A stretch of DNA of 64,000 nucleotides from an uncultured Alphaproteobacteria bacterium. GTDB lineage: Bacteria > Pseudomonadota > Alphaproteobacteria > Sphingomonadales > Sphingomonadaceae. The DNA lies in assembly GCA_903934325.1 (NCBI GenBank), contig CAIZNH010000008.1:1-64000 (forward strand). Reading direction: 5' to 3'. The position numbers and the translations under genes were made by a program. Shown piece after piece: positions 1 through 64,000 of this stretch. How positions within the stretch are numbered: position 1 is the stretch's first letter; each line of letters starts with the position of its first letter. The notes beneath the pieces were generated by a model. That model did not search any database and was not told where the DNA came from. It saw nothing but the letters and a program-made list of their open reading frames with translations.

Positions 1-76
1 TCCCACCCTGTGCCAGCACGATCTCCGCTTCACGCAGCTTGCCGATGATTTCTTCCGGCTTGTGCTTCCTCGCCAT
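1..76 (-). CDS. IS3-family transposase OrfA, N-terminal fragment (runs off window)
   Basis: The visible peptide starts MARKHKPEEIIGKLREAE, which I recognise as the usual beginning of IS3-family OrfA, the helix-turn-helix subunit that is joined to OrfB by programmed frameshifting to make the active transposase. The ATG lies at 76 on the minus strand behind a good AGGAGG-type ribosome site at about 82-88. Only 25 codons are visible. Whether the element is intact cannot be judged. Confidence 0.85.
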   Translation of the reverse strand, partial: MARKHKPEEIIGKLREAEIVLAQGG

Positions 77-139
77 TCCATTCCTCCTTCGTGACCAATT
101 CTAAAATAGAAATTGGGCCACTCAGAAGGGGGCAGATCA
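1..139 (-). mobile_element. End of an IS3-family insertion sequence
   Basis: The window starts inside an IS. On the minus strand the sequence begins TGATCTGCCCCCTTCTGAG at 139 and runs about 60 bases to the start of an IS3-type orfA at 76. A terminus beginning TGA just ahead of orfA fits the IS3 family, IS407-like group. Only the orfA-proximal end is present, so the other inverted repeat and the target duplication cannot be checked here. Confidence 0.72.
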
Positions 140-1105
140 GAGAGCTGCCACATCCTTTTCGCATCGTGCAGCCTCAATGGCCCGCTTCGCAGCCCTGACC
201 GGATCGCTCTGATCGAGGCAATGTGCCGCGATTGCGTTGGCCGGGTTAAGCAAGGCCCCCGCGATTTGTTCCGCCATCAGCCCGCGGCGCAAGGCCTCGC
301 AGGCGAAGGCGAATGTGTCGTCGCTGCGGTCAGACCCCTTTGGCCTATCGATCATGGCCCTCAGGCCGTCGTCTGACGCTAAACCAAGGCTATCGGCGCT
401 GACTATCGCCCATTCGCCCAGCTCGAAGTCAGCCCTGCCCTCCCGCGCCTTTTCTGGGACCGACGGAAACGCTGCCATCAAACCTGCGACGCTGTGGACT
501 GAGCCGTCGTCCTCGGCCTCGATGCTGGCGAGAGCCGGAACGCGACCGAGGCGCTGCTTCTGCTGGTTCGGGTAGTTGATCAGCCCCGGGACGCGCAGCA
601 GGCGGGAGGCATCCTGTGTTCCGTCATCGCCGCCAAGGCCTGCGATAAGCCTCCTATTGATCTCCTCGGCCTGCGCGATGCTAATGCCTTGATCGGCCCT
701 CCAAAGCGCCTGCCAGCCATTCCCTGACCAGATGATAACGCTTGGTGCTGCCGCCATCAGCCTATCATATGCGGCCTCGCGCTCGTGGTGTGTGAAAGCT
801 GCGCTACCCTTGGGCGGATCGATGTCTAAGTGGAGGAACCTGACCGCAGTGACATCAGCCTTCGACGCCCGCTTGTTAAGCCCGGCTCGAATGAGATTGA
901 CCGCAAAGTATACGTTAAGGCCTTCGCCATTGCACATGAGCGCCCAAGCCAGCGCTTCCTCAACGTTCTCACCGAAATCGCGGCCGACCACTGGCTGGCG
1001 CCCCTTCGGGTCAATCGTCGTCAAGTGGATCTGACCCTGCAATGTCTTTTCAAAAAATTCGCGAATGTCCTGAGGGTTCGCGACGGAGTTTGTGCGCGCC
1101 TTCAT
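137..1105 (-). CDS. RepB/prim-pol-like primase of a mobile element, probably truncated by the IS
   Basis: A 322-residue protein. Near residue 90 it has RFLHLDIDPPKG and then WSGNGWQALWR, which resemble the metal-binding HLDID and nucleotide-binding motifs of RepB/phage-type primase-polymerase proteins. The C-terminal part (AHCLDQSDPVRAAKRA) resembles sequences that close such primases. The ATG at 1105 overlaps the stop of the preceding gene (ATGA), so the two are probably translationally coupled. The stop codon TGA at 137-139 is made of the first three bases of the IS end, so the original C-terminus has been replaced or shortened. I infer a replication role for an integrated element; no adjacent helicase domain is seen. 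Confidence 0.62.
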   Translation of the reverse strand: MKARTNSVANPQDIREFFEKTLQGQIHLTTIDPKGRQPVVGRDFGENVEEALAWALMCNGEGLNVYFAVNLIRAGLNKRASKADVTAVRFLHLDIDPPKGSAAFTHHEREAAYDRLMAAAPSVIIWSGNGWQALWRADQGISIAQAEEINRRLIAGLGGDDGTQDASRLLRVPGLINYPNQQKQRLGRVPALASIEAEDDGSVHSVAGLMAAFPSVPEKAREGRADFELGEWAIVSADSLGLASDDGLRAMIDRPKGSDRSDDTFAFACEALRRGLMAEQIAGALLNPANAIAAHCLDQSDPVRAAKRAIEAARCEKDVAAL

Positions 1106-1365
1106 TGGCTTGCCTCCGCGAAGGCCACCAGCGTGTCGAACACATCGCCGTTGCGAAGATAGACTCGCCCGGTCGCTGCATCGTGGATGGCGAAATCCGC
1201 ATCCACAATGTGGCCCCACTCGAAGTGCATACGCGTCAAATCGACCGGGACGCGGCGATAGCGGCACTCGCCCCAATAGATGATGGGGACAAGTGAGATT
1301 GTGCCATCGCTTGCGCGGCGCAGCACGGTCAAATTTGGGTTCGAATTCGAAATAAAGAAATTCAC
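1102..1365 (-). CDS. Small unknown protein coupled to the primase gene
   Basis: An 87-residue protein that I do not recognise. I chose the GTG at 1365 because GGAG sits about eight bases upstream; an open frame continues upstream but has no better site. The protein has no signal peptide or membrane segment and looks beta-rich (for example RVYLRNGDVFDTLVAF near its end). Its stop overlaps the primase start by four bases, so it is very likely co-translated with it. Small genes at this position are usual in satellite and plasmid replication modules, but I cannot give a function. Confidence 0.55.
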   Translation of the reverse strand: MNFFISNSNPNLTVLRRASDGTISLVPIIYWGECRYRRVPVDLTRMHFEWGHIVDADFAIHDAATGRVYLRNGDVFDTLVAFAEASQ

Positions 1366-1429
1366 ATCAGTTCTCCAGTAAGCTGGACAACCGGCTGTCT
1401 TTAAGGGTATATTCCCCAAGCCGCTAAAG

Positions 1430-1460
1430 CCTCGGTTCCCCTTGGGAGCCGGGGTTTTTT
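1430..1460 (+). terminator. Stem-loop followed by six T on the plus strand
   Basis: CTCGGTTCC at about 1431 pairs with GGAGCCGGG at 1446-1454, allowing G-U pairs, and TTTTTT follows. Read on the plus strand it looks like an intrinsic terminator. All genes nearby run on the minus strand, so it would stop antisense transcription or act as a hairpin between the AlpA gene and the primase operon. In the minus direction only three T follow the stem. Confidence 0.5.
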
Positions 1461-1656
1461 ACTTTGCGGTGTCGGTCACGAGGTCACCGGCGATAAGCGC
1501 GCGAAGGTTCTCGGCGGGGATTATGGTTCGCCCGCCCACCCGCGTTACGCGCAACCGCCCTGCGGCGATGTGATTGTAGATGGTGGTTCTGCCCAGACTT
1601 GACGCCTGACAGGCCTCGCGGATGCTGTAGCCCAGCTTTTGTGAATAGTGTTCCAT
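1459..1656 (-). CDS. AlpA/excisionase-type helix-turn-helix protein
   Basis: A 65-residue protein with one MerR/excisionase-like winged helix-turn-helix: LGYSIREACQASSLGRTTIYNHIAAGRL then RVGGRTIIPAENLRALI, the typical recognition helix plus wing. Proteins of this AlpA type regulate integrase or excision in P4-like satellites and genomic islands. The ATG at 1656 (MEHYSQK) has GGAAAAG upstream and is preferred over an in-frame ATG 21 bases earlier. Its place between the integrase and primase genes, all on the minus strand, fits a switch for excision or replication of the element. Confidence 0.8.
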   Translation of the reverse strand: MEHYSQKLGYSIREACQASSLGRTTIYNHIAAGRLRVTRVGGRTIIPAENLRALIAGDLVTDTAK

Positions 1657-1750
1657 TGCTGCTTTTCCATACAGCAACTCGCAAAGGCGGATGTGCCCGG
1701 TCGCTGTAGGACAGTGTCAAACAGGAGACCGTTCCGCCGAAAATCAGGGC

Positions 1751-2455
1751 TTATGGAGAAAATTTTTCTGGCACGCGCTCAGATAGCTGACTTCCTAGCA
1801 ATCTCTTTGCAAAATCTAGCGGCGCACGTTTTGCGTTTTCGGCGTTCATAAGGATGTCGAATACTATGCGGTCGTATGATTGCGATCCAACGGAACGATT
1901 GACCCGTTCCCTTATCTCCCGCATGTTTGTCGGCGTCGGATTAATCGGCCAATTCGATTTCTTAACCAACTTTGCGGCTTCAACAGTTGCAGGCCCAACA
2001 TACGGATATTTGCCTTCTTTCTTGAAATGAAGCACGCAGCATTGGGTTATCACGGCCAGTTGACCTTCGATAACTAATTGGCCGATAGATGCTGGAGGCG
2101 CCCCAGTCTTTGCCCTTCGCCCCTGCTGCAATAGCGGGTTTGAAGCGCCACGATCGACATCAATCATCGCCTCTGCAACCCCCGCTAACGGCTTCAAAAT
2201 GGCATGAGGGAAACCTTGCCCGGCGAAGAAGTCGATGGCGTGCAAAAGGGCATTATAAGCGCCAAGCCGACCGCCATCGCCCTGATGATCGAATATCGCT
2301 TTCGCAATTGCCAGCTGCACCTGAACCTCATTGAGCGCACTTTCGTAGGGCTGGGCCGCAGCAGACCTTGTTAGGAGGTCGGTCTGCAATTCTATCGTGC
2401 CATCACTATTTGGGCTTCGCACCGATTTTGTGACCTGCAGCTTGCGACCGCTCAT
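1751..2455 (-). CDS. Unknown protein following the integrase
   Basis: A 234-residue protein without a recognised domain. It has no signal peptide or transmembrane segment and appears mainly alpha-helical (LNEVQVQLAIAKAIFDHQ, VEAAKLVKKSNW, ending AKRLLGSQLSERVPEKFSP). The ATG at 2455 overlaps the integrase stop (ATGA, 2452-2455), so it is made from the integrase mRNA. An accessory role in integration, or a cargo function, is possible; nothing in the sequence decides between them. Confidence 0.6.
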   Translation of the reverse strand: MSGRKLQVTKSVRSPNSDGTIELQTDLLTRSAAAQPYESALNEVQVQLAIAKAIFDHQGDGGRLGAYNALLHAIDFFAGQGFPHAILKPLAGVAEAMIDVDRGASNPLLQQGRRAKTGAPPASIGQLVIEGQLAVITQCCVLHFKKEGKYPYVGPATVEAAKLVKKSNWPINPTPTNMREIRERVNRSVGSQSYDRIVFDILMNAENAKRAPLDFAKRLLGSQLSERVPEKFSP

Positions 2456-3696
2456 GCCGCACCTCGGATCATCTTCACGTTGTCACCAGCCACGGCACCG
2501 CCCGTGGCGCAATACGCAGCCCAATCGGCCATAAGCCGCCGCCGCTTCTCGAATAGATCGCCGCGCCGATAGGCCCGCTCCACGGCGTTGCTGATGGTAT
2601 GCGCCAGCGCCATCTCGGCAACCTCGTGCGAATAGCCGGTGCATTCCGCCGCCCAATCACGGAACGCGGACCTGAAACCGTGAACCGTAACGTCCTGATT
2701 CATGCGGCGAAGCAGCATCGCCATGGCCATGCCTGACAGCTTCTCCCTTTGCGCGCCGGGAAACAGGTATTTCCCGCCCAGCTGCTGCGTTTGCTCCAGT
2801 ATCGCCACCGCACGCGGGGACAGGGGAACTCGGTGCTCCTTGCCCGCCTTCATCCGCTCGGCTGGGATCGTCCAAACCGCCTTGGCCAGATCGACCTCGC
2901 TCCACTCGGCAGCGATTACCTCGCCGGTTCGTGCGGCGGTGAGAATGACAAACTCCAGCGCCAGTGCCGCAACCGCCTTGCGCTCTTGGAGCTGCTTCAC
3001 GAAGGCGGGGATCGCTTCATAGGGCATTGCCTTGTGATGGCCGCGTGACAGCTTCGTGCGGGCGGGGAGGATTTGCGCCAAGTGTCCGCGCCAGCGGGCG
3101 GGGTTTTCGCCCTGCCGGTATCCGCGCGCCTTGGCGCTATCGAGCACAGTTTCAATCCGGCCCCGCAACCGGCTGGCAGTCTCGGGAACCTCGCGCCAGA
3201 TCGGCTCCAGCACCTTGAGCACGTGCGGGGTATCGACCTCGGCAACCGGCAGATCGCCAATCACCGGATAGGCATAGTTCTTGAGGGTGTTTTCCCATTG
3301 CTGGCGGTGCTTGGCATTGCGCCAGCTTTCCTTGTTCGCCGCGATATGGGTTTCAGCCATCGCCTTGAAGGTAATTCCGGCGACCTTTGCCGCCTGCTCT
3401 GCCGCCTTCGCCTCGGCCTCGGAACGTTGCCGTTCCTCAAGCGGATCAATGCCCGCCTTGACCTTGAGGCGCAGCGCAGTCGCCAAATCGCGGGCATCGG
3501 CAAGCGATATGCCGCCCGGACCAGCCGGACCTAGGCCAAGGTCCCGCGACTTGCCCTTGAGCATGAACCGATAAACCCAAGAGCGCGCGCCTGTATCTTT
3601 CACGAGCAAGTGCAGCCCACCGCCATCGGCATGGCGCCCAGGCTTTGCATTCTTCACCGTCATTACCGTCAGTGCATTGTGAAGCTTACGCGGCAT
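2452..3696 (-). CDS. P4-type tyrosine site-specific integrase
   Basis: A 414-residue tyrosine recombinase. The N-terminus (LTVMTVKNAKPGRHADGGGL, then SWVYRFMLKGKSRDLGLG) is the DUF4102 arm-binding domain of P4-like integrases. The SAM-like core-binding domain follows at about residues 100-190. The catalytic domain carries ILTAARTGEV (first Arg), HGFRSAFRDWAAE (HxxR) and LAHTISNAVERAYRRGD (His and the Tyr nucleophile). The start at 3696 is fixed by a strong AGGAGG at 3702-3707, three bases upstream of the ATG. It integrates and, with an AlpA-like factor, excises the element. No tRNA is visible at the putative att end. Confidence 0.94.
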   Translation of the reverse strand: MPRKLHNALTVMTVKNAKPGRHADGGGLHLLVKDTGARSWVYRFMLKGKSRDLGLGPAGPGGISLADARDLATALRLKVKAGIDPLEERQRSEAEAKAAEQAAKVAGITFKAMAETHIAANKESWRNAKHRQQWENTLKNYAYPVIGDLPVAEVDTPHVLKVLEPIWREVPETASRLRGRIETVLDSAKARGYRQGENPARWRGHLAQILPARTKLSRGHHKAMPYEAIPAFVKQLQERKAVAALALEFVILTAARTGEVIAAEWSEVDLAKAVWTIPAERMKAGKEHRVPLSPRAVAILEQTQQLGGKYLFPGAQREKLSGMAMAMLLRRMNQDVTVHGFRSAFRDWAAECTGYSHEVAEMALAHTISNAVERAYRRGDLFEKRRRLMADWAAYCATGGAVAGDNVKMIRGAA

Positions 3697-3754
3697 CTGC
3701 CCTCCTATCGGGGAGCGCATCCGCCTAACGAAACAATTTGTCCGCCAAAGCTGT

Positions 3755-3810
3755 CGTTCCCACAAAAGCTCCCTGATGATAGCCCGGTTTTATGGGAACG
3801 CAATGGGACG
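3755..3810. repeat. Inverted and direct TGGGAACG-type repeats upstream of the integrase
   Basis: CGTTCCCA at 3755-3762 is an exact inverted copy of TGGGAACG at 3793-3800, and TGGGACG recurs at 3804-3810. Repeats of this kind next to a P4-type integrase start are candidates for arm-type integrase sites or for the edge of the att core. The partner att site is outside the window or not recognisable, so this remains a suggestion. Confidence 0.35.
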
Positions 3811-4140
3811 CTTTCGGACGGGTAGTGACGGAATCCCCTCTAGTAACCTAAATTCTCGAGGGTCGTGCGACTGCGGTGGGGTGCATTTGGACTATAGTTT
3901 GTAGGACACCCTCTCCGCCAACGCACCGAGTTGCGAAACAAACTGTCTCCCCCGACCATCGTCAGTGGGCATGACCTCTTGAAAACCGTTGAATTTCGGT
4001 TGCTTCTGAGCGGAATGGCTCTCCACTGCCGCTTCACCACCCACAGGCCGTGAGTTGGAAAAACCGCCCGCCTACCGAGAGCGCCACGAACTCTATCATT
4101 TGTCCGACAGCCTAAAGCCCCAGAAATCTGGCATTTTCAC

Positions 4141-4171
4141 CGACCGAACCCCTTCGTTCGAGGTTCGGTCG
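4141..4171. repeat. Perfect 10-base inverted repeat
   Basis: CGACCGAACC at 4141-4150 and GGTTCGGTCG at 4162-4171 are exact reverse complements separated by 11 bases. There is no T run after either side. It may be a protein-binding site or an RNA hairpin. Confidence 0.6.
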
Positions 4172-4199
4172 ACACGATGTTCTCGCTGTCTGCGACGAC

Positions 4200-4216
4200 C
4201 TACGCCACTGGCGTAG
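4200..4216. repeat. Perfect 8-base inverted repeat with one-base spacer
   Basis: CTACGCCA at 4200-4207 and TGGCGTAG at 4209-4216 are exact reverse complements around a single C. The near-zero spacer suits a dimeric DNA-binding protein better than an RNA hairpin. Confidence 0.55.
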
Positions 4217-4375
4217 CTCGGATCAAAAATGGCAGGCAGCGATCAAGCATCGGTCACAGTGATAAAAGGCCTTCAAGGCCAGGATCGCTCTTCCACTGCC
4301 ACAACCGCTCTAAATGCCCTCTGTCGGCAGGCACCGTGACGCGTGGCTCATTGCGACGCAATGGGGAGTTAGATG

Positions 4376-4408
4376 TTGCATAAATGCTATGTAGCATCTA
4401 TGCTACAT
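4376..4408 (+). promoter_or_regulatory. Promoter of the XRE gene with overlapping palindromic operators
   Basis: A -35 TTGCAT at 4376-4381 and a -10 TATGCT at 4399-4404 are 17 bases apart. Over them lie two nested palindromes made of the same unit: ATGCTA-TG-TAGCAT (4384-4397) and ATGTAGCAT-CT-ATGCTACAT (4389-4408), both perfect. The -10 box is inside the second palindrome, so a bound repressor would exclude RNA polymerase. Transcription would begin about seven bases after the -10 box, at or next to the ATG at 4411, which predicts a leaderless mRNA. Autoregulation by the downstream XRE protein is the natural reading. Confidence 0.7.
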
Positions 4409-4410
4409 TC

Positions 4411-4635
4411 ATGAGCCGTCCAAAAGAAGATGCCCTCTTCAACCGCATTGAGGTCTTGCGCATCGCGCAGGGCCTGTCCCGCCAGCAGTTGGCCGACGCG
4501 GTTGGGGTGCACTACCAGACGATCGGATACCTCGAACGTGGAGAGTACAGCCCAAGCCTGACGCTGGCGCTGCGCCTGTCCGAGGTGCTCGGACATCCGG
4601 TGGAATCCCTCTTCTCTGTACGGCCTTTCCAATAG
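4411..4635 (+). CDS. Small XRE-family transcriptional regulator
   Basis: A 74-residue protein that is almost only a lambda-repressor-type helix-turn-helix: RIEVLRIAQGLSRQQLADAV then GVHYQTIGYLERGEYSPSL. Short regulators of this group usually sit beside a small membrane protein gene, as here (4649), and control the pair. I start it at ATG 4411 because the promoter places the transcript start at that base and no ribosome site is present; an upstream ATG at 4384 would fall inside the operator. A later start at residue 11 is less likely because it would clip helix 1. Confidence 0.85.
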   Translation: MSRPKEDALFNRIEVLRIAQGLSRQQLADAVGVHYQTIGYLERGEYSPSLTLALRLSEVLGHPVESLFSVRPFQ

Positions 4636-4648
4636 GAAGGAGCATGCC

Positions 4649-5215
4649 ATGAAAGATGCAGATAAGGGCCCGAAGGATCGCTTCTACTGGCAAGAAGGCG
4701 TCACCCGTGGGGAAGTGGCGCGAGCTTTATCAGATCGTAGGTCGTCGCCCCTGCGTCGGCAGGGGCCCAGACGTCTGTTGGTGCTGAGCGCGGCTCTCGT
4801 GATGACGGCGTTGGCGCTCACAGTCTTAATCAACGACACTAAGTTTCGAACCTACTCGGAAGTTATCTTGATGGTGTTGGGATTGATCCTTTACGCATTC
4901 CTACGACAATCCGTTCGACTGATTTCTGAGGCACCGGACGAGTTACTCGATGAACGACAAATCGCCTTGCGCGATGCCAACTACAGTTTGGCCTATCGCA
5001 GCCTTGTCCCATTGATTTACGCATACGGCGCACTGCTGGCTGTGATCACGACAGGCGGTTGGTTGCACGACTACATTAACAGTCGCTTTTGGATGGGTAT
5101 TGCATTGTCGTACATCCTGTGCGGCGCAAGCCTCCCGGCGATGCTCTTAGCTTGGAACATGCCCAGCGAGCCTGAGGATGAGCCCTTTGAGCAGCTGGCA
5201 AACGATCCATCCTGA
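4649..5215 (+). CDS. Four-helix membrane protein paired with the XRE regulator
   Basis: A 188-residue protein with a basic, hydrophilic N-terminus of about 40 residues and four predicted membrane segments: near 43-62, 70-86, 117-136 and 148-168. Between the second and third lies DERQIALRDANY; a DERQ-type motif is common in membrane proteins encoded next to small XRE regulators. The ATG at 4649 follows AGGAAGGAG at the proper distance, 13 bases after the regulator stop, so the two form an operon. No enzymatic motif is seen; signalling or stress sensing is only a guess. Confidence 0.75.
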   Translation: MKDADKGPKDRFYWQEGVTRGEVARALSDRRSSPLRRQGPRRLLVLSAALVMTALALTVLINDTKFRTYSEVILMVLGLILYAFLRQSVRLISEAPDELLDERQIALRDANYSLAYRSLVPLIYAYGALLAVITTGGWLHDYINSRFWMGIALSYILCGASLPAMLLAWNMPSEPEDEPFEQLANDPS

Positions 5216-5277
5216 CCGTTGGCTGACGCGAATTCTTGCCGCTTTGCGCCCCTACGAATCTTAAGCGCAGAGCGTTA

Positions 5278-5706
5278 GTGAAAAAGCAGAGACGAACCCG
5301 AAGAGCGCTTCCGGTCAAAGTGAGAGTATCGGAAACTAACGACCTAAGCGCCAACATCCACCACGCCGAAGTTCGATCGGTAGACGTGACGACTATAAGG
5401 GCTAGGACGGGATTATCTCAGAGCGCCTTCGCCGCCAGCATTGGTGTGCCGGAAGGCACGCTTGTAAACTGGGAACAAGGTCGCCGACAGCCGTCTGGAC
5501 CGGCCAAGGTGCTACTCGCCTTGCTGGCGAAGAAGCCCAATCTCGTGATGGAGCTTTATCCTGCGGCACCGCCGAGGGTCAGATGGGTACCGGGACGTCC
5601 AGATCCCAACACCATGACCGCAGAGGAGAGATTGGCTGAAGTCGGGGAGATCTTGGCTGCTGGAATTATGCGAATGCAACCGACCCCCAGCTCCGAGCTT
5701 GGATAA
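5278..5706 (+). CDS. HigA-like XRE antitoxin without toxin, with unusual tail
   Basis: About 142 residues. The core, VTTIRARTGLSQSAFAASIG then GTLVNWEQGRRQPSGPAKVL, is the HigA/MqsA-type helix-turn-helix found in antitoxins that autoregulate toxin-antitoxin operons. No HigB/RelE-like gene precedes it; the membrane-protein gene ends 62 bases upstream. The last 26 residues (from TAEERLAEVGEILAAG) look like the N-terminus of small integrase-associated proteins of sphingomonads, so the gene may be a fusion. The start is uncertain: GTG 5278 is used, TTG 5236 and a later GTG near 5320 are alternatives, and none has a strong ribosome site. Confidence 0.6.
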   Translation: MKKQRRTRRALPVKVRVSETNDLSANIHHAEVRSVDVTTIRARTGLSQSAFAASIGVPEGTLVNWEQGRRQPSGPAKVLLALLAKKPNLVMELYPAAPPRVRWVPGRPDPNTMTAEERLAEVGEILAAGIMRMQPTPSSELG

Positions 5707-5778
5707 CTAGCAAATCAGTTCAAGCTAATTTTCTTTTCGTACATAGCCGATCTCTGATTGGCCTTCTCGTCGATGCAT

Positions 5779-6381
5779 TCAAAACCGAAGATTGAACCCG
5801 GCAGTGATGCCATGCCGCCGGTAGTTTATGTACACGGGTCCACCAATACCGGGCAGTGTATCGCTGCCGTAGTTGCTGTAGGCATATTCGATCCGAGCCG
5901 AAATCTTGTCCGTGAGCGATCGTTCATAACCGGCGCCGAGCGTGTACCCGTTCCGGCTTTCTGAATTGCCTGCCGGATTGGAGAACGAGAACCGCGCATT
6001 AGAGTAACCTCCTCGAGCATAAAGGAGGCTTTCAGAGGATACCAGCAAACCGGCTCGAGCCGTTACGTTGATCGTCCGGCCCGTCTCGAAATCGAGAGCA
6101 GCAGAACCATTGTTGCCAGTCCGTCCAGTAATGGAGCCCTCCAAACCAAGCACGCCGCCGCCGATATTGACATCGTAGCCAACCTGCCCCCCGTAGACCA
6201 AGCCATCGCCGGTCACGCGAGTTGTGGAGGGCGGCACTGTACTAGAGGTGGCTGATCTCTGGTCTTGCTGCCAGCCCAGTTGCACGCCGACAAATGGGCC
6301 ATCGAATTTGGTCGCCTCTTGTGCTGCTGCAGGGGCGGTCACGGCAGCTACTGCCATTGCCGAGAAAACAATGCGCTTCAT
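5779..6381 (-). CDS. Outer-membrane beta-barrel (porin-like) protein
   Basis: A 200-residue protein with a signal peptide (cleavage after TAPAAAQ, about residue 21) followed by alternating amphipathic strands (FVGVQLGWQQ, YGGQVGYDVN, RINVTARAGLLV-like, ARIEYAYSNYG) and a C-terminal Phe (ITAGFNLRF), the outer-membrane insertion signal. It matches the OmpA-like/Omp25-31 eight-stranded barrel group common in alphaproteobacteria. These proteins are structural or adhesive, and no specific ligand can be named. It is divergent from the esterase gene at 6672, with a shared AT-rich upstream region. Confidence 0.83.
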   Translation of the reverse strand: MKRIVFSAMAVAAVTAPAAAQEATKFDGPFVGVQLGWQQDQRSATSSTVPPSTTRVTGDGLVYGGQVGYDVNIGGGVLGLEGSITGRTGNNGSAALDFETGRTINVTARAGLLVSSESLLYARGGYSNARFSFSNPAGNSESRNGYTLGAGYERSLTDKISARIEYAYSNYGSDTLPGIGGPVYINYRRHGITAGFNLRF

Positions 6382-6671
6382 GGATCAGATCATCCTTGTC
6401 TTGAAGACCACTTCATTCCGCGGCCCCAGATATGGGGAATGCCCTGAATTTTGGATGAACGAGATGCAGACTCAGCATCCTGCCGGATTACCGAGCAGCC
6501 TCGGGAATTCATGATCTTGGAAACAGTAAATATTTCATATCAATATGTTAAATGATGGTCAGTTGGCTAGAGTTTGCTGGCGCGTTATGCCTGTCCAATA
6601 GCTGCGGATTCGTCAGACACGCTCAACGCTTTTGATGCCCTGCTGGATAACAGGTCAGGAAGAAAGATCTT

Positions 6672-7574
6672 ATGCTTTTGGTCCGCGCCATCGCCATTTT
6701 TTCCGCATTAGCACTCGCCTTCCACCCGGCTTACGCGCAAAATTCGCGCGAGATTTCGGTTGCAGTTGAAGGCGCTCAACGACGTGCCGTTGTGGTCAAT
6801 GATCTTGGGCCTGGCCGCAATTCTCCTGTCGTGATCGTGCTGCATGGAGGTCAGGGAAGCGCGGATGCTCAACGAGAGCGAAGCGGGTTTGATAGGCTCG
6901 CGGTCTCGGAGGGTTTCACCGTCGTCTACCCGGAAGGAACGGAATGGGCGCCGGGACGGCACGCATGGAACACAGGCTTCCTAATGCGTCGGCAGGTCGG
7001 CCAAGCCAATGACATTGCTTACCTAGATGCCCTGATCGACCTCCTCATCCGGGATCACGGCGCAGATCCCCGAAAGATCTTCATGACCGGCGGCTCAAAC
7101 GGAGCAATGATGACCTTGGTCTATGCCACCCAGCGCGCCGAGCGTTTGGCAGCTATCGCGCCAGTCGTGGGTGCGATGTTCAGCTTTGACGAGAAGCCCA
7201 GCAGACCGCTACCGATCATGCTGATCAACGGTGGGCAAGATAATGAGGTTCCCTCCGAAGGCGGCTTCAGCCGAAATCCGCTCGTTTCGCGCAACCAGGC
7301 GGCACCCTATAAGCCCTTGGCTGAAACGGTTCAGTTCTGGACCGCTGCTAACCGCTCACTGACGCCGCCTGTGATTACCCGAAGTGGGTCTGTGACCACG
7401 TCTGTTTATCGCTCCGCGCCAAATGGCGCTGTCACGATCTCAGTAGTCGATGACGTTGGAGGCCATGGCTGGCCAGGGACGCGCGGTCGGCGGCAGGGTA
7501 ACAATCCCATCCAGTCTTTTGACGGCGCTGAACGTGTTTGGGAGTTTTTCAAGACGCAGTCCGAAATGCCTTGA
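6672..7574 (+). CDS. Secreted PHB-depolymerase/LpqC-type esterase
   Basis: A 300-residue alpha/beta-hydrolase with a signal peptide (cleaved after AYAQ, residue 23). VVIVLHGGQG carries the oxyanion-hole HGG, MTGGSNGAMM places the nucleophile at Ser142 in a G-x-S-x-G box, the Asp is likely in INGGQDNEVP, and the His in GGHGWPG. These are the marks of the polyhydroxybutyrate-depolymerase family (ferulic-acid esterase and LpqC relatives). It probably hydrolyses esters outside the cytoplasm; polymer, feruloyl or other ester substrates cannot be told apart here. It lies in the accessory, lower-GC part of the window, divergent from the barrel protein. Confidence 0.86.
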   Translation: MLLVRAIAIFSALALAFHPAYAQNSREISVAVEGAQRRAVVVNDLGPGRNSPVVIVLHGGQGSADAQRERSGFDRLAVSEGFTVVYPEGTEWAPGRHAWNTGFLMRRQVGQANDIAYLDALIDLLIRDHGADPRKIFMTGGSNGAMMTLVYATQRAERLAAIAPVVGAMFSFDEKPSRPLPIMLINGGQDNEVPSEGGFSRNPLVSRNQAAPYKPLAETVQFWTAANRSLTPPVITRSGSVTTSVYRSAPNGAVTISVVDDVGGHGWPGTRGRRQGNNPIQSFDGAERVWEFFKTQSEMP

Positions 7575-7712
7575 AGGCATACAATCGCGCTTTGGGCGCG
7601 AACATTTAAACATATAATATCAATAAGATAATGGAAAGAGAGTTCGTCCGCAGACGCTCACCCACCGCCAGTTATTGCACCTAATTCGACAAAACGGCGA
7701 TTTGGCGGGCCC

Positions 7713-8543
7713 CTATTTGCTCAACCAATTGGCGGTAATCTCGCCCCGATGCCCCTCGGGGGCCAGCGCGGCGCGCAGGGCTTCCAGCCTTGGTGGCAGA
7801 GCTTGCGTGAAGGCGTAAGGCGGGTTGATGATGAAGAGGCCCGCTCCGTTATAGATGCCGGGCTGATCGGCATCGTAGAGCCAATGCTCCACGCTCATGA
7901 ATTTCGGGATGCCGAGCCTGGCGAGCTTCCGCTTCCAGTCTTCATGCACTGAGCGGTCTTTCAGCGGATACCAGATCACCGTAACCCCATGCGCCCATTT
8001 GCGGTGAGCAGCGGCGAGGGTGGCTGTGATCCGGGCGCGCTCGTCGGTCTGCTCGTAGGGCGGATCGACCACCACCACACCCCGCGGGCTTCGGGTCGGC
8101 AGTAGCGCGAGCCAAAGCTCGTAGGCATCGCGCTCGTGAATGGCGGCAGGCATCTCGCGCATCGCGCCGCGCAGGGAGCGGGCATCCTCGGGATGTTTTT
8201 CGTTGAGGATCAAGCCATCCTGCTCTCGCAGCAATTGCGCGAGAATGCGTGGGCTTCCGGGGTAGAGCTGCGGCTCCGCAGCGTCATTCACCGCCCGCAC
8301 TGCAGCGCGGTAGTCATCAAGCAAGGGGCTCGCATCGGCAAAGGCGCGCAGCACGCCCGCGTTCGCCTCTCCGGTGCGCCGGGCTTCATCGCCGCCAAGG
8401 TCATACAGTCCGCAGCCGGCATGGGTATCGATCAGTGTCAGCGCGGAAGGCTTTTCTTGCAGCGCCCGCACCAGCGCGATCAGCAGGCAGTGCTTTACGA
8501 CATCGGCGCTGTTGCCGGCATGGAAGGAATGACGATAATTCAT
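7713..8543 (-). CDS. rlmJ: 23S rRNA (adenine-2030 N6)-methyltransferase RlmJ
   Basis: A 276-residue protein starting [18 protein letters not shown], the hallmark beginning of Rlm[16 protein letters not shown] is the SAM-binding segment and VVVDPPYEQ is the DPPY catalytic motif of N6-adenine methyltransferases. It methylates A2030 of 23S rRNA. The ATG at 8543 overlaps the rluE stop (TCAT on the plus strand), so both rRNA-modifying enzymes come from one minus-strand message. A longer frame upstream is ignored because homologues begin at this Met. Confidence 0.95.
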
Positions 8544-9088
8544 GCAGTTATTTCCGTAAATGCGCCGGGCGCAATTCCGGCGACAGTCCATTCGCCGATC
8601 GACCAGCGCACCAGCCGCAAGGTGGGCAAGCCCACCGCCGCTGTCATGCGGCGCACCTGCCGGTTGCGGCCTTCCCGGATGGTTATTTGCAGCCAGCTAT
8701 CGGGAACGGACTTGCGCATGCGGATCGGCGGATTGCGCGGCCACAGGTCCGGCGCATCGATGCGGACGACTTCGGCCGGCAGGGTCATTCCGTCCTTCAG
8801 CCGGACGCCCCGCCGCAAAGGCTCCAGTTCAGCGTCCTGCGGATCGCCTTCGACCTGCACAAGATAGGTCTTGGGCAGCTTGAAACGCGGATCGGCAATG
8901 CGCGCCTGCAGCCGCCCGTCATCGGTCAGAAGCAGCAGGCCCTCACTGTCCCGGTCGAGCCGTCCGGCGGGATAGACGCCCTTGACCGCAATGAAATCCG
9001 ACAAGGTCGCGCGTGTGGTGGGCGATCCCCGGTCGGTGAATTGCGAGAGCACCTCGAAGGGTTTGTTGAACAGCAGCAGCCGGGCCAT
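8540..9088 (-). CDS. rluE: 23S rRNA pseudouridine-2457 synthase RluE
   Basis: A 182-residue RsuA/RluB/E/F-family pseudouridine synthase. The start [17 protein letters not shown] is typical of RluE, which lacks the S4 domain of its relatives. [17 protein letters not shown] contains the catalytic Asp (residue 45), and [16 protein letters not shown] is the conserved C-terminal motif. It isomerises U2457 in 23S rRNA. It is the first gene of the two-gene rluE-rlmJ message. Confidence 0.93.
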
Positions 9089-9393
9089 GTCGCGGTCATA
9101 TCGTTCGATTGGCGTGATGTCTTCAGGTCTCGGACCTCTGCCTGCGCATAGCTATGACCTGTTCGTCGATAACATCGGGCACTTCGTCGTCTGCCCGGCC
9201 CAGCCTCCCGATCCTGTTGCTAGCCCTTCGGAATCGGGGCGACATCATTGGCCGTGCCGGGATTGCGGGTAACGCTCTTCGGGCGGTTTGACTGTCCTGC
9301 ATCCGGTCGGCAGTCATGTTCCCCGCTACACAGCACTTGCCCGGCAGCCTTCGGATCAGCCGAAGGGCTGGCCGGCCGCTTGGGGAGTTTCAC
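9089..9393. other. Divergent intergenic region, rluE and tldD-like operon
   Basis: These 305 bases must hold the promoters for rluE (minus) and for the 12 kb TldD-led operon (plus). A 64-codon minus-strand frame at 9123-9317 has no ribosome site or recognisable product and is not called. Just ahead of the tldD ribosome site an imperfect hairpin is seen at about 9344-9370 (CAGCCTTCGG with CCGAAGGGCTG), which could influence translation. Confidence 0.4.
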
Positions 9394-11028
9394 GTGGACA
9401 GACGCGATTTTCTGGCGCTCAGCACCTTCTTTACCGGAGCCGCGCTTTCGCCCTCCATCTTCGGCAAGGCGATTGCCGCCAGCCAGCTTCAGGACGCGAT
9501 CGATATCGCGGTGAAGAAGCGGCTGGCCGATGCGGCGCTGTCCGCAGCCACTGCGGCGGGGGCGAGCTACTGCGACGTGCGCGTCGGGCGCTATCTGCGC
9601 CAGTTCGTCATTACCCGCGAACGCAACGTCCAGAACATCGTCAACACGGAAAGCACCGGCACCGGGGTGCGCGTGATTGCCGACGGATCGTGGGGCTTTG
9701 CCGCCACCAATGAACTGACCGAGGACGCGGTCGCCGCCGCTGCCCGCCAGGCGACCGCGATTGCCAAGGCCAATGCCCGCACGCTCGCCCAGCCGGTTCA
9801 GCTCGCCCCGACCCAGGGAGTGGGCGAAGTCAGCTGGCGCACGCCGATCAAGAAGAATGCGATGGACGTGCCGATCGCCGACAAGGTCGGCCTGCTGATG
9901 GGCGTCAACGAAGCCGCGCTTGGCGCCGGCGCGAGCTTCGTCAATTCGCTGCTGTTCCTCGTCAACGAGCAGAAGTACTTCGCTTCGACTGACGGGTCCT
10001 ACATCGATCAGGACGTGCACCGCATCTGGGCGCCCTTCACCGTCACGGCGGTCGACAAGACCACCGGCAAGTTCCGCTCGCGCGAGGGGCTCTCGGCGCC
10101 GATGGGGCTGGGCTATGAATACATGGACGGGCGCCCCGAGGACAAGTTCGTCCTGTCGAACGGGCTCACCACTTACGGCAATTCCTACGACATGAAGGAA
10201 GATGCCATCGCTGCGGCCAATGATGCGCAGGCAAAGCTCAAGGCGCCTTCGGTGAAGCCGGGCAAGTATGATCTGGTGCTCGATCCCAACCACCTCGGCC
10301 TGACGATCCATGAAAGCGTCGGCCACCCGCTCGAGCTCGACCGCGTGCTCGGCTACGAGGCCAACTACGCCGGCACCAGCTTTGCCACGATCGACAAGCG
10401 CGATGCGGGCTTCAAGTATGGCAGCGAGATCGTGAACCTGTTCGCCGACAAGACCCAGGTCGGCTCGCTCGGCGCGGTCGGCTATGACGATGAAGGCGTG
10501 AAGACCAAGCGCTGGGATCTGATCAAGGACGGCATTCTGGTCGATTACCAGACCATCCGCGATCAGGCCCATATCCTCGGCAAGGACGCCTCGGATGGCT
10601 GCTGCTATGCCGATAGCTGGTCGAACGTGCAGTTCCAGCGCATGGCCAATGTCAGCCTCGCGCCCGGCAAGACCACGCTGAGCCCGGACGACATGATCGC
10701 AGGGATCGAGAACGGCATCTACATTGCCGGCCGCGGCTCCTTCTCGATCGATCAGCAGCGCTACAATGCGCAGTTCGGCGGGACAGTGTTCTACGAGATC
10801 AAGAACGGCAAGCTTGGCCCCATGATCGAGGATGTCGCCTACCAAATGCGCACCCCCGAATTCTGGGGCGCGTGTTCGGCGATCTGCGACGAGAGCGATT
10901 ACCGCATGTTCGGCTCGTTCTTCGACGGCAAGGGCCAGCCGAGCCAGGTCTCGGCTGTGAGCCACGGCTCGTCCACCACCCGTTTCGACGGCATCAACGT
11001 CATCAACACTGCCCGGTCGCTGGGCTGA
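9394..11028 (+). CDS. Tat-exported TldD-family metalloprotease
   Basis: A 544-residue protein of the TldD/PmbA (U62) family. The zinc motif is intact: HESVGH at residues 306-311 (HExxxH). The start is the GTG at 9394, six bases after GGGGAG, which gives VDRRDFLALSTFF, a twin-arginine motif followed by a hydrophobic stretch, so the protein should be exported by Tat. Ordinary TldD is about 480 residues, cytosolic and has no leader, so this is a distinct subgroup. TldD with TldE trims peptides (microcin B17, CcdA). Here it heads an operon with TldE-like, DUF4159 and MoxR/DUF58/BatA genes, suggesting a periplasmic or surface maturation role, which is inference. Confidence 0.88.
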   Translation: MDRRDFLALSTFFTGAALSPSIFGKAIAASQLQDAIDIAVKKRLADAALSAATAAGASYCDVRVGRYLRQFVITRERNVQNIVNTESTGTGVRVIADGSWGFAATNELTEDAVAAAARQATAIAKANARTLAQPVQLAPTQGVGEVSWRTPIKKNAMDVPIADKVGLLMGVNEAALGAGASFVNSLLFLVNEQKYFASTDGSYIDQDVHRIWAPFTVTAVDKTTGKFRSREGLSAPMGLGYEYMDGRPEDKFVLSNGLTTYGNSYDMKEDAIAAANDAQAKLKAPSVKPGKYDLVLDPNHLGLTIHESVGHPLELDRVLGYEANYAGTSFATIDKRDAGFKYGSEIVNLFADKTQVGSLGAVGYDDEGVKTKRWDLIKDGILVDYQTIRDQAHILGKDASDGCCYADSWSNVQFQRMANVSLAPGKTTLSPDDMIAGIENGIYIAGRGSFSIDQQRYNAQFGGTVFYEIKNGKLGPMIEDVAYQMRTPEFWGACSAICDESDYRMFGSFFDGKGQPSQVSAVSHGSSTTRFDGINVINTARSLG

Positions 11029-11050
11029 GCCAGGCGCAGGAGAAGAACAC

Positions 11051-12373
11051 ATGAGCATTCTTACAGAAGCGCAGGCCAAGGCCATCCTCGACAAGGTGAT
11101 CGCCTTCTCGACAGCCGACGAAATCAGTGCACAGCTGGGCGGCGGCATTCGCGGCAACGTCCGCTTTGCGCGCAACGACATCTCCACCTCGGGCATTGTC
11201 GATGACATCGAGTTGGGCGTTCAGGTCGCTTTCGGCAAGCGCGTGGGCACGGCAACGATCAACCAGTTCGACGATGCCTCGCTCGAACGCGTGGTGCGCC
11301 GGGCCGAGGATCTCGCCAAGCTGGCGCCTGAAAACCCGGAATACATGCCCAACGTGGGCAAGCAGACTTACAGCGCAACCGAGACCTACAGCGAGTCCAC
11401 GGCCGCGCTGACTGCCGAAGCGCGCGCCAAGATCGCCGAGGCTTCGATCAAGCCCTGCCGCGAACGCGGACTGGTGGCTGCGGGCTTCCTTGAAGATGGC
11501 ACCACCTTCTTCGCTCACGCCAATTCCAACGGCAATTTCGGCTACCAGAAGTCGACCGTGGCCGACTACACCTGCACGGTGCGGACCGAGGACGGTCGCG
11601 GATCGGGCTGGGTTGCCAGCAACGTTCAGGGCGTGGCCGATCTCGATGCGGGCAGCGATGTCCAGATCGCGATGCGCAAGGCGGCCGCTTCGGTCGACGC
11701 TCAGGCGCTCGAACCGGGCAAGTATACCGTCATCCTTGAACCGGCGGCGGCCTCGGGGCTCATCAGCTTCATGATGAACTTCTTCGATGCGCGCTCGGCC
11801 GATGAAGGGCGCAGCTTTCTGTCGAAGCAGGGCGGTGGCAACAAGATCGGCGAGCAGATCATGGATCCGCGGGTCAACATCTACACCGATCCCTCGCACC
11901 CGGTCGTGCCGGCCATGCCGTGGGACGGCGATGGCCTCCCGCGGGAGCGCACCAAGATCATCGATGGCGGCAAGGTCGCGAACCTTCAGTATTCGCGCTT
12001 CTGGGCGAACAAGCAGGGCCGGCCGGAGACCGCGGGCTGGGGCAACACGATCATGGAGGGCGGCACCAAGTCCACTTCGGAACTGATCGCGGGCACCGAA
12101 CGCGGGATCCTGGTGACCCGCACCTGGTATATCCGCATGGTCGATCCGCAGACCGTGTTGCTCACCGGCCTTACCCGCGATGGCACCTTCTACATCGAGA
12201 ACGGGCAGCTGAAGTATCCGATCAAGAACTTCCGCTTCAACGAAAGCCCGGTGATCATGCTCAACAACATTGAGGAACTCGGCCGTTCGGTGCGGGTTGA
12301 GGATGGCAGCATGATGGTTCCGGCGATGAAGCTGCGGGACTTCACCTTCACCTCGCTGTCGGACGCCGTCTGA
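11051..12373 (+). CDS. TldE/PmbA-like partner subunit
   Basis: A 440-residue TldD/PmbA-family protein without the HExxxH zinc site, as expected of the non-catalytic TldE partner. It starts MSILTEAQAKAIL 22 bases after the tldD stop behind AGGAGAAG. The C-terminal beta-rich half is clear (ELIAGTERGILVTRTWYIR, NGQLKYPIKNFRFNESP). No signal peptide is present although the TldD partner has a Tat leader; it could travel as a Tat hitch-hiker in a folded complex, or the partner may stay inside. Assignment to the family is firm, localisation is not. Confidence 0.88.
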   Translation: MSILTEAQAKAILDKVIAFSTADEISAQLGGGIRGNVRFARNDISTSGIVDDIELGVQVAFGKRVGTATINQFDDASLERVVRRAEDLAKLAPENPEYMPNVGKQTYSATETYSESTAALTAEARAKIAEASIKPCRERGLVAAGFLEDGTTFFAHANSNGNFGYQKSTVADYTCTVRTEDGRGSGWVASNVQGVADLDAGSDVQIAMRKAAASVDAQALEPGKYTVILEPAAASGLISFMMNFFDARSADEGRSFLSKQGGGNKIGEQIMDPRVNIYTDPSHPVVPAMPWDGDGLPRERTKIIDGGKVANLQYSRFWANKQGRPETAGWGNTIMEGGTKSTSELIAGTERGILVTRTWYIRMVDPQTVLLTGLTRDGTFYIENGQLKYPIKNFRFNESPVIMLNNIEELGRSVRVEDGSMMVPAMKLRDFTFTSLSDAV

Positions 12374-12401
12374 CGCCAACCGGAAAGCAGGCGCGGGAAC
12401 C

Positions 12402-13130
12402 GTGAGCAGAACAGCCATGACCCGCGCCGACTTTCTCCGGCTGGCCGCCTCCGGCATCGCCGGTGCTGTGGCAAGCGCGGCTGCTGCGCAGCGTCCGGGC
12501 GGGGCGGCGACGGGTGGTTATGATTTCTGGTTCACCCGGCTCAAATACAATTCGGGCGACTGGGATGTGGACCAGCGCATGCCCGCCAATCTCATCACCT
12601 CGCTGATCGACTACACCAGCCTCAGGGTTGATCCCAAGGAGCACGTGGTGGCGCTCGGCGATCCGCAGATGCTGGGCGCCCCGTTCTGCTATCTCGCCGG
12701 GCACAAGGCGGTGGAGTTTTCCGCCACCGAACGCCGCAATTTCGAACGCTATGTGAGGAATGGCGGGTTTGTTTTCGTCGATGACTGCAACCACGACATC
12801 GATGGGCTCTTCGCCAAGTCCTTCGAGGCGCAGATGGCGGGCATTTTCGGCGCGGATGCGATGAAGAAGCTGCCCAATGATCACCCGCTTTATTCGAGCT
12901 TCTTCAAGTTCAAGGGCCCGCCCGCGACCAGTTTCGAGCTCAACGGCTGGGGCGATGACCTGATCCATGATTACCTCAAGGGTATCACCATCAACGGCCG
13001 TCTGGGCGTGCTCTACAGCAACAAGGACTATGGCTGCGAGTGGGACTACGACTGGCGCAACAAGCGCTTCCTCGCGGAGGACAACACCCGTTTCGGGGTG
13101 AACATCATCATGTACGCACTCAGCAATTGA
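12402..13130 (+). CDS. DUF4159-domain protein
   Basis: A 242-residue protein. Residues 1-30 look like an export leader (TRADFLRLAASGIAG, Tat-like but with one Arg of the pair missing). The rest is one DUF4159 domain: FWFTRLKYNSGDWDVD near the start, GHKAVEFSATERRNFERYV, then GFVFVDDCNHD. DUF4159 has a class-I-glutamine-amidotransferase-like fold and is usually encoded with MoxR, DUF58 and BatA genes, as here. Its biochemical role is unknown. GTG 12402 has a GCGGGAA site; ATG 12417 is an alternative. Confidence 0.85.
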   Translation: MSRTAMTRADFLRLAASGIAGAVASAAAAQRPGGAATGGYDFWFTRLKYNSGDWDVDQRMPANLITSLIDYTSLRVDPKEHVVALGDPQMLGAPFCYLAGHKAVEFSATERRNFERYVRNGGFVFVDDCNHDIDGLFAKSFEAQMAGIFGADAMKKLPNDHPLYSSFFKFKGPPATSFELNGWGDDLIHDYLKGITINGRLGVLYSNKDYGCEWDYDWRNKRFLAEDNTRFGVNIIMYALSN

Positions 13131-13143
13131 AGGGTTCAGGACA

Positions 13144-14151
13144 GTGGCACAGCAGGTGGCGGCGGATGGGCTGCAGATCGAACAGCGGCTCGCCCTTCTC
13201 GGCAAGCTGAAGCAGGCGGTCGCCACAGCGATTGTCGGGCAGGAGGATGTGGTCGAGCAATTGCTGATCGGGCTGCTTGCTGGCGGGCATTGCCTGCTCG
13301 AAGGCGTGCCGGGGCTGGGCAAGACTTTGCTGGTGCGCACGCTGGGCGAGGCGCTGGAGCTCGATTTCCGGCGCGTGCAGTTCACCCCCGATCTCATGCC
13401 CAGCGACATTCTCGGCACCGAATTGCTGGAGGAGGATCACGGCACCGGGCACCGCTCGTTCCGCTTCCAGAAGGGGCCGGTGTTCACCAATCTCCTGCTC
13501 GCCGACGAATTGAACCGCACCCCGCCCAAGACCCAGGCCGCACTGCTCGAGGCGATGCAGGAAAAGACTGTCAGCTACGCCGGACAGAACTACCAGCTGC
13601 CCAAGCCCTTCTTCGTGCTGGCGACGCAGAACCCGCTTGAACAGGCCGGGACCTATCCGCTGCCCGAAGCCCAGCTTGACCGCTTCCTGCTGCTGGTGCG
13701 CGTCGGCTATCCCACCGCAGCCGAGGAGCGCGACATTCTCGCCCGCACCACCGGCAGCGCTGGCGAGGCGGTGCCGCGTGTGATGGGGGCCGAGGATGTG
13801 CTGGCGCTGCAATCCTATGTGCGCGAAGTCCACCTCAGCGATGATCTGCTCGGCTGGATCACCACGCTGGTGCGTGCAACCCGCCCGGGCGATCCGGCTG
13901 CTCCGCCCGAGGTGGGCAGCTATGTGCGCTGGGGTGCGGGCCCGCGTGCGGGGCAGGCGCTGGTGCTGTGCGCCAAGGCGCGCGCGCTGCTCAAGGGCCG
14001 CTTTGCCGCCACGCGCGAGGATATCGCGGCGCTCGCCGCTCCGGTGCTGCGTCACCGCCTGCTGCTGTCCTTCGCCGCCGAGGCCGAAGGGAAGACTACC
14101 GATGATGTGGTCGCCGCGCTGCTGGCCCATCTGCCGCCGCCATCGGCCTGA
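13144..14151 (+). CDS. MoxR-family AAA+ ATPase
   Basis: A 335-residue AAA+ protein with Walker A GVPGLGKT at residues 54-61, Walker B LLADELNR, the MoxR signature RTPPKTQAALLEAMQE, sensor 1 ATQNPLEQAGTYPLPEAQLDRF and a C-terminal lid. MoxR proteins act as chaperone-like ATPases on metal-loading or assembly targets carrying VWA domains. It is followed three bases later by a DUF58 gene, the standard partner. The start is a GTG at 13144, 13 bases after the DUF4159 gene. Confidence 0.94.
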   Translation: MAQQVAADGLQIEQRLALLGKLKQAVATAIVGQEDVVEQLLIGLLAGGHCLLEGVPGLGKTLLVRTLGEALELDFRRVQFTPDLMPSDILGTELLEEDHGTGHRSFRFQKGPVFTNLLLADELNRTPPKTQAALLEAMQEKTVSYAGQNYQLPKPFFVLATQNPLEQAGTYPLPEAQLDRFLLLVRVGYPTAAEERDILARTTGSAGEAVPRVMGAEDVLALQSYVREVHLSDDLLGWITTLVRATRPGDPAAPPEVGSYVRWGAGPRAGQALVLCAKARALLKGRFAATREDIAALAAPVLRHRLLLSFAAEAEGKTTDDVVAALLAHLPPPSA

Positions 14152-14154
14152 TCC

Positions 14155-15051
14155 GTGGCGAGCCAGCCGCTCACTATCCCGCCAGAGATCCGCAGCCGCC
14201 TGAAGCGTCTGCGCCTGCGCACGCGCAGCGATCTGGGGGAGCGCGGCTTCGGCATGCATCCCAGCCGCAACAAGGGATCCGGGATCGAGTTCGCCCAATA
14301 CCGTGCCTATGAACCGGGTGACGAACCGCGCCGGATCGACTGGAAGCTGTTCGCCCGCTCAGACAAGTTCTTCGTGCGCGAGGCGGAGGAGGAAAGTCCG
14401 GTTTCGGTGTGGATCCTGATCGATGCCAGCGCGTCGATGGGGCAGGCTGACCGGGCGCGGCCCGATCACACGCGGCTCGATGCGGCGAAACTGCTGGCGC
14501 TGTGCATTGCCGAACTGGCGCAGATGCAGGGTGACCGGTTCGGCTGGGTCAGTTTGGGCGAGGATGCGCTCGGCCTTGCCGAGCCGCGCGGCGGGCGGGC
14601 GCAGATCGATCGCCTGCAGCTTGACTTCGCCAGACTTCAGCCCGGCGGCAGCTTCCCCGATGCGGCCGTGCTGGCCCCGCTGTGGGAACGGATCGGCGCG
14701 CATGATCTGGTGCTGTTTCTCAGCGACTGTTTCGACGAACGCGGCATCGCGCTGATCGATCGGCTGGCCAAGGCCGGGCGCGAGGTGCTCTGCGTGCAGA
14801 TGCTGACGGCAGAGGAGCGCGATTTCCCCTTCGATGGCGGCTACCGTTTCCATGATCAGGAAAGCGGCGAGGCGCTGATCGGCGATGGTGCAGCGCTGCG
14901 TGCAAGCTTCCTCACCCGCTTCGCTGCCGCCCGGGCGGCGCTGGGCGAGCGGCTCGATGCTGCGGGGATCCGCCACTGTGCCTATGTGCTGGACGAGCGG
15001 ATCGACCGGCCCTTGCAGGTGTTCTTCGGGCGCGGAGCTGACGCGCCGTGA
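14155..15051 (+). CDS. DUF58 (VWA-like) protein partnered with MoxR
   Basis: A 298-residue protein. Residues 41-68 (GSGIEFAQYRAYEPGDEPRR then IDWKLFAR) are the DUF58 signature. ILIDASASMG at 87-96 gives the DxSxS metal-ion adhesion site of a von Willebrand A fold. There is no membrane segment, so it is a soluble adaptor. MoxR and DUF58/VWA proteins work together in assembling or activating envelope or metal-dependent complexes. The gene begins with GTG three bases after MoxR and its stop overlaps the next GTG (GTGA). Confidence 0.92.
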   Translation: MASQPLTIPPEIRSRLKRLRLRTRSDLGERGFGMHPSRNKGSGIEFAQYRAYEPGDEPRRIDWKLFARSDKFFVREAEEESPVSVWILIDASASMGQADRARPDHTRLDAAKLLALCIAELAQMQGDRFGWVSLGEDALGLAEPRGGRAQIDRLQLDFARLQPGGSFPDAAVLAPLWERIGAHDLVLFLSDCFDERGIALIDRLAKAGREVLCVQMLTAEERDFPFDGGYRFHDQESGEALIGDGAALRASFLTRFAAARAALGERLDAAGIRHCAYVLDERIDRPLQVFFGRGADAP

Positions 15052-16190
15052 CCCCGTTGTTGCTCGCCCCGCTCGGCCTTGTGGCGCTGGCTGCGCTGAT
15101 CGGCCCGCTGCTCATTCACCTGCGTCGCCGCACCGAGGAGATACCGCTCGATTTCGCGGCGCTGCGCTGGCTCGATCCGCGCCCCCGGCCGCGCCAGCGC
15201 TTGCAGTTCGACGAGTGGCTGCTGCTCGCCCTGCGCCTGCTGCTGGTCGCGCTGCTCGCACTGCTGCTGGCGCGGCCTGCGGTGCTGGGATGGGAGGATG
15301 ACGGCGCCCGGGTGCTCGCCGCGCCCGGCCTTGATCCTGCCGCAGCGCGCAAGGCAGCCGGGGCCGAGGCTGATATCCGCTGGATCGCGCCGGGTTTCCC
15401 GCCCGTCGCAAACGCGTCGCCCAAGCGGTCGCAGGCGACAGCGAGCCTGATCCGCCAGTTCGATGCCGAATTGCCCGAGGGCGCGGGGTTGAAGATCCTT
15501 GTCCCTGCCGTGCTCTATGGGGTCGATGCCGCGCCCTTGCGGCTCACCCGCAAGGTGGAATGGCGCGTGATTGACGCAGCTGCTGCCGAGACCAAGGCCG
15601 CACCCGTGGCTAACCCCGCGCTCGCCGTGCGCCATGCTGCTCGGCAGGCTGCACAGGTGCGCTTTCTGCGCGCCGCCGCCGAGGCATGGGGAGGCGCGCC
15701 GCGGTTCGAGGCGAAGAGCGATGACAGCCTGCCGCCGCCCGACACCGTGCTTGTCTGGCTCACCCCGGGTCCGCTCCCGCCAGCGGTGACGCGCTGGGTG
15801 GAAGATGGCGGCACGGCCCTGCTCGGCCATAGCGCCGAGGTGGCCATGCCGGCAGCGAGCGCGCCCCTTTGGCAGGGCGAGGGCGGGGTGGTGCTGGTCG
15901 AAGGCGGGCCCTTGGGGGCGGGGCGGATCATGCGCTTTGCCCAGCCGCTGGAACCGGCGGCCATGACCGATCTGTTCGCCCCGGGCTTTGCCACCGCCTT
16001 GCGCGATCTGGTCTTGCCCCCTGCGCCGCCCCCCGCACGGGTCAAGGCCCAGGACTATGCCCCCAAGGCCGGCACCGCGCCCTTTGCACTCCCCCCGCGT
16101 GAACTTTCCGCATGGCTCGGCGTGCTGATCGCGGCGGTGCTTCTGGCCGAACGCCTGATCGCCGCGCGCCGCCGCAGGTTTGCCGCATGA
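15048..16190 (+). CDS. BatA-like membrane protein
   Basis: A 380-residue protein. The N-terminus is the BatA domain: a membrane helix (LLAPLGLVALAALIGPLLIH), then LRRRTEEIPLDFAALRWL, then QFDEWLLLALRLLLVALLAL as the second helix. A long extracytoplasmic part follows and a third helix lies near residues 353-370. A helix pair with LRRR between is typical of BatA/aerotolerance-type proteins. The middle part has no intact VWA metal site, so it may present surfaces rather than bind metal. It overlaps both neighbours by four bases. Confidence 0.85.
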   Translation: MTPLLLAPLGLVALAALIGPLLIHLRRRTEEIPLDFAALRWLDPRPRPRQRLQFDEWLLLALRLLLVALLALLLARPAVLGWEDDGARVLAAPGLDPAAARKAAGAEADIRWIAPGFPPVANASPKRSQATASLIRQFDAELPEGAGLKILVPAVLYGVDAAPLRLTRKVEWRVIDAAAAETKAAPVANPALAVRHAARQAAQVRFLRAAAEAWGGAPRFEAKSDDSLPPPDTVLVWLTPGPLPPAVTRWVEDGGTALLGHSAEVAMPAASAPLWQGEGGVVLVEGGPLGAGRIMRFAQPLEPAAMTDLFAPGFATALRDLVLPPAPPPARVKAQDYAPKAGTAPFALPPRELSAWLGVLIAAVLLAERLIAARRRRFAA

Positions 16191-18307
16191 GCCGGATGAT
16201 CCTCTTCGAGGACTGGCTCGTCCCCGCGCGTCGCCGCGCCGTCGCCGATGTGCTGCTGTTGGGCAGCCCGGCCGTGCTGGTGTTCGCCGCCATCGGCTGT
16301 GCGCTGGGCGGTTGGGCGGGCGGAGCAGGGCTGCTCGTGCTGAGCGGGGCGGGGCTGGGCGCGGCGGCTTGGCACCGCGCCCGGGCGCTTGACCGCGACT
16401 GGCTGGTGCGCCGTCTCAATGCCCGCGAGCCGCAGCTTGAGGACAGCGCGGATCTTGTTTTTGGCGAGGGCGATCTCGCTCCCTTCCAGCGCTTTCAGGC
16501 CGAACGCGTGGCCGGACGCATCGCAGCCATCGATCCGGCGAGCCTTGCCCAAGGCTGGTCGCGGGGCCGCATCATCGTAAGCTGGATCATCGGCACGCTG
16601 GCCCTCGTGGGCGTGCTCCTGTGGCAGGCCCAGCGTTCCGCTCCGCCGCCGCTGGCCGAGGTGGCCGCAGACCCAGCCAGCTTACCTAGCGAACCGCGCC
16701 TTGTCGGCCAGCGCGTGCGGATCATCCCGCCTGCCTATACCGGCCTGCCTGCCCGCGATGCCGACAGCCTCGATATCCGCGCGCCCGCCGGATCGCGGAT
16801 CGAATGGCGTTTCGGCTTTGCGCCGCAGCCCACGGTGGCTGCGTTGCAACTGGTCGGTGGGCAGCGCGTGGCGCTGGCGCGCGATGGCGAGGCTTGGACG
16901 GGCGGGCTCAGGCTCGACGTGCCTTCGCTCTACCGCCTCACCGCCGCAGGCATGCATGCAGCCCAGCCGACCCACCGGCTCGAACCCATCGCCGACGAGC
17001 CACCGCAGGTGCGCGCCATCGAGCCTGCCTCGGGCCTTGTCGAGATGCGCCCCGGGCAGAGGAGCTGGCGCGTCGTCTTCGAGGCGAGCGATGACTATGC
17101 CGTCGATCCGCTTGCCCGTCTGACTCTCACGACTGCCATCGGCGAGGGCGAGAATGTGCGCTTTTCCGAGCGGAGCCAGACGGTGCGCGGCACAGCCGTG
17201 AGCGGGGGCGATCCGCGTCGCCGGCGCTTCGTGATCGATCTTCCGCTCGGCTCCTATGGTCTCCAGCCCGGCAGCGATCTGGTGGCGCAGCTGACCATTG
17301 CCGACACCCGCGCGCCGGAGCCGCAGGTGGTGCGCGGTCCGGGCGTGATCCTGCGCTATCCCGCCAAGCGCGCGATCGAGGCCGAGGGTCTTGATCTGAT
17401 GGCCAAGCAGCAGATGCCCGCCTATTTCCGCAGCCAGCGGCAGGTGATCATCGACACCGAGGCCCTGATCAAGCAGCGCCGCAACCTCAGTGCCGATGAA
17501 TTCATGCTGCGCTCGGACACCATCGGGGTCGATCAGCGCCTGCTTCGCCTGCGCTATGGCCAGTTCGTGGGGATGGAGGCCGAGGAGACCCCCAAGCCGC
17601 CGCTGCCGACCTCCGACAAGGATACCCCGCCCGAGCCGGAGCATTACGATGGCGATGGCCATGATCACGGCTCGGCGCCCGAAAGCCCCGTGTTCGGTTC
17701 GCTCGGCGATGTCACCGCCGAATATGGCCACACCCACGACGAGAGCGAAGCGGCGACCTTGCTCGATCCCGGCACGCGCGCGCTGCTGAAGGCGGCGCTT
17801 GATGCGATGTGGGAGGCGGAGCTGAACCTGCGATCGGGCCGCCCCGAAGCGGCTTTGCCGTTCGAGAACATCGCGCTCGACAATATCAAGAAGGTGCAGC
17901 AGGCGACCCGCATCTATCTGCCGCGCATCGGATCGCAGCAGCCGCCGATCGACCTCGCGCGGCGGTTGACGGGCAAGCGCGAAGGCATCGTGGGCAAGGG
18001 CGCGCAGCTGGTGCCTTTCGCGATTGCCGACGCGGTACCGGCGACAGCATGGCGCGCGCTGGCGCAGCCGGGGGCGATCGATCTTGCCGGGCTTGAGAGC
18101 TGGGTGCGCAGCAATTCCACGCGCCTCAGTGATCCGCTCTCCGTGCTGGCCGCGATCGACGCGCTGCGCGGCAAGCCCGGCTCGCAGGCCCTGCGGGAGG
18201 CTCTGCGCGGACAGTTGTGGAGCGTGCTTACGCGCCCGCCCACACAGGTGCGCCGCCGCAATGATGGCGGGGATATCGGCCGGCGCTACACACGGGGCTT
18301 GCGCTGA
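16187..18307 (+). CDS. Large membrane protein of the MoxR operon (DUF4175-like)
   Basis: A 706-residue protein beginning at ATG 16187 inside the previous stop (ATGA). Two helices near 25-65 and one near 128-146 anchor it. A large extracytoplasmic region follows with beta-rich segments, for example VRIIPPAYTGLP and WRVVFEASDDYAVDPLARL, as in DUF4175-type proteins. Near residues 480-530 is a His/Asp-rich stretch (YDGDGHDHG, EYGHTHDESEA) that could bind metal. It lies in the same cluster as BatA in other alphaproteobacteria as I remember it, but the function is unknown. Confidence 0.72.
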   Translation: MSRMILFEDWLVPARRRAVADVLLLGSPAVLVFAAIGCALGGWAGGAGLLVLSGAGLGAAAWHRARALDRDWLVRRLNAREPQLEDSADLVFGEGDLAPFQRFQAERVAGRIAAIDPASLAQGWSRGRIIVSWIIGTLALVGVLLWQAQRSAPPPLAEVAADPASLPSEPRLVGQRVRIIPPAYTGLPARDADSLDIRAPAGSRIEWRFGFAPQPTVAALQLVGGQRVALARDGEAWTGGLRLDVPSLYRLTAAGMHAAQPTHRLEPIADEPPQVRAIEPASGLVEMRPGQRSWRVVFEASDDYAVDPLARLTLTTAIGEGENVRFSERSQTVRGTAVSGGDPRRRRFVIDLPLGSYGLQPGSDLVAQLTIADTRAPEPQVVRGPGVILRYPAKRAIEAEGLDLMAKQQMPAYFRSQRQVIIDTEALIKQRRNLSADEFMLRSDTIGVDQRLLRLRYGQFVGMEAEETPKPPLPTSDKDTPPEPEHYDGDGHDHGSAPESPVFGSLGDVTAEYGHTHDESEAATLLDPGTRALLKAALDAMWEAELNLRSGRPEAALPFENIALDNIKKVQQATRIYLPRIGSQQPPIDLARRLTGKREGIVGKGAQLVPFAIADAVPATAWRALAQPGAIDLAGLESWVRSNSTRLSDPLSVLAAIDALRGKPGSQALREALRGQLWSVLTRPPTQVRRRNDGGDIGRRYTRGLR

Positions 18308-20130
18308 TGCCGGGGCCGGAGATGCTCGCCAGCGCGCTGATCGCGGTCGCGGCCGTGGCGGCTGCGGTGCGTTTTGCGCTGTTGGGGCGCGGCAGGCAGG
18401 GCTGGCTTCTCGTCGGGCTTTCACTGGCGAGCGGACTGCTTTTGTGGCTGACATTGTTCCCGCCCATGCTCCCGGTTGGCGGTGAGACGCTGCTGGTTGC
18501 GACCGCCGAAACGCCTGCCGGAACCCGCGCAGGGGCGGGAGAGCGGCTCGTCGCGCTGCCCGAAGCGCCCGCGATTGCCGGGGCCGAGCGCGTTCCCGAT
18601 CTCGCCACAGCGCTGCGCCGTCACGGGCAGGTGCAAACGATCCGCATCCTTGGCCGCGGCTTGCCGCCGCGCGATCGCGACACGGCGGCGGGCGTGCCGG
18701 TCCAGTTCCGCCCGCTGCCAGACCTGCGCGGGCTGGTGCGGCTCGATCCTCCGGCGGACACGCCTGCGGGCGCAGTGTTTGCGCTGGGCGGCGAAGCGGC
18801 GGGTCTGGCGGGAGGGATGGCAGAACTGCTCGATCCTGCCGGACGCCGCGTTGATGTGCGGGTGATCGGGGAGGAGGGCAGCTTCACGCTTGGCGCGGTC
18901 GCCCGGGCGCCGGGTCTCGCCCGCTTCACCCTGCGGCTGCGCGGGGCTGACAAGGCGATTGTTTCCGATACGCCCGTGCCGCTGCGCACGCTGGAGCAGC
19001 CGCCGGTGCGCGTGGCATTGATCGGCGCGCCTTCGCCCGAAGCCAAATATCTGCGCCGCTGGGCCGAGGATGCGGGGATCGACCTGTCCAGCCGGCTCGA
19101 CGCGGGCGGCGGCGTGTCGCTGGGCGAGGGTGTGCGGCTCGATACGGCGGCCTTGCGCGAGGTCGATGTGGTGATCATCGATGATGCGGCGCTCGCCAGC
19201 CTTGGCGGCGGCGGACGGGCAGTGCTGGCCGAGGCGTTAGCGGGCGGGCTCGGCGTGGTGATCCGCATGGCAGCTCCCGCGAGCGGTGCGACGCGCCAGT
19301 CGTGGCGCGGGCTTGGGCTCGCGGTGGAGGGCGGGAGCGCCATCGAACCGGTCGCGCTGCCCCCGCTCGCGCCCGATGCCGAGACGTTGGCCCTGCGGCG
19401 CGGTCCGGGCAGCGCCGATCAGCCCGAGGGCCTCAACACCTTTGACGATCCTGTCCCCGATCTCGGCCGATGGGATGTGCGCGGCGGCGCTGATCTGGTG
19501 GCCGCGGTGTCGGATGCCGACGGAGCGCTGATCGCGGGCTGGCAGCAGCGCGGGCAGGGGCGGGTGATGCTGTGGACCGTTCCCAATTCCTACGCGCTGG
19601 TGCTGGGGGGCGAGGGGGATCGCTATGCCCAGTGGTGGAGCCAGGCGTTGAGCGCGGTGGCCCGGCCCGAAGGCGGCTTCCGTCCCGAAGTGCCGCCGCT
19701 ACCGCGTACGGGCGAGCGTATGGCGGTATGCGGCCTGTCCAGCCCGGCGCAGGTGTCGGCGCCGGGCGGGTCGCGCCATGATCTGGTGGTTGATCCGGCG
19801 GCGGGCGCAAGGGGCTGCGCGGCGCTATGGCCTGCCGAGCCGGGGGTGCATGTCATCACCACCCCTGCGCGCGGGCAGGCGCCGGCGCAGAGTTTTGCAT
19901 TGCTCGTGTTGCCGCGCGCGGCGCTGGCCGGCATCGCGGCGCGCGAAACCGGCGCGGAAACCTTGCGCTGGGCGATGGCGCAGACGCGTCCCGCAGCGAG
20001 CGACCGTCCCGAGCAGCGCGGTGCGGCATGGCCGTTCTTCCTCGGCTGGTTGCTGGCAAGCGGCGCGTTGTGGCTGATCGAGCGACGCCTTCGCGCAAGG
20101 GGTTCGAGCTTTCCCCAAGCTGGAGGCTGA
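18307..20130 (+). CDS. Large membrane-anchored protein of the MoxR operon
   Basis: A 607-residue protein with two N-terminal helices (about 6-25 and 32-52) and one C-terminal helix (about 575-593) followed by a basic tail, so most of it lies outside the cytoplasm. The middle holds a glutamine-amidotransferase-like segment (REVDVVIIDDAALASLGGGG, GLGVVIRMAAPA) and QQRGQGRVMLWTVPNSYALV, a topology shared by BatA-cluster proteins. No catalytic triad is seen. Its start shares a base with the previous stop (TGATG), so it is translationally coupled. Confidence 0.7.
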   Translation: MPGPEMLASALIAVAAVAAAVRFALLGRGRQGWLLVGLSLASGLLLWLTLFPPMLPVGGETLLVATAETPAGTRAGAGERLVALPEAPAIAGAERVPDLATALRRHGQVQTIRILGRGLPPRDRDTAAGVPVQFRPLPDLRGLVRLDPPADTPAGAVFALGGEAAGLAGGMAELLDPAGRRVDVRVIGEEGSFTLGAVARAPGLARFTLRLRGADKAIVSDTPVPLRTLEQPPVRVALIGAPSPEAKYLRRWAEDAGIDLSSRLDAGGGVSLGEGVRLDTAALREVDVVIIDDAALASLGGGGRAVLAEALAGGLGVVIRMAAPASGATRQSWRGLGLAVEGGSAIEPVALPPLAPDAETLALRRGPGSADQPEGLNTFDDPVPDLGRWDVRGGADLVAAVSDADGALIAGWQQRGQGRVMLWTVPNSYALVLGGEGDRYAQWWSQALSAVARPEGGFRPEVPPLPRTGERMAVCGLSSPAQVSAPGGSRHDLVVDPAAGARGCAALWPAEPGVHVITTPARGQAPAQSFALLVLPRAALAGIAARETGAETLRWAMAQTRPAASDRPEQRGAAWPFFLGWLLASGALWLIERRLRARGSSFPQAGG

Positions 20131-20189
20131 CAAGCGCAGCCGTTTTTCCTAACAGCGCAGCAAGGCCATGTCTGAAGGGGGAAAAGGCT

Positions 20190-21668
20190 TTGTACAAAAC
20201 GGGTTGCGGGCTGTCTGCCCTCGCGCTGCTTTCGACGACATTGGCCGGCTGTGCGATCACGCCGAACCACAATTTGGCCCCGCGCCCCGCGCCGACCGGG
20301 TGCCATGAGATCATCACCTCGGGCGCGCGCGTGCCCTTGCCTCCCAGCAACATCCGCCAGCCTGCCGCAGTGGTCGCGCCCGACGACGGACCGCCGGAAG
20401 AAAGCGTGTCCGAGAGCCTCGCTGAGAGCAATCCGATCGAGACGATGCTGACCGAGATGCTGTCGCAGCCCTTGAAGACGCTCGAGGCCGAAGCCAATGC
20501 CGAGGGCAAGCCGGATGTGAGCCAATCGGTGCTGGTGCTTTCGGGCGGCAGCCAGCAGGGTGCTTTCGGAGCCGGGTTCCTCAAGGGCTGGGCCGATCAC
20601 CCTGCGCGCGGCGGCACCTTGCCGCGCTTCCGGCTGGTGACCGGGATCAGCACCGGATCGCTGCAAGCGACCTTCGCCTTTCTCGGTCGCACCGATGTGC
20701 CCTTGCGCGAATACCGGATATCGGACGAGGCCCAATTGCTGAAGCCGCTGGTGAAGGGCCGGCTTGATCAGAAGCCGCTTTCGGCGGGGCGCAGCCTTGC
20801 GACCAAGGGCACGCTCGCCCGCCTCACCCCGCTGCGCGAACGGCTCAATGCGCTGATCACGCCCGACATCATGAAGGCCGTGGCCGACGAGGCGCTCGCG
20901 GGGCGCCAGCTGCTGGTCGGCGCGGTCGAGATGGGGACGGGCGAATTGTCGGTCTTCAAACTGACCGAGGCGGCCAAGCTCCACGAAGCGCGCAAGAAGA
21001 CCGATCCGGCGGGCGCCGAGCAGATGCGCCAATGCTATATCGAGGCGCTGCTCGCGTCGTCGTCTGTGCCGATGCAGGCCGATCCGGTTTTCATCGACAA
21101 CCGCCTCTATATCGATGGCGGTGCGCGGTTCGGGGTGCTGGTCGATTTTACCGCTAAGTCCTACGAAGCCGCGATCGCCAAGACCCAGCAGCAGCAGCGC
21201 GAGCCGAATACCCCGCGCAACCTGTTCCTGATCGTCAATGCCACGCTCGAAGTGCCGCGCTTCTGCGGGCTCGAGCGCTGTCCGGTGGATGGCGAGGGCA
21301 AGCCGATCGAGCCCGGGATCGATGATCCCCACCCCAAATGGAACTTCGCCGAACTCGCCCAGCGCACCGTCAGCGTGATGACCAATCAGGCCTATCGCAG
21401 CTCGGTGTTCATGGCCGACAAGGAATTTCGCGACAAAGGCTTCAAGACCCGCTTCCTGCGGCTCGATCCGGCGCATCTGAATTTCACGTCTGCGATCACC
21501 TTTGACGGGGTGAAGCAGGAGCCGAGGACATGCTGGCAATGGCGGCTGGAGGATGAGCGGCTCGACAAGCCGATGGAGTTCTTCCCGCGCTACATGCACT
21601 GCCTTGCCGAATTCGGCCTCGCGCAGGACGCCAAGATTGCCGCTTTCGCCAAGGCCGAGCCGCGCTGA
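20190..21668 (+). CDS. Patatin-like phospholipase lipoprotein
   Basis: A 492-residue protein. TTG at 20190 is used as start: GGGGGAAAAGG lies just upstream and it gives a lipoprotein signal with lipobox LAGC at about residue 20. The patatin motifs are present: oxyanion loop LSGGSQQGAFGAGFLKG, nucleophile in GISTGS (GxSxG) and DGGARFG with the catalytic Asp. The C-terminal 150 residues carry several Cys (CGLERC, TCWQW) that may form disulfides. It is predicted to be a membrane-anchored acyl hydrolase acting on phospholipids. It is last in the TldD-MoxR operon, 59 bases after the preceding gene. Confidence 0.88.
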   Translation: MYKTGCGLSALALLSTTLAGCAITPNHNLAPRPAPTGCHEIITSGARVPLPPSNIRQPAAVVAPDDGPPEESVSESLAESNPIETMLTEMLSQPLKTLEAEANAEGKPDVSQSVLVLSGGSQQGAFGAGFLKGWADHPARGGTLPRFRLVTGISTGSLQATFAFLGRTDVPLREYRISDEAQLLKPLVKGRLDQKPLSAGRSLATKGTLARLTPLRERLNALITPDIMKAVADEALAGRQLLVGAVEMGTGELSVFKLTEAAKLHEARKKTDPAGAEQMRQCYIEALLASSSVPMQADPVFIDNRLYIDGGARFGVLVDFTAKSYEAAIAKTQQQQREPNTPRNLFLIVNATLEVPRFCGLERCPVDGEGKPIEPGIDDPHPKWNFAELAQRTVSVMTNQAYRSSVFMADKEFRDKGFKTRFLRLDPAHLNFTSAITFDGVKQEPRTCWQWRLEDERLDKPMEFFPRYMHCLAEFGLAQDAKIAAFAKAEPR

Positions 21669-21686
21669 TGCCATAGCGCCGTGCAA

Positions 21687-21732
21687 CAAAAAACGGGCGG
21701 GACAGCGTGTTGCTGCCCCGCCCGCCTTTTTA
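21687..21732. terminator. Bidirectional intrinsic terminator
   Basis: AAAAAA, then GGGCGGG-ACAGC, a short loop, GCTG-CCCCGCCC and CCTTTTT form a strong GC stem flanked by A and T runs on either side. It can end the long operon on the plus strand and the TonB-receptor message arriving on the minus strand. Confidence 0.88.
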
Positions 21733-21749
21733 TGGGCCTGTGATCGCGA

Positions 21750-24700
21750 TCAGAAGCGCGCGGTCACCCCGAGGAACAAGGTGCGGCCGATGCCCGAGAC
21801 CGGGTAGGCCGAGCTCGACAGGTAGGGTTCCTCGTCGGTCAGGTTGTTGATGCCGCCGTAGACCGTGATCTCGTCGGTGGCATCGAGGTTGAAGGCGAGG
21901 TTGTGCAGCCAGTATTCCGGCGCGAAGCCGGCCGGGCCGAACTCGGTGTCGATCCGCTCGATCTGGATGACCGAGGCAACCGCCGTCGAACCGATATACT
22001 GCACCCCGTAATTGAGGGTGAAGTCGCCGCGGTTCCAGGTGACCGAGCCGAAGCCCGCCCATTCCGGAGCGCCCAGCTCGCGCAGGCCCGGGTTGACGAA
22101 GGTGGTATCGACCGGATCGAAGAAGCGGTTAAGCCGCTCGGTCCAGTTGCCGCCAACCTGCAGGTTGAAGTTGTTCTTGCCCAGATCGAAACCGTAATTG
22201 ACCTGGAAGTCGACCCCGCGCGTGTCCAGCTTCGCAAAGTTGATCTGGCTCTGCTGGAGGAAGTTGAGGCCCAGGAAGGTCTGCGATCCCGCTGTGCGGT
22301 TGCGGGTGAACAATCCGCAGAAATCGTTGGGGAAGGTCGGCAGATCGTAGCAGCTGTCGACGATATCCTGCGCGGTAACCGCCTGGATCGCGTCCTCGAT
22401 GTTGATCGAGTAATAATCTGCCGAGATCGACAGACCAGGCACCCAACGCGGCTGGATCACCGCACCAACGGTGAAGGTCGTTGCGGTTTCTTCCTTCAGA
22501 TTGGGGTTACCGCCCGAAGTGCCCGAGAAGCGCGCGGTCAGCGGATCCTCGAACCCGGCCGGAATCCCGTCCGCACGGCAGTTGTTCAGACGGTTCTGTG
22601 CCGCTGGATCATTGCTCGCAATCAACCGGTCGATGTTCGACTGGCTGCACGGATCATTGGGACGGAAGGTCGCGGTCTGCTGCGGGCTGAACAGTTCCGA
22701 GATGTTCGGCGCGCGGATGGCCTGAGCGTAGGTGCCGCGGAAGCGGATATCCTCGATCGGGGCCCAGATGCCGTTGACGTTCCAGGTGAAGGCCCCGCCA
22801 ACCGTCGAATAATCCGCGTACCGACCCGCTGCACCCAGCGTAAGCTCGTGGAAGAACGGCGTATCGGCAAGGATCGGCAGCAGCACTTCACCGAAGACTT
22901 CGTAGACATCGAACTGGCCGCCGGCGTTGAACTGGCGGGTCGCATCGAACACGAGGCTCTGGTTGGGCGAAACGTTGCCGATGAAGGTGCCGGCAGGGCC
23001 TGCGGGCGAGCCTTCCGGCAGCAGGCCGAGCAGCAGATCGTCGAACGTCGAACGCGACTTTTCCTTGCGGTATTCCGCACCCAGCGAGAAGCGGACAGCA
23101 CCGCCCGGCAGGTTGAAGAACGCTCCGGTGTCGCCGTTCAGCAGGCCGGTGATGACGGTCTGTTCGAGGCGGGCGCGGTTGGTGGTCGGCGTGGTGATGA
23201 AGTCCACACCGGCCTGGCTGACCGAGTTGGTTCCGCGGAACAGGTTGACCGGAACACACTGGCCGTCGCCGGGACGGAAGGTGAAGAAGCCGGGTGCGAT
23301 GACCGGGAAGGCTTCCGAACCCGGGTGCGGCGCGGCTGCGGGGTTCAGGGTCGAACGGCACACCGGCTGGCCGGTGCGCGGGTCGGTCACCACGTCGATC
23401 GCGGCGAACAGACGGTCATAGCGCACCGAGTTGCTGAAGGTGGTCGCGTTGTCGGTACGGCCGTAGTTGCCGACGACCTCGTACTTCAGGTGCGGAGTGA
23501 TCTCGCCATCGATCCCGCCGACGATGCGGTAGGTCTCGCGCTTGGCGGTCGAGATGCCCGGCCCGAGGTCAAGGAAGTCACGGCTGATGCGCAGGCCCCC
23601 GGCAGCGTTCGAATCCGCGCGCAGCACGGCCGGAATGAAGGGGTTGTCCGGAGCAATGAACAGCGTGTCGTAGAAGGTGTTGTAGTTGTTGCGGCTGGTC
23701 GTCTCGTTGCGGACGTACTTGGCATCCATCCACACGCGCGCGGCGGGCGAGAATTCGAAGCTGGTGCGCAGGTTGGCGTAGATGCGCTCCGAACCCGGGA
23801 TCAGCGAGGTTTCGTTGGTGCGTTCCACCGCGCCGTCACCGCCGAACTGGTTGGCGCCGGTGGCCACGATGCCATCCTGGAAGATGCGCACGCCGCCTTC
23901 GGGGGTGGTGACATAGCAGCCGCCGCCGCCAAAGCCGGTGCGCCCGATGAAGCTCTCGTTACAATCGGGAACGCCGTTGTTGTTGATGTCGGCCGAGAAG
24001 AAGTCGAAGTCGTTGCGGAACACGAGGCCCTGGTTCGACGAGATCGCAAAGCGCGGGTCCGAACCGATGACGAAGCCGGGCGCTGCTGCTGCACGGTCAA
24101 CCAGCGCCTGTTCGGCCGGGGTGATGCCGCCCGGGAACAGCGTCGCGATCTGCGCTGCGGTCGGGATCAGCTGGCCATAGGGGAAGCGGCCTGCACCACC
24201 AACGCGGAAGCGGTTGGCGAAGTTGGGCATGGTGGCCGCGTTGATTTCGCCGCGCTGGAAGCGACGCAGCGGGTTGGCATAGGTGGTCGAGTTGTTGCCG
24301 CGGCCGTTGTCACGAGTGAACTCGCGCGCGCCGAACAGGATTTCATCGTCCTTGGTGTAGCCTGCCGCGAGCGTGACATTGCCGCGCCCATCGGCAAAGT
24401 TCTGGCCGACAACGCCTTCAAGGCGGTAGCTGCGGCCATCACCCTTCGACGAGATGCTCATCTGGCCGTCGAGCTGGACGCCTTCGAAATCGCGCTTGAG
24501 TACGTAGTTCACCACGCCGGTCACCGCGTCCGCACCATAGACGGCCGAGGCGCCGCCGGTGAGCACTTCGACGCGCTCGATCAGGGCGTTGGGGATGGTC
24601 GAGACGTCGACGGTCTGCGAACCGGCCACACCCGAGACGTGGCGCCAGCCATCGATCAGCACCAGTGTACGGTTGGCACCGAGCTGGCGCAGGTTGAGCG

Positions 24701-25043
24701 TTGCCTGACCGACACCGCCCGCGCCGCGCTCGATCGAGTCGGCGACAGTGCCCGAGGAAATCAGCGCCGGGATCTGGCGAAGCGCGGCGGTTGCGTCGGT
24801 CGAGCCGAAATTGCGCAGCGCATCGGCATCGAGCGTGCTGACCGGCAGCGGCGCGACGGCATTGGGATCGCGCGCGATACGCGAACCGGTGACGACGATC
24901 TGTTCGCTCGGTGCTTCTGCGGCGTCTTCTTCAGCGACGCTGTCCTGCGCCTGGGCGATGCCCGGAGCGAGCAGCGAAACGAACAGCGCGGCGGCCAGCG
25001 CCCCGCGCGATGCGGTTTGGCGGGTATGTGTCGAATAACGCAT
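21750..25043 (-). CDS. TonB-dependent outer-membrane receptor
   Basis: A 1097-residue receptor. The signal peptide ends at IAQAQ (about residue 33); EQIVVTGSRIARDPN is the TonB-box/plug start; the plug runs to about 160 (ANRTLVLIDGWRHVSG, GGASAVYGADAVTGVVNYVL), and a 22-strand barrel ends in Phe (TLFLGVTARF). A Cys-rich loop (CNESFIGRTGFGGGGCY) is present. It imports a ligand across the outer membrane using TonB energy. The long form is typical of sphingomonads, and the substrate (sugar, peptide or siderophore) is not deducible. The start at 25043 is chosen because it directly begins the signal peptide and has GAGGAC upstream. Confidence 0.95.
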   Translation of the reverse strand: MRYSTHTRQTASRGALAAALFVSLLAPGIAQAQDSVAEEDAAEAPSEQIVVTGSRIARDPNAVAPLPVSTLDADALRNFGSTDATAALRQIPALISSGTVADSIERGAGGVGQATLNLRQLGANRTLVLIDGWRHVSGVAGSQTVDVSTIPNALIERVEVLTGGASAVYGADAVTGVVNYVLKRDFEGVQLDGQMSISSKGDGRSYRLEGVVGQNFADGRGNVTLAAGYTKDDEILFGAREFTRDNGRGNNSTTYANPLRRFQRGEINAATMPNFANRFRVGGAGRFPYGQLIPTAAQIATLFPGGITPAEQALVDRAAAAPGFVIGSDPRFAISSNQGLVFRNDFDFFSADINNNGVPDCNESFIGRTGFGGGGCYVTTPEGGVRIFQDGIVATGANQFGGDGAVERTNETSLIPGSERIYANLRTSFEFSPAARVWMDAKYVRNETTSRNNYNTFYDTLFIAPDNPFIPAVLRADSNAAGGLRISRDFLDLGPGISTAKRETYRIVGGIDGEITPHLKYEVVGNYGRTDNATTFSNSVRYDRLFAAIDVVTDPRTGQPVCRSTLNPAAAPHPGSEAFPVIAPGFFTFRPGDGQCVPVNLFRGTNSVSQAGVDFITTPTTNRARLEQTVITGLLNGDTGAFFNLPGGAVRFSLGAEYRKEKSRSTFDDLLLGLLPEGSPAGPAGTFIGNVSPNQSLVFDATRQFNAGGQFDVYEVFGEVLLPILADTPFFHELTLGAAGRYADYSTVGGAFTWNVNGIWAPIEDIRFRGTYAQAIRAPNISELFSPQQTATFRPNDPCSQSNIDRLIASNDPAAQNRLNNCRADGIPAGFEDPLTARFSGTSGGNPNLKEETATTFTVGAVIQPRWVPGLSISADYYSINIEDAIQAVTAQDIVDSCYDLPTFPNDFCGLFTRNRTAGSQTFLGLNFLQQSQINFAKLDTRGVDFQVNYGFDLGKNNFNLQVGGNWTERLNRFFDPVDTTFVNPGLRELGAPEWAGFGSVTWNRGDFTLNYGVQYIGSTAVASVIQIERIDTEFGPAGFAPEYWLHNLAFNLDATDEITVYGGINNLTDEEPYLSSSAYPVSGIGRTLFLGVTARF

Positions 25044-25453
25044 TGTGTGTCCTCGCACCGGCGTACAAAACTTTGCAGGATATCCAGAGCTACGCCGGAG
25101 GAGCTCGGATACCACGTGTGACCGGGGCAGCTGGCACGCGACGGCAATTGCCGCGCGCCGGGCAAGCTCCGGAGCGGTTCTTCCTGCTCAAGGCGAGGCC
25201 CCGGATTGGCTCCGGGTCTCAGACCACCTTGGTGTTGAACGGCCTGCCTTCTTTCACAGGCCAGACTCCAAAAATGCCGCAGCCATCGCGGCGCGGCAAG
25301 CCGGGAAGTCCGCAATCCCGTGCCGCCATCGCCTTTTGATGTGACAGTGTAACCCAATGGCAACATGGGCTTTGTCACGCTCTTGCGGCTAGCGGGGTTT
25401 CTACGTTTTTGCGGGTTCGCCTCGGGCGGTGCGCTCTGCTAGCAGCCTTCGTC
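25044..25453. other. Divergent control region, TonB receptor and mcd
   Basis: These 410 bases contain no supportable gene. A hairpin at about 25195-25220 (GAGGCCCCGGA with TCCGGGTCTC) would lie in the leader of the receptor mRNA. GTGACA near 25340 and TTGTCAC near 25374 form a loose dyad of 5-base arms. Promoters for both genes must lie here, but no clear -35/-10 pair can be fixed. Confidence 0.4.
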
Positions 25454-27100
25454 ATGAACGAATGGATCATCGAAGCGCGCGGCGCGATTGCGGCAGCGCG
25501 CAACTATTGCGAGGCGGTGCGGGCAGGGCTGTTCGCGCGGGTGGCGCCCGGCGCAGCTCCCGATCCGGCACTCCTCGAGCGCGAACAGCACGCGGTCCAT
25601 GGCTACGCCTGGGCTGCGGCAACCCTCGCCGCGCTCGAAGCCACGGCCGACTGGGCCGCACGTGCACACAGCACCGGGCATTTCGGCGAGACCGAGGAAC
25701 TGACCCTGCGGATCGGGTTTGGCGAAGCGCTGGCCCAGCTTGCCTATGGCCTCGCGATGAGCGCCAGCGAGGTGGTGCGTCCCGCTGCCTTGGGAGCCGA
25801 GGCCGAAGCCCGCGCGCTTGCCGCCGTTCCGGCTGTGGCGCGGTTCCTTGCTGGTGGCAGCACCGCGCAGACCCGTGCGAGGTTGGCCGCGCTGCTGGCA
25901 GACGGCGCGCGTCCCGACGAGGCTCTGGGGGACGAGACGCTCGATCTCGTGCGCTCGCAATTCCGCGCCTTCACTGCCGAAAAGATCACGCCCCACGCCC
26001 ACGGCTGGCACTTGGCCGATGCCCTGATCCCCGATGCGGTGATCGCCGAGATGGCGCAGCTGGGCGTGTTCGGCGTGTGCATCCCCGAAAGCCACGGCGG
26101 GCTCGGCATGGGCAAGCTGGCGATGGCGGTGGTCTCGGAGGAATTGTCGCGCGGGTGGATCTGCGCCGGCAGCCTCGGCACGCGCTCGGAGATCGCGGGC
26201 GAGCTCATCACCCACAATGGTACCGAGGCGCAGAAGGCCCATTTCCTGCCGCGCATCGCCGATGGATCATGCCTGCCCACCGCCGTCTTTACCGAACCCG
26301 ACACCGGATCGGACCTTGCCGCCGTGCGCACCCGGGCCGAGCGGCAGGCCGATGGCAGCTGGCGGGTGACAGGGGCCAAGACCTGGATCACCCACGCTGC
26401 CCGTGCCGATCTGATGACGATGCTGGTGCGCACAGACGCGGCCCGGCCCGGCTATGCCGGCCTCTCGATGCTGCTCGCTGAAAAGACCCGCGGCAGCGAT
26501 GCAGCGCCGTTCCCCGATGCCGGGATCGATGGCAGCGAGATCGAAGTGCTCGGCTATCGCGGGATGAAGGAATATGCGCTGGGCTTCGATGGCTTTGCGG
26601 TTGCCGCCTACGGTCTGCTTGGAGGAAGCGAGGGGCAGGGCTTCAAGCAGCTAATGCGCACCTTCGAGGGCGCCCGCATCCAGACCGCCGCGCGCGCCAT
26701 AGGCGTGGCGTGGAACGCCTTTGATCTCGCGCTCGATTATGCGCAGGGCCGCAAGCAGTTCGGCCAGCCGATTGCCGCCTTTCCGAGGGTGGCGGACAAG
26801 CTCGCGCTCATGGTCGCCGATATCATCATGGCGCGCGAGCTCACCTACTATGCCGCCCGCGCCAAGGATCGCGAGGCGCGCTGCGATATCGAGGCGGGGA
26901 TGGCGAAACTCCTCGCCGCGCGCACGGCCTGGGCGGCGGCTGACAATGCCGTGCAGATCCACGGCGGCAATGGCTATGCGCTCGAATATCCGATCAGCCG
27001 GGTGCTGTGCGATGCGCGGATTCTCAATATCTTCGAGGGCGCAGCGGAGATTCAGGCGCAGGTGATCGGACGCGGGTTGCTGAGCGCGCAGGCGGCCTAG
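25454..27100 (+). CDS. mcd: (2S)-methylsuccinyl-CoA dehydrogenase
   Basis: A 548-residue acyl-CoA dehydrogenase. Unlike ordinary 380-residue members it has an N-terminal domain of about 165 residues whose sequence ([35 protein letters not shown]) I recognise from methylsuccinyl-CoA dehydrogenase of Rhodobacter. The FAD-enzyme body follows: [26 protein letters not shown], the [10 protein letters not shown] region, [12 protein letters not shown] and [13 protein letters not shown]. It oxidises methylsuccinyl-CoA to mesaconyl-CoA in the ethylmalonyl-CoA pathway for C2 assimilation. ATG 25454 is used; the open frame extends 15 codons upstream. Its stop overlaps that of the convergent regulator. 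Confidence 0.85.
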
Positions 27101-27552
27101 ATCATCCGTCGGCGCAGCGCCGGGCCTTCGTTCTGGCCGTCGATCGCCAGTGCGGTGCGCAGATCGACATGGCGCGGACGATTGCCGCGCGCGGTGATGA
27201 TCCGCCCGACCCGCCGCACCAGCAGCGCCGGATCGAAGGGCTTGCGGATGAAATCCTGCGCGCCTGCATAGATCGCCTGGGCCTCGTCCGCTGCGCCGTT
27301 CATGGCGGTGAACATGATCACCGGCAGATCATAGAACCGTTCTGACCGGCGCAACCGCCGCAGCAGGGTGAGGCCGGTTTCGCCGGGCATGGCGTGATCG
27401 AGCAGCAGGATATCGGGCCGCTTGCGCTTGATGCAGGCGAAGGCCTCCTCGGCACTGGTGACCCAGCCGCAGGCGTGCCCGGCATCGATCAGCACCTCGC
27501 TCGCCAGTTCGGCGACCAGTTCGTCATCATCGGCAATCAGGATGCGGGCCAT
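27097..27552 (-). CDS. Single-domain response regulator
   Basis: A 151-residue protein with a CheY-like receiver: [20 protein letters not shown] (acidic triad), [12 protein letters not shown] with the phospho-acceptor Asp, VIMFTAMNG (Thr switch) and [11 protein letters not shown] (Lys). About 30 further residues ([12 protein letters not shown] to the end) form no known output domain. It probably relays a signal by protein contact. No kinase gene is adjacent. It converges with mcd and shares the CTAG that serves as stop on both strands. Confidence 0.9.
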
Positions 27553-27702
27553 GGGCAGGTCTTCGTGTCGGTCGGTTTCCTGCTGCGCTGTTAACCACGC
27601 GGTGCTGAAAGGCCCCTTGGACCGCGCCCTCGCATTCGCCCCTAGTGCCGCCGCAGCGGCGCTCGCCTTGCTCCTGTCACCGGGCGCTGCCAGTGTCGCA
27701 GG

Positions 27703-28518
27703 ATGATTCGCGAAACCACCAGCACTCTGGCCGAGCCCGATGGCATCGGGCCGTTCCTGCCGACCGACGGCATCCACAACCTGCGCGATTATGGCGGCTA
27801 TGCGGTGCCGGGCGGCGGGCGGGTGCGGCGCGGCGTGCTGTTCCGCTCGGGCCAGCACATGGAGGCAAGCGATGCCGATCTCGATCTGATCCACGCGCTC
27901 GATATCCGCACCATCATCGATCTGCGCGGCACCAGCGAGCGCGAGGGCTTTCCTTGCCGCCGCCATCCCGAATTTGCCGCGCAGGTGATCGCCTATGATG
28001 GCGAGACCAGCAATTCCCCGCCGCACGAAGGCGGGGGCGGGGCGATTGTCATGACCCCGCAAAAGGCGCGCGAGCGGATGCTGGCGGTCTATACCCGCAT
28101 GCCGGTGAACCCGGCGATGATCGACATCTTCACCCGCTATTTCGCTGCGCTTGATCAGCGTGACGGGGGCAACCTCGTCCATTGCTTTGCCGGCAAGGAC
28201 CGCACCGGGATCGCCGCGAGCCTGCTGCTCCATGTGCTGGGCGTGCATCGCGACGATCAGGTGGCCGAGTTCCTGCGCACCAATGATGCGCCCACGCGCG
28301 CAATCCTCGAACGCCAGTCCCTGCCGCGTATGGAGGCCCATTACGGCGCGATCGAACCCGAGGCGCTGCACAACCTGATGGGAGTGCTGCCCGAATATAT
28401 CGACACCTATTTTGCCGAGGTGACGCGTGATCATGGCTCGATCGACGCCTATCTCGCCGCGCGATTAGGTGTGGACGAGGCGATGAAAGCGCGCCTGCGC
28501 GAACGGCTGGTGGCGTGA
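27703..28518 (+). CDS. Protein-tyrosine phosphatase family (Y_phosphatase3)
   Basis: A 271-residue protein. The phosphatase loop HCFAGKDRTG (HCxxGxxRTG) gives the Cys nucleophile and Arg. NLRDYGGYAV near the N-terminus and RSGQHMEASDADLD are typical of the tyrosine/lipid-phosphatase subfamily like Listeria LipA and Mycobacterium PtpB. The substrate may be a phosphoprotein or phosphoinositide. There is no signal peptide, so it is cytoplasmic. The gene stands alone between the divergent regulator gene and trxB. Confidence 0.88.
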   Translation: MIRETTSTLAEPDGIGPFLPTDGIHNLRDYGGYAVPGGGRVRRGVLFRSGQHMEASDADLDLIHALDIRTIIDLRGTSEREGFPCRRHPEFAAQVIAYDGETSNSPPHEGGGGAIVMTPQKARERMLAVYTRMPVNPAMIDIFTRYFAALDQRDGGNLVHCFAGKDRTGIAASLLLHVLGVHRDDQVAEFLRTNDAPTRAILERQSLPRMEAHYGAIEPEALHNLMGVLPEYIDTYFAEVTRDHGSIDAYLAARLGVDEAMKARLRERLVA

Positions 28519-28574
28519 CAATCGCCGCGCACGCTCCCATATCGCGGCCCTGAGATTCACAAGAGGCACCATCA

Positions 28575-29543
28575 ATGGCCACTCATCATACCAAGATGCT
28601 CATCATCGGCTCCGGCCCGGCAGGCTATTCTGCAGCGATCTATGCCGCGCGCGCCATGCTCGAACCGATCGTGGTGCAGGGCCTCCAGCCGGGCGGCCAG
28701 CTCACCATCACCACCGATGTCGAGAACTATCCCGGTTTCCGCGATGTGGTGCAGGGCCCGTGGCTGATGGAAGAGATGAAGGCGCAGGCGGAGCACGTCG
28801 GCACGCGCATGATGTGGGACACCATCGTCTCGGTCGATCTCGAGAACGGCGCGCCGTTCCGCGCCATCGGTGACAGCGGCGATGAATATATCGGCGAGAC
28901 GGTGGTGATCTGCACCGGTGCGCAGGCCAAGTGGCTGGGCGTGCCGGGCGAGATGGAGCTGGGCGGCAAGGGCGTTTCGGCCTGCGCGACCTGCGACGGG
29001 TTCTTCTATCGCGGCAAGAAGGTGGCGGTGATCGGCGGAGGCAACACTGCGGTCGAAGAGGCGCTCTACCTCACCAACCATTCGGACGACGTCACGCTGA
29101 TCCACCGCCGCGACAGTCTGCGCGCGGAAAAGATCCTGCAGGAACGCCTGTTCAACAATCCCAAGATCACCGTGCTGTGGAACAAGGCCGTGGACAGCTT
29201 CGAAGCGGGCGGGAACGGCATGCTCCACCACCTCGCGCTGACCGACACGGTGACGGGCGAGGCTTCGACCATCGAGGTCGACGGGGCCTTCGTCGCCATC
29301 GGCCATGCGCCGGCGACCGAACTGTTCAAGGGCAAGCTGCCGCTCGATGACAGCGGCTATCTGCTGACCGAACCCGGCACGCCCAAGACCGCTATCCCTG
29401 GCGTGTTTGCTGCCGGAGACGTGACCGATCACGTCTACCGCCAAGCGGTGACGGCGGCCGGCATGGGCTGCATGGCCGCGCTCGACGGCGAACGCTTCCT
29501 CGCCGCCCGCGCGCACCAGTTGCAGGCCGAAGCGGCGGAGTGA
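28575..29543 (+). CDS. trxB: Thioredoxin reductase
   Basis: A 322-residue low-molecular-weight thioredoxin reductase. It has FAD-binding GSGPAGYSA at 12-20, the redox pair CATC at 137-140 (CATCDG), NADPH-binding GGGNTAVEEALYL and the C-terminal FAD motif GVFAAGDVTDHVYRQ. It passes NADPH electrons to thioredoxin in the cytosol. The length and motif order are standard. It follows the phosphatase gene by 56 bases and may share its message; AAGAGG lies upstream of the ATG. Confidence 0.97.
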   Translation: MATHHTKMLIIGSGPAGYSAAIYAARAMLEPIVVQGLQPGGQLTITTDVENYPGFRDVVQGPWLMEEMKAQAEHVGTRMMWDTIVSVDLENGAPFRAIGDSGDEYIGETVVICTGAQAKWLGVPGEMELGGKGVSACATCDGFFYRGKKVAVIGGGNTAVEEALYLTNHSDDVTLIHRRDSLRAEKILQERLFNNPKITVLWNKAVDSFEAGGNGMLHHLALTDTVTGEASTIEVDGAFVAIGHAPATELFKGKLPLDDSGYLLTEPGTPKTAIPGVFAAGDVTDHVYRQAVTAAGMGCMAALDGERFLAARAHQLQAEAAE

Positions 29544-29558
29544 TTTGATATTCCACTC

Positions 29559-29587
29559 CCTCCCCATTCCGGTGGAACGGGGAGGGA
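29559..29587. terminator. GC-rich hairpin between convergent genes
   Basis: CCCTCCCCATTCC at 29559-29571 pairs with GGAACGGGGAGGG at 29575-29587 (one mismatch, three-base loop). It lies between trxB and the convergent MAPEG gene. There is no T tract, so it is either a weak terminator or a copy of a dispersed hairpin repeat. Confidence 0.5.
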
Positions 29588-29595
29588 TGGAAGCG

Positions 29596-30030
29596 TTACC
29601 CGTGGAACACCGCGATTGCGGCGTGCAGGATCAGCGCCATCAGCGCAAAGCTCGACAGCGCGAACAACCCGAAGCGGATCGCCACGCGGTTGAAGGTCGC
29701 CTGCACAATCGAATGGGCCACGCGCAAACCGACATAGGCCCAGGCAATCTGCGTGTTGAGCCCGTCGCCCTGACCGATGATCGCCAGCACGATCGCCACC
29801 GCGTAGAACAGCGTCGGCGCTTCATGCAGGTGGTTGTAGTTGTCCGCCTTCCAGCTCACTGTATCGGGCAGCAAGCCGCGCAGGCTCGAACCTTCGCCGC
29901 CGACGAGGTTCTTGGCATCGATCCCGGCCTTGTTCATCGCCGGGATGCGGGTGGCGTACATCCACACCCACATCACCATCGTCCACGCCAGTAGGGCCAC
30001 CACCGGCTGCAGGATATCCATTCCGATCAT
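29596..30030 (-). CDS. MAPEG-family membrane protein (second of a tandem pair)
   Basis: A 144-residue protein with four membrane helices. It carries the MAPEG pattern of a Lys/Asn/His stretch after helix 1 (WKADNYNHLHEAPTLFYAVAI) and a conserved WAYVGLRVAHS in helix 3. MAPEG proteins include glutathione transferases and eicosanoid enzymes; bacterial ones are of uncertain function. ATG 30030 follows GAGGAGAA. It is 13 bases behind its paralogue at 30044-30499, so the two are co-transcribed and arose by duplication. Confidence 0.9.
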   Translation of the reverse strand: MIGMDILQPVVALLAWTMVMWVWMYATRIPAMNKAGIDAKNLVGGEGSSLRGLLPDTVSWKADNYNHLHEAPTLFYAVAIVLAIIGQGDGLNTQIAWAYVGLRVAHSIVQATFNRVAIRFGLFALSSFALMALILHAAIAVFHG

Positions 30031-30043
30031 TGTCTTATTCTCC

Positions 30044-30499
30044 TCAGGCCGGAAGCGCGGACGGATCCGCAAGCAGGGTTGCCATCACCGCACGGATCGC
30101 CAGCACGATCAGCGCGATGGAGCTGGTGATGAACAGCAGAAAGCGCACCGGGATCGTGTTGACGAGGTTCTGCCACAGCGAATGGACGACGCGAAGGGCC
30201 ACATAGGCCCAGGCCAGCGTCACATCGAGCGCCGCCGGGCCGGTCAGCGCAAGGATTACCACTGTGACATAGAACAGTGTCGGCTGCTCGACGAGGTGGG
30301 TGTAATTGTGCGCGGGCCAGTTGGCCTTGTCCGGCAGCACGCCTTCCAGATCATTGCCGCGCACGCCCGTCTTGTTGGGCAGCACTGACTTGTCGGTGAT
30401 TTTCGCCACCGCACCGAACCGCGCCGGAATGATCCACAACAGCACGATCAGCGTCCACACCACCAGCACAGCGGCGGGCGCGAGCATTTGCGCCTGCAT
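30044..30499 (-). CDS. MAPEG-family membrane protein (first of a tandem pair)
   Basis: A 151-residue four-helix MAPEG protein. WPAHNYTHLVEQPTLFYVTVVIL and WAYVALRVVHSLWQNLVNTIPVR line up with the equivalent parts of the downstream paralogue, although the remaining residues are clearly diverged. Conservation of the HNYTHLVEQPTLFY element suggests both retain the family fold. Substrate is unknown. Confidence 0.9.
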   Translation of the reverse strand: MQAQMLAPAAVLVVWTLIVLLWIIPARFGAVAKITDKSVLPNKTGVRGNDLEGVLPDKANWPAHNYTHLVEQPTLFYVTVVILALTGPAALDVTLAWAYVALRVVHSLWQNLVNTIPVRFLLFITSSIALIVLAIRAVMATLLADPSALPA

Positions 30500-30571
30500 C
30501 GATTGATCCCCTCTCGAAAGCCTCTGCGGCCCTAGGTGCGAGAGCGGTTACCGATTGTCAATTGCAACCTA

Positions 30572-31213
30572 TCAGGCGGTGAGAACGTGCCTCTGGAAAT
30601 AGCCCAGCGGCCAGCGCTTGCTGGTCAGCAGCAGCCCGCGGGCGGCGGCGATGCGGGCGGCGGCTTGGGGTAGATCGTGGCGGGGTTTCACGTGAAACAT
30701 TGCCAGCCAGCCCTCAAGCAGGCGCGATAGCGGGGCTGGAAGGCCTCTGAAGTCCCCGAAGTCGACCACATGGAGCGTCCCGCCCGGAGCCAGAAGGCTG
30801 GCGGAATGATCCAGTGCGGCCTCCCATTCGGGGATCATCGAGAGCGAATAGGACATCATGACCCGGTCAAACTGCGGCTCGCCGAGCAGCACGGCGGCGT
30901 CAAACGAACAGGCATCGCCTTCGCCAAGCCGCGCCGCCTCGCCCAGCGCGGCGCGCGCGCTCTTGAGCATTTCGGCCGAGATATCGAGGCCGAACAGCCG
31001 CACACCCGGCCAGGCCATGGCGACCTTGGCAAGGTTGCGCCCCGTCCCGCAAGCGACTTCGAGCACCCGCATTCCGGGCCGCGCATCCAGACCCGCAATC
31101 AGCGTATCGCGCCCGAACAGGTAATATTTGCGCGTCAGATCATAGATGTGGCGCTGCCCGCGATAGACCTCGTCCATCAGCGCCGCGTGGTTGGGGCGGG
31201 GGGCAGAAGCCAT
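30572..31213 (-). CDS. btaB: Diacylglycerylhomoserine N-methyltransferase (BtaB-like)
   Basis: A 213-residue class I SAM methyltransferase. MRVLEVACGTGRNLAKVA is motif I, RLFGLDISAEML motif II, and LAPGGTLHVVDFGDF motif III. HIYDLTRKYYLFGRDTLI near the start is typical of BtaB. BtaB methylates diacylglycerylhomoserine three times to make the betaine lipid DGTS, a phosphorus-free membrane lipid. The gene begins one base inside the stop of btaA (TGATG), which settles both the start and the pairing. Expression under phosphate limitation is known for the pathway; no Pho box was identified. Confidence 0.9.
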   Translation of the reverse strand: MASAPRPNHAALMDEVYRGQRHIYDLTRKYYLFGRDTLIAGLDARPGMRVLEVACGTGRNLAKVAMAWPGVRLFGLDISAEMLKSARAALGEAARLGEGDACSFDAAVLLGEPQFDRVMMSYSLSMIPEWEAALDHSASLLAPGGTLHVVDFGDFRGLPAPLSRLLEGWLAMFHVKPRHDLPQAAARIAAARGLLLTSKRWPLGYFQRHVLTA

Positions 31214-32427
31214 CACGCCAGCTCGTAGACATGCACGCCGCCATAGATCGACGAGCGATCGCGGCGGGTCAGATCGGCGGAGAGCGCATCGAGATAGCGC
31301 CACTTGCCAAGGATGCTGTCATCGAGCCGCCCGGGCAGCAGGCTTGGCTCGGCAGCGGTGCGGAACAGCACCCGCGCACCCGGGCGGCTGGCGCGGGTGA
31401 TCTTCGTCCACAGGTCATCGAGCTGGGCGTTGTTCATCCAGTCCTGCGCGTCGAGCAGCACGAAGCGGTCCATGCTCGCCTCCTCGCGCGCGCCAATCCA
31501 GTCGACCATATTGGCGCGCGTCACGTCGAGCCGCTCCACCCGCTCCTTCATCACCTCCCAGTTGGCGCGCTGGAGATAGGGCGGCAGCGGCGCGTTTTCC
31601 GAGCGGTCATAACCGCGCCCGAAGGCCTGCCATGCGAAGTAATTGTCCTTGACCTCGAAATCGCAGGCAAGCTTTTCGAGCCGGCGTCGCAGCACTTCGG
31701 CCATGCGTTCATCACCGGCGAGATGCTCGAACTGTGCAGGCGGAATGCCGAGGCCGAACAGCGAGGCGGGCTGATCGGTCAGCCAGCGGATGAAGCGCTT
31801 CTCGAACACCGGTGCGAGCTCCCGCTCGAACACCGCGCGCTGCTCCTCCAGCGTCGAAGCGTCGAGCACCTTGGCCAGATCGATCTTGTAGAGCTTGGCA
31901 AAGACATGGGCCAAGCCGATGAAATTGCCCAGCAATCCCTTGCGATAAATGCCGCGCGTGAAATAGCTGATGCGCCGCCGCCCGCGAATGTCGCGCTGCT
32001 CCCAATAGGCGCGGCTGGTCGCATCGAGATGGGGGGCGATCATCTCGCTGTAGACCGCCGCATTCTCCTTGTGATCGGCATGGGCGAAGAAGCGGTGGAA
32101 GCGCTCGTAGCTGGGCAGGTGGCGGATCGCCGCGATCTTGAGCTTCCCGAGCGCGACATGGGCGTGGTTGAGATCGACGGCTGTCACGCTTTCGGGGTTC
32201 GCGGTGAGATAGGACAGCGCATTGCAGCTGCCGCTGGCGATGCACATCAGGCGGCTGTCGGGACGGATATCGAGCCCCTCCATATCGACCACCGGATCTT
32301 CCCAGATCTGGGCGTAGACGAGGCCCTTGAAGGCGAGGGCGAAGGCCTTGTCGAGCAGCTTGTCGCCAAGCCCTGCATCCTTGCGGACCACCGCATCCTC
32401 GATGATCCGTTTTGCCTGTGTCGCCAT
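31213..32427 (-). CDS. btaA: SAM:diacylglycerol 3-amino-3-carboxypropyltransferase (BtaA)
   Basis: A 404-residue DUF3419 protein. The N-terminal LVYAQIWEDPVVDMEGLDI and CIASGSCNALSYL (SAM-binding loop) are BtaA hallmarks, with SVTAVDLNHAHVALGKLK after it. It moves the aminocarboxypropyl group of SAM onto diacylglycerol, the first step of DGTS betaine-lipid synthesis, at the cytoplasmic membrane. It is followed directly by btaB. Length and motif order match the Rhodobacter enzyme as I remember it. Confidence 0.93.
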   Translation of the reverse strand: MATQAKRIIEDAVVRKDAGLGDKLLDKAFALAFKGLVYAQIWEDPVVDMEGLDIRPDSRLMCIASGSCNALSYLTANPESVTAVDLNHAHVALGKLKIAAIRHLPSYERFHRFFAHADHKENAAVYSEMIAPHLDATSRAYWEQRDIRGRRRISYFTRGIYRKGLLGNFIGLAHVFAKLYKIDLAKVLDASTLEEQRAVFERELAPVFEKRFIRWLTDQPASLFGLGIPPAQFEHLAGDERMAEVLRRRLEKLACDFEVKDNYFAWQAFGRGYDRSENAPLPPYLQRANWEVMKERVERLDVTRANMVDWIGAREEASMDRFVLLDAQDWMNNAQLDDLWTKITRASRPGARVLFRTAAEPSLLPGRLDDSILGKWRYLDALSADLTRRDRSSIYGGVHVYELA

Positions 32428-32520
32428 GTGCCACGCGTCCTCAGCCTGTGTCTGGCTGGCGCAGTATGGCCCTAGCGTGTCGGCTGTATGACGCTTTCCA
32501 CAGTCTGCTTGGCCGGAGCC

Positions 32521-33483
32521 TCAGTCCGTCCCTGCAATCGTCGCTGCAAAGGCTGCCGGATCGGCATTGCCGCCGGTGATCATGATGACTGTACCTTCGT
32601 CCAGCGGCACCTTGCCCGCCAGCGCTGCTGCCAGCGCCGCTGCGCCGCCCGGTTCGACCACGAGCCGCAGGGTGGCAAAGGCAAAGCGCTGTGCGGCGCG
32701 GACCTCGGCATCGGTCACCGCGACGCCGGGTTCGGCGCGGCCCTTGAGCACGGCGAGGTTGATCGGCTTGGTCGCGGGCGGCTGGAGCGCGTCGCAGATG
32801 GTTTTGGGCGCTTGCGGAGAGGCGTGGACAATGGCTCCCGCCGCCATCGACTGGCCGACCATGTCCCAGCCCACCGGCTCGACCGGATGGATCGCGCTGT
32901 CCGGCGCTCCCAATGCGAGGCCCGCCGCCAGCCCGCCGCCGCCGCAACAGGCGATGATGCGCGAGGGCGCGCGGCCCAGTTGCGCCGCGGCCTCTATCGC
33001 GGCCGAGCCCTGTCCCTCGATCACCCAGGGATCACCGAAAGCGTGGACCAGCGTGCCGCCCCGCTCGGCAATCAGCTTGGCCGCAACCGCATCGCGATCC
33101 TCTCCGGGGCGTTGGTAGAGCACCACCTCGGCCCCCAGCGCGCGGGTGTTGGCAAGCTTCACCTGCGGCGCGTCGTGCGGCATCACGATCGCCGCCTTCA
33201 CACCGAGCCGCCGTGCGGCCCATGCCACCCCTTGCGCATGATTGCCCGATGACACCGCGACCACGCCGCCCTCGCGTTCCTCGGGCGAGAGCGAGGACAG
33301 CCGCCACCACGCGCCTCTGATCTTGAAGGCACCGATGGGTTGCAGATTGTCCGCCTTCACCCACGCCCGCACACCGCCGATCTCAACCGGCAGCAGCGGG
33401 GTGGGCGGCAGGATTGCGGCCACGGCCTCTGCCGCGGCGCGCACGCCCTCGGTGGTTGGCATTCTGACTTCGGTCCGGATCAT
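32521..33483 (-). CDS. Threonine/serine dehydratase-like PLP enzyme
   Basis: A 320-residue fold-type II PLP enzyme. The Schiff-base Lys is in IGAFKIRGAWW (residue 54), the phosphate-binding Gly loop is CCGGGGLAAG, and VSSGNHAQGVAWAA is the substrate loop. It lacks the C-terminal ACT regulatory domain, so it resembles catabolic threonine dehydratase or serine racemase/hydroxyaspartate dehydratase; the exact substrate is open. The start at 33483 follows GGCGGGGG; MPTTEG seven codons in is an alternative. It is divergent from the carboxyspermidine dehydrogenase gene. Confidence 0.87.
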   Translation of the reverse strand: MIRTEVRMPTTEGVRAAAEAVAAILPPTPLLPVEIGGVRAWVKADNLQPIGAFKIRGAWWRLSSLSPEEREGGVVAVSSGNHAQGVAWAARRLGVKAAIVMPHDAPQVKLANTRALGAEVVLYQRPGEDRDAVAAKLIAERGGTLVHAFGDPWVIEGQGSAAIEAAAQLGRAPSRIIACCGGGGLAAGLALGAPDSAIHPVEPVGWDMVGQSMAAGAIVHASPQAPKTICDALQPPATKPINLAVLKGRAEPGVAVTDAEVRAAQRFAFATLRLVVEPGGAAALAAALAGKVPLDEGTVIMITGGNADPAAFAATIAGTD

Positions 33484-33549
33484 TTGTCCCCCGCCAAGCA
33501 TTGGATTAAGGCGCGGCCCAAGATTCGCGCTTCACGAAAGGTTCCTATC

Positions 33550-34788
33550 ATGTCGGCAGGGAAATCCACCCCCGAGAACAAAACCGTCCTTGTCATCGGT
33601 GCGGGCGGGGTCAGCTCGGTCTGCGTCCACAAGATGGCGTTCAATCCGGATATCTTCCCCGAAATCCACCTCGCCAGCCGCACCAAATCGAAATGCGATG
33701 CGATTGCCGCCAGCGTCAAGGAGCGCTGCGGGCGCGATATTCCGACCTACGAGATCGACGCCGAGGAAGTCCCGGCGATGGTCAATCTGATCCGCAAGGT
33801 GGGTGCGGGCCTCGTGGTCAACCTCGCGCTGCCCTATCAGGACCTGCCGATCATGGATGCCTGCCTTGAAGCGGGCGTCGATTACCTCGACACCGCCAAT
33901 TACGAGCCCAAGGACGAGGCGAAGTTCGAATACAAGTGGCAGTGGGCCTATCAGGACCGTTACAAGGATGCCGGCCTGATGGCGCTGCTGGGTTCGGGCT
34001 TCGATCCGGGCGTCACCTCTGTCTTCACCATGTGGCTCAAGAAGCACAAGCTCAAGACCATCCGCCAGCTCGACATTCTCGACTGCAACGGCGGCGATCA
34101 CGGCCAGCATTTCGCCACCAACTTCAACCCGGAAATCAACATCCGCGAAGTGACCGCGCCCGCGCGCCACTGGGAAAACGGCGAGTGGGTCGAGACCCCG
34201 GCCATGTCGAACAAGGTGGCGTTCGACTTCGAAGCGGTCGGGCCGAAGAACATGTACCTGATGTATCACGAGGAGCTGGAAAGCCTCGCCAGGTTCGTCC
34301 CCGAGCTTGAGCGCGCGCGCTTCTGGATGACCTTTGGTGATCAGTACATCACCCATCTCACCGTGCTCCAGAATGTCGGCATGACTTCGATCGAGCCGGT
34401 CAAATATCAGGGCAAGGACATCATCCCGCTGCAGTTCCTCGCCGCGGTGCTGCCGCAGCCCGAGACCCTCGGCGAGACGACCAAGGGCAACACCAATATC
34501 GGCGTGATCGCGACCGGCGAGGCGCTCGACGGTTCGGGCGAGAAGACGTTCTACATCAAGAACATCTGCTCGCATGAGGCGGCCTACGAGGAAACCGGCA
34601 ATCAGGCGGTCAGCTACACCACCGGCGTCCCCGCCATGATCGGCGCGGCCATGATGGTGCGCGGTGACTGGCAGGGAGAGGGCGTGTTCAACATCGAACA
34701 GCTCGATCCCGATCCCTTCATGGACATGCTCAACGCCCACGGACTGCCGTGGACGGTCGAGGAAATGGCCGGGCCGGTCACCTTCTGA
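33550..34788 (+). CDS. Carboxynorspermidine/carboxyspermidine dehydrogenase
   Basis: A 412-residue member of the saccharopine-dehydrogenase family. VLVIGAGGVSSVCVHKMA is the NAD(P)-binding loop and LGSGFDPGVTSVFTMWLKKH is typical of the carboxynorspermidine synthase branch. It condenses aspartate semialdehyde with putrescine or diaminopropane and reduces the Schiff base. Its partner decarboxylase NspC is two genes downstream and an ornithine decarboxylase is 5 kb further, so a spermidine pathway is likely. ATG 33550 (MSAGKSTPENKTV) is the only sensible start; the open frame extends further upstream without one. Confidence 0.93.
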   Translation: MSAGKSTPENKTVLVIGAGGVSSVCVHKMAFNPDIFPEIHLASRTKSKCDAIAASVKERCGRDIPTYEIDAEEVPAMVNLIRKVGAGLVVNLALPYQDLPIMDACLEAGVDYLDTANYEPKDEAKFEYKWQWAYQDRYKDAGLMALLGSGFDPGVTSVFTMWLKKHKLKTIRQLDILDCNGGDHGQHFATNFNPEINIREVTAPARHWENGEWVETPAMSNKVAFDFEAVGPKNMYLMYHEELESLARFVPELERARFWMTFGDQYITHLTVLQNVGMTSIEPVKYQGKDIIPLQFLAAVLPQPETLGETTKGNTNIGVIATGEALDGSGEKTFYIKNICSHEAAYEETGNQAVSYTTGVPAMIGAAMMVRGDWQGEGVFNIEQLDPDPFMDMLNAHGLPWTVEEMAGPVTF

Positions 34789-35735
34789 TGCGCCGCGTCC
34801 TCGCCGGGCTGGCAGTCATCGCGCTGGCGGCCTGCGATGCCGCGCCGCCTCCGCGCGAGGTGGTCGCGGTGCTGGAGGTCGACAAGGGCTGGCCGACCAT
34901 TCCGGCGGGCGCGACGTTCGGCGAGGTCAGCGGGGTCGATGTCGACGCTGAGGGCAATGTCTGGGTGCTCCACCGCGCCGGACGCAAGTGGGAGGAGCCG
35001 TTTCCGACTGCTCCGATTGCCGAGCCCACGGTGTTCAAGTTCGCCCCCGATGGCACGCTGCTGGCGCAATGGGGCGCAGGGCTCTTCATCATGCCGCACG
35101 GCATCTCGATCGACGCCGATGGCAAGGTCTGGGTCACCGATGTCGCGCATGAACAGGTGTTCCGCTTCAGCCCTGAAGGCCAACAGGAGCTGGTGATCGG
35201 CACACGCGGCGTCACCGCGCAGGACGCCACGCATTTCGGTCGCCCCGCCGATGTCGGCTTCCTTCCGGGGCGGGTGCTGGTTGCCGATGGCTACGTCAAC
35301 ACCCGCGTCGCCGAGTTCTCGCCGCAGGGACAGTTCATCCGCGACTGGGGCGAGTTCGATATTGCCCACGCCGTCGCAGTGGACGAGGGCCGCATCTATG
35401 TCGCCGACCGCGAGAATGCGCGGATCCAGATATTCGATCACGCGGGCAAGCTCACCGAAAGCCGGGTCTCGCCTGCGGGCAATCACACCTACTCCCTCAA
35501 GCCCCTGGGCGGCGGGCGGCTGCTCGCGGTCGAGGGGCGCGACGGGGCCGATCGCAAGGGCGCGGTGATCCGGGTCTATGGTGCCGACGGCGCCATCGAA
35601 CAGTCCTTCGATATCAGCCTGCCCGGAAAGGACGCGAGCCTCGGCCATGATCTTGCGATCGGGCCGGACGGGCATATCTACGTCACCGATGTGGCCGGCG
35701 GGCGCGTGGTGCGCTTCTCCCTTCCTTCCAAGTAA
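34788..35735 (+). CDS. NHL/six-bladed propeller lipoprotein
   Basis: A 315-residue lipoprotein. Lipobox ALAAC places the lipidated Cys at residue 16. NHL-type blades follow, for example VSGVDVDAEGNVWVLHR, MPHGISIDADGKVWVTD, HAVAVDEGRIYVADREN and HDLAIGPDGHIYVTD, much like peptidylglycine-amidating-lyase propellers. Its start shares a base with the stop of the dehydrogenase gene (TGATG) and nspC begins 9 bases after its stop, so it is inside the polyamine operon. Why a surface propeller is made with polyamine enzymes is not known; binding of a cation or polyamine is a guess. Confidence 0.88.
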   Translation: MRRVLAGLAVIALAACDAAPPPREVVAVLEVDKGWPTIPAGATFGEVSGVDVDAEGNVWVLHRAGRKWEEPFPTAPIAEPTVFKFAPDGTLLAQWGAGLFIMPHGISIDADGKVWVTDVAHEQVFRFSPEGQQELVIGTRGVTAQDATHFGRPADVGFLPGRVLVADGYVNTRVAEFSPQGQFIRDWGEFDIAHAVAVDEGRIYVADRENARIQIFDHAGKLTESRVSPAGNHTYSLKPLGGGRLLAVEGRDGADRKGAVIRVYGADGAIEQSFDISLPGKDASLGHDLAIGPDGHIYVTDVAGGRVVRFSLPSK

Positions 35736-35744
35736 GCAGGACCA

Positions 35745-36938
35745 ATGCAGACCAAAGCCGGTGATCCGGGCGCCTTCGCCCATTTCGATCTGTCGCGTGT
35801 CGACAGCCCCGCCTTCGTCGTCGACGCCGCGAAGCTGCGCGCCAATTGCCGCGTGCTGGCAGGCGTGCGCGATGCTGCCGCAGCGGACGGCGCGGACATC
35901 AAGGTGTTCGCCGCGCTGAAGGCCTTCTCGATGTGGTCGGCCGCGCCCATCATCGGCGAATATCTCGACGGGGTGTCCACCTCGGGCCTGTGGGAAGCGC
36001 GCCTCGCCTCGGAATTCTACGACGGCGAGATCGCGACCTATTCGGCCGCCTTCAAGCCCGAGGAGCTGGAGGAAATCTGCCGGCTTTCGGACCATGTGAT
36101 CTTCAATTCGCCCTTCCAGCACGAACGCGCGCGGCTGATCCTTGAACACGCTGCCGCGAACGGCTCGCCGGTCAGCGTGGGCCTGCGCATCAATCCGCAG
36201 GTGCCGACGGGCGAAGTCGCCAAGTATGACCCCAGCGCGCCGGGATCGCGCCTCGGCTTCCCGCTCGACCAGCTCACCGAAGAGCATATGGAAGGCGTCG
36301 AAGGCATCCACTTCCACAACCTGTGCGAACAGGATTTCGAGCCGCTGAAGGCGACGTGGGACCGCGTGTTCGACGTGATCGAGCCTTTTTTCGATCAGCT
36401 CAAATGGATCAACATGGGCGGCGGTCATCACATCACCCGCGCCGATTACCAGCGCGATGAACTGGTGGAGTTCCTCAAGGACGCGGCGAGCGACACCGGC
36501 TGCCAGATCATCCTCGAACCCGGCGAGGCGGTGGCGCTTGATGCGGGCATTCTCGTCGGCACGCTGCTCGATACGATGTTCAACGAGGTGCCGGTGGGGA
36601 TCACCGATATCTCGGCCACCTGCCACATGCCCGATGTGCTGGAGGCGCCCTATCGCCCCGCCATGCTGGGCGAGTTGACGGACGAGGACATGATCCCGAT
36701 CCGGCTGGGCGGCCCTTCCTGCCTCGCAGGCGATGTGATCGGCGATTATCGCCTGCCCGTCGCGGCCGAGCCGGGCGCGCGTTTCGCTTTCCTCGATCAG
36801 GCCCATTACTCGATGGTCAAGACCAACACCTTCAACGGCGTGGCCCTGCCGAGCATCTGGATGTGGGACAGCGAGACCGACGCGCTCGACTGCATCAAGC
36901 GCTTCGACTACGAGGATTTCAGGGATCGCCTGAGCTGA
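35745..36938 (+). CDS. nspC: Carboxynorspermidine/carboxyspermidine decarboxylase
   Basis: A 397-residue fold-type III PLP decarboxylase. SPAFVVDAAKLRANC and FAALKAFSMW (PLP Lys at residue 59) start the barrel; GIHFHNLCEQDFEPL, NMGGGHHITRADY and LEPGEAVALDAG are the cofactor and substrate motifs; GGPSCLAGDVIGDY contains the catalytic Cys of the NspC group. It decarboxylates carboxynorspermidine or carboxyspermidine to norspermidine or spermidine. Together with the dehydrogenase at 33550 it completes the carboxy-route. Confidence 0.95.
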   Translation: MQTKAGDPGAFAHFDLSRVDSPAFVVDAAKLRANCRVLAGVRDAAAADGADIKVFAALKAFSMWSAAPIIGEYLDGVSTSGLWEARLASEFYDGEIATYSAAFKPEELEEICRLSDHVIFNSPFQHERARLILEHAAANGSPVSVGLRINPQVPTGEVAKYDPSAPGSRLGFPLDQLTEEHMEGVEGIHFHNLCEQDFEPLKATWDRVFDVIEPFFDQLKWINMGGGHHITRADYQRDELVEFLKDAASDTGCQIILEPGEAVALDAGILVGTLLDTMFNEVPVGITDISATCHMPDVLEAPYRPAMLGELTDEDMIPIRLGGPSCLAGDVIGDYRLPVAAEPGARFAFLDQAHYSMVKTNTFNGVALPSIWMWDSETDALDCIKRFDYEDFRDRLS

Positions 36939-36963
36939 CCGGCGACCGGTGGGGGAAATTGCG

Positions 36964-37497
36964 ATGAAGTTTGCGCCCGTTTTGCTTGCCGCTGCGCTCG
37001 CCTTTGGCAGCGCTGCCGCGCCCGCGATGGCGCAGGGCTATGTCCCCGACACGGTCAAGAAATCGGTCACCACCGCCGATCTTGCCGCCGTGGTCGGCGC
37101 GCTCGGGCATCAGGTGCTCGAAGAGGGCAAGGATGACGGCGTACTGGTGCTCGCGGAGAACCAGGACCAGCTCAAATATGTGCTGATGGGCACGGCCTGC
37201 GACATGGACGGGGTGCCTGGCTGTCAGGGGGTGCTGATGCAGGCGCAGTTCGAGCTGCCGGCGGGCACCACCTATGAAACCGTGGCGCAGGCCAATCTCA
37301 ATTATGCCGCGCTCAACGTGTGGGTCGATTTCGAGCAGAAGTCGCTGGGCTTCACCCGCTATGTCGTGCTCGACAACGGGGTGACCATGGCCAATCTCAA
37401 GTCCAATGTGGAAGTGCTGCTGAGCCTTGTGGGCGATGCCTATCCGGTTGCCGCAGGCGAGCCGGTGGCCGAAGAGCCCGCAGCGCCTTCTTCCTAA
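36964..37497 (+). CDS. Periplasmic YbjN-domain protein
   Basis: A 177-residue protein with a signal peptide (cleaved after PAMAQ, residue 20) and one YbjN domain (VTTADLAAVVGALGHQVLEE, then FTRYVVLDNGVTMANLKSNV). YbjN-like domains resemble type III secretion chaperones and are of unknown function here. ATG 36964 is used because GGGGGA precedes it. A Pro/Ala/Glu-rich tail ends the protein. Its stop overlaps that of the convergent DUF3137 gene. Confidence 0.8.
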   Translation: MKFAPVLLAAALAFGSAAAPAMAQGYVPDTVKKSVTTADLAAVVGALGHQVLEEGKDDGVLVLAENQDQLKYVLMGTACDMDGVPGCQGVLMQAQFELPAGTTYETVAQANLNYAALNVWVDFEQKSLGFTRYVVLDNGVTMANLKSNVEVLLSLVGDAYPVAAGEPVAEEPAAPSS

Positions 37498-38597
37498 AGT
37501 CCCTTGCGCCCGAACCCGCGCATGGGCCGTGTCACCGGCATGGCGGCGAAGGCTTCCTCGGGCAGGGCAGTGCTTTCCGAGGCGGCCGGAGCAGCGGCCT
37601 CAGAAGGGGCAGGTTCAGGGGGAGCGGCAGGGGGCTGGGCCTCGGCCAGCACCCGTCCGCGTTCCGTCTGGTTGATCGCCAGCGCCAGCCCTGCCAGCGC
37701 GGCGAATTGCTCGGCGGCTTCGGCCACTCGCATCCGGTCTTCTGCCGCGTCCATCGCGCCGCTCTCGAACAGATCGCGGCTTTCCACCGTGATGATCACC
37801 TGACCTTGCGTGAACAGCGCGCGCAGCTCCTTGCCGCCGAACGCCTTTTCCAGCCGCAGCAGGTGCTCGATATAGGAGGGGTGGACGAGCACGCGTGCCT
37901 CGACCTGATCGTCGCTGAACAGGCCGAACACCGCATCGAAGGCCGGATGGACCTGATCGACCACATCGAGCCGGTGGCCGCTGAAGCTGACCGTGTCCTT
38001 GGTCCCGCCGAGGCCGAACCACTTGCGATGCTCGCCCGCGCGCTGGAGCAGGGTGGTGGAGCGGAACGGGCGGCCAAAGCCCATGCGGATGATGACCCCG
38101 CGGAACACCGTCACCCAGCGCTGGTTCTTGCCCGAGCCGCGGCGCTCCTCAAGGTGCGCCTCGTAAAGCTCGAAGCCATGGTCCGAGAGCGTGCCGAACC
38201 AGCGGTCTTCAAAGCCGGAGCGATCATGCGAGGGGACAAGCCCGTAGCGCTTGGCTGCTTCGAATTCGGGCCCTGCCTCGGCCTCGTGGGAATATTCGAC
38301 CCCGTGGCTCTTCGCGATGGCGCTGTTGATGCCGATCTTGACGGTGCGCTTGGCCGCCGCGATCGGCTGGTAGCCCCACCAGATTGCCGTGCCGATCCCG
38401 CCCAGCGCGACGATCCCGCGGAAGGTCGAGAACGATTCGGGGCCGAACCACACGAAGGCCAGCACCGGCATCAGGATCGCCGCGCTCCACGTCCAGCGCG
38501 ATGCCGCCTTTTCGCGCGCAGCCGCGCGCATGGCGGTCTGCTCCGCCAGCCACTGGCCGAGGCCTGATTGCATCAGATGATCGACATTCGCGTTCAT
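37494..38597 (-). CDS. DUF3137-domain membrane protein
   Basis: A 367-residue protein. Two membrane helices (about 36-53 and 61-79) are followed by a DUF3137 domain: VEYSHEAEAGPEFEAAKRYGL, FELYEAHLEERRGSGKNQRW and TVFRGVIIRMGFGRPF. An Ala/Pro-rich tail follows (residues 315-345). DUF3137 genes are often next to LemA, and here the divergent neighbour at 38684 is LemA, so they likely share a function in the membrane, which is unknown. Confidence 0.85.
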   Translation of the reverse strand: MNANVDHLMQSGLGQWLAEQTAMRAAAREKAASRWTWSAAILMPVLAFVWFGPESFSTFRGIVALGGIGTAIWWGYQPIAAAKRTVKIGINSAIAKSHGVEYSHEAEAGPEFEAAKRYGLVPSHDRSGFEDRWFGTLSDHGFELYEAHLEERRGSGKNQRWVTVFRGVIIRMGFGRPFRSTTLLQRAGEHRKWFGLGGTKDTVSFSGHRLDVVDQVHPAFDAVFGLFSDDQVEARVLVHPSYIEHLLRLEKAFGGKELRALFTQGQVIITVESRDLFESGAMDAAEDRMRVAEAAEQFAALAGLALAINQTERGRVLAEAQPPAAPPEPAPSEAAAPAASESTALPEEAFAAMPVTRPMRGFGRKGL

Positions 38598-38683
38598 GGC
38601 CTCCCGCTATAGTGCGCAAGGCCTCTGCAATCCCTTAACGTTTCTCCGCTAAGCTCCGGGGCAATCAAGGGAGCAATTGCATC

Positions 38684-39259
38684 ATGATTGATATTCTCGG
38701 CTGGTTCTGGACCTCGGCAATCCTCGTGATTGCTGTCGGCACGGTGGTGCTGCTGATCGCGATCTACAACCAACTGGTGCGCCTGCGGCAGAATGTGCGG
38801 CAGGGGGTGGCCGATATCGACGCGCAGCTGCGCCAGCGCCACGATCTGATCCCCAATCTGGTCGAGGCGGTGAAGGGCTATGCCGGGCACGAGGCTTCGA
38901 CGCTCGAAGCGGTGATCACGGCACGCAATGCCGCCGCCAAGGGCGACGCGCCGGGCGGTACCAGCGAAGCGCAGCTCAAGCTCGCGCTCGATAACCTGCT
39001 GGCGCTGGGCGAGGCCTATCCCGATCTGAAGGCCAGCGCGAACTTCCAGTCGCTCCAGAACGAGCTCGGCGATGTCGAGGACAATCTGGCTGCGGCCCGC
39101 CGCGCGCTCAATACTGCGGCTGCCCGTTTCAACGCCGCGCGCGAATCTTTCCCGGCAGTGCTGTTTGCCGGGATGCTCGGATTCGGCGAGGCGGACTTCT
39201 CGCGGCTCGCCGAGAGCGAAAAGAGCGTTGTCGACCAGACCCCGAAAGTCGTTTTCTGA
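38684..39259 (+). CDS. LemA-family protein
   Basis: A 191-residue protein with one N-terminal membrane helix (residues 9-28) and the LemA coiled-coil: IYNQLVRLRQNVRQGVADID, then QLRQRHDLIPNLVEAVKGYA, LQNELGDVEDNLAAARRALN and YNxxxxxFP-like FNAARESFPAVL. LemA proteins are helical bundles facing outside the cytoplasm, with unclear function. The ATG follows GGGAGCAATTGCATC. It is divergent from DUF3137. Confidence 0.93.
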   Translation: MIDILGWFWTSAILVIAVGTVVLLIAIYNQLVRLRQNVRQGVADIDAQLRQRHDLIPNLVEAVKGYAGHEASTLEAVITARNAAAKGDAPGGTSEAQLKLALDNLLALGEAYPDLKASANFQSLQNELGDVEDNLAAARRALNTAAARFNAARESFPAVLFAGMLGFGEADFSRLAESEKSVVDQTPKVVF

Positions 39260-39268
39260 CACCTGCGA

Positions 39269-39299
39269 TGTGACGGAAATCCGAGCGATTTCCGTCACA
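39269..39299. repeat. Perfect 12-base inverted repeat after lemA
   Basis: TGTGACGGAAAT (39269-39280) and ATTTCCGTCACA (39288-39299) are exact reverse complements with a 7-base spacer. TCCGGTCACG follows at once as an imperfect third half-site. There is no T run. It may be an operator for the ornithine decarboxylase leader or an RNA hairpin ending the lemA message. Confidence 0.7.
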
Positions 39300-39341
39300 T
39301 TCCGGTCACGCTTGCGGGGCTGTCTTTGAAAAGCAACATTT

Positions 39342-39364
39342 GGCCCCGGCGGGGGCCATTTTTT
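39342..39364 (+). terminator. Intrinsic terminator upstream of ornithine decarboxylase
   Basis: GGCCCCGGCGGGGGCC (six-base GC stem, four-base loop) is followed by ATTTTTTG. It should end the lemA transcript, or act as an attenuator in the leader of the ornithine decarboxylase gene 120 bases downstream. Confidence 0.85.
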
Positions 39365-39483
39365 GTTTGCATTTCCCCCCTCAGGCCCTATCTGCGCCCT
39401 TCCGCTGCCCCAAGGGGACTTCCAAACCGCAAGGCAGCTTGTCGTTTTATGGTTCAACAGAGCCGTTTTGGGGGTCCCTTGAG

Positions 39484-40689
39484 TTGCACATCTATCCTGA
39501 CGCACTGGCTGTAGTCCGCGACCTCCGTCCGGACGAACCCGTCATCCTCAATCGCCCGCACGCCGCGCGGCGCGCCGCCCGCTTCTTTGTCGAGAAGTTC
39601 CCGGGCAAGGTGCTCTATGCCGTCAAGGCCAACCCCGCGCCGGAGCTGATCCGCGTGCTGTGGGATGCAGGCGTGACCCATTACGACGTCGCCTCGATTG
39701 CCGAGGTGCGGCTGGTGCGCTCGCTGCTGCCGGACGCCGTGCTGTGCTTCATGCATCCGGTGAAGACCGCTGCCGCGATTGCCGAGGCCTATTTCGATCA
39801 CGGCGTGCGCACCTTCAGCCTCGATTCTGTCGAGGAGCTGGAGAAGATCATCGACGCCTGCCGTTCGCCCGAAACCGGCGAAGCGCCGCGCGACCTGCGT
39901 CTGTGCGTGCGCCTGCGCGTGTCGAGCGAATATTCCGAGCTCTCGCTGGCCAGCAAGTTCGGCTGCGATCTCGTCGAGGCGCCGCTGCTGCTCCAGCAGG
40001 CCCGCCAGCATTGTGACTGGCTGGGCGTGTGCTTCCATGTCGGCAGCCAGGCGATGACCCCGTTTGCCTTCGTGCAGGCGATGGACCGCACCCGCGCCGC
40101 GATTGCCGAGGCTTCGGTGGTGATCGACATGATCGACGTGGGCGGGGGCTTCCCGAGCGCCTATCCGGGCCTCGAGCCGCCGCCGATGGAAGATTACTTC
40201 GCGATCATCGCGCGCCACTTCGAAGCCCTGCCGATCGCCTACAACGCCGAGCTGTGGTGCGAACCCGGCCGCGCGCTCTCGGCTGAATACAGCTCGATGA
40301 TCGTGCAGGTGAACAAGCGGCGCGGCGAGGAGCTCTACATCAACGACGGCGCTTACGGCGCGCTCTACGATGCCGCCCACGTGGCGTGGCGCTTCCCGGT
40401 GAAGGCGCTCGAGGACGATCTGATCGGCGAGGACGAGGACTTCGCGTTCTACGGGCCGACCTGCGATGATGCCGACTACATGAAGGGGCCGTTTGTGCTG
40501 CCTTCGGACATCCAGGCGGGCGACTATGTCGAGATCGGGATGCTCGGTGCCTATGGCGCGGCGATGAAGACCGGCTTCAACGGCTTCGGCGCGGCCCAGC
40601 AGGTGATGGTCGCCGACGAGCCGATGATGAGCCTGTTCGACGGCTCGCGTCAGCGCGAAGCCGCCGACAACGTGGTGTCCTTGCGCTAA
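39484..40689 (+). CDS. Ornithine decarboxylase, fold-type III PLP enzyme
   Basis: A 401-residue eukaryote-like ornithine/lysine/arginine decarboxylase. YAVKANP places the PLP Lys at residue 48; CFHVGSQAMTPFAFVQAMDR, DVGGGFPSAYPG, WCEPGRALSAE and FYGPTCDDAD (catalytic Cys) are the canonical motifs. The start is TTG 39484, nine bases after GGGGGT; it gives MHIYPDALAVVRDLRPDEPV, matching relatives as I remember them, while the open frame upstream runs through the terminator. It makes putrescine (ODC) or cadaverine, feeding the polyamine genes upstream. Its stop overlaps the convergent luxR-type gene. Confidence 0.9.
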   Translation: MHIYPDALAVVRDLRPDEPVILNRPHAARRAARFFVEKFPGKVLYAVKANPAPELIRVLWDAGVTHYDVASIAEVRLVRSLLPDAVLCFMHPVKTAAAIAEAYFDHGVRTFSLDSVEELEKIIDACRSPETGEAPRDLRLCVRLRVSSEYSELSLASKFGCDLVEAPLLLQQARQHCDWLGVCFHVGSQAMTPFAFVQAMDRTRAAIAEASVVIDMIDVGGGFPSAYPGLEPPPMEDYFAIIARHFEALPIAYNAELWCEPGRALSAEYSSMIVQVNKRRGEELYINDGAYGALYDAAHVAWRFPVKALEDDLIGEDEDFAFYGPTCDDADYMKGPFVLPSDIQAGDYVEIGMLGAYGAAMKTGFNGFGAAQQVMVADEPMMSLFDGSRQREAADNVVSLR

Positions 40690-41219
40690 TTTGGTGAACC
40701 TGCGCCGGTCCCTGCAACGGGGCCGGCGATAAGGTCATCGAGGAACAGGCTGGCCAGAGCGTGGCGGGATGAAACGCCCGCCTTGGTGTAGATCGCTGTC
40801 AGCTGCGCGCGCACCGTGCCTTCGGCGACCCCGCGCAGGGCGGCGATTTCGGCGGTCTCGCAGCCCTTGAGCGCGAACAGCGCGACCTCGCTTTCCGCCG
40901 CGGTCAGCCCCCATCGTCCAAAGCGCGCGGCGATGATCTCCGCGAACGCGCCCTGCGCCAGCCCGAGCGTGACGGCATCGCGCCGGGCCTGCTCGATCAT
41001 CTGGCGCATCTGCCACGCGCCGAGCACCACGCCCGTCAGCAGTGCCATCGCGATCACGACTTCGGTAAGGATGTGAAAGCCCCACTCCCCAGTCGACAGG
41101 TCGATCCCGGCATCGGCGATGAAGAAGGTCGCTCCTACCGCCTGCAACACGACTACTGCGGCGACCAGCGAGATACGCAGGTCGACGCGGTCGGTGTCGG
41201 ATGGCGGGCGGGTGCTCAC
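40686..41219 (-). CDS. Membrane-anchored LuxR-family regulator
   Basis: A 177-residue protein with two N-terminal membrane helices (about 17-38 and 48-70), a short linker (RQMIEQARRDAVTLGLAQGAF) and a GerE/LuxR helix-turn-helix at the C-terminus (WGLTAAESEVALFALKG, IAALRGVAEGTVRAQLTAIY, KAGVSSRHAL). No receiver domain is present, so it is a one-component regulator working at the membrane. Its GTG start overlaps the stop of the cytochrome b561 gene (GTGA), so the two are co-translated. Confidence 0.88.
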   Translation of the reverse strand: MSTRPPSDTDRVDLRISLVAAVVVLQAVGATFFIADAGIDLSTGEWGFHILTEVVIAMALLTGVVLGAWQMRQMIEQARRDAVTLGLAQGAFAEIIAARFGRWGLTAAESEVALFALKGCETAEIAALRGVAEGTVRAQLTAIYTKAGVSSRHALASLFLDDLIAGPVAGTGAGSPN

Positions 41220-41827
41220 TTTCCTCCGGGCAGCATGGCAAGGATGGTGCGACGGCCGCTTCGCGCGGTCTCGAAGGCGACGCCGCCAATATGCAGCAGG
41301 ATCAGCACATAGAGAAGATTGACGGCGACTTCATGCACTTCTTCGAAGACTTCGCCAGCCCCGTCGCCTTCCTCGCCTTCCTCGCCTTCGCCACCTTCAT
41401 TCTCGCCCGCCTCGCCATACATCAGCTGCGCGGCGCTGGTGCCGGGTTCGATCGCGGGCGGGGCGCCTGCCATGGCGATGCCGCTGGCGACGATCACGCT
41501 GACGCAGGCCCAGATCGCATAGGCCATCAGCGCGCCCAAAGGATTGTGCGAGACATGCGCCTCATGCGCGCCAGCGCGGATCGCCCGGATATGGGCAAGC
41601 GCCCGGCCCGGGCTCGGCGGGAAGGCGCTGAAGCGGGCCGCGCGCGTGCCGATCACGCCCCACAGCAGGCGCAGCGCCAACAGGCCTGCCAGCACGTAAC
41701 CGGCATAGATGTGCGCCGCCGAGCCCTCGCCGACGATCAGCGCGTTCCACAGCACCACGGCGGCAATGCCCCAGTGGGTGATCTTCACCAGCGGATCCCA
41801 GCGGCGGGTTCTGGTTTGGTCGGTCAT
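41216..41827 (-). CDS. Cytochrome b561-type membrane protein with acidic insert
   Basis: A 203-residue four-helix protein of the bacterial cytochrome b561 type. The heme His pairs are likely in VKITHWGIAAVVLWNALI (helix 1), SAAHIYAGYVLAGLL (helix 2) and LLYVLILLHIGGVAFE (helix 4). Between helices 3 and 4 lies an acidic, low-complexity insert of about 20 residues rich in Glu and Gly. It moves electrons in the membrane, perhaps from a partner dehydrogenase or to superoxide. It is followed by a membrane LuxR gene in the same message. Confidence 0.87.
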   Translation of the reverse strand: MTDQTRTRRWDPLVKITHWGIAAVVLWNALIVGEGSAAHIYAGYVLAGLLALRLLWGVIGTRAARFSAFPPSPGRALAHIRAIRAGAHEAHVSHNPLGALMAYAIWACVSVIVASGIAMAGAPPAIEPGTSAAQLMYGEAGENEGGEGEEGEEGDGAGEVFEEVHEVAVNLLYVLILLHIGGVAFETARSGRRTILAMLPGGK

Positions 41828-41829
41828 GT

Positions 41830-41868
41830 TCAGGTTCCTTTTGCGGCACGTTGTGCGCTGGAACCTGA
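41830..41868 (-). promoter_or_regulatory. Leader hairpin that covers the cytochrome b561 ribosome site
   Basis: In the mRNA, TCAGGTTCC (from 41868) can pair perfectly with GGAACCTGA (ending 41830), with a 21-base loop. The second arm contains the AAGGAAC ribosome site eight bases ahead of the ATG, so the hairpin would hide it. A temperature- or ligand-dependent switch is possible. Confidence 0.45.
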
Positions 41869-41892
41869 GGGCAGGGCGGGCGAGGGTCTATT

Positions 41893-41939
41893 GGAGCGGC
41901 GCTTAACCGGGGCACATAAGCGCGTGCTTATGCCGCTCC
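41893..41939. repeat. Nested inverted repeat downstream of the nitroreductase gene
   Basis: Outer arms GGAGCGGC (41893-41900) and GCCGCTCC (41932-41939), inner arms CATAAGC (41915-41921) and GCTTATG (41926-41932). The two helices can stack or compete. It sits between the nitroreductase stop and the b561 leader and has no T tract, so it is either a terminator of unusual form or a regulator site. Confidence 0.5.
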
Positions 41940-41943
41940 GGCC

Positions 41944-42636
41944 TCAATCAAACCCCACGAAGCGCGCCGCCTCGCCCACTTCGCGCCGTGTGATCTTCAC
42001 CGGGTTCGCCGGAAAATCCGGATCGGGCCAGCCCAGTGCAACCGCCTTCATGATCACCTGATCCTCAGGGATGCCCGCGTGCTCGCGCACCACCGGGCTT
42101 TGCATGATGCCTTGCGAGTTGATCACGCAGCCCAGGCCCTTGCTCCATGCGGCATTGACCAGCGCCGTCGTCACCGCGCCGCAATCGAAGGGGGTGTCGT
42201 CCGAGCCGTCCAGCTCGCGGTCGTAGGTTATGATCACGCAGACCGGCGCGTCGAACTGGCGGAAGCCGCGCAGCACCCAGTCCTGGCGCGCTTCCTTGTC
42301 GTCGCGGCCGATCCCCATGGCTTCGAACAGCTGGATCGCGCAGCCGACCTGACGGTCGCGGTGGACGCCGGTGAAGGCCTCGCCGCGGCGGAATTCGCGG
42401 CTGTCGGGGACGCCGGCAAGGATGTTTTCGGTGTTGCCCTTGCGGATCCGGTCAAGCGGCTCGCCGGTGATCACATGGAAATGGTAGGGCTGGGTGTTCA
42501 TCGACGAGGGCGAGCGCATCGCCAACGTCAGGATCTCTTCGATCAGCGCGCGCGGCACCGGCTTGTCGAGGTAGCCGCGGATGCTCCGCCGTCCGAGGAC
42601 GACCTCGGCATAAGTCTGTTCAGGCGTGCCGCCCAT
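41944..42636 (-). CDS. Nitroreductase-family flavoprotein
   Basis: A 230-residue NAD(P)H-dependent FMN oxidoreductase. LGRRSIRGYLDKPVPR (FMN-binding Arg pair), MRSPSSMNTQPYHFHVI and VNAAWSKGLGCVIN are nitroreductase motifs. It reduces nitroaromatics, quinones or related substrates. Start ATG 42636 has GGGAGAGA upstream; the frame continues upstream without one. It is transcribed alone, with hemA behind it on the same strand. Confidence 0.91.
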   Translation of the reverse strand: MGGTPEQTYAEVVLGRRSIRGYLDKPVPRALIEEILTLAMRSPSSMNTQPYHFHVITGEPLDRIRKGNTENILAGVPDSREFRRGEAFTGVHRDRQVGCAIQLFEAMGIGRDDKEARQDWVLRGFRQFDAPVCVIITYDRELDGSDDTPFDCGAVTTALVNAAWSKGLGCVINSQGIMQSPVVREHAGIPEDQVIMKAVALGWPDPDFPANPVKITRREVGEAARFVGFD

Positions 42637-42721
42637 TGTCTCTCTCCCGAATCTGTTTTCGGGAGATGTGCTAGCGGCAAAAACCGGCACCACAAAGGAC
42701 GAGTGCGGCAGCGGGGAGCGA

Positions 42722-43942
42722 TCAGGCCGCTTCGGCCAGCTCCAGATCGAGCCGGTCCCAGATTTCGACGAGGGCGGCGGTCAGCTCGTCCATCATCGCA
42801 TCGGTGTGGAACGGACCCGGCGTGAAGCGCAGACGCTCGGTCCCGCGCGGCACGGTGGGGAAGTTGATCGGCTGCACATAGACGCCGTATTCGGCGAGCA
42901 GGATGTCGCTGATCTTCTTGGCGCGCACCGGATCGCCCACCATCAGCGGCACGATGTGGGTGACCGAATCCATCACCGGCAGACCGGCTTCGGCAAACTT
43001 CAGCTTGAGCATCGCGGCGGCGCGCTGCTGGGCGTTGCGCTCGTCACTGCTCTCTTTCAGGTGCCGCACCGAGGCGAGCACGCCTGCCACCAGCACCGGC
43101 GACAATGAGGTGGTGAAGATGAAGCCCGGCGCGTAGCTGCGGATGCAGTCCACCACCTTGGTCGAGGCCGCGATATAGCCGCCCATCACGCCGAACGCCT
43201 TGCCGAGCGTGCCCTCGATGATGTCGATCCGGTGCGCGGCGTTATCGCGCTCCGAAATCCCGCCGCCATGCGCGCCATACATGCCGACCGCGTGGACCTC
43301 GTCGATATAGGTGAGGGCGTTGTACTTCTCGGCGAGGTCGCAGATCGCATGGATCGGGGCGACATCGCCGTCCATCGAATAGACGCTTTCAAAGGCGATC
43401 AGCTTGGGCGTGTTCGCGTCCTCGGCCGCCAGCAGCTCTTCGAGGTGCGCCACGTCATTGTGGCGGAACACCCGCTTCTCGCAGCCCGAATTGCGGATGC
43501 CTGCGATCATGCTGGCGTGGTTCAGCTCGTCGGAGAAAATGATGCAGCCCGGCAAGAGGCGGGCGAGGGTGGAAAGCGTCGCATCGTTCGAGACATATCC
43601 GCTCGTGAACAGCAGCGCAGAATCCTTGCCGTGGAGATCGGCCAGTTCGTTTTCGAGCTCGATATGCAGGTGGGTGTTGCCGCCGATATTGCGCGTGCCG
43701 CCGCTGCCTGCGCCGACATCGTGCAGCGCGGCTTCCATCGCGCCGATCACCTTGTCGTGCTGGCCCATGCCGAGATAGTCGTTGGAGCACCAGACCGTGA
43801 TCGGCTTGGGGCCATTATGGCCGTGGAAGCAGCGCGCATTGGGATAGGCGCCCTTGTTGCGCATGATGTCGATGAAGACGCGATAGCGGCCTTCCTCGTG
43901 CAGGCGGTCGATCGCAGAATCGAAGATCTGATCGTAGTTCAC
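42722..43942 (-). CDS. hemA: 5-aminolevulinate synthase
   Basis: A 406-residue alpha-oxoamine synthase. The PLP Lys is residue 248 in [35 protein letters not shown] and [18 protein letters not shown] are the standard motifs. It condenses glycine with succinyl-CoA, the Shemin route to heme found in alphaproteobacteria. The start [20 protein letters not shown] matches family members. Heme-regulatory CP motifs of the mitochondrial form are absent. Confidence 0.97.
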
Positions 43943-44111
43943 TTGCGTCTCTTCACTGGGGCGTGCGCTTATGCGGCACTGCCTGAGTTCCTGCCTGCTT
44001 CATCCGCTACAACTGCCGAGGCGGCGGATGGTTTCGCGCGATATTTAAGGCCGAGACCGGCGTTTTGCCACAGCGATCTTTGCGAGCGTTTCGCAAGCGG
44101 TGATGCGCAAA

Positions 44112-44906
44112 TCAGAACACTTCCGCAGGGCCGAAACCGCGGTTTGCCAGTGCGTCTTCGAGGCCTGCTGCGCCTGCGATCGGCCCGGTGACGATGAAGC
44201 GGTTGGGGCCGTGTGCTTCGAAGCTCTGCCCTTCGAGCAGATGGGCGATGCGCCGCGCGATGCCCTCGGCTCCATCCACCTGCCGGACCTCGGGGCCGAA
44301 AGCGGCGGCGAGTTCCTCCGAAAGCAGCGGGAAGTGGGTGCAGGCGAGCACCAACGTGTCGATGGCCTCGCCGCCCGGCATGGCGGTGAGCTCGGCGTGG
44401 ACGTCGGCGATCAGCGCCGGATCGACACCGCGCCCGCGCAGCTTGGCCTCGGCCGCCTCGACCAGCCCGGGCGCGGCCACGCGGAGCAGGCGCTTGCCCT
44501 GTGCAAAGCGGGCTTCGAGATCATCGACATAGGCCTGCCGGATCGTCGCGCCTGTGCCGACAAGTCCGATGGTGCCGGTCCGCGTGAGGGCAGCGGCGGG
44601 CTTGATCGCGGGGACAGTGCCCACCACCGGCACTTCCAGCACATCGCGCACCATGCCCAGCGCAATCGTGGAGGCGGTGTTGCAGGCGATGCAGACGAGG
44701 CGCGGGCGGAACCGCTCTGCCATCCGCCCGAGCAGGCCCGCGACCCGCGCGGCGATCTGGGCCTCGGTCTTGGTGCCATAGGGCAGGCCGGCAAGATCGG
44801 CGGCGTATATCACCGGAGCGTCGGGGAGCACCTTGCGCAAGCCGTCATAGACGGTGAGCCCGCCTACGCCGGAATCGAACAGCAGGATGGGGGAATCTGG
44901 GTTCAC
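44112..44906 (-). CDS. murI: Glutamate racemase
   Basis: A 264-residue racemase. LLFDSGVGGLTVYDGL, the first catalytic Cys in VCIACNTASTIAL and the second in LVLACTHFPLL are family motifs. It makes D-glutamate for peptidoglycan. GTG 44906 is used because GGAAG is 9 bases upstream and the peptide starts NPDSPILLFDSGVGG; the open frame extends far upstream through the divergent plsY gene but that part is a shadow. Confidence 0.95.
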   Translation of the reverse strand: MNPDSPILLFDSGVGGLTVYDGLRKVLPDAPVIYAADLAGLPYGTKTEAQIAARVAGLLGRMAERFRPRLVCIACNTASTIALGMVRDVLEVPVVGTVPAIKPAAALTRTGTIGLVGTGATIRQAYVDDLEARFAQGKRLLRVAAPGLVEAAEAKLRGRGVDPALIADVHAELTAMPGGEAIDTLVLACTHFPLLSEELAAAFGPEVRQVDGAEGIARRIAHLLEGQSFEAHGPNRFIVTGPIAGAAGLEDALANRGFGPAEVF

Positions 44907-44916
44907 CGAATAACTT

Positions 44917-45030
44917 CCGTTCGCCCCGAGCTTGTCGAAGGGCTGTTTTGCCTTACAGTCGGATGCGCTAAAGAAAGTGCAGGGCTTCGACAACCGCCTT
45001 CGCGGTCGCTGGCAAGCTCGGCCCGAACGG
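44917..45030. repeat. RPELVEG-type dispersed inverted repeat, one arm interrupted
   Basis: The left arm CCGTTCGCCCCGAGCTTG (continuing TCGAAGGGCTG to 44945) is repeated in inverse from 44980 (CAGGGCTTCGACAA) and 45013 (CAAGCTCGGCCCGAACGG). I remember this repeat as common in sphingomonad intergenic regions; one frame reads RPELVEG. The right arm is split by about 22 bases (44994-45015) that contain their own hairpin, CCGC-CTTC-GCGG, flanked by CAA on both sides. Confidence 0.8.
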
Positions 45031-45041
45031 GATGGGACCTG

Positions 45042-45638
45042 ATGGAATTCGTTTTCGCAGCCGTGATGGGCTTTGCGCTGGGATCGATTCCCTTCGGCCT
45101 GATCCTCACCCGCGCGGCGGGGCTGGGCGATGTGCGCAATATCGGCAGCGGCTCGATCGGCGCGACCAATGTGCTGCGCACCGGGCACAAGGGCCTCGCT
45201 GCGGCCACAGTGCTGCTCGATGCGGCCAAGGCTGTGATCCCGGTGGTGGTGGCAGGCATCCTGTGGCCTGATCTTGCCCAGGTCGGCGGCGTGGCCGCCG
45301 TCGGCGCGGTGGCGGGGCATTGTTTTACCCCGTGGCTCGGTTTCAGGGGCGGCAAGGGCTTTGCGAGCGCTGCCGGAGCGCTGCTGGCGCTGGCTTGGCC
45401 GGTGATGCTGGCCTGCGCCTGTGTATGGGCGGCGACGCTCTGGCTCAGCCGGATTTCGTCCGTGTCCTCGATGGTCAGCGTGATCGCCGCGCCGATTGTG
45501 GCATGGGGCCTCGGCTACCCGCAGGTCATCCCGCCGCTGCTCGCCATCGCGGCGATCGTCATGGTGCAGCACCGCGCCAATATCGGGCGCCTGATGCGGG
45601 GGGAGGAGCCGAAGATCGGCGCCTCGTCCAAGCCGTAA
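45042..45638 (+). CDS. plsY: Glycerol-3-phosphate acyltransferase PlsY
   Basis: A 198-residue protein with five membrane helices and the PlsY motifs SIPFGLILTRAAG, GSGSIGATNVLRTG, and HCFTPWLGFRGGKGFA. It transfers acyl groups from acyl-phosphate to glycerol-3-phosphate, the first step of phospholipid synthesis. ATG 45042 begins MEFVFAAVMGFALGSIP as in homologues. It is divergent from murI and 16 bases ahead of dprA. Confidence 0.96.
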   Translation: MEFVFAAVMGFALGSIPFGLILTRAAGLGDVRNIGSGSIGATNVLRTGHKGLAAATVLLDAAKAVIPVVVAGILWPDLAQVGGVAAVGAVAGHCFTPWLGFRGGKGFASAAGALLALAWPVMLACACVWAATLWLSRISSVSSMVSVIAAPIVAWGLGYPQVIPPLLAIAAIVMVQHRANIGRLMRGEEPKIGASSKP

Positions 45639-45654
45639 TGCGGGGCCTCATCTG

Positions 45655-46806
45655 ATGGAGCACGAGGGGTCGCAGCCGGTGCTCAGCCAACAGGAAGCTT
45701 TCGCGCGCATCCGCCTGCTGCGCTCGCCCAACATTGGCCCGGTGAGCTATCGCCAGCTGATTGCGCGCTTCGGCAGCGCCGGGGCGGCGCTGGATGCGCT
45801 GCCCGATCTCGCCAGCCGGGGGAGGGGGCCCTATCGCCCGGCCAGTGCCGAGAGCATCGAGCGCGAGGTCTCCGCCGTGCGCGCGGCAGGCGCGCGCTAT
45901 CTGTTCCACGATCAGCCCGATTACCCCGCGCTGCTGGCCGAACTGGACAGCGCGCCGCCCATTCTGACCTGCCGCGGCCGGCTTGACCTCGCCAGCGCGC
46001 CCTGCGTGGCGGTGGTAGGGGCGCGCAATGCCAGCGCTGCGGCGGTCAAGCTGGCGCGCGATTTCGCCGCTGCGCTGGCCGAGGCGGGCTTCACGATTGT
46101 CTCGGGCCTTGCGCGCGGCATCGACGGTGCAACGCACGAGGGCGCCTTTCCGCAGACCATCGGCGTGATCGCCAGCGGGATCGACATCGCCTATCCGCCG
46201 CAGCACGCCGAGCTTCAGGAACGCATCGCGAGGGAGGGGTTGCTGATCGCCGAACAGCCCCCCGGCACCGAGCCGCGCGGGCGGCATTTCCCGTCGAGGA
46301 ACCGCATCATCGCAGGCCTTGCGAGCGGCACGCTGGTGGTCGAGGCGGCGCCCCAATCGGGCAGCCTCATCACCGCGCGGCTGGCGGGCGAGGCGGGGCG
46401 CGAGGTCATGGCAATCCCCGGCTCCCCGCTCGATGCCCGCGCCTCGGGATGCAACCAGCTGATCCGCGAAGGCGCGGTGCTGGTGCAGAGTCCGGAGGAT
46501 GTGATCGAACTGCTCCAGAGTTTCACGGGCGCCCCGCGCTCGCGCTACCGCGTGGCCGAAGGCGCGGCCGATTTCGACTATGCCGAACTTGCCCGGCTCG
46601 AATGGGGCGAGGCGCGGGCTGATCTGTCTGGCGATATCGCCAACCTGCTCACCAACGCGCCGGTGCCGGTCGACGAGCTGATCCACCAGTCAGGCGCCAG
46701 CGCGGTCGAGGTCCACATGGCGCTGCTCGAACTGGAACTTGTGGGCGAGCTGGTGCGCGAGGCTGACGGCACGGTGCGCCGCGCCAGCCCCGAGGATAGC
46801 GCATGA
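45655..46806 (+). CDS. dprA: DNA processing protein DprA
   Basis: A 383-residue protein. An N-terminal SAM-like domain (RIRLLRSPNIGPVSYRQLI) precedes the Rossmann fold (VAVVGARNASAAA, IVSGLARGIDGATHEGA, FPSRNRIIAGLASG, AAPQSGSLITARLAGE) and a C-terminal winged helix (LLTNAPVPVDELIHQSG). It loads RecA on incoming single-stranded DNA during transformation. It is coupled to the next gene by ATGA. Confidence 0.96.
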   Translation: MEHEGSQPVLSQQEAFARIRLLRSPNIGPVSYRQLIARFGSAGAALDALPDLASRGRGPYRPASAESIEREVSAVRAAGARYLFHDQPDYPALLAELDSAPPILTCRGRLDLASAPCVAVVGARNASAAAVKLARDFAAALAEAGFTIVSGLARGIDGATHEGAFPQTIGVIASGIDIAYPPQHAELQERIAREGLLIAEQPPGTEPRGRHFPSRNRIIAGLASGTLVVEAAPQSGSLITARLAGEAGREVMAIPGSPLDARASGCNQLIREGAVLVQSPEDVIELLQSFTGAPRSRYRVAEGAADFDYAELARLEWGEARADLSGDIANLLTNAPVPVDELIHQSGASAVEVHMALLELELVGELVREADGTVRRASPEDSA

Positions 46807-47459
46807 CCCCCGCCCGCGAGGCCGATTTCGGCCTGCTCGTCTCCCGCTCCTTCGAGAACCTCTGGGCGATCCGCAAGCCGGTGGCGATCTATCTTGCGGT
46901 GGTGGCCGTGGCGGCCTTCACCATTCCCTTGCTCGGCATCGGCTTCACCAGCGGCGGGGGCGTGGTGATCTATCTTTTCGGGCAATACTGGCTGTTTCAG
47001 GCCCTGTTGAAGACGCGCGGGCTGCTGGAGACGCAGGGCAATCATCTCGCCCCCTTCCTTTTGCTGGCGATGCTGCTGATCGGGCCGATCATGGTCGGCA
47101 TTTTCGCTCTGATCCTGCCCGGCCTGTTTCTGGTCGCGCGCTGGATAGCCGCGCCCGCTTTCGTGGCTGCGCGGGGCGGGAGCGCATGGGCAGCGGCAGG
47201 GGCCAGCTGGCAGACGGTGCGCGGCCACACCGGCAAGATCGCCAGCATCGTCGTGATGATGTTCCTGATCGCAAGCCTGTTCGGCACGCTTGGCGCGGCG
47301 GCAGGCGGGCTGTTTGCCGGGATTGCCGCCTATCGCGCGGCCCAGCCGCTCAATCTGATCGAGGCGCACCTGTTTCCGCTGATGCTGCTCGGCCTGTCGG
47401 TGGCAGTCTATGAACTGCTCGGGCCGCGCAATACCATCATCGAGGATGTTTTCGGGTGA
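46803..47459 (+). CDS. Multi-helix membrane protein of unknown function
   Basis: A 218-residue protein with five or six hydrophobic segments (about 28-48, 49-65, 85-112, 140-165, 190-208). No catalytic motif is visible; its overall pattern resembles the glycerophosphodiester-phosphodiesterase membrane domain type, a weak similarity. It starts inside the dprA stop and ends right before the topA region, so it is part of the plsY-dprA-topA message. Confidence 0.7.
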   Translation: MTPAREADFGLLVSRSFENLWAIRKPVAIYLAVVAVAAFTIPLLGIGFTSGGGVVIYLFGQYWLFQALLKTRGLLETQGNHLAPFLLLAMLLIGPIMVGIFALILPGLFLVARWIAAPAFVAARGGSAWAAAGASWQTVRGHTGKIASIVVMMFLIASLFGTLGAAAGGLFAGIAAYRAAQPLNLIEAHLFPLMLLGLSVAVYELLGPRNTIIEDVFG

Positions 47460-47546
47460 ATGGCTTCACACAAGCCGCTTGACGGCCTAGGCGGCGCAGC
47501 CCCACCCTCGCGCGTACGTACACGTAAGGACACCTCTTCTCAGCCC

Positions 47547-50114
47547 ATGCAGCTTGTCATTGTTGAATCGCCGGCCAAGGCGAAGACCATCGAGAAATAT
47601 CTGGGCAAGGACTACAAGGTTCTCGCGTCCTACGGCCATGTGCGCGATCTGCCGCCCAAGGATGGCAGCGTCGATCCGGACGCCGATTTCGCGATGGAGT
47701 GGGAACTCTACCGCGACAAGCAGAGCCGCTTCAAGGAAATCGCCGACGCGGCCAAGGGCGCAAGCCGCCTCGTGCTCGCCACCGACCCTGACCGCGAGGG
47801 CGAGGCGATCAGCTGGCACGTGCAGGAGCTGCTGGCCAAGCGCAAGGCGCTGCCCAAGCTCGTCGAGCGGGTCACCTTCAACGCCATCACCAAGACCGCC
47901 GTCACCGAGGCCATGGCCCGCCCGCGCGAGCTCGATCAGCCGCTGATCGACGCCTATCTCGCCCGCCGCGCGCTGGATTATCTGTTCGGCTTCACGCTTT
48001 CGCCGGTGCTGTGGAGGAAGCTCCCCGGGGCCAAGAGCGCAGGCCGCGTGCAGTCCGTGGCGCTGCGCCTGATCGTCGAGCGCGAGCGCGAGATCGAAGC
48101 CTTCCGGGCCGAGGAATACTGGAGCGTGCTCGCCAAGCTCCAGCACGACGGTACCGAGTTCGACGCGCGCCTCGTCAAGTTCAAGGGCGTGAAGCTGGAG
48201 CGGCTGAGCCTCGGCAATCAGGGCATTGCGCTGGAAGCCAAGGCGGCGGTCGAGGCCGGGCGCTTCACGGTTGAGGGTGTCGAGACCAAGCCGGTCAAGC
48301 GCAACCCCGCACCGCCGTTCACCACCTCGACCTTGCAGCAGGAGGCCGCGCGCAAGCTCGGCTATTCCGCGCAGCACACCATGCGGCTCGCCCAGAGCCT
48401 GTATGAAGCCGGCGCGATCACCTATATGCGTACCGATGGCGTGCAGATGGACCCCGGTGCCATCATGGCCCTGCGCGATGCGATCGCCGCGCGTTACGAC
48501 AGCGCCTACCTCCCTGAAAAGCCGCGCTTCTACAGCACCAAGGCCAAGAACGCGCAGGAGGCCCACGAGGCGATCCGGCCGACCGATTTCACCCGCGAAC
48601 GGGCGGGCACGGGCGACGAGGCCAAGCTCTATGATCTGATCTTCAAGCGCGCCATGGCGAGCCAGATGGCGACCGCGCAGATGGAGCGTACCACTGTCAC
48701 CCTGCGCGATGCCACCGGGCAGCACGAGCTGCGCGCTACAGGGCAAGTGATCCGCTTCCCCGGCTTCCTCGCGGTCTATCAGGAAGGCTTTGACGACAAG
48801 GGGCAGGGCGAAGACGAGGACGAGGACGGCCTGCTGCCGATGCTCAAGGCCGGCGACACGCCCGCCAAGCGCGGTGTCGAGGCGACCCAGCACTTCACCC
48901 AGCCGCCCCCGCGCTTTTCGGAAGCCTCGCTGGTCAAGCGTCTGGAGGAGCTCGGCATCGGGCGGCCCTCGACCTATGCCTCGACCATCCAGACGTTGCG
49001 TGACAGAAGTTACGTGCGGATGGAGAAGAACCGCTTCTTTGCGGAAGAGAGCGGCCGCCTGCTGACGGCTTTCCTCGAACGCTTCTTCCCCACCTATGTC
49101 GCCTATGATTTCACCGCGGGCATGGAGGACGAGCTCGATGTCGTCTCCGACGGGCGCGAGGATTACAAGGCGTTGCTCGCCCGCTTCTGGAAGGACTTCA
49201 AGCCCAAGGCCGACGAGGTGATGGAGAAGCTGCCTTCGGAAGTGACCGAGGCGCTGGACGAATATCTCTCCGACTTCCTGTTCCCGCCGCGCGAGGACGG
49301 GCACGATCCGCGCGCCTGCCCGATGTGCGCTGCGGAAGGCCGCGCCAATGGCAGGCTCTCCCTGCGCGGTGGCCGCTTCGGCGCCTTTGTGGCCTGCGCC
49401 AACTATCCGGAGTGCAAATACACCCGCCGCTTCGCCCAGCCGGGCGGCGAGGGTGAGGGCGGGGCCGATGACGGGATCCTCGGCCAGCACCCCGAAACCG
49501 GCGAGGACATCCACCGCAAGACGGGCCGCTTCGGCCCCTATGTGCAGATGGGTGACGGCAAGGATGCCAAGCGCGCCTCGATCCCCAAGGACATCGATGA
49601 TTTCGATCTCGACTGGGCGGTGAAGCTTCTGGACCTGCCGCGCATCATCGGCGCGCATCCTGACACAGGCCTCGAAATCGAAGCCAATATCGGGCGTTAC
49701 GGGCCCTATCTGCGGCACGACGGCAAGTATGGTAAACTCACCAATACCCGCGAGGTGTTCGAGGTGGGGATGAACCGTGCCGTCGATATCCTCGCGCAGG
49801 CTGCCAATCGCGGCGCGGGCGGGGCTGCGCGCGGCAAGGCGGAGGCGATTGCGGCGCTTGGGGCGCACCCCGTCAGCGGGGGCGAGATCAAGGTCATGCC
49901 GGGCCGCTACGGGCCCTACGTCACCGATGGCACCACCAACGCGACGATCCCGCGCGATGTGAAACCTGAAGAGGTTACGCTCGAAGCCGCCATCGAACTG
50001 ATCGATGCGCGTGCGGCCAAGGGTCCGGCCAAGGGGAAGGCCAAGAAGAAGGCCGCCCCCAAGAAGAAGGCTGCCCCCAAGAAGAAAGCTCCGGCCAAGA
50101 AGGCGGCCAAATGA
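47547..50114 (+). CDS. topA: DNA topoisomerase I
   Basis: An 855-residue type IA topoisomerase. Toprim: VIVESPAKAKTIEKYLG and DPDREGEAI; gate: GRVQSVALRLIVERE; catalytic Tyr in AITYMRTDG; zinc ribbon near residue 590 (CPMC ... CANYPEC). Further C-terminal DNA-binding repeats (IGRYGPYLRH, PGRYGPYVTD) and a Lys/Ala-rich tail of three KKKAAP-type units follow. It relaxes negative supercoils. ATG 47547 gives the usual start MQLVIVESPAKAK; a start at 47460, adjacent to the previous stop, would add 29 residues. Confidence 0.96.
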   Translation: MQLVIVESPAKAKTIEKYLGKDYKVLASYGHVRDLPPKDGSVDPDADFAMEWELYRDKQSRFKEIADAAKGASRLVLATDPDREGEAISWHVQELLAKRKALPKLVERVTFNAITKTAVTEAMARPRELDQPLIDAYLARRALDYLFGFTLSPVLWRKLPGAKSAGRVQSVALRLIVEREREIEAFRAEEYWSVLAKLQHDGTEFDARLVKFKGVKLERLSLGNQGIALEAKAAVEAGRFTVEGVETKPVKRNPAPPFTTSTLQQEAARKLGYSAQHTMRLAQSLYEAGAITYMRTDGVQMDPGAIMALRDAIAARYDSAYLPEKPRFYSTKAKNAQEAHEAIRPTDFTRERAGTGDEAKLYDLIFKRAMASQMATAQMERTTVTLRDATGQHELRATGQVIRFPGFLAVYQEGFDDKGQGEDEDEDGLLPMLKAGDTPAKRGVEATQHFTQPPPRFSEASLVKRLEELGIGRPSTYASTIQTLRDRSYVRMEKNRFFAEESGRLLTAFLERFFPTYVAYDFTAGMEDELDVVSDGREDYKALLARFWKDFKPKADEVMEKLPSEVTEALDEYLSDFLFPPREDGHDPRACPMCAAEGRANGRLSLRGGRFGAFVACANYPECKYTRRFAQPGGEGEGGADDGILGQHPETGEDIHRKTGRFGPYVQMGDGKDAKRASIPKDIDDFDLDWAVKLLDLPRIIGAHPDTGLEIEANIGRYGPYLRHDGKYGKLTNTREVFEVGMNRAVDILAQAANRGAGGAARGKAEAIAALGAHPVSGGEIKVMPGRYGPYVTDGTTNATIPRDVKPEEVTLEAAIELIDARAAKGPAKGKAKKKAAPKKKAAPKKKAPAKKAAK

Positions 50115-50123
50115 TCCCGGCGT

Positions 50124-50147
50124 GCCGTCCCGCCTGTCGGGACCGGC
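50124..50147 (+). terminator. Weak hairpin after topA
   Basis: GTCCCG (50127-50132) and CGGGAC (50138-50143) with flanking GCC/GGC form an 8-9 base-pair stem. No clear T run follows, so termination here is uncertain. Confidence 0.35.
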
Positions 50148-50208
50148 GCGTTGGTAAATCATAAAGCATTACCCTCTATCACGAAGCCCTGAGACCAGGG
50201 GCTGCACC

Positions 50209-50496
50209 GTGATTGAAATCGAAGTCCAGAACGAGACGCATCAGACCCAGGCGCGCATCCGCTTTGCCGCCGTGCCGCGCATCGGCGAAGGCCTGCGCCT
50301 GCGCGAACCCGATGGCATGTGGGCGAGCTATGACGTGCTCGACGTGTGGTACCAGAAGGCCGAATTCGGCGATGTCTGGATGCCCTATCTCCATGTCCGC
50401 ATGACCCCGGGCGAGGGCGTGCTGCCCGAAGACCCCTACGCCGAGGATTACGGCGAATATGACGCGGGCTATGCCGCTATCGGCGGAGGGCGCTGA
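50209..50496 (+). CDS. Small unknown protein next to a response regulator
   Basis: A 95-residue protein I do not recognise. It begins at GTG 50209 with GGGG about ten bases upstream. The first 65 residues look like a compact beta domain (VIEIEVQNETHQTQARIRF, ASYDVLDVWYQKAEFGDVWM); the tail is acidic and Tyr-rich (YAEDYGEYDAGY). It lies two bases before the response-regulator gene, so the two are probably co-transcribed and may interact. Confidence 0.6.
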   Translation: MIEIEVQNETHQTQARIRFAAVPRIGEGLRLREPDGMWASYDVLDVWYQKAEFGDVWMPYLHVRMTPGEGVLPEDPYAEDYGEYDAGYAAIGGGR

Positions 50497-50498
50497 TC

Positions 50499-51182
50499 GT
50501 GCAGAACCTGATCAAGCGCAATTCCGGCCCGCACCGCCGCACCGGCATGGAAGGCAAGACGCTGGCTGAAAAGCTGGCCGCTGGCGAAAAGGCCCGCGAG
50601 GCGGCGCAGGGGGGCACTGCCGCTCCGGTCGTGGCTGAAGTCGAAGCCGCTCCCGCGCCCGCCCCCGCTCCTGCTCCCGCAGCTGACACCCGCGTCGAAA
50701 TGCAGGCCCGCGCGCCCGCTGCCCCCGGCCCGGAAAGCGGCGACACGGATTCGATTGTCGCTGCCGCCAAGGCCATGCGTGACCGCTTTGCCGGCAGCGT
50801 TGCTCCGGCAGCGGTGGCCAAGACCTGCCTCATCGTCGATGACAGCCGCGTGATCCGCAAGGTTTCGAGCAAGATCGCGATCAGCCTCGGCTATGTCGCG
50901 ATCGAGGCCGAAAACGGCGAGGAGGCTCTGGCGCGCTGCAAGAAGGCCATGCCCGACCTCGTGCTCACCGACTGGAACATGCCCGAAATGGACGGCATCG
51001 AATTCGTCGCCAAGCTGCGGGCGATCCCGACGCCCAAGGAGCCCATCGTGGTGTTCTGCACCTCGAACGGCGAGGCCAAGGACATCCACGAGGGCATCTC
51101 GGCAGGCGCGGACGACTACATCGTCAAACCCTTCGACGAAGCGGCTCTGCGCGCCAAGCTGGAGAAGCTGGGGCGGGGCTAA
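50499..51182 (+). CDS. Response regulator with disordered N-terminal extension
   Basis: A 227-residue protein. Residues 1-100 are low-complexity, with an Ala/Pro run around 50-65 and several charged segments; a CheY-like receiver follows: KTCLIVDDSRVIRKVSSKIA (acidic pair), LVLTDWNMPEMDG (phospho-Asp), VVFCTSNGEAKDI (Thr/Ser switch) and DYIVKPFDEAAL (Lys). No DNA-binding domain is present. The fold is like motility/chemotaxis CheY proteins, but no chemotaxis genes are near. GTG 50499 is the start. Confidence 0.88.
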   Translation: MQNLIKRNSGPHRRTGMEGKTLAEKLAAGEKAREAAQGGTAAPVVAEVEAAPAPAPAPAPAADTRVEMQARAPAAPGPESGDTDSIVAAAKAMRDRFAGSVAPAAVAKTCLIVDDSRVIRKVSSKIAISLGYVAIEAENGEEALARCKKAMPDLVLTDWNMPEMDGIEFVAKLRAIPTPKEPIVVFCTSNGEAKDIHEGISAGADDYIVKPFDEAALRAKLEKLGRG

Positions 51183-51197
51183 GCCCGCGCCGCTGCG

Positions 51198-52004
51198 CTA
51201 CTTCGCCGCTTCCTTGGCGGCCTGTGCTTCCAAGTATTGGGCATAGCGGGCGTCGTCCACCAGACTGCGCCCGGGACGGCCGATGAGTTGGTTGAGTACG
51301 ATCCGCACGTCACGCCCTGCCCAGAATTCGCCGATGTCACTCTGCTCGGCGGTGCGATCCTTCGACTTTTTTGCCCCGAGGCTTTTGACTTCGTTGAAGT
51401 CACGCGCCCAGGCCGCGCTGCCCAAAGTTACCGGCGGCGCGGGCCGCATTTCGGCGGGGCTGGTCATGATCCACGGCGTTTGCCTGGCGAGGATGGTGCC
51501 GACCAAGGGCGTAGTCTGCACATAGGTACCCGGTGTCTGGGGGCGGTTCACCGGGTCTTTGCCCTCGGCGTTGGAGTTGGCCCGGGCGGCGATAACGGCG
51601 GCTGCCGCTTCGGCACCGACCTTCTCGCCATTGGCGCTCGCGGTCTTGTCGGTGACCGCGCCGAGGGAGGCTTTCAACGCGCCCTCGAACATGTCTTTCT
51701 GATCGGCACAGACAAGCACCAGCACATCATGCGCGGCGCGTGCGGCTGCGGCTTCCGGCGAGCTTCCCTCGGGCGCTGTCAGCTTTCTGGTGTAGGGCGT
51801 GTATTTTGGCGTGACCGCGTTGATGGCTTCGAACATGGCGACACTCACCATGGCATCGGCATCGCGCTGTAGCGGGTCCTCGCACTTGTCGACCTGCGCG
51901 CGCCACTGGGTCAGCACGTTGTTGACGACACCGGCTGAAGCATTGGCTGGAATTGTAGCGGCCATGACCGCGCACAGAACCCACGAGCGATTTGCGATAC
52001 GCAT
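51198..52004 (-). pseudogene. Truncated vanadium-haloperoxidase/PAP2-like protein
   Basis: A 268-residue secreted protein (signal peptide to about residue 24, NASAG). It matches the N-terminal half of vanadium-dependent haloperoxidase-like proteins (NNVLTQWRAQVDKC, DAMVSVAMFEAINAVTPKY, ARDFNEVKSLGAKKS). Relatives continue after RSLVDDAR with the PAP2 catalytic part that binds vanadate/phosphate with Lys, Arg and His; here the protein ends with YAQYLEAQAAKEAAK, so the catalytic half is missing. The start has GGGGGA upstream. Either a decayed gene or a helical-domain protein with a new role. Confidence 0.7.
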
Positions 52005-52111
52005 AAAATGTTCCCCCAAGCCCGAGTTGGGCCCCCGGTGGAGGTCTACACTACTTTTTTGCGGACACGAAGCGCGTGATGCTGGCATCAGGGCGACGAA
52101 AGAAGGCGCCC

Positions 52112-53038
52112 CTACCGCACCCAGTCGAGCCCGATTTCCTCGAACACTTCCTTGTCCTCGGCCCAGTTCTCCAGAACCTTCACGTGCAAATAGAGGTGCA
52201 CCTTCACGCCAAGCACCTCCATCAATTCCGCGCGCGCGGCGGCCCCGATGGCCTTGATCTTCGATCCGCCCTTGCCGAGCACGATTGCGCGCTGGTTGTC
52301 GCGGGTGACGACGATCTGCTGGTGGATTTCCACGCTGCCATCGGGGCGCACCTCGTATTTCTCGGGCCGCACCGCGCTGTCATAGGGCAGTTCCTCGTGG
52401 AGCTGCTGGTAGAGCTGTTCGCGGGTGATCTCGGCGGCGAGCAGGCGTTCGGAGGCGTCCGAGACCTGATCTTCGGGATACATCCACTCGCCATCGGGCA
52501 TCAGCCTGGCGAGCGTCTCCTTCATCTCGGGCACGCCTTCGCCGGTGAGAGCGGAGATAAAGAAGATCTCGGCAAAATCGACCTTGGCCGCAAGCTCCTG
52601 CGCGAGCGCCAGCAGCGGCTCCTTCTTGGCGCGGTCGACCTTGTTGAGGACGAGAATCTTGCGCTCCGGACGGCCTGCCAGCGCTTCGAGCAGCGGCTCC
52701 AGCTCGTGGCGGCGCTGCTTGATCGGATCGACCATCAGCAGCACCGCGTCGGCGGCTTCCGCACCTTCCCACGCCGCGCTCACCATTGCGCGGTCCAGCC
52801 GGCGGCGCGGGGCGAAGATGCCGGGGGTATCGACGAGGATCATCTGCACCGGCGTGCCGTCCGCGAGGTCATGCAGGGCAATGCCCAGCATCCGCGCGCG
52901 GGTGGTCTGCGCCTTGGCGCTGGTGATCGCGACCTTCTGGCCGACGAGGGCGTTCACAAGGGTCGATTTGCCCGCATTGGGCGCGCCGAGGACGGCAACC
53001 ATGCCGCAGCGGGTGGGGGTGGTTTGTTCTTCCATCAT
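52112..53038 (-). CDS. era: GTPase Era
   Basis: A 308-residue GTPase. G1 GAPNAGKST near residue 18, G3 VDTPGIF, G4 NKVD and G5 SALTGEG; the C-terminal KH domain shows IVLGKGGSKIKAIGAAAR. It binds the 3-prime end of 16S rRNA and acts in small-subunit assembly. It is third in lepB-rnc-era, 8 bases after rnc. Two ATGs, 53038 and 53035, start it. Confidence 0.97.
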   Translation of the reverse strand: MMEEQTTPTRCGMVAVLGAPNAGKSTLVNALVGQKVAITSAKAQTTRARMLGIALHDLADGTPVQMILVDTPGIFAPRRRLDRAMVSAAWEGAEAADAVLLMVDPIKQRRHELEPLLEALAGRPERKILVLNKVDRAKKEPLLALAQELAAKVDFAEIFFISALTGEGVPEMKETLARLMPDGEWMYPEDQVSDASERLLAAEITREQLYQQLHEELPYDSAVRPEKYEVRPDGSVEIHQQIVVTRDNQRAIVLGKGGSKIKAIGAAARAELMEVLGVKVHLYLHVKVLENWAEDKEVFEEIGLDWVR

Positions 53039-53046
53039 TCTTTCGC

Positions 53047-53733
53047 TTACCCGAAGGCCTCCAGAAAGGCCTTGGCGGCGAGCCTTTCGGCCTCGCCCTT
53101 GGAGTTGGCCGTGGCTTCGGCGTGGCCGACATTGCGGATGCTCACGCGCACGGTGAAGCGCGCCGCGTGATCGGGGCCGGCGCGGTCCACCACTTCGTAA
53201 TGCGGCATGGCGCGGCGATTGCCTGCGGCCCATTCCTGCAATGCGCTCTTGGGATGCTTGGCCTTGCCGACATCGCCTTCCAGTTCGCCCGCCCACAGCC
53301 GGTAGATCGCATCGCGCGCCGTATCAAAGCCGTGTTCGATGAAGCAGGCACCGATCAGCGCCTCCATCACATCGCCCAAAATCTTGTCGCTATCTGCCCC
53401 GCCATCATCGCGCGCCTGCTTGCCGAGCCGGATGTGCGCGGGAAGCCCGATCACCCGCGCAATCCGTGCGCAGGTCGCCCCGCTGACGAGCGCGTTCAAC
53501 CGCTGCGAAAGCTTGCCCTCCGGTCCGTCGCCCGCGCGGTAGAGCCAGCTGGCGACCGAGAGGCCGAGCACGCGGTCTCCGAGGAATTCGAGCCGCTGGT
53601 AATCGGTCGCCCCGCCGGGACCGGCGCCGTTGTAGCTGCCGTGGGTCAGGGCTTCGAGCCAGGGGGTCTCGTTGGTGACGATGAAGCCCTGCGAGGCGAG
53701 CCATTCGCGGGCGGCGGGATCGAGACTGCTCAC
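53047..53733 (-). CDS. rnc: Ribonuclease III
   Basis: A 228-residue endonuclease. RLEFLGDRVLGLSVASWLY is the RNase III signature; DKILGDVMEALIGACFIEHG holds the second catalytic acid cluster; the double-stranded RNA-binding domain ends the protein (PKSALQEWAAG, ATANSKGEAERLAAKAFL). It processes rRNA and cleaves duplex RNA. GTG 53733 overlaps the lepB stop (GTGA), with GGAGGG upstream. Confidence 0.96.
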   Translation of the reverse strand: MSSLDPAAREWLASQGFIVTNETPWLEALTHGSYNGAGPGGATDYQRLEFLGDRVLGLSVASWLYRAGDGPEGKLSQRLNALVSGATCARIARVIGLPAHIRLGKQARDDGGADSDKILGDVMEALIGACFIEHGFDTARDAIYRLWAGELEGDVGKAKHPKSALQEWAAGNRRAMPHYEVVDRAGPDHAARFTVRVSIRNVGHAEATANSKGEAERLAAKAFLEAFG

Positions 53734-54566
53734 AGCATCCCTCCGATCCGCGCCCAGCGCGCGGCGGAGAACCAAGAGATCGGGTTCAGCCAGCTCGCGC
53801 TGCCATCGGTTGACCACACCACCAGCGCGGCGCGGCCGACCAGCCGGTCGAGCGGGACGAGCCCCACCGCATCGCCTTCGGCCGCCGGCCAGCGGCTGTC
53901 GCGCGAATTGTCGCGGTTGTCGCCCATCACGAACATCGCGCCTTCGGGCACAGTGACGGGGGCGAAGCTGTCGCCGGTGGTGAGCCCGAAGTCGAGCACC
54001 TCGTAAGCCTTGCCGCCGGGCAGGGTCTCGCGGAAACGGACATAGCGGCAGGCCTCGCGCCCATCGCCCATGCGCGCCGTCTCGCCGCCCCATTCGCACC
54101 CCGTATTGAGGGAGGTGGGGATGAGGAAATCGGAGAGCCGCTCGCGCTTCACCAGCGCGCCGTTCAGCACCAGCTGGCCGCCCATCACCGCCACGCTGTC
54201 ACCCGGCAGTCCGATTACCCGCTTGATATAGTCGCGCCCGTCGACCGGATGCTTGAAGATCACCACATCGCCGCGCTCCGGCGCGCCGCCCAGCAGACGG
54301 CCATCCGGCAGCGGCACATCAAACGGCAGGGACTGGCGCGAATAGCCATAGGGCCACTTGGCCGCGAGCAGGTAATCCCCGTTCATCAGGCGCGGCAGCA
54401 TGCTCTCGGAAGGGATCGAGAATGGCGAGAATACGAATACCCTGATCGCCAGCACGGCGAGCAACAGCTTGATGATAAACCACACAAATCCGCCCCAGCT
54501 GTCACCAGAACCCGCAATGTCTGCGGCGCGGGGCACTTGCCCGAGCGATTGGGTCTTAACATCCAT
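53730..54566 (-). CDS. lepB: Signal peptidase I
   Basis: A 278-residue serine peptidase. One membrane anchor (about 28-46) leads to the catalytic Ser at residue 55 (IPSESMLP); the general base Lys is residue 115 (GRDYIKRVIGLPGD); GDNRDNSRDSR is box E. It removes signal peptides on the outer face of the cytoplasmic membrane. It starts the lepB-rnc-era operon, each gene overlapping or touching the next. Confidence 0.96.
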   Translation of the reverse strand: MDVKTQSLGQVPRAADIAGSGDSWGGFVWFIIKLLLAVLAIRVFVFSPFSIPSESMLPRLMNGDYLLAAKWPYGYSRQSLPFDVPLPDGRLLGGAPERGDVVIFKHPVDGRDYIKRVIGLPGDSVAVMGGQLVLNGALVKRERLSDFLIPTSLNTGCEWGGETARMGDGREACRYVRFRETLPGGKAYEVLDFGLTTGDSFAPVTVPEGAMFVMGDNRDNSRDSRWPAAEGDAVGLVPLDRLVGRAALVVWSTDGSASWLNPISWFSAARWARIGGML

Positions 54567-54615
54567 CGCCCTTGCCCTTACTCGCAGCCGCGCAGCAGCG
54601 CAAAGGGGAACGGAC

Positions 54616-56178
54616 ATGAGCGGATCAGGCGAAATGACAGCCGGGGGTGTGGCAGCGCAAATCTGGGCGGACCTCACCGCATTGGCGCCTCGGCGGCTGG
54701 AGGCATTGTTCGCCGGCGATCCGGCCCGCGTGGAGGCCATGACCCGCCGCATTGCATGGCCCATCGGCCTTGGCGACGATGCGACGGCCGGCATGCGGAT
54801 CGACTTTTCCAAAACCCATCTGGGCGAATCTGAACTCGCCGCTTTCGAAGCGCTGGCCGAGGCCATGGGCTTTGGCCCTGCGCGCGAGGCGCTGTTCGGC
54901 GGCGGCATCATCAACGTGACCGAGGGCCGCGCGGCGACCCACGGCGCGCTGCGCGGCAGCGGCACGCCCGCTGCGGTCGAGGAGGCCGAGGCGCTGCTGG
55001 CGCGCATGGGGATGCTGGTGGAAGCGATCCACGAAGGGGCGCTGGGCGAAGTGCGCCACTGCATCGCCATCGGCATCGGCGGATCGGCACTGGGCCCCGC
55101 GCTCGCCATCGACGCGCTGACCCGTGACCTCGCGCTGGTCGACGTCCATGTCGTCTCGAACATTGACGGGCTGGCGCTGGAACAGGCCTTTGCCGCCTGC
55201 GATCCGGCGACCACGCTGATCGCTCTTGCCTCCAAGACCTTCACCACCATCGAGACCATGACCAATGCGGCCAGCGCGCTGAAATGGCTGGCGGAGAACG
55301 GCGTCACCGATCCCGGCGGCCGCGTGGTGGCGCTCACCGCCGCGCCGGACAAGGCGGTGGAATGGGGCGTGGACGAGACCCGCGTGCTGCCTTTCCCCGA
55401 AAGCGTGGGCGGGCGCTATTCGCTGTTCTCCAGCATCGGCTTCCCGATCGCGCTCGCCATCGGGATGGAGGAATTCACCGCGATGCTGACCGGCGCCAAG
55501 GCGGTGGATGATCACTTCCGCAGCACCGAAGGCCGCGCCAATGCCCCGCTACTCGCGGCTTTCGCGGACCAGTATTACACCCGCCTGCGCGGCTGCCAGA
55601 CCCGCGCGGTGTTCGCCTATGACGAGCGGCTCGCGCTGCTGCCCGACTATCTCCAGCAGCTCGAAATGGAATCGAACGGCAAGAGCGTGAAGGCCGATGG
55701 AACGCCGGTCGATGGGCCGACCGCAGCCGTGACCTGGGGCGGGGTGGGCACCGACGCGCAGCACGCGGTGTTCCAGCTGCTGCATCAGGGCACGCATCTC
55801 ATCCCGGTCGATTTTCTGGCCAGCATCGCGCCGGGCGACGAGCTTGATCCCGCGCATCACCGCACCTTGCTGATGAACTGCCTTGCGCAAGGGGCGGCGC
55901 TGATGGCGGGCAAGCCCTCGGACGACCCTGCGCGCGCCTATCCGGGGGACCGGCCCTCGACCACGATCCTCGTCGATGATTGCGATGCGGCGGCGCTCGG
56001 CGCGCTGATCGCCTTCCACGAACAGCGCACCTTCGCCAATGCGGTCCTGATGGGGATCAATCCCTTCGACCAGTTCGGGGTGGAGCTGGGCAAGGCGATC
56101 GCCAAGCAGATCGACAGTGGGGAAGGGCAGTTCGATCCGAGCACCCAGGCGCTGATGGCGGCAGCCGGTCTCGCCTGA
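54616..56178 (+). CDS. pgi: Glucose-6-phosphate isomerase
   Basis: A 520-residue isomerase. IGIGGSALGPALAIDAL, LASKTFTTIETMTNA, GGRYSLFSSIGFP (PGI signature 1) and VFQLLHQGTHLIPVDF are typical; GVELGKAIAKQI closes the catalytic region. It interconverts glucose-6-P and fructose-6-P. ATG 54616 follows AGGGGAAC. It is divergent from lepB with a 49-base gap. Confidence 0.96.
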   Translation: MSGSGEMTAGGVAAQIWADLTALAPRRLEALFAGDPARVEAMTRRIAWPIGLGDDATAGMRIDFSKTHLGESELAAFEALAEAMGFGPAREALFGGGIINVTEGRAATHGALRGSGTPAAVEEAEALLARMGMLVEAIHEGALGEVRHCIAIGIGGSALGPALAIDALTRDLALVDVHVVSNIDGLALEQAFAACDPATTLIALASKTFTTIETMTNAASALKWLAENGVTDPGGRVVALTAAPDKAVEWGVDETRVLPFPESVGGRYSLFSSIGFPIALAIGMEEFTAMLTGAKAVDDHFRSTEGRANAPLLAAFADQYYTRLRGCQTRAVFAYDERLALLPDYLQQLEMESNGKSVKADGTPVDGPTAAVTWGGVGTDAQHAVFQLLHQGTHLIPVDFLASIAPGDELDPAHHRTLLMNCLAQGAALMAGKPSDDPARAYPGDRPSTTILVDDCDAAALGALIAFHEQRTFANAVLMGINPFDQFGVELGKAIAKQIDSGEGQFDPSTQALMAAAGLA

Positions 56179-56267
56179 GCGGCGTGATGCATGATCGCCA
56201 CACCTGGCTGAGCCGTGCCGTGTCAGATATTGCGGAAATTTTACCGCGCTGTTGCATATTTGCGTAA

Positions 56268-56315
56268 GCGGATAAGGATGTGTCGCAAGGCCCGCCGCCT
56301 TGCGACATTATCCGC
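56268..56315. repeat. Long near-perfect hairpin between pgi and a secreted-protein gene
   Basis: GCGGATAA (56268-56275), a 5-base bulge, TGTCGCAAGGC (56281-56291), a 5-base loop, GCCTTGCGACA (56297-56307) and TTATCCGC (56308-56315) form a 19-base-pair stem with one bulge. No T tract follows in either direction. It may be a small palindromic element (MITE- or REP-like) or an mRNA-stabilising hairpin. Confidence 0.7.
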
Positions 56316-56418
56316 AAAAATGCCCCATGAGCGCGGCAAGAATTGCACGCCGGACGCAACCTTCTATCCTTGCCCACAGATTCGTCTCCTCCCGCATCCT
56401 GCGACCTCAAGGACCACC

Positions 56419-56814
56419 ATGAAGCACCTGCGCCTTACCGCCGCTGTCCTCCTCGCGCTTGGCTGTGCCGGTAGCGCGCTTGCCCAAGACAATCAGGGCG
56501 ACGGCACGGCGCGTTCCAAGGTGAAGCCGGCGCGGCTGGTGTCTTTCGACGGCGAGCGCGAATTCCTCACCGCCTCCTCGCGCCTGCGCGTCTGGCGCGC
56601 CGAGGTGGGATACACCCTGTCGGTCGATCAGGCCGGCACGCCAACCGATTGCCAGCTGACCGAAAAGTTCCGCATGAACTACGTCAACGAAAAGCTGTGC
56701 GAGGTGCTGCTTAAGCATCACACCTTCGAGCCCGCGCAGGACGCCAGCGGCGCGAGCGTCGAGGGCACCTATCAGGGGCGGCTCAATTTTCTGGAATTGC
56801 GCGGCAAGGATTGA
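56419..56814 (+). CDS. Secreted TonB-C-like protein, paralogue 1
   Basis: A 131-residue protein with a signal peptide (cleaved after GSALAQ). The rest resembles a stand-alone TonB C-terminal fold: VGYTLSVDQAGTPTDCQLTE, then CEVLLKHHTFEPAQDASG and VEGTYQGRLNF. Two Cys are spaced as in TonB-C domains of sphingomonads, probably a disulfide. It lacks the TonB membrane helix and Pro-rich rod, so it cannot energise receptors in the classical way. ATG 56419 begins the leader. Confidence 0.65.
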   Translation: MKHLRLTAAVLLALGCAGSALAQDNQGDGTARSKVKPARLVSFDGEREFLTASSRLRVWRAEVGYTLSVDQAGTPTDCQLTEKFRMNYVNEKLCEVLLKHHTFEPAQDASGASVEGTYQGRLNFLELRGKD

Positions 56815-56880
56815 CGATCGACTGAAATCATGTGATCTTTCATAGGCTTCAGGGGCTATGGTATTGCGAGGATCACGCGC

Positions 56881-57273
56881 ATGAACTGGCTTTGTCTCGG
56901 TTTCGTCCCCGCCGCTCTGGCGCTCGCAGTGCCGCTGATGGCGAGTGAACTTCAGCCCATTTCCGCCGATGTGACGGGTGCCCGGCCGGCCCAATTGCTC
57001 GAAATCGATTTCATCCGCGTCACAAAGCGCGCCTTCAACCTCGGCCTGCTGACGCAGGATCTCGGCTACACTCTGGCTGTTGCGGCGGACGGGACGGTGA
57101 CCAATTGCCAGCTCTCGCGCAGTTTCCGCAATCCGATCACGACGAGGGAGATGTGCCGCAGCATCACCCGCGCGGTCACGCTTGCTCCGGCGCGCGACGC
57201 GGCAGGCAATCCGGTCAGCGGCACCTATCAGGGCATGATCCGCATCCAGTCGCCCTTTGCTGCGACGCAATAA
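56881..57273 (+). CDS. Secreted TonB-C-like protein, paralogue 2
   Basis: A 130-residue relative of the preceding gene. LGYTLAVAADGTVTNCQLSR, CRSITRAVTLAPARDAAG and VSGTYQGMIRI align with it. It has a short leader (residues 1-21, ending MASE). The two genes are 66 bases apart on the same strand and appear to be a tandem duplication. Their function is unknown; see the findings. Confidence 0.65.
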   Translation: MNWLCLGFVPAALALAVPLMASELQPISADVTGARPAQLLEIDFIRVTKRAFNLGLLTQDLGYTLAVAADGTVTNCQLSRSFRNPITTREMCRSITRAVTLAPARDAAGNPVSGTYQGMIRIQSPFAATQ

Positions 57274-57494
57274 TCCTTTGACATTTCGCCGCGCAGCCCC
57301 CACATGGCGCCCATCGAAGAGCGCTAGCCATGCGTGAAGCGGCGGAATTCTGAAAGCATCCGCCCCGGCCGCACTTCGGTTCTACCCCCAAGACTTCCCT
57401 TTTCACGCGGGCGGTTTCAACCCCCGCGCCGCGTCCGCAATCCGTTTGGGATTGGCGGAAGCGCGTCGCAGCATATTTGCGAGTTACCTATTAC

Positions 57495-59078
57495 ATGACC
57501 ACTTTTGCTGACCTCGGGCTGTCGCAGCCCGTGCTCCAGGCCCTCGACATGAAGGGCTACAACACTCCCACCCCGATCCAGGAACAGGCGATCCCGCCGG
57601 TGCTCAAGGGCCGCGACCTGCTCGGCATCGCGCAGACCGGCACCGGCAAGACCGCGGCCTTCATGCTCCCCAGCATTGATCGCCTGCGCGAGGCGGACAA
57701 GCCGATCCCGTTCAAGTCCTGCCGCATGCTGGTTCTGGCGCCGACGCGCGAGCTGGCGGTGCAGATTGCCGACAGCGCCAAGGATTACGGCGCGCTCGCC
57801 GGGCTGAAGGTGCAATGCATCGTCGGCGGCACGAGCGTGGGCAAGGATCGCAACAAGCTCCACCGCGGCACCGACATTCTTGTCGCCACCCCGGGCCGTC
57901 TGCTTGATCTGATCGACCAGAAGGCGCTGACCCTCAACGGCATCGAAGTGCTGGTGCTCGACGAGGCCGACCAGATGCTCGATCTTGGCTTCATCCACGC
58001 CCTGCGCAAGATCCGCGAGCTTGCGCCCAAGGATCGCCAGACGCTGTTCTTCAGCGCCACCATGCCCAAGGCGATCAAGGAACTGGTGAGCGGCTATTGC
58101 CACAATCCGGTGCAGGTTTCGGTCACACCGGAAAGCACCACGGCCGAGCGCATCGACCAGTATCTCTTCATGGTCCAGCAGGACGAGAAGACGGCCCTGC
58201 TCGAAATGATCCTCAAGCGCCGCCATCAGGTGCCGGGCGAGTTCGAGCGCATCCTGATCTTCACCCGCACCAAGCACGGCGCGGACCGCGTGGTGAAGAA
58301 GCTGCAACAGGCCGGGATCGAGAGCAATGCGATCCACGGCAACAAGTCGCAGCCCCAGCGCCAGCGCGCATTGGACGAGTTCCGCAAGGCGCGTGTGCCG
58401 GTGCTGATCGCCACGGATGTGGCCGCGCGCGGGATCGATATTCCGGGCGTCAGCCACGTGATCAATTACGAGCTGCCCAACGTGCCTGAGCAATATGTCC
58501 ACCGCATCGGCCGCACCGCGCGTGCAGGGCGTGACGGGGTGGCGATTGCCTTCTGTGCCGAGGACGAGCGCGCCTACCTCAAGGATATCCGCAAGACGAC
58601 CGGCGCCGAGCTTGAGCGTCTGCCCCTGCCGGACAATTTCCGCGCGGTGGTGGAAGGCGAAGGGGCGGAGAAGCCCGCGCCGCGCCAGCCGGTGAAGCGG
58701 GTGCAGGCCCGTCCGCTCGGCCAGCGCAAGCCCCAGGTTGATCGCCGTCCGGATGGCGAACGTCGCCCGCAGCAGGGCGAACAGCGCCGTGCCGCCAGTG
58801 CGCCTCAGGGCGAGCGTCGTCCGCAGGGTGATCGTCGTCCGCAACAGGGCGAACAGCGCCGCGCAGAGGGTGAACGGCGTCCGCAGGGTGATCGTCGCCC
58901 TCAGGGTGGCAAGCCCGCGCAGGGGTCTCAGCATCAGGGCGGCGATCGTCGATCGCAGAGCCAGGGCGCCAATGGTGGCGGCAACAATGGCGGCGGCGGT
59001 AATCGTGGTCGCGGTGGCCGTGGGCGCGGTCGCCCCGGAGGCGGCGGCGGTGGTCGCCCCCGCGCAGCACAGGGCTGA
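57495..59078 (+). CDS. DEAD-box RNA helicase (RhlE/CsdA-like)
   Basis: A 527-residue helicase. Q motif TPIQEQAIP, motif I AQTGTGKT, Ia APTRELA, II DEAD, III SAT, IV IFTRTKHGADR, V TDVAARGID and VI HRIGRTARAGR are all present. From about residue 395 the tail is low-complexity and basic: repeats of ERRPQGDRRPQ/QQGEQRRA, then Gly/Arg-rich. Such RhlE/CsdA-type helicases unwind RNA in ribosome assembly and cold adaptation. The leader carries a hairpin (CAATCC with GGATTG, near 57440-57460). Confidence 0.94.
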   Translation: MTTFADLGLSQPVLQALDMKGYNTPTPIQEQAIPPVLKGRDLLGIAQTGTGKTAAFMLPSIDRLREADKPIPFKSCRMLVLAPTRELAVQIADSAKDYGALAGLKVQCIVGGTSVGKDRNKLHRGTDILVATPGRLLDLIDQKALTLNGIEVLVLDEADQMLDLGFIHALRKIRELAPKDRQTLFFSATMPKAIKELVSGYCHNPVQVSVTPESTTAERIDQYLFMVQQDEKTALLEMILKRRHQVPGEFERILIFTRTKHGADRVVKKLQQAGIESNAIHGNKSQPQRQRALDEFRKARVPVLIATDVAARGIDIPGVSHVINYELPNVPEQYVHRIGRTARAGRDGVAIAFCAEDERAYLKDIRKTTGAELERLPLPDNFRAVVEGEGAEKPAPRQPVKRVQARPLGQRKPQVDRRPDGERRPQQGEQRRAASAPQGERRPQGDRRPQQGEQRRAEGERRPQGDRRPQGGKPAQGSQHQGGDRRSQSQGANGGGNNGGGGNRGRGGRGRGRPGGGGGGRPRAAQG

Positions 59079-59089
59079 CACAAAGCATG

Positions 59090-59121
59090 AAAGGGCGGGA
59101 GCGGCAAACTCCCGCCCTTTT
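59090..59121. terminator. Intrinsic terminator after the DEAD-box gene
   Basis: AAAGGGCGGGAG (59090-59101) and CTCCCGCCCTTT (59109-59120) form a perfect 12-base-pair stem with a 7-base loop followed by T. The A-rich left arm lets it work in both directions. Confidence 0.9.
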
Positions 59122-59171
59122 GCTTTTTGCCCGGACCGCCGCCATATGCTCCCCGCAAGTCAGGGAGCAGC

Positions 59172-60527
59172 ATGATGTCGGCCGAATTTGATTATGACCT
59201 CTTCACCATCGGCGCAGGCTCGGGCGGGGTGCGCGCGAGCCGCGTCGCTGCCGCGCACGGCGCGCGGGTGGCGGTGGCCGAGGAATACCGCGTCGGCGGC
59301 ACCTGTGTGATCCGCGGCTGCGTGCCCAAGAAGATGCTCGTCTACGGCGCGCACTTTGCCGAGGATCTGGAGGACGCCAAGCAGTTCGGCTGGACCATCG
59401 AGGGCAAGAGCTTCGACTGGAAGGCGCTGCGCGACGTCGTGCAGAATGATGTGACGCGGCTGGAGGGGCTCTATGGCCAGACCCTCTCCAACCACAAGGT
59501 CACCACCATCAACGAGCGCGCCGAGATCACCGGCCCGCACCAGATCACGCTGGCGAGCGGCAAGGTCATCACCGCCCGGTACATCCTCATCGCCACAGGC
59601 GCGCGCCCGCATGTGCCCGCCTTTCCGGGCAGCGAGCATGTCATCACCTCGAACGAGGCCTTCCATCTCGATGAACTCCCGCGCCGCATCCTGATTGCCG
59701 GCGGGGGCTATATCGCCAATGAATTCGCAGGCATCTTCAACGAATTCGGCTGCAAGGTGACGATCGCCAACCGGTCCGACACGATCCTGCGCGGCTATGA
59801 CGAAAGCGTACGCGACTGGCTGCTTCAGATCTCGATGGTGAAGGGCATCTGCTTCCTGTTCCATGCCGAGTTCGAGAGCATTGAAAAGCAGGCTGACGGC
59901 ACGCTGCTGGTCAAGCTGACCGGGCAGGACGCAGCCGAATATGACGCGGTGATGGTCGCCACCGGCCGCGTGCCCAAAACGCAAGGTCTGGGGCTTGAGA
60001 CGGTCGGCGTTGCCACCGGCACAAGGGGCGAGATCCTGGTCGATGGCTTCAGCAAGACCAATGTCGATCACATCTATGCCGTGGGCGATGTGACCGACCG
60101 GGTGCAGCTTACCCCCGTCGCGATCCGCGAAGGGCAGGCATTCGCGGATTCGGTGTTTGGCGGGGTGGAGCCCTATGCGGTCGATCATTCCTGCGTGCCG
60201 AGCGCGGTGTTCAGCCACCCACCCATTGCCGCTGTCGGCATGACCGAGAGCGAGGCGCGCAACCAGCTTGGCAACATCAAGGTCTATCAGGCCGATTTCC
60301 GCCCGATGAAGAACGTGCTGGCAGGCCGTAACGAGCGCTGCCTCTACAAGATGATCGTCGATGCCGCGAACGACCGGATCGTCGGCATCCATATGATCGG
60401 CCCCGACGCGCCCGAAATCCTGCAAGCGGCCGCCATCGCCGTGAAGGCTGGCCTCACCAAGGCCGATTTCGATGCCACCGTGGCGATCCACCCGACCATG
60501 GCCGAGGAACTGGTGTTGTTCAAATAG
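59172..60527 (+). CDS. gor: Glutathione-disulfide reductase
   Basis: A 451-residue flavoprotein disulfide reductase. FAD site IGAGSGGVRASR; redox pair Cys45/Cys50 in GGTCVIRGCVPKK; NADPH site GGGYIANEFAG; C-terminal His-Glu in HPTMAEELVLF. It reduces glutathione disulfide with NADPH. ATG 59172 follows AGGGAG; the frame upstream is open but holds the terminator. Confidence 0.95.
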   Translation: MMSAEFDYDLFTIGAGSGGVRASRVAAAHGARVAVAEEYRVGGTCVIRGCVPKKMLVYGAHFAEDLEDAKQFGWTIEGKSFDWKALRDVVQNDVTRLEGLYGQTLSNHKVTTINERAEITGPHQITLASGKVITARYILIATGARPHVPAFPGSEHVITSNEAFHLDELPRRILIAGGGYIANEFAGIFNEFGCKVTIANRSDTILRGYDESVRDWLLQISMVKGICFLFHAEFESIEKQADGTLLVKLTGQDAAEYDAVMVATGRVPKTQGLGLETVGVATGTRGEILVDGFSKTNVDHIYAVGDVTDRVQLTPVAIREGQAFADSVFGGVEPYAVDHSCVPSAVFSHPPIAAVGMTESEARNQLGNIKVYQADFRPMKNVLAGRNERCLYKMIVDAANDRIVGIHMIGPDAPEILQAAAIAVKAGLTKADFDATVAIHPTMAEELVLFK

Positions 60528-60587
60528 GTTGCAATACAAAACCTATATGCTATGAGCCTGCGCTGGAGCAGGCACAGGAGGGGGCGC

Positions 60588-61610
60588 ATGGCAGGCACGG
60601 TTCTGGTCACGGGGGCGACCGGCTACATCGCCGGAGAGCTGATCCGGCAATTGCTGGCAAAGGGCTGGACGGTGCACGGCACGGTCCGCAACGTCGCCAG
60701 GAGCGAGGCAGGCTTGCGCGCAAGGCTCGGCAATCCGGCGCCCGAACAATTCCGCCTATTTGCCGCAGAGCTGATGAGCGACGAGGGCTGGGCCGAGGCG
60801 GCAGCAGGCTGCACCCATGTCGCCCACGTCGCCTCGCCGATCCCGGCGCAGGCCCCCAAGCACGAGGATGACCTGATCATCCCCGCGCGCGAAGGCACTT
60901 TGCGCGCCTTGCGCTTCGCCGGCGATGCCGGGGTCACGCGCTTCGTCCAGACCAGCTCCACCGCGGCGGTGATCTATGGCGTCGACCGCGGCACCTATAC
61001 CTTCGACGAAAGCCGCTGGACCGACATCAACCATCCCGACGCCTACCCTTACGTGAAGTCCAAGACCCTCGCCGAACGCGCCGCGCGCGAATGGGTGGCG
61101 GCGGAGGGCGGGGCGATGGAGTTCGTCTCGGTCAATCCCGGCATGGTGCTCGGCCCTGTCGACAGCGGGGATTTCTCCGCCTCGGTCGAACTGGTGTCGC
61201 AACTGCTTTCGGGCGCGATGCCCTTGGCGCCCAACCTCGGCTTTCCGATTGTCGACGTGCGCGACATTGCCGCGCTCCACGTGCTGGCGCTGGAGACCCC
61301 GGGACTGGCGGGCGAGAGGTTTCTTGGCGCAGGGCCATTCCTCACCGCGCTCGACATCGCAGGAATCCTGCGCGCGCGGCTGGGGGCGAAGGCGCGCAAG
61401 GCGCCGACCCGCCCCATGCCCGACTGGGTGGTCAGCATCCTTGCCCTGTTCAACGCCGAGGTGCGCGGCATCAAGACCGAGATCGGCAAGATCCGCCATG
61501 TCGATGCGGGCCACGCGAAAGCGCGGCTCGGCTGGACGATGCGGCCCGTCGAGGACACGATTGCCGATTGCGGCAACAGCCTGATCGAACATGGAGTGGT
61601 GAAAGCATAA
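60588..61610 (+). CDS. NAD(P)-dependent epimerase/reductase (extended SDR)
   Basis: A 340-residue extended short-chain dehydrogenase. VLVTGATGYIAGELIRQLL is the nucleotide-binding motif; VQTSSTAAVIYG and YPYVKSKTLAERAARE carry the Ser/Tyr/Lys catalytic set. It looks like the dihydroflavonol-4-reductase/aldehyde reductase group and may reduce an aldehyde or ketone. The start at 60588 follows AGGAGGGGG. The next gene begins with the last base of its stop (TAATG). Confidence 0.87.
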   Translation: MAGTVLVTGATGYIAGELIRQLLAKGWTVHGTVRNVARSEAGLRARLGNPAPEQFRLFAAELMSDEGWAEAAAGCTHVAHVASPIPAQAPKHEDDLIIPAREGTLRALRFAGDAGVTRFVQTSSTAAVIYGVDRGTYTFDESRWTDINHPDAYPYVKSKTLAERAAREWVAAEGGAMEFVSVNPGMVLGPVDSGDFSASVELVSQLLSGAMPLAPNLGFPIVDVRDIAALHVLALETPGLAGERFLGAGPFLTALDIAGILRARLGAKARKAPTRPMPDWVVSILALFNAEVRGIKTEIGKIRHVDAGHAKARLGWTMRPVEDTIADCGNSLIEHGVVKA

Positions 61611-62332
61611 TGCAGGTTCAGGGAAAGACCGTGCTGCTGACCGGCGGCAGCGCAGGCATCGGGCGCGAGATTGCGCGGCAATTGCAGACCAAGGGCGCGA
61701 GCGTGGTCCTCACCGGGCGCGATCCGGCGCGGCTCGAAGCGATGCGGGGCGAGGGGTTTGACGTGATTGCCGCTGACCTCTCGAACGCGGCGGGCGTCGA
61801 TGCGCTGGTCGCGGCGCTGGGGGATCGCAGCATCGACATCCTCATCAACAATGCCGGGCTCGGCGTGCCGCATGATGTGCGCAATGATCTGCCCGATCCG
61901 GATGCGGCGGACGGGTGCTTCTACGCCAACCTTTCCGCGCCGGTGCGGCTCATCACCGCGCTGCTCCCTGCCTTGCGGGCGCGCCCTGAAGCGGCGATCG
62001 TCAATGTGACGAGCGGGCTGGCGATTGCGCCCAACACGGCAAGCTCGGTCTATTGCGCCAGCAAGGCGGGCCTCAGGAGCTTCACCATGGCCCTGCGTGC
62101 GCAGCTCGCCAAGGAGCCGATCCTCGTGGTCGAGGCCCTGCCGCCGGTGGTCGACACCCAGATGACCGCCGACCGCGACATGTCCAAGATGCCGCCGCAG
62201 GAATGCGCGCGCCAGATCATCGCGGCGATCGAAAACGACCAGCCGGAGGCCAATGTCGGCATGGTGAAGCTGCTGCGCGCGGTCTATTCGGTCTCGCCCG
62301 CGCTGGCGCGGAGCGTGATGCAGCGGTTCTAG
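61610..62332 (+). CDS. Short-chain dehydrogenase (classical SDR)
   Basis: A 240-residue SDR. VLLTGGSAGIGREIARQL is the TGxxxGIG motif, NNAGLG the NAG motif, and VYCASKAGLRSF the YxxxK active site. It is an oxidoreductase of unknown substrate, coupled to the preceding reductase. Resemblance to DltE-type dehydrogenases is only superficial. The stop overlaps that of the convergent FAD enzyme. Confidence 0.88.
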   Translation: MQVQGKTVLLTGGSAGIGREIARQLQTKGASVVLTGRDPARLEAMRGEGFDVIAADLSNAAGVDALVAALGDRSIDILINNAGLGVPHDVRNDLPDPDAADGCFYANLSAPVRLITALLPALRARPEAAIVNVTSGLAIAPNTASSVYCASKAGLRSFTMALRAQLAKEPILVVEALPPVVDTQMTADRDMSKMPPQECARQIIAAIENDQPEANVGMVKLLRAVYSVSPALARSVMQRF

Positions 62333-63432
62333 ACCTCCAGCCGCGCGGGGCTGAAGGTTGCGAAGGACAGCCCCTTCGCCGCCGCATCCTCGGGGAAGGC
62401 ATGGCCCAGCACTGCCGCCGCCGCGATCCGCGAGAGGGCAGGGGCGGTCTGGAACCCCGCGCCGCCCTGGCCTGCTACCCAGTAAAACCCCGGCGCGCCT
62501 GCTGCCTCGCCCACCACCGGAAGCTCGTCCGGTGCAAAGCTCCTGAGGCCTGCCCAGCTATGCGCAATGTGGCGGATGGGGAGCGTGGTCGCCTGCTCCA
62601 CGCGGTCTGCCGCGATGGCGATGTCGAGTTCTCCGGGTGCCGCATCGCAAGGCTCGGACGGGGTCTGGTCCATGCTGGAAGCGAGCAATTGCCCCCGGCC
62701 TTCGGGCAGCAGGTAGAAGCCCTCGCCCACGGTCTTGGTGAAGGGCCACGCGTGCACATCCTCGCCTTCGGGTGCCGCAAAAGAGATCACCGAGCGGCGG
62801 CGTGGCTCGATCCCGATGGGGGTGACGCCTGCCATGCGCGCCACATCATCCGCCCAAGCCCCTGCCGCATTGACGATGATCGGCGCAGCGAAGTCGCCCG
62901 CCGCCGTTTGCACCCGCCAGCCGCTGCCGTCGCGGGCAATCGCGCTGACCCGCGCGCCCGTCACCAGCTTGCTGTTGTGTTCGCGCAAAACCGCGATGCA
63001 GGCCTGAAGCATCGCGTGGGTATCGAGCTTGAGCGAAGCATGATCCACCAGTGCAGCCGCGCAGGCCTCGGGCTTCAGGGCGGGCATGATCGCCTGCGCC
63101 TCCTCCGGCCCGACCCGCGAGTAATCGCAAGCATAGTGGCGGTGCACATCCTCCAGCGCATCGAGCGCCGCGATCTCTTCTGCGTGCGCGATATGGAGCG
63201 CCGGATGCACCGAGCCATGCGCGGCCAGCTCCGTTATGCTCAGCGCCGTCAGATCGCGCACCGGCTCATTGCCGAGGCCGTAATGCGCAAAGGCGACCGA
63301 GCGGCCCGAGGCGTGGTATCCCGGCGCGCTCTCGCCCTCCAGCACCACCACGCGCGCATGCGGAGCAAGCCGGCCTGCAAGGCTCAGCCCCGCAATCCCG
63401 CCGCCCACCACCAGCACATCGGCCCTGTCCAT
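62329..63432 (-). CDS. FAD-dependent amino-acid oxidase/dehydrogenase (DAO family)
   Basis: A 367-residue flavoprotein. VLVVGGGIAGLSLAGRLA binds FAD; ASGRSVAFAHYGLGNEPV and IVNAAGAWADDVARMAG, WAGLRSFAPDELPVVGEA and YWVAGQGGAGFQTAP are DAO-family motifs. It oxidises an amine, such as a D-amino acid, glycine or related compound. ATG 63432 begins the Rossmann strand directly. It is divergent from pccB. Confidence 0.88.
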   Translation of the reverse strand: MDRADVLVVGGGIAGLSLAGRLAPHARVVVLEGESAPGYHASGRSVAFAHYGLGNEPVRDLTALSITELAAHGSVHPALHIAHAEEIAALDALEDVHRHYACDYSRVGPEEAQAIMPALKPEACAAALVDHASLKLDTHAMLQACIAVLREHNSKLVTGARVSAIARDGSGWRVQTAAGDFAAPIIVNAAGAWADDVARMAGVTPIGIEPRRRSVISFAAPEGEDVHAWPFTKTVGEGFYLLPEGRGQLLASSMDQTPSEPCDAAPGELDIAIAADRVEQATTLPIRHIAHSWAGLRSFAPDELPVVGEAAGAPGFYWVAGQGGAGFQTAPALSRIAAAAVLGHAFPEDAAAKGLSFATFSPARLEV

Positions 63433-63523
63433 CGTCAAACTCCCGCCACTTTTGCCACGTTGACGCTTGGAACGCGCTAAGGCAACGCATTGCGCCAAGA
63501 GAGCCACAGGAGAGGAACCCTTC

Positions 63524-64000
63524 GTGTCCGCCAATATCGCCGAAATGGAACGTCGCCGCGAAGCTGCCCGGATGGGTGGCGGGGCCAAGCGCATCGAAGC
63601 CCAGCACGCCAAGGGCAAGCTGACCGCGCGTGAACGCCTCGACGTGCTGCTCGACGAAGGCAGCTTCGAGGAAATCGACACCTATGTCGAACACGACTGC
63701 ATGGATTTCGGCATGGAAACCCAGCGCATTCCGGGCGACGGGGTGGTGACGGGCAGCGGCACGATCAATGGCCGGCTGGTCTATGTCTTCTCGCAGGACT
63801 TCACCGTGTTCGGCGGAAGCCTCTCCAAACGCCATGCCGAGAAGATCTGCAAGGTGATGGACACCGCGATGAAGGTCGGCGCGCCGGTGATCGGCCTCAA
63901 CGATTCGGGCGGGGCGCGCATTCAGGAGGGCGTCGCATCGCTTGGCGGCTATGCCGAGGTGTTCCAGCGCAATGTGCTCGCATCCGGCGTCGTCCCGCAG
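63524..64000 (+). CDS. pccB: Propionyl-CoA carboxylase beta subunit, N-terminal part
   Basis: About 159 residues before the window ends. [20 protein letters not shown] is the typical carboxyltransferase start, [20 protein letters not shown] and [20 protein letters not shown] the acyl-CoA/biotin site. It carboxylates propionyl-CoA to methylmalonyl-CoA, a step that fits with the ethylmalonyl-CoA pathway gene mcd in this window. GTG 63524 follows AGGAGAGG; ATG 63545 is less likely. Confidence 0.93.

What the first reader, a model, noticed from the sequence alone, without database searches (positions are those of the whole stretch)
4376..4411. Nested operator with leaderless transcription of a small XRE regulator
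A 17-base-spaced promoter overlaps two perfect nested palindromes of the unit ATGCTA, and the predicted transcript start is the A of the ATG. No ribosome site is present. This is a tight autoregulatory switch with leaderless translation.
Basis: partly seen in the sequence, partly recalled or inferred. Interest (0 to 1): 0.6.

Follow-up and report, generated by a model that had tools for sequence, protein, structure and literature searches.

The report
Leaderless self-regulated XRE–membrane gene pair
A 30-base DNA element just before a tiny regulator gene appears to be operator, promoter and transcription start all in one, so the regulator's message should begin at its own start codon; the same element is kept in front of the same two-gene module (regulator plus a four-helix membrane protein) in distantly related proteobacteria and actinobacteria.

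Summary
Positions 4376-4405 hold four alternating 6-bp half-sites (TTGCAT, ATGCTA, TAGCAT, ATGCTA) on an 8-bp pitch. The outer units double as -35 (TTGCAT) and -10 (TATGCT), 17 bp apart. The start codon of a 74-aa CylR2-like XRE protein begins 6 nt after the -10. In 28 loci from beta-/gammaproteobacteria and actinobacteria the array is conserved while upstream flanks are not. The start codon lies 6-8 nt after the -10 in 27 of 28, without a Shine-Dalgarno; the partner gene has one. The exception moved its start codon 19 nt downstream and has a strong Shine-Dalgarno. A DNA-only scan of 350 genomes found 13 arrays: 12 at XRE starts (five in genomes not used before) and one before an ABC-2 exporter operon in a genome that has the pair. 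Best reading: an autorepressed, leaderless XRE plus LDER(Q/E) membrane-protein module, working like CylR1/CylR2, acquired horizontally. Leaderless self-regulated repressors are known (lambda cI, R-M controller proteins, AcuR); this operator, this membrane family and their combination are the new part. Binding, transcription start and the membrane protein's role are untested.

The parts
4376..4405 (+). Operator array: four alternating 6-bp half-sites (4376-4381 TTGCAT, 4384-4389 ATGCTA, 4392-4397 TAGCAT, 4400-4405 ATGCTA) on an 8-bp pitch
   Evidence: operator-first scan
4373..4408 (+). Extended symmetric operator (17-bp arms around 4390.5); nucleotide homology with the nearest relative L017 begins at 4373
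4376..4381 (+). -35-like hexamer TTGCAT, coincident with half-site 1; half-site position 2 is T in 23/28 loci although units 2-4 have A there in 80/84
4399..4404 (+). -10-like hexamer TATGCT, overlapping half-site 4; consensus TATRCT in relatives
4411..4411 (+). Predicted transcription start = A of the XRE start codon (leaderless)
   Evidence: start codon 6-8 nt after the -10 in 27/28 loci, no Shine-Dalgarno; not measured
4411..4635 (+). 74-aa XRE/HTH_3 regulator, CylR2-like
   Evidence: PF01381 E 6.8e-14; CylR2 by sequence and by fold, TM 0.82/0.91
4634..4642 (+). Shine-Dalgarno AGGAAGGAG of the second gene
4649..5215 (+). 188-aa four-helix membrane protein with a conserved LDERQ motif in the loop predicted to be cytoplasmic; no Pfam, NCBIfam, PHROG or PADLOC family above threshold

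Best explanation
Positions 4373-5215 are a self-contained two-gene regulatory module. The XRE protein is inferred to bind as two neighbouring dimers to the four-half-site array, which covers the -35, spacer and -10, and so shuts off its own promoter: negative autoregulation. When the promoter fires, transcription starts at or within about 3 nt of the XRE start codon, so the XRE message is leaderless and presumably translated weakly. The membrane protein gene downstream on the same transcript carries a strong Shine-Dalgarno, so the module should make little repressor and relatively more membrane partner. The membrane protein most likely controls the repressor (sequestering or releasing it in response to a membrane or extracellular signal) through its conserved cytoplasmic LDERQ loop, as proposed for CylR1/CylR2. 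Shown by comparison: the array, its fusion with promoter and start codon, its association with this XRE, the missing Shine-Dalgarno and the conserved membrane partner. Inferred: binding, repression, 5' end, relative dosage and the membrane protein's role (the last step about 60% likely on its own).
For: Array conserved in 28 loci (27 non-redundant) while upstream flanks are not. Start codon 6 nt after the -10 in 18, 7 in 7 and 8 in 2 of 28; the one outlier, L026, has a Shine-Dalgarno of -8.7 kcal/mol. Anti-Shine-Dalgarno energy: median +0.9 at XRE starts, -5.8 at partner starts, -2.2 at random positions; partner stronger in 24 of 25 pairs (loci are related, so the p-value is not taken at face value). 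Unit 1 departs from the half-site consensus towards TTG of a -35. DNA-only scan of 350 genomes: 13 sites, 12 at XRE starts (five of them in genomes not used before), one exact match before an ABC-2 operon in a genome with the pair; chance expectation about 0.6-2 hits at 60-55% GC. Recognition helix HYQT goes with TAGYA-type half-sites and NPQT with TTGTGTATACACAA-type operators. Membrane partners of both operator classes are homologous (hhalign 97%, E 2.7e-11). CylR2 is the closest solved relative by fold and among the closest by sequence. Precedents: AcuR, C proteins, leaderless mRNAs in Zymomonas.
Against: No wet-lab data. The promoter hexamers are weak by consensus. The 4376-4410 sequence is constrained by the operator, so a missing Shine-Dalgarno there follows partly from operator placement. 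An in-frame ATG at 4384 leaves an alternative 83-aa start, although it is out of frame or not a start codon in 12 of 28 loci. The membrane protein's role is inferred from gene pairing and analogy only.
Confidence: 0.8

Rival explanations
1. Leadered transcript: transcription starts upstream and the protein begins at ATG 4384 (83 aa), or is coupled to a short upstream ORF at 4373-4414 that overlaps the XRE start as ATGA; GGGGAG at 4363-4368 serves as Shine-Dalgarno.
For: GGGGAG lies 4 nt before ATG 4373 and 15 nt before ATG 4384; the frame from 4384 is open; the 13-codon uORF stops at the XRE start.
Against: Only 3 of 28 loci have a uORF ending at the XRE start, 17 have no ATG there, and the 4384-equivalent is out of frame or not a start codon in 12 of 28. 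Sequence upstream of the operator, where a Shine-Dalgarno would lie, is not conserved.
Confidence: 0.1
2. The XRE also activates its own promoter at low dose and represses at high dose, as restriction-modification controller proteins do with tandem operators.
For: Tandem operator and leaderless start as in C proteins; C.AhdI and C.BclI are among the nearest folds.
Against: The array covers the -35 to -10 interval, leaving no free upstream dimer site to contact sigma; the SQE contact motif described for C proteins reads SRQ here.
Confidence: 0.1
3. Toxin-antitoxin or defence pair: the membrane protein is an effector and the XRE its neutralising or regulatory antitoxin, on a mobile island.
For: Two-gene cassette next to an integrase; XRE folds include HipB and HigA; one relative hits a PADLOC 4TM effector at E 0.0056.
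Against: No family hit for the window protein; modules occur at varied loci with different neighbours; a second operator copy before an ABC exporter in G207 fits regulation better.
Confidence: 0.1
4. Chance palindrome and promoter-like hexamers with no function.
For: Hexamers are poor consensus matches.
Against: Shuffles, cross-phylum conservation and operator-first scan.
Confidence: 0.01

Closest known systems
CylR2/CylR1 (Enterococcus faecalis cytolysin regulators; PMC3709268, PDB 1utx)
   Same: Small stand-alone XRE of the same fold and length with a full-length profile match; paired with a multi-TM membrane protein thought to relay an extracellular signal.
   Different: CylR2 represses a divergent toxin operon from overlapping promoters; CylR1 has three predicted helices; no four-half-site array fused to a leaderless start is described in the source read; homology of the membrane proteins was not tested.
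Restriction-modification controller (C) proteins, e.g. C.Csp231I (PMC4824078)
   Same: Small XRE autoregulator, two tandem palindromes at its own promoter, leaderless transcript, second gene on the same mRNA.
   Different: Second gene is an endonuclease; the operator is placed so that low dose activates; SQE sigma-contact motif present there and absent here.
AcuR leaderless operon of Rhodobacter sphaeroides (PMC3017554)
   Same: Regulator-first operon in an alphaproteobacterium, self-repressed, transcript starts at the regulator's AUG, downstream genes have Shine-Dalgarno sites; similar layout in distant taxa.
   Different: TetR-family repressor induced by acrylate, enzyme genes downstream, different operator.
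Lambda cI and Tn1721 tetR leaderless mRNAs (cited in PMC3017554)
   Same: Leaderless repressor mRNAs.
   Different: Different operator layout and partner genes.
LytTR Regulatory Systems HdrRM/BrsRM (PMC6193735)
   Same: Two-gene operon of a DNA-binding regulator followed by a transmembrane inhibitor, autoregulated.
   Different: LytTR not XRE, positive feedback through direct repeats upstream of the -35, different membrane domains.

Membership tests
XRE / HTH_3 regulators | HTH_3 domain above the curated cut-off | tested here: met
   52.1 bits against a cut-off of 23
CylR2-like stand-alone XRE | About 66-74 aa, five helices plus short pairing of N- and C-terminal strands, full-length match | tested here: met
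   profile E 9.5e-15 over residues 8-71; AlphaFold model pLDDT 91.6; Foldseek TM 0.82/0.91
CylR1/CylR2 two-protein system | Partner is an integral membrane protein encoded with it | tested here: met
   four-helix model pLDDT 87.6; partner follows the XRE in nearly all array-bearing loci with enough sequence
CylR1/CylR2 two-protein system | Partner homologous to CylR1 | not tested
   CylR1 sequence was not fetched; the source reports three predicted helices, against four here
Leaderless mRNAs | 5' end at or within 5 nt of the start codon | not testable with these tools
   predicted from the -10 position in 27/28 loci; needs 5'-end mapping
Leaderless mRNAs | No Shine-Dalgarno, and fixed distance between -10 and start codon | tested here: met
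R-M controller (C) proteins | Linked restriction/methyltransferase gene | tested here: not met
   partner is a membrane protein; no R-M gene evident beside it in the window or relatives
R-M controller (C) proteins | SQE sigma-contact motif | tested here: not met
   SRQ at that place in the window and SRQ/SRK-type in relatives
Toxin-antitoxin / defence | Partner matches a known toxin or effector family | tested here: not met
   no hit for the window protein in Pfam, PADLOC or PHROGs, none above cut-off in NCBIfam

The most novel reading that the evidence does not exclude
XRE plus LDER(Q/E) four-helix membrane proteins form a widespread, undescribed class of membrane-controlled repressor module. 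Repressor dose is kept low by a hard-wired fusion of operator, promoter and leaderless start codon, and recognition helix and operator have co-diverged into at least two specificities. In some genomes the module also controls ABC-2 exporter operons in trans, which would point to sensing of membrane-active compounds.
Probability: 0.3. Interest if true: 0.65.

Novelty: new variant of a known kind. Interest (0 to 1): 0.5.

Why it matters
It gives a compact natural case in which operator, promoter and translation start are one object of about 40 bp kept across phyla, so the cost and benefit of leaderless translation for a repressor can be tested directly. It also gives a defined DNA motif by which an unannotated XRE/membrane-protein module and its trans targets can be found without protein searches.

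Tried and rejected
Leader peptide/uORF at 4373 and alternative start at 4384: not conserved. Phage link: no full operator in 2.9 million viral contigs. Plasmid link: no membrane-protein relative in 72,556 plasmids and only more distant XREs. Known family or fold for the membrane protein: none. Fixed cargo beside the module: neighbours differ between loci. The weak second site in G204 (L108) before a hydrolase/ABC operon is compatible with chance (expected 0.1-0.7 per genome), so it is not counted. The 1-mismatch site at C6:20629 of the own genome has no array around it. A profile comparison with a single sphingomonad partner failed but succeeded with an alignment.

Full report
What is there. 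Positions 4376-4405 read TTGCAT aa ATGCTA tg TAGCAT ct ATGCTA: four 6-bp half-sites in alternating orientation, 8 bp apart, followed by cattc and the ATG at 4411. They overlap and lie within a longer inverted repeat, 4373-4389/4392-4408. The 20-bp palindrome with up to three mismatches is found twice in the window, both times here, against 0.02 expected from shuffles, and essentially only here in the 2.8-Mb genome. The hexamers TTGCAT and TATGCT are 17 bp apart, and the start codon's A is the seventh base after the -10. Neither hexamer is a strong consensus match, and the promoter scanner missed them, so the promoter claim stands or falls with conservation.

Comparative test of the array. Relatives of the 74-aa XRE protein were fetched from public genomes and from the window's own family. 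Twenty-eight loci including the window (27 after removing near-identical upstream regions), from Nitrosomonadaceae, Burkholderiales, gammaproteobacteria and actinobacteria such as Micrococcales, carry the same array before the XRE start. Information content is mostly 1-2 bits per column within the half-sites and about 0.1 in the 40 bases upstream. The four half-sites vary mainly at the same internal position (C/T in TAGCAT orientation), as expected if one protein reads them all. Half-site 1 differs in one telling way: its second base is T in 23 of 28, where the other three units have A in 80 of 84, which turns TAG into the TTG of a -35. The T that opens the -10 is also conserved although it falls in a spacer.

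Leaderless start. The start codon begins 6 nt after the -10 in 18 loci, 7 nt in 7 and 8 nt in 2; two further loci show 9. The single exception, L026, has its start codon 19 nt further downstream and there has a strong Shine-Dalgarno (-8.7 kcal/mol). Elsewhere the XRE start has none (median +0.9), whereas the second gene has one (median -5.8; random positions -2.2), stronger than the XRE's in 24 of 25 pairs. The loci are related, so the paired p-value is not independent evidence of its size. An upstream ORF at 4373 and an alternative in-frame start at 4384 exist in the window but are not kept in relatives. Leaderless transcripts are documented in Zymomonas mobilis (119 TSS-gene pairs, PMC7566282), which to my knowledge belongs to the same order as the window's likely sphingomonad host. 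The 5' end itself was not measured.

Operator-first test. Searching for the array alone, up to three mismatches, in 200 genomes of one family and 150 of another gave 13 sites. Twelve lie directly before an XRE homologue (five of these genomes had not been seen before, the others overlap with the protein search). The thirteenth, an exact match to the degenerate pattern in G207, lies 30 nt before an ABC transporter ATPase gene followed by an ABC-2 permease gene, in a genome that also has the XRE pair. Chance expectation is about 0.6-2 sites at 60-55% GC for up to three mismatches and below 1e-4 for an exact match. A trans target is therefore likely in that genome. A weaker second site in G204 before a hydrolase/ABC operon is compatible with chance.

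The proteins. The XRE protein is HTH_3. Its nearest solved relatives are CylR2 of Enterococcus faecalis and a Deinococcus PbsX-family protein, by sequence and by predicted fold (pLDDT 91.6; TM 0.82/0.91 to CylR2). The recognition helix is HYQT in all array-bearing proteins and NPQT (once NNQT) in sphingomonad relatives whose upstream palindrome is TTGTGTATACACAA-like: protein and operator change together. The downstream gene encodes a four-helix membrane protein (pLDDT 87.6) with invariant D29, R41, R90, D101, E102, R108, Y116, P163, A168. By helix order and the arginine-rich N-terminus (inference), the LDERQ loop faces the cytoplasm. It has no Pfam, NCBIfam, PHROG or PADLOC family and no PDB fold, but it is homologous to the partners of the sphingomonad class. 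Flanking genes differ between loci, so the module is XRE plus membrane protein only. Nucleotide homology to the closest relative runs from 4373 to 5181, that is, from the operator's edge to near the end of the second gene.

Context. The pair sits in accessory DNA (GC about 0.56 against 0.64 in the flanking core) right of a tyrosine integrase gene. Core synteny with a same-species genome resumes at 7711 with 99% identity. That genome lacks the array. There, sequences matching window 3913-4249 and 5346-5679 stand about 60 bp apart behind an intact tRNA-Ser, so the pair is absent from that arrangement. Only the window's own genome among 100 of the genus has the array, and the closest proteins are betaproteobacterial: horizontal acquisition.

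How it most likely works. XRE dimers covering -35 to -10 must block RNA polymerase, so the simplest reading is autorepression. The SQE sigma-contact motif of C proteins reads SRQ here, and no free upstream site exists, which argues against self-activation. With a leaderless first gene and a Shine-Dalgarno on the second, little repressor and more membrane protein should be made; for AcuR such an imbalance was measured (PMC3017554). The membrane protein is then the natural signal input, as proposed for CylR1 (PMC3709268) and shown genetically for LytTR systems (PMC6193735). This last step is analogy.

Known or new. Leaderless autoregulators (lambda cI, C proteins, AcuR) and XRE/membrane pairs (CylR1/CylR2) are known kinds. 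I found no description of this operator, of this membrane family, or of their strict fusion with a leaderless start across phyla. The paper searches were limited and most subscription journals are not held.

Noticed in passing
2452-3921: P4-type tyrosine integrase gene (minus strand) followed at 3913-3920 by CTCCGCCA, matching the 3' end of tRNA-Ser; a same-species genome has an intact tRNA-Ser(GGA) followed by the same downstream DNA. Probable island attachment site.
   Followed up: partly
3913-4249: Segment repeated at two further places in the same-species genome G659 (95% and 73%), at least one of them behind tRNA-Ser.
   Followed up: partly
5236-5706: HTH gene related to NadS/MqsA-type antitoxins without an evident toxin beside it; 82% similar copy in G659.
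   Followed up: no
L107:1673-1702 (G207:C41:6172-6201): Exact copy of the four-half-site array before an ABC-2 exporter operon with a 30-nt leader: a candidate trans target.
   Followed up: partly
L008-L016 upstream of the XRE start: Second operator class, TTGTGTATACACAA-like, with recognition helix NPQT and a homologous membrane partner; also no evident Shine-Dalgarno at several starts.
   Followed up: partly
L027-L053 (Pseudonocardia, Modestobacter and relatives): Third layout: GTAGTA..TTTGCTAC running directly into ATG, so the operator-like palindrome abuts the start codon itself.
   Followed up: no
G000:C41:84405-84587 and C39:21727-21915 (L002, L004): Two other small XRE genes in the same genome that appear to follow, rather than precede, a membrane-protein-like reading frame.
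   Followed up: no

Follow-up and report, generated by a model that had tools for sequence, protein, structure and literature searches.

In the Escherichia coli TldD/TldE pair (TldD/PmbA; PDB 5nj5), as described in PMC5810440, each subunit is built from three PmbA_TldD domains, TldD carries an HExxxH motif and the two genes are adjacent. In the same description the third metal ligand of TldD is Cys454, and Lys456, two residues later, tethers the ligand. MoxR, DUF58 and Bat-type membrane proteins are encoded together in the Rhizobium leguminosarum operon RL3499-RL3502 (cmdA-cmdD), whose loss leads to envelope and shape defects (work cited in PMC5700661). The Bacteroides BatI and spirochaete Bat operons, as presented there, also combine MoxR, DUF58 and the BatA N-terminal domain, together with VWA-type BatA/BatB and TPR/BatD parts. 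In the metal-insertion pair NorQ/NorD, a MoxR AAA+ protein is joined by a MIDAS-bearing VWA partner (as outlined in PMC13036017).

A search of the literature for TldD together with Tat, MoxR or DUF4159 yielded a single relevant report (PMC7688217). Its account of Stenotrophomonas maltophilia includes an operon, NIPOLPBK_01784-01792, with two TldD, one MoxR and membrane and hypothetical proteins, termed "not-yet-characterized", of which only some genes changed together; TldD is linked there to gyrase, and the account of the operon makes no mention of a Tat leader, metal site or conservation. Judging by these gene descriptions, the operon very probably corresponds to the system analysed here, and Stenotrophomonas loci in our set (L058-L060 and L095) carry the module with two tldD genes. 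The original prediction of an undescribed pathway was therefore nearly right, the operon having in all likelihood been mentioned but left uncharacterized.

The locus under study lies in a window of 64,000 nucleotides, meaning the whole stretch of DNA analysed. It shares with E. coli TldD/TldE the three domains per subunit, the HExxxH motif, the gene adjacency and the Gly and Lys following the third ligand, but differs in having a Tat leader on TldD, Asp in place of the third-ligand Cys, extra invariant Cys residues, very low scores against curated models, a MoxR operon setting and a recurrent second tldD. The R. leguminosarum operon is set apart by its description alone, in which TldD/E does not feature. 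Unlike the Bat operons, the module has a BatA without VWA match and adds DUF4159, DUF4175, a GATase1-like protein and TldD/E, whereas NorQ/NorD has a different target and lacks the added membrane proteins and peptidase.

An eight-gene block and its distribution

The conserved unit corresponds to eight genes, from tldD through gene 8 (window positions 9394-20130):

9394..11028, forward strand: tldD, TldD-type metallopeptidase subunit of 544 aa (Pfam PmbA_TldD domains 1-3)
11051..12373, forward strand: tldE, PmbA/TldE-type partner of 440 aa (Pfam PmbA_TldD domains 1-3)
12402..13130, forward strand: DUF4159 protein of 242 aa (Pfam DUF4159)
13144..14151, forward strand: moxR, MoxR AAA+ ATPase (Pfam AAA_3)
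14155..15051, forward strand: DUF58 protein with a VWA MIDAS motif (Pfam DUF58)
15048..16190, forward strand: batA-like membrane protein (Pfam BatA N-terminus)
16187..18307, forward strand: DUF4175 membrane protein (Pfam DUF4175)
18307..20130, forward strand: gene 8, GATase1-like membrane protein (no Pfam family)

All nine reading frames originally proposed, the ninth encoding a patatin, are present in the window, and all except gene 8 have Pfam matches. The tldD gene starts at GTG 9394, preceded by GGGGAG, and neighbouring frames among the first eight genes either overlap, by up to 4 bases, or lie at most 28 bases apart, with ATG 16187 preferred to 16112 as the DUF4175 start. The widest spacing among the nine frames is the 59 bases between the gene 8 stop (20130) and the patatin start, read as TTG 20190, in agreement with the proposed limit of 60 bases. 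Past the patatin gene, at 21694-21731, there is a strong hairpin with a T run behind it (-26.5 kcal/mol, z -2.65), as expected from the claim of a single closing terminator, but another terminator-like hairpin with a T run, a weak one (20125-20147; z -0.92), is found at the end of gene 8. The consensus terminator scan, which did not list the strong hairpin, returned 4 sites, fewer than the 7.9 expected by chance. No sigma-70-like promoter was found by scan, and the upstream alignment of ten loci gave no defensible motif.

Conservation was surveyed in the 80 named loci nearest to the window TldD, all eight genes being present and in order in 69; nine loci were broken by contig ends and two had the standard order plus an additional tldD. 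None of the 80 gave a patatin hit, so that the neighbourhood predicted to recur elsewhere is kept in its first eight genes only. At least 600 bases were available past gene 8 in 58 of the 74 loci having this gene and, as many loci were short in this region, the search was extended to the entire genome for 20 of the 80. No patatin relative was detected in 18 of these at E 1e-10, and the other two had 37% domain matches elsewhere; in 13 longer downstream flanks the sole match was the window's own. The patatin was consequently rejected as a member of the system.

Window-type TldD and window-type DUF4159 occurred in the identical 13 of 398 Pseudomonadota genomes and were adjacent in 13/13. With the window itself counted, TldE, MoxR, DUF58, DUF4175 and gene 8 were each found in all 13 genomes and the batA-like gene in at least 12, one of the 13 loci (L131) having two tldE copies. 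The idea that TldD would not stay with MoxR in other genomes thus failed against both surveys, and the original observation stands, more strongly than the window by itself could show. Two tldD copies were present in 20 of 84 loci, the second lying beside a single tldE in 19 of the 20 by BLAST and likewise in L120. Gene content and order persist in different classes, at TldD identities as low as 64%, and the order exceeds chance by far. Alpha- and Gammaproteobacteria are intermixed in the tree, which was built by a quick method with SH-aLRT support only and gave long-branch warnings. Carriers of the set include some aquatic, soil and plant-associated bacteria; plasmid records held no close homologue, two of them matching at about 40% identity.

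Leader and metal site of the TldD/TldE pair

The N-terminus of TldD (MDRRDFLAL...GKAIAA) displays the signature of a Tat substrate, that is, RRxF, a moderately hydrophobic core, a basic residue and A-x-A. The twin arginines open every aligned TldD (85/85), the F at +2 is found in 84/85 rows, K or R precedes A-x-A in 80/85, and after the core A28 and A29 are present in 84/85 and 83/85 rows, respectively. The predicted leader is thus real by its conservation, and a TatC gene is present in the genome. Such features point to the periplasm as the location of TldD, meaning that a normally cytoplasmic peptide-cutting enzyme seems to be sent to the cell envelope. TldE has no signal peptide, the first 20 residues showing no RR, KR or RK in 85 rows and a lower hydropathy, which implies hitchhiker export: TldE would leave through Tat together with TldD. 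Its Cys175 and Cys136 are found in 85/85 and 82/85 rows, respectively.

The HExxxH of TldD is intact, as proposed (HESVGH, residues 306-311), with H-E-H in 85/85 rows and in 46/46 rows of the clade alignment. The third-ligand position is distinct: Asp in 46/46 clade rows versus Cys in 14/14 outgroup rows, Asp in 85/85 rows of a second alignment, and Asp in 10/10 rows versus Cys in 26/26 outside rows of a third. In the window TldD, Asp511 stands where the canonical Cys is found, D511-G512-K513 aligning with E. coli TldD Cys454 through Lys456. Asp511 is therefore a predicted metal ligand, and the change would spare a periplasmic site an oxidisable Cys thiolate. The protein is consequently a family member by its domains, but without the canonical His-His-Cys type of site. 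In curated NCBIfam models TldD scores 120 and 76 bits (TldD and PmbA models), versus cut-offs of 635 and 513, and TldE 50 bits, versus 438. Two new Cys residues of TldD, Cys403 and Cys494, are invariant (85/85) and are possible disulfide partners. Structure prediction of TldD by AlphaFold gave a poor model (mean pLDDT 56) that failed in the C-terminal half and was set aside. One leader-bearing relative (L116) retains Cys at the third-ligand position; export alone, therefore, does not compel the Cys-to-Asp change. No description of this ligand change in TldD was found in the literature searched, and the original proposal had overlooked it.

The MoxR module and its membrane proteins

In MoxR, the Walker A motif, the Walker B motif (DE) and the sensor motifs are all intact. 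A reading in which BatA itself provides the VWA adaptor finds no support: the batA-like protein retains only the BatA N-terminus, while the VWA MIDAS motif DxSxS is located in the DUF58 protein, as DASAS, whose initial D and final S are kept in 80/80 rows. The DUF58 protein also has a weak Pfam VWA_2 match. Neither the batA-like protein nor gene 8 had a VWA match in Pfam at E 0.001. The block resembles MoxR-DUF58-Bat systems, then, in that MoxR adjoins a DUF58 (VWA) protein and a protein with the BatA N-terminal domain, but a VWA-bearing BatA/BatB is missing. As read from its sequence, the batA-like protein has the BatA N-terminal double-TM domain, a periplasmic part and a C-terminal TM. Gene 8 encodes TM helices at both ends, and fold comparison assigns its residues 232-456 to a GATase1/ThuA-like domain, with Z reaching 16.7; OST48, the top Foldseek row, had a poor overall rmsd. 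The N-terminus of the DUF4159 protein is Tat-like, mostly with a single Arg (TRADFLRL; Arg in 65/65 rows, RR in only 5/65), its export route being uncertain.

Proposed function and alternatives

The best explanation, to which we assign as a whole a probability of roughly 0.45, is that the eight genes form a horizontally exchanged version of the MoxR-DUF58-Bat/Cmd envelope module, with the TldD/TldE caged metallopeptidase moved to the periplasm. TldD and TldE would fold and pair up in the cytoplasm, and the heterodimer would exit through Tat on the twin-arginine leader of TldD, with TldE as hitchhiker. Outside, His306, His311 and Asp511 would be the metal ligands, replacing His-His-Cys. The BatA-like, DUF4175 and GATase1-like proteins would constitute an inner-membrane platform, with DUF4159 at its outer face. 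MoxR and DUF58 have no export signal, so any action across the membrane must run via the membrane subunits. It is conjectured that the cytosolic MoxR and DUF58 VWA protein remodel this platform by ATP, an envelope protein or peptide being thereby released or unfolded and then cut by TldD/E. The stronger version, a trans-membrane AAA+-powered protease in which cytoplasmic ATP hydrolysis by MoxR, relayed by the Bat-type platform, would feed envelope proteins to a periplasmic, Tat-exported TldD/E cage with a metal site remade from His-His-Cys to His-His-Asp to suit an oxidising environment, is doubtful.

An unlikely alternative, the one that survives best, is that MoxR/DUF58 would act as a dedicated assembly or metal-insertion chaperone of TldD/E, at work ahead of Tat export or in its course. 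The membrane proteins would then couple this activity to the translocon or to the place where TldD/E ends up. This agrees with the intact MIDAS, the obligate linkage, the metalloenzyme nature of TldD, the folding of Tat substrates ahead of export and the ability of MoxR/VWA pairs (NorQD) to insert metals or remodel partner enzymes (as outlined in PMC13036017). However, a chaperone of this kind would not need as many as three large membrane proteins plus a putatively exported DUF4159 protein, and E. coli TldD/E, as described in PMC5810440, is active by itself without such helpers. Moreover, MoxR-DUF58-Bat operons lacking TldD exist (according to PMC5700661), which also speaks against the best explanation, as it unties the general job of the machine from this peptidase.

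It is quite improbable that the role of TldD/E is to mature a single particular peptide, secreted or modified, with the module as its secretion or immunity apparatus, even if leader cleavage by TldD/E is described for microcin B17 (PMC5810440) and also known from other RiPP pathways. Among ORFs of at least 60 aa outside the block no conserved substrate gene was widespread, the commonest cluster (17/85 sets) reflecting genus-level synteny, with downstream flanks being short. In 13 downstream flanks plus the window, long shared stretches were found only between same-genus or same-genome pairs, the remaining short tblastx matches (51 bits at most) being taken as noise. Pfam revealed no RiPP enzyme among the eight genes. 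TldD is known from PQQ pathways, and the MoxR name derives from methanol dehydrogenase. A PQQ link was rejected, the best pqqE match reaching 56.6 bits versus a cut-off of 381, with 14/14 control genomes likewise below. The dedicated modified-peptide pathway originally envisaged thus gained no support.

The absence of a TldE leader would also suit a TldD that an uncleaved leader anchors to the inner membrane, or that is retained inside, with TldE cytoplasmic; the A-x-A behind the core (A28 84/85, A29 83/85), the loss of the Cys ligand and the fixation of new Cys make this very unlikely. A periplasm-facing tether of TldD is compatible with the best explanation too. Finally, co-travel of the genes without joint function is extremely improbable, since the intermixing of Alpha- and Gammaproteobacteria expected of a mobile cluster is countered by a gene set and order that stay the same between classes even where TldD identity falls to 64%, by the 13/13 co-occurrence and by the lack of any further widely conserved neighbour.

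The usual view of TldD/E is that of a peptide processor of the cytoplasm, while for MoxR-Bat operons envelope phenotypes have been described but no client is known; the module joins the two in many Proteobacteria. If the periplasmic TldD/TldE reading is true, this would be a natural case of a metallopeptidase swapping a Cys ligand for Asp alongside export, and TldD/E, as a defined enzyme for which both metal site and location are predicted, may provide a handle on the role of the Bat/Cmd-type machine.

The conserved eight-gene unit and its boundary

Reading frames and Pfam place eight genes on the forward strand; neighbouring genes overlap by as much as 4 bases or lie at most 28 bases apart. 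The tldD start is a GTG codon with GGGGAG just upstream, and the last gene (gene 8) encodes a membrane protein that matched no Pfam family. The block and its downstream neighbours are arranged as follows:

9394-20130, + strand: tldD, tldE, DUF4159, moxR, DUF58, batA-like, DUF4175 and gene 8
20190-21668, + strand: patatin-like lipoprotein gene, start read as TTG at 20190, 59 bases past gene 8
21694-21731: strong terminator (hairpin), downstream of the patatin gene
21750-25115, - strand: gene for a TonB-dependent receptor with plug and barrel, running towards the patatin gene

A scan of named genomes gave 416 relatives, of which the best 80 by TldD similarity were taken. With the window proteins as tblastn queries, all eight genes appeared in order and on one strand in 69 of the 80 loci, and in 9 the order was kept as far as the contig end, where the sequence stops. 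Two Brevundimonas loci (L100 and L101) looked rearranged at first; their real order is standard, the tldD proper to each lying at the edge of the locus, and an additional, convergent tldD sits downstream. The closest TldDs among these best 80 of 416 belong to Erythrobacter and Porphyrobacter (94% for locus L037). A second sample consisted of 398 Pseudomonadota genomes drawn evenly, without selection by neighbourhood. Strong TldD matches (>750 bits; next best, 381 bits) were found in 13 of them, the same 13 that had DUF4159 matches at E 1e-20, and the two genes lay near each other in every case. Across the 13 loci counted (the window, L121 and L124-L134), TldE, MoxR, DUF58, DUF4175 and gene 8 were always present, gene 8 in two of these by HMM alone, and batA was detected in nine by tblastn and in three more by Pfam, the thirteenth (L131) giving only a weak HMM match. 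The two samples are not fully separate, as L125 (genome G606) and L100 have identical downstream DNA. Both surveys bear out the original prediction that this TldD is coupled with MoxR, which stays with it in other neighbourhoods too (all eight genes in 69/80 loci; MoxR in 13/13 genomes). Since a strong TldD match occurred in only 5 of 119 genomes of the window's family, and not in G182, a sampled genome of its genus, the module is patchy.

The run had been proposed to comprise nine genes; eight of them hold as a unit, and the patatin-like gene drops out (0/80 loci by tblastn; 0/13 longer flanks). Among 20 whole module-bearing genomes, 18 had no patatin relative, and the two weak matches lay away from the module. 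Because it is not beside the module elsewhere and 18 of the 20 genomes searched lack a close relative, the patatin-like lipoprotein gene is, judging from these comparisons, a recent local neighbour. Clustering of ORFs of at least 60 aa outside the block, over 84 loci and the window, yielded no widely recurring neighbour, the broadest cluster occurring in 17 of 85 sets and reflecting chiefly genus-level synteny. Upstream flanks reached at least 2 kb in 76 of the 84 loci; downstream flanks were short, extending at least 800 bases past gene 8 in 48 of the 74 loci having that gene. The 13 longer ones (2.7-4 kb) shared long stretches only between same-genus or same-genome pairs.

Leaders and predicted export

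In an alignment of 85 TldDs (the window and 84 loci, best copy per locus), the twin arginines R3-R4 were present in all rows, F6 in 84, A28 in 84 and A29 in 83, and position 25 was K or R in 80; this marks the N-terminus as a Tat leader whose c-region is basic. TldE starts with MSIxT or similar and showed no RR, KR or RK within its first 20 residues in any of 85 rows. For the most hydrophobic 15 of the first 30 residues, Kyte-Doolittle means were 0.76 for TldE (highest 1.58) and 1.61 for TldD (lowest 1.23), so that a few TldEs reach into the TldD range. Given that TldE has no leader, yet is required for TldD/E activity in E. coli (PMC5810440), the simple inference is that it would be exported with TldD as a hitchhiker, as known for other Tat complexes (PMC4273604, PMC10924467). 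The N-terminus of the DUF4159 protein (12402-13130, + strand) is Tat-like; one Arg is invariant (65/65), but just 5 of 65 rows have RR. In most members its leader looks like a Tat leader minus the second Arg, and export could proceed via either Tat or Sec.

The window's own genome (99.95% complete) encodes TatC; besides the putatively exported pair it had no second TldD/E of any kind, canonical included, no further DUF4159 and no pqqE above cut-off. Unlike it, G012 and other genomes of the family carry both canonical and exported kinds of TldD/E.

The metal site and the history of TldD

E. coli TldD holds its metal through both His residues of HExxxH together with Cys454, and Lys456 tethers the same strand (PMC5810440). 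Within the clade of window-like TldDs, HExxxH is kept in 85/85, and the Cys454 column holds Asp (Asp511 in the window), followed by conserved Gly and Lys. A first alignment gave Asp in 10/10 clade members versus Cys in 26/26 outgroup TldDs (27 loci tried, L010 having no frame; the truncated L026, which itself shows Cys, was excluded), a second gave Asp in 85/85, and a third Asp in 46/46 clade rows, second copies counted, versus Cys in 14/14 others. Every aligned clade member has Cys403 and Cys494 (85/85), and Cys60, Cys404 and Cys498 are common, all five being missing from most canonical TldDs; losses of Cys404 and Cys498 in the 85-row alignment are not paired, and covariation thus lends no support to a bond between them. 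We infer that Asp511 would be a metal ligand, the change reflecting an oxidising compartment; the TldD structure model was too poor for checking this ligand. One outgroup locus (L116; genome G122, 1521-2957, - strand) combines a Tat-like leader with a retained Cys ligand and an adjoining tldE, and the leader may therefore predate the Cys-to-Asp change, on this one example. Its contig stops shortly after tldE, and a MoxR set may lie further downstream; in its sister L135 no Tat-like leader was seen.

In a quick-method tree of 60 rows, which carried long-branch warnings, the 46 Asp-type TldDs formed a single group (SH-aLRT 99) in which Alpha- and Gammaproteobacteria were intermixed, L132 from the window's order pairing with L133 from another class (support 100). 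Under the same warnings, second tldD copies had several origins: one duplication basal to a Lysobacteraceae group and further, apparently independent ones in Rhodanobacteraceae and in genomes G532, G370 and G213. Of 84 loci, 20 carried two tldD genes, and each of these showed just one tldE; L131 has two of both. Such repeated duplication inside the module (L120, L131, L134, L100 and the Lysobacteraceae loci) mostly leaves one tldE.

The MoxR machine and its possible role

MoxR retains Walker A, the DE of Walker B and the sensor residues (83 rows), and the DxSxS motif of DUF58 keeps its D and last S in 80/80 rows and the middle S in 67. The batA-like protein matches the BatA N-terminus only. 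A confident structure prediction of gene 8 (pLDDT 89.8) revealed a GATase1/ThuA-like domain (Z up to 16.7) that spans residues 232-456 and is flanked by TM helices.

Mostly open-access literature on TldD with Tat, MoxR, DUF4159 or the relevant genera yielded a single relevant report, in which a "not-yet-characterized operon" of S. maltophilia encodes a MoxR-like ATPase, two TldD proteins and further membrane or hypothetical proteins; some of its genes had lower expression in biofilm in every isolate (PMC7688217). Within that coverage, nothing was found that describes the Tat leader, the Asp at the metal site or the conservation of the unit. The closest operons having a phenotype are RL3499-RL3502/cmdA-D and BatI (PMC5700661).

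MoxR/VWA pairs act on their partners by remodelling them or by inserting metals, as in NorQD (PMC13036017). The chief rival reading is that the MoxR set would be a dedicated maturation chaperone serving TldD/E. The reading we tentatively favour, with a probability of about 0.45, is that an ATP-powered machine would pass envelope clients to periplasmic TldD/E. The eight-gene set is a novel form of already known types of system, not an entirely new type, and its DUF4159 leader offers a natural test case for single-Arg export.
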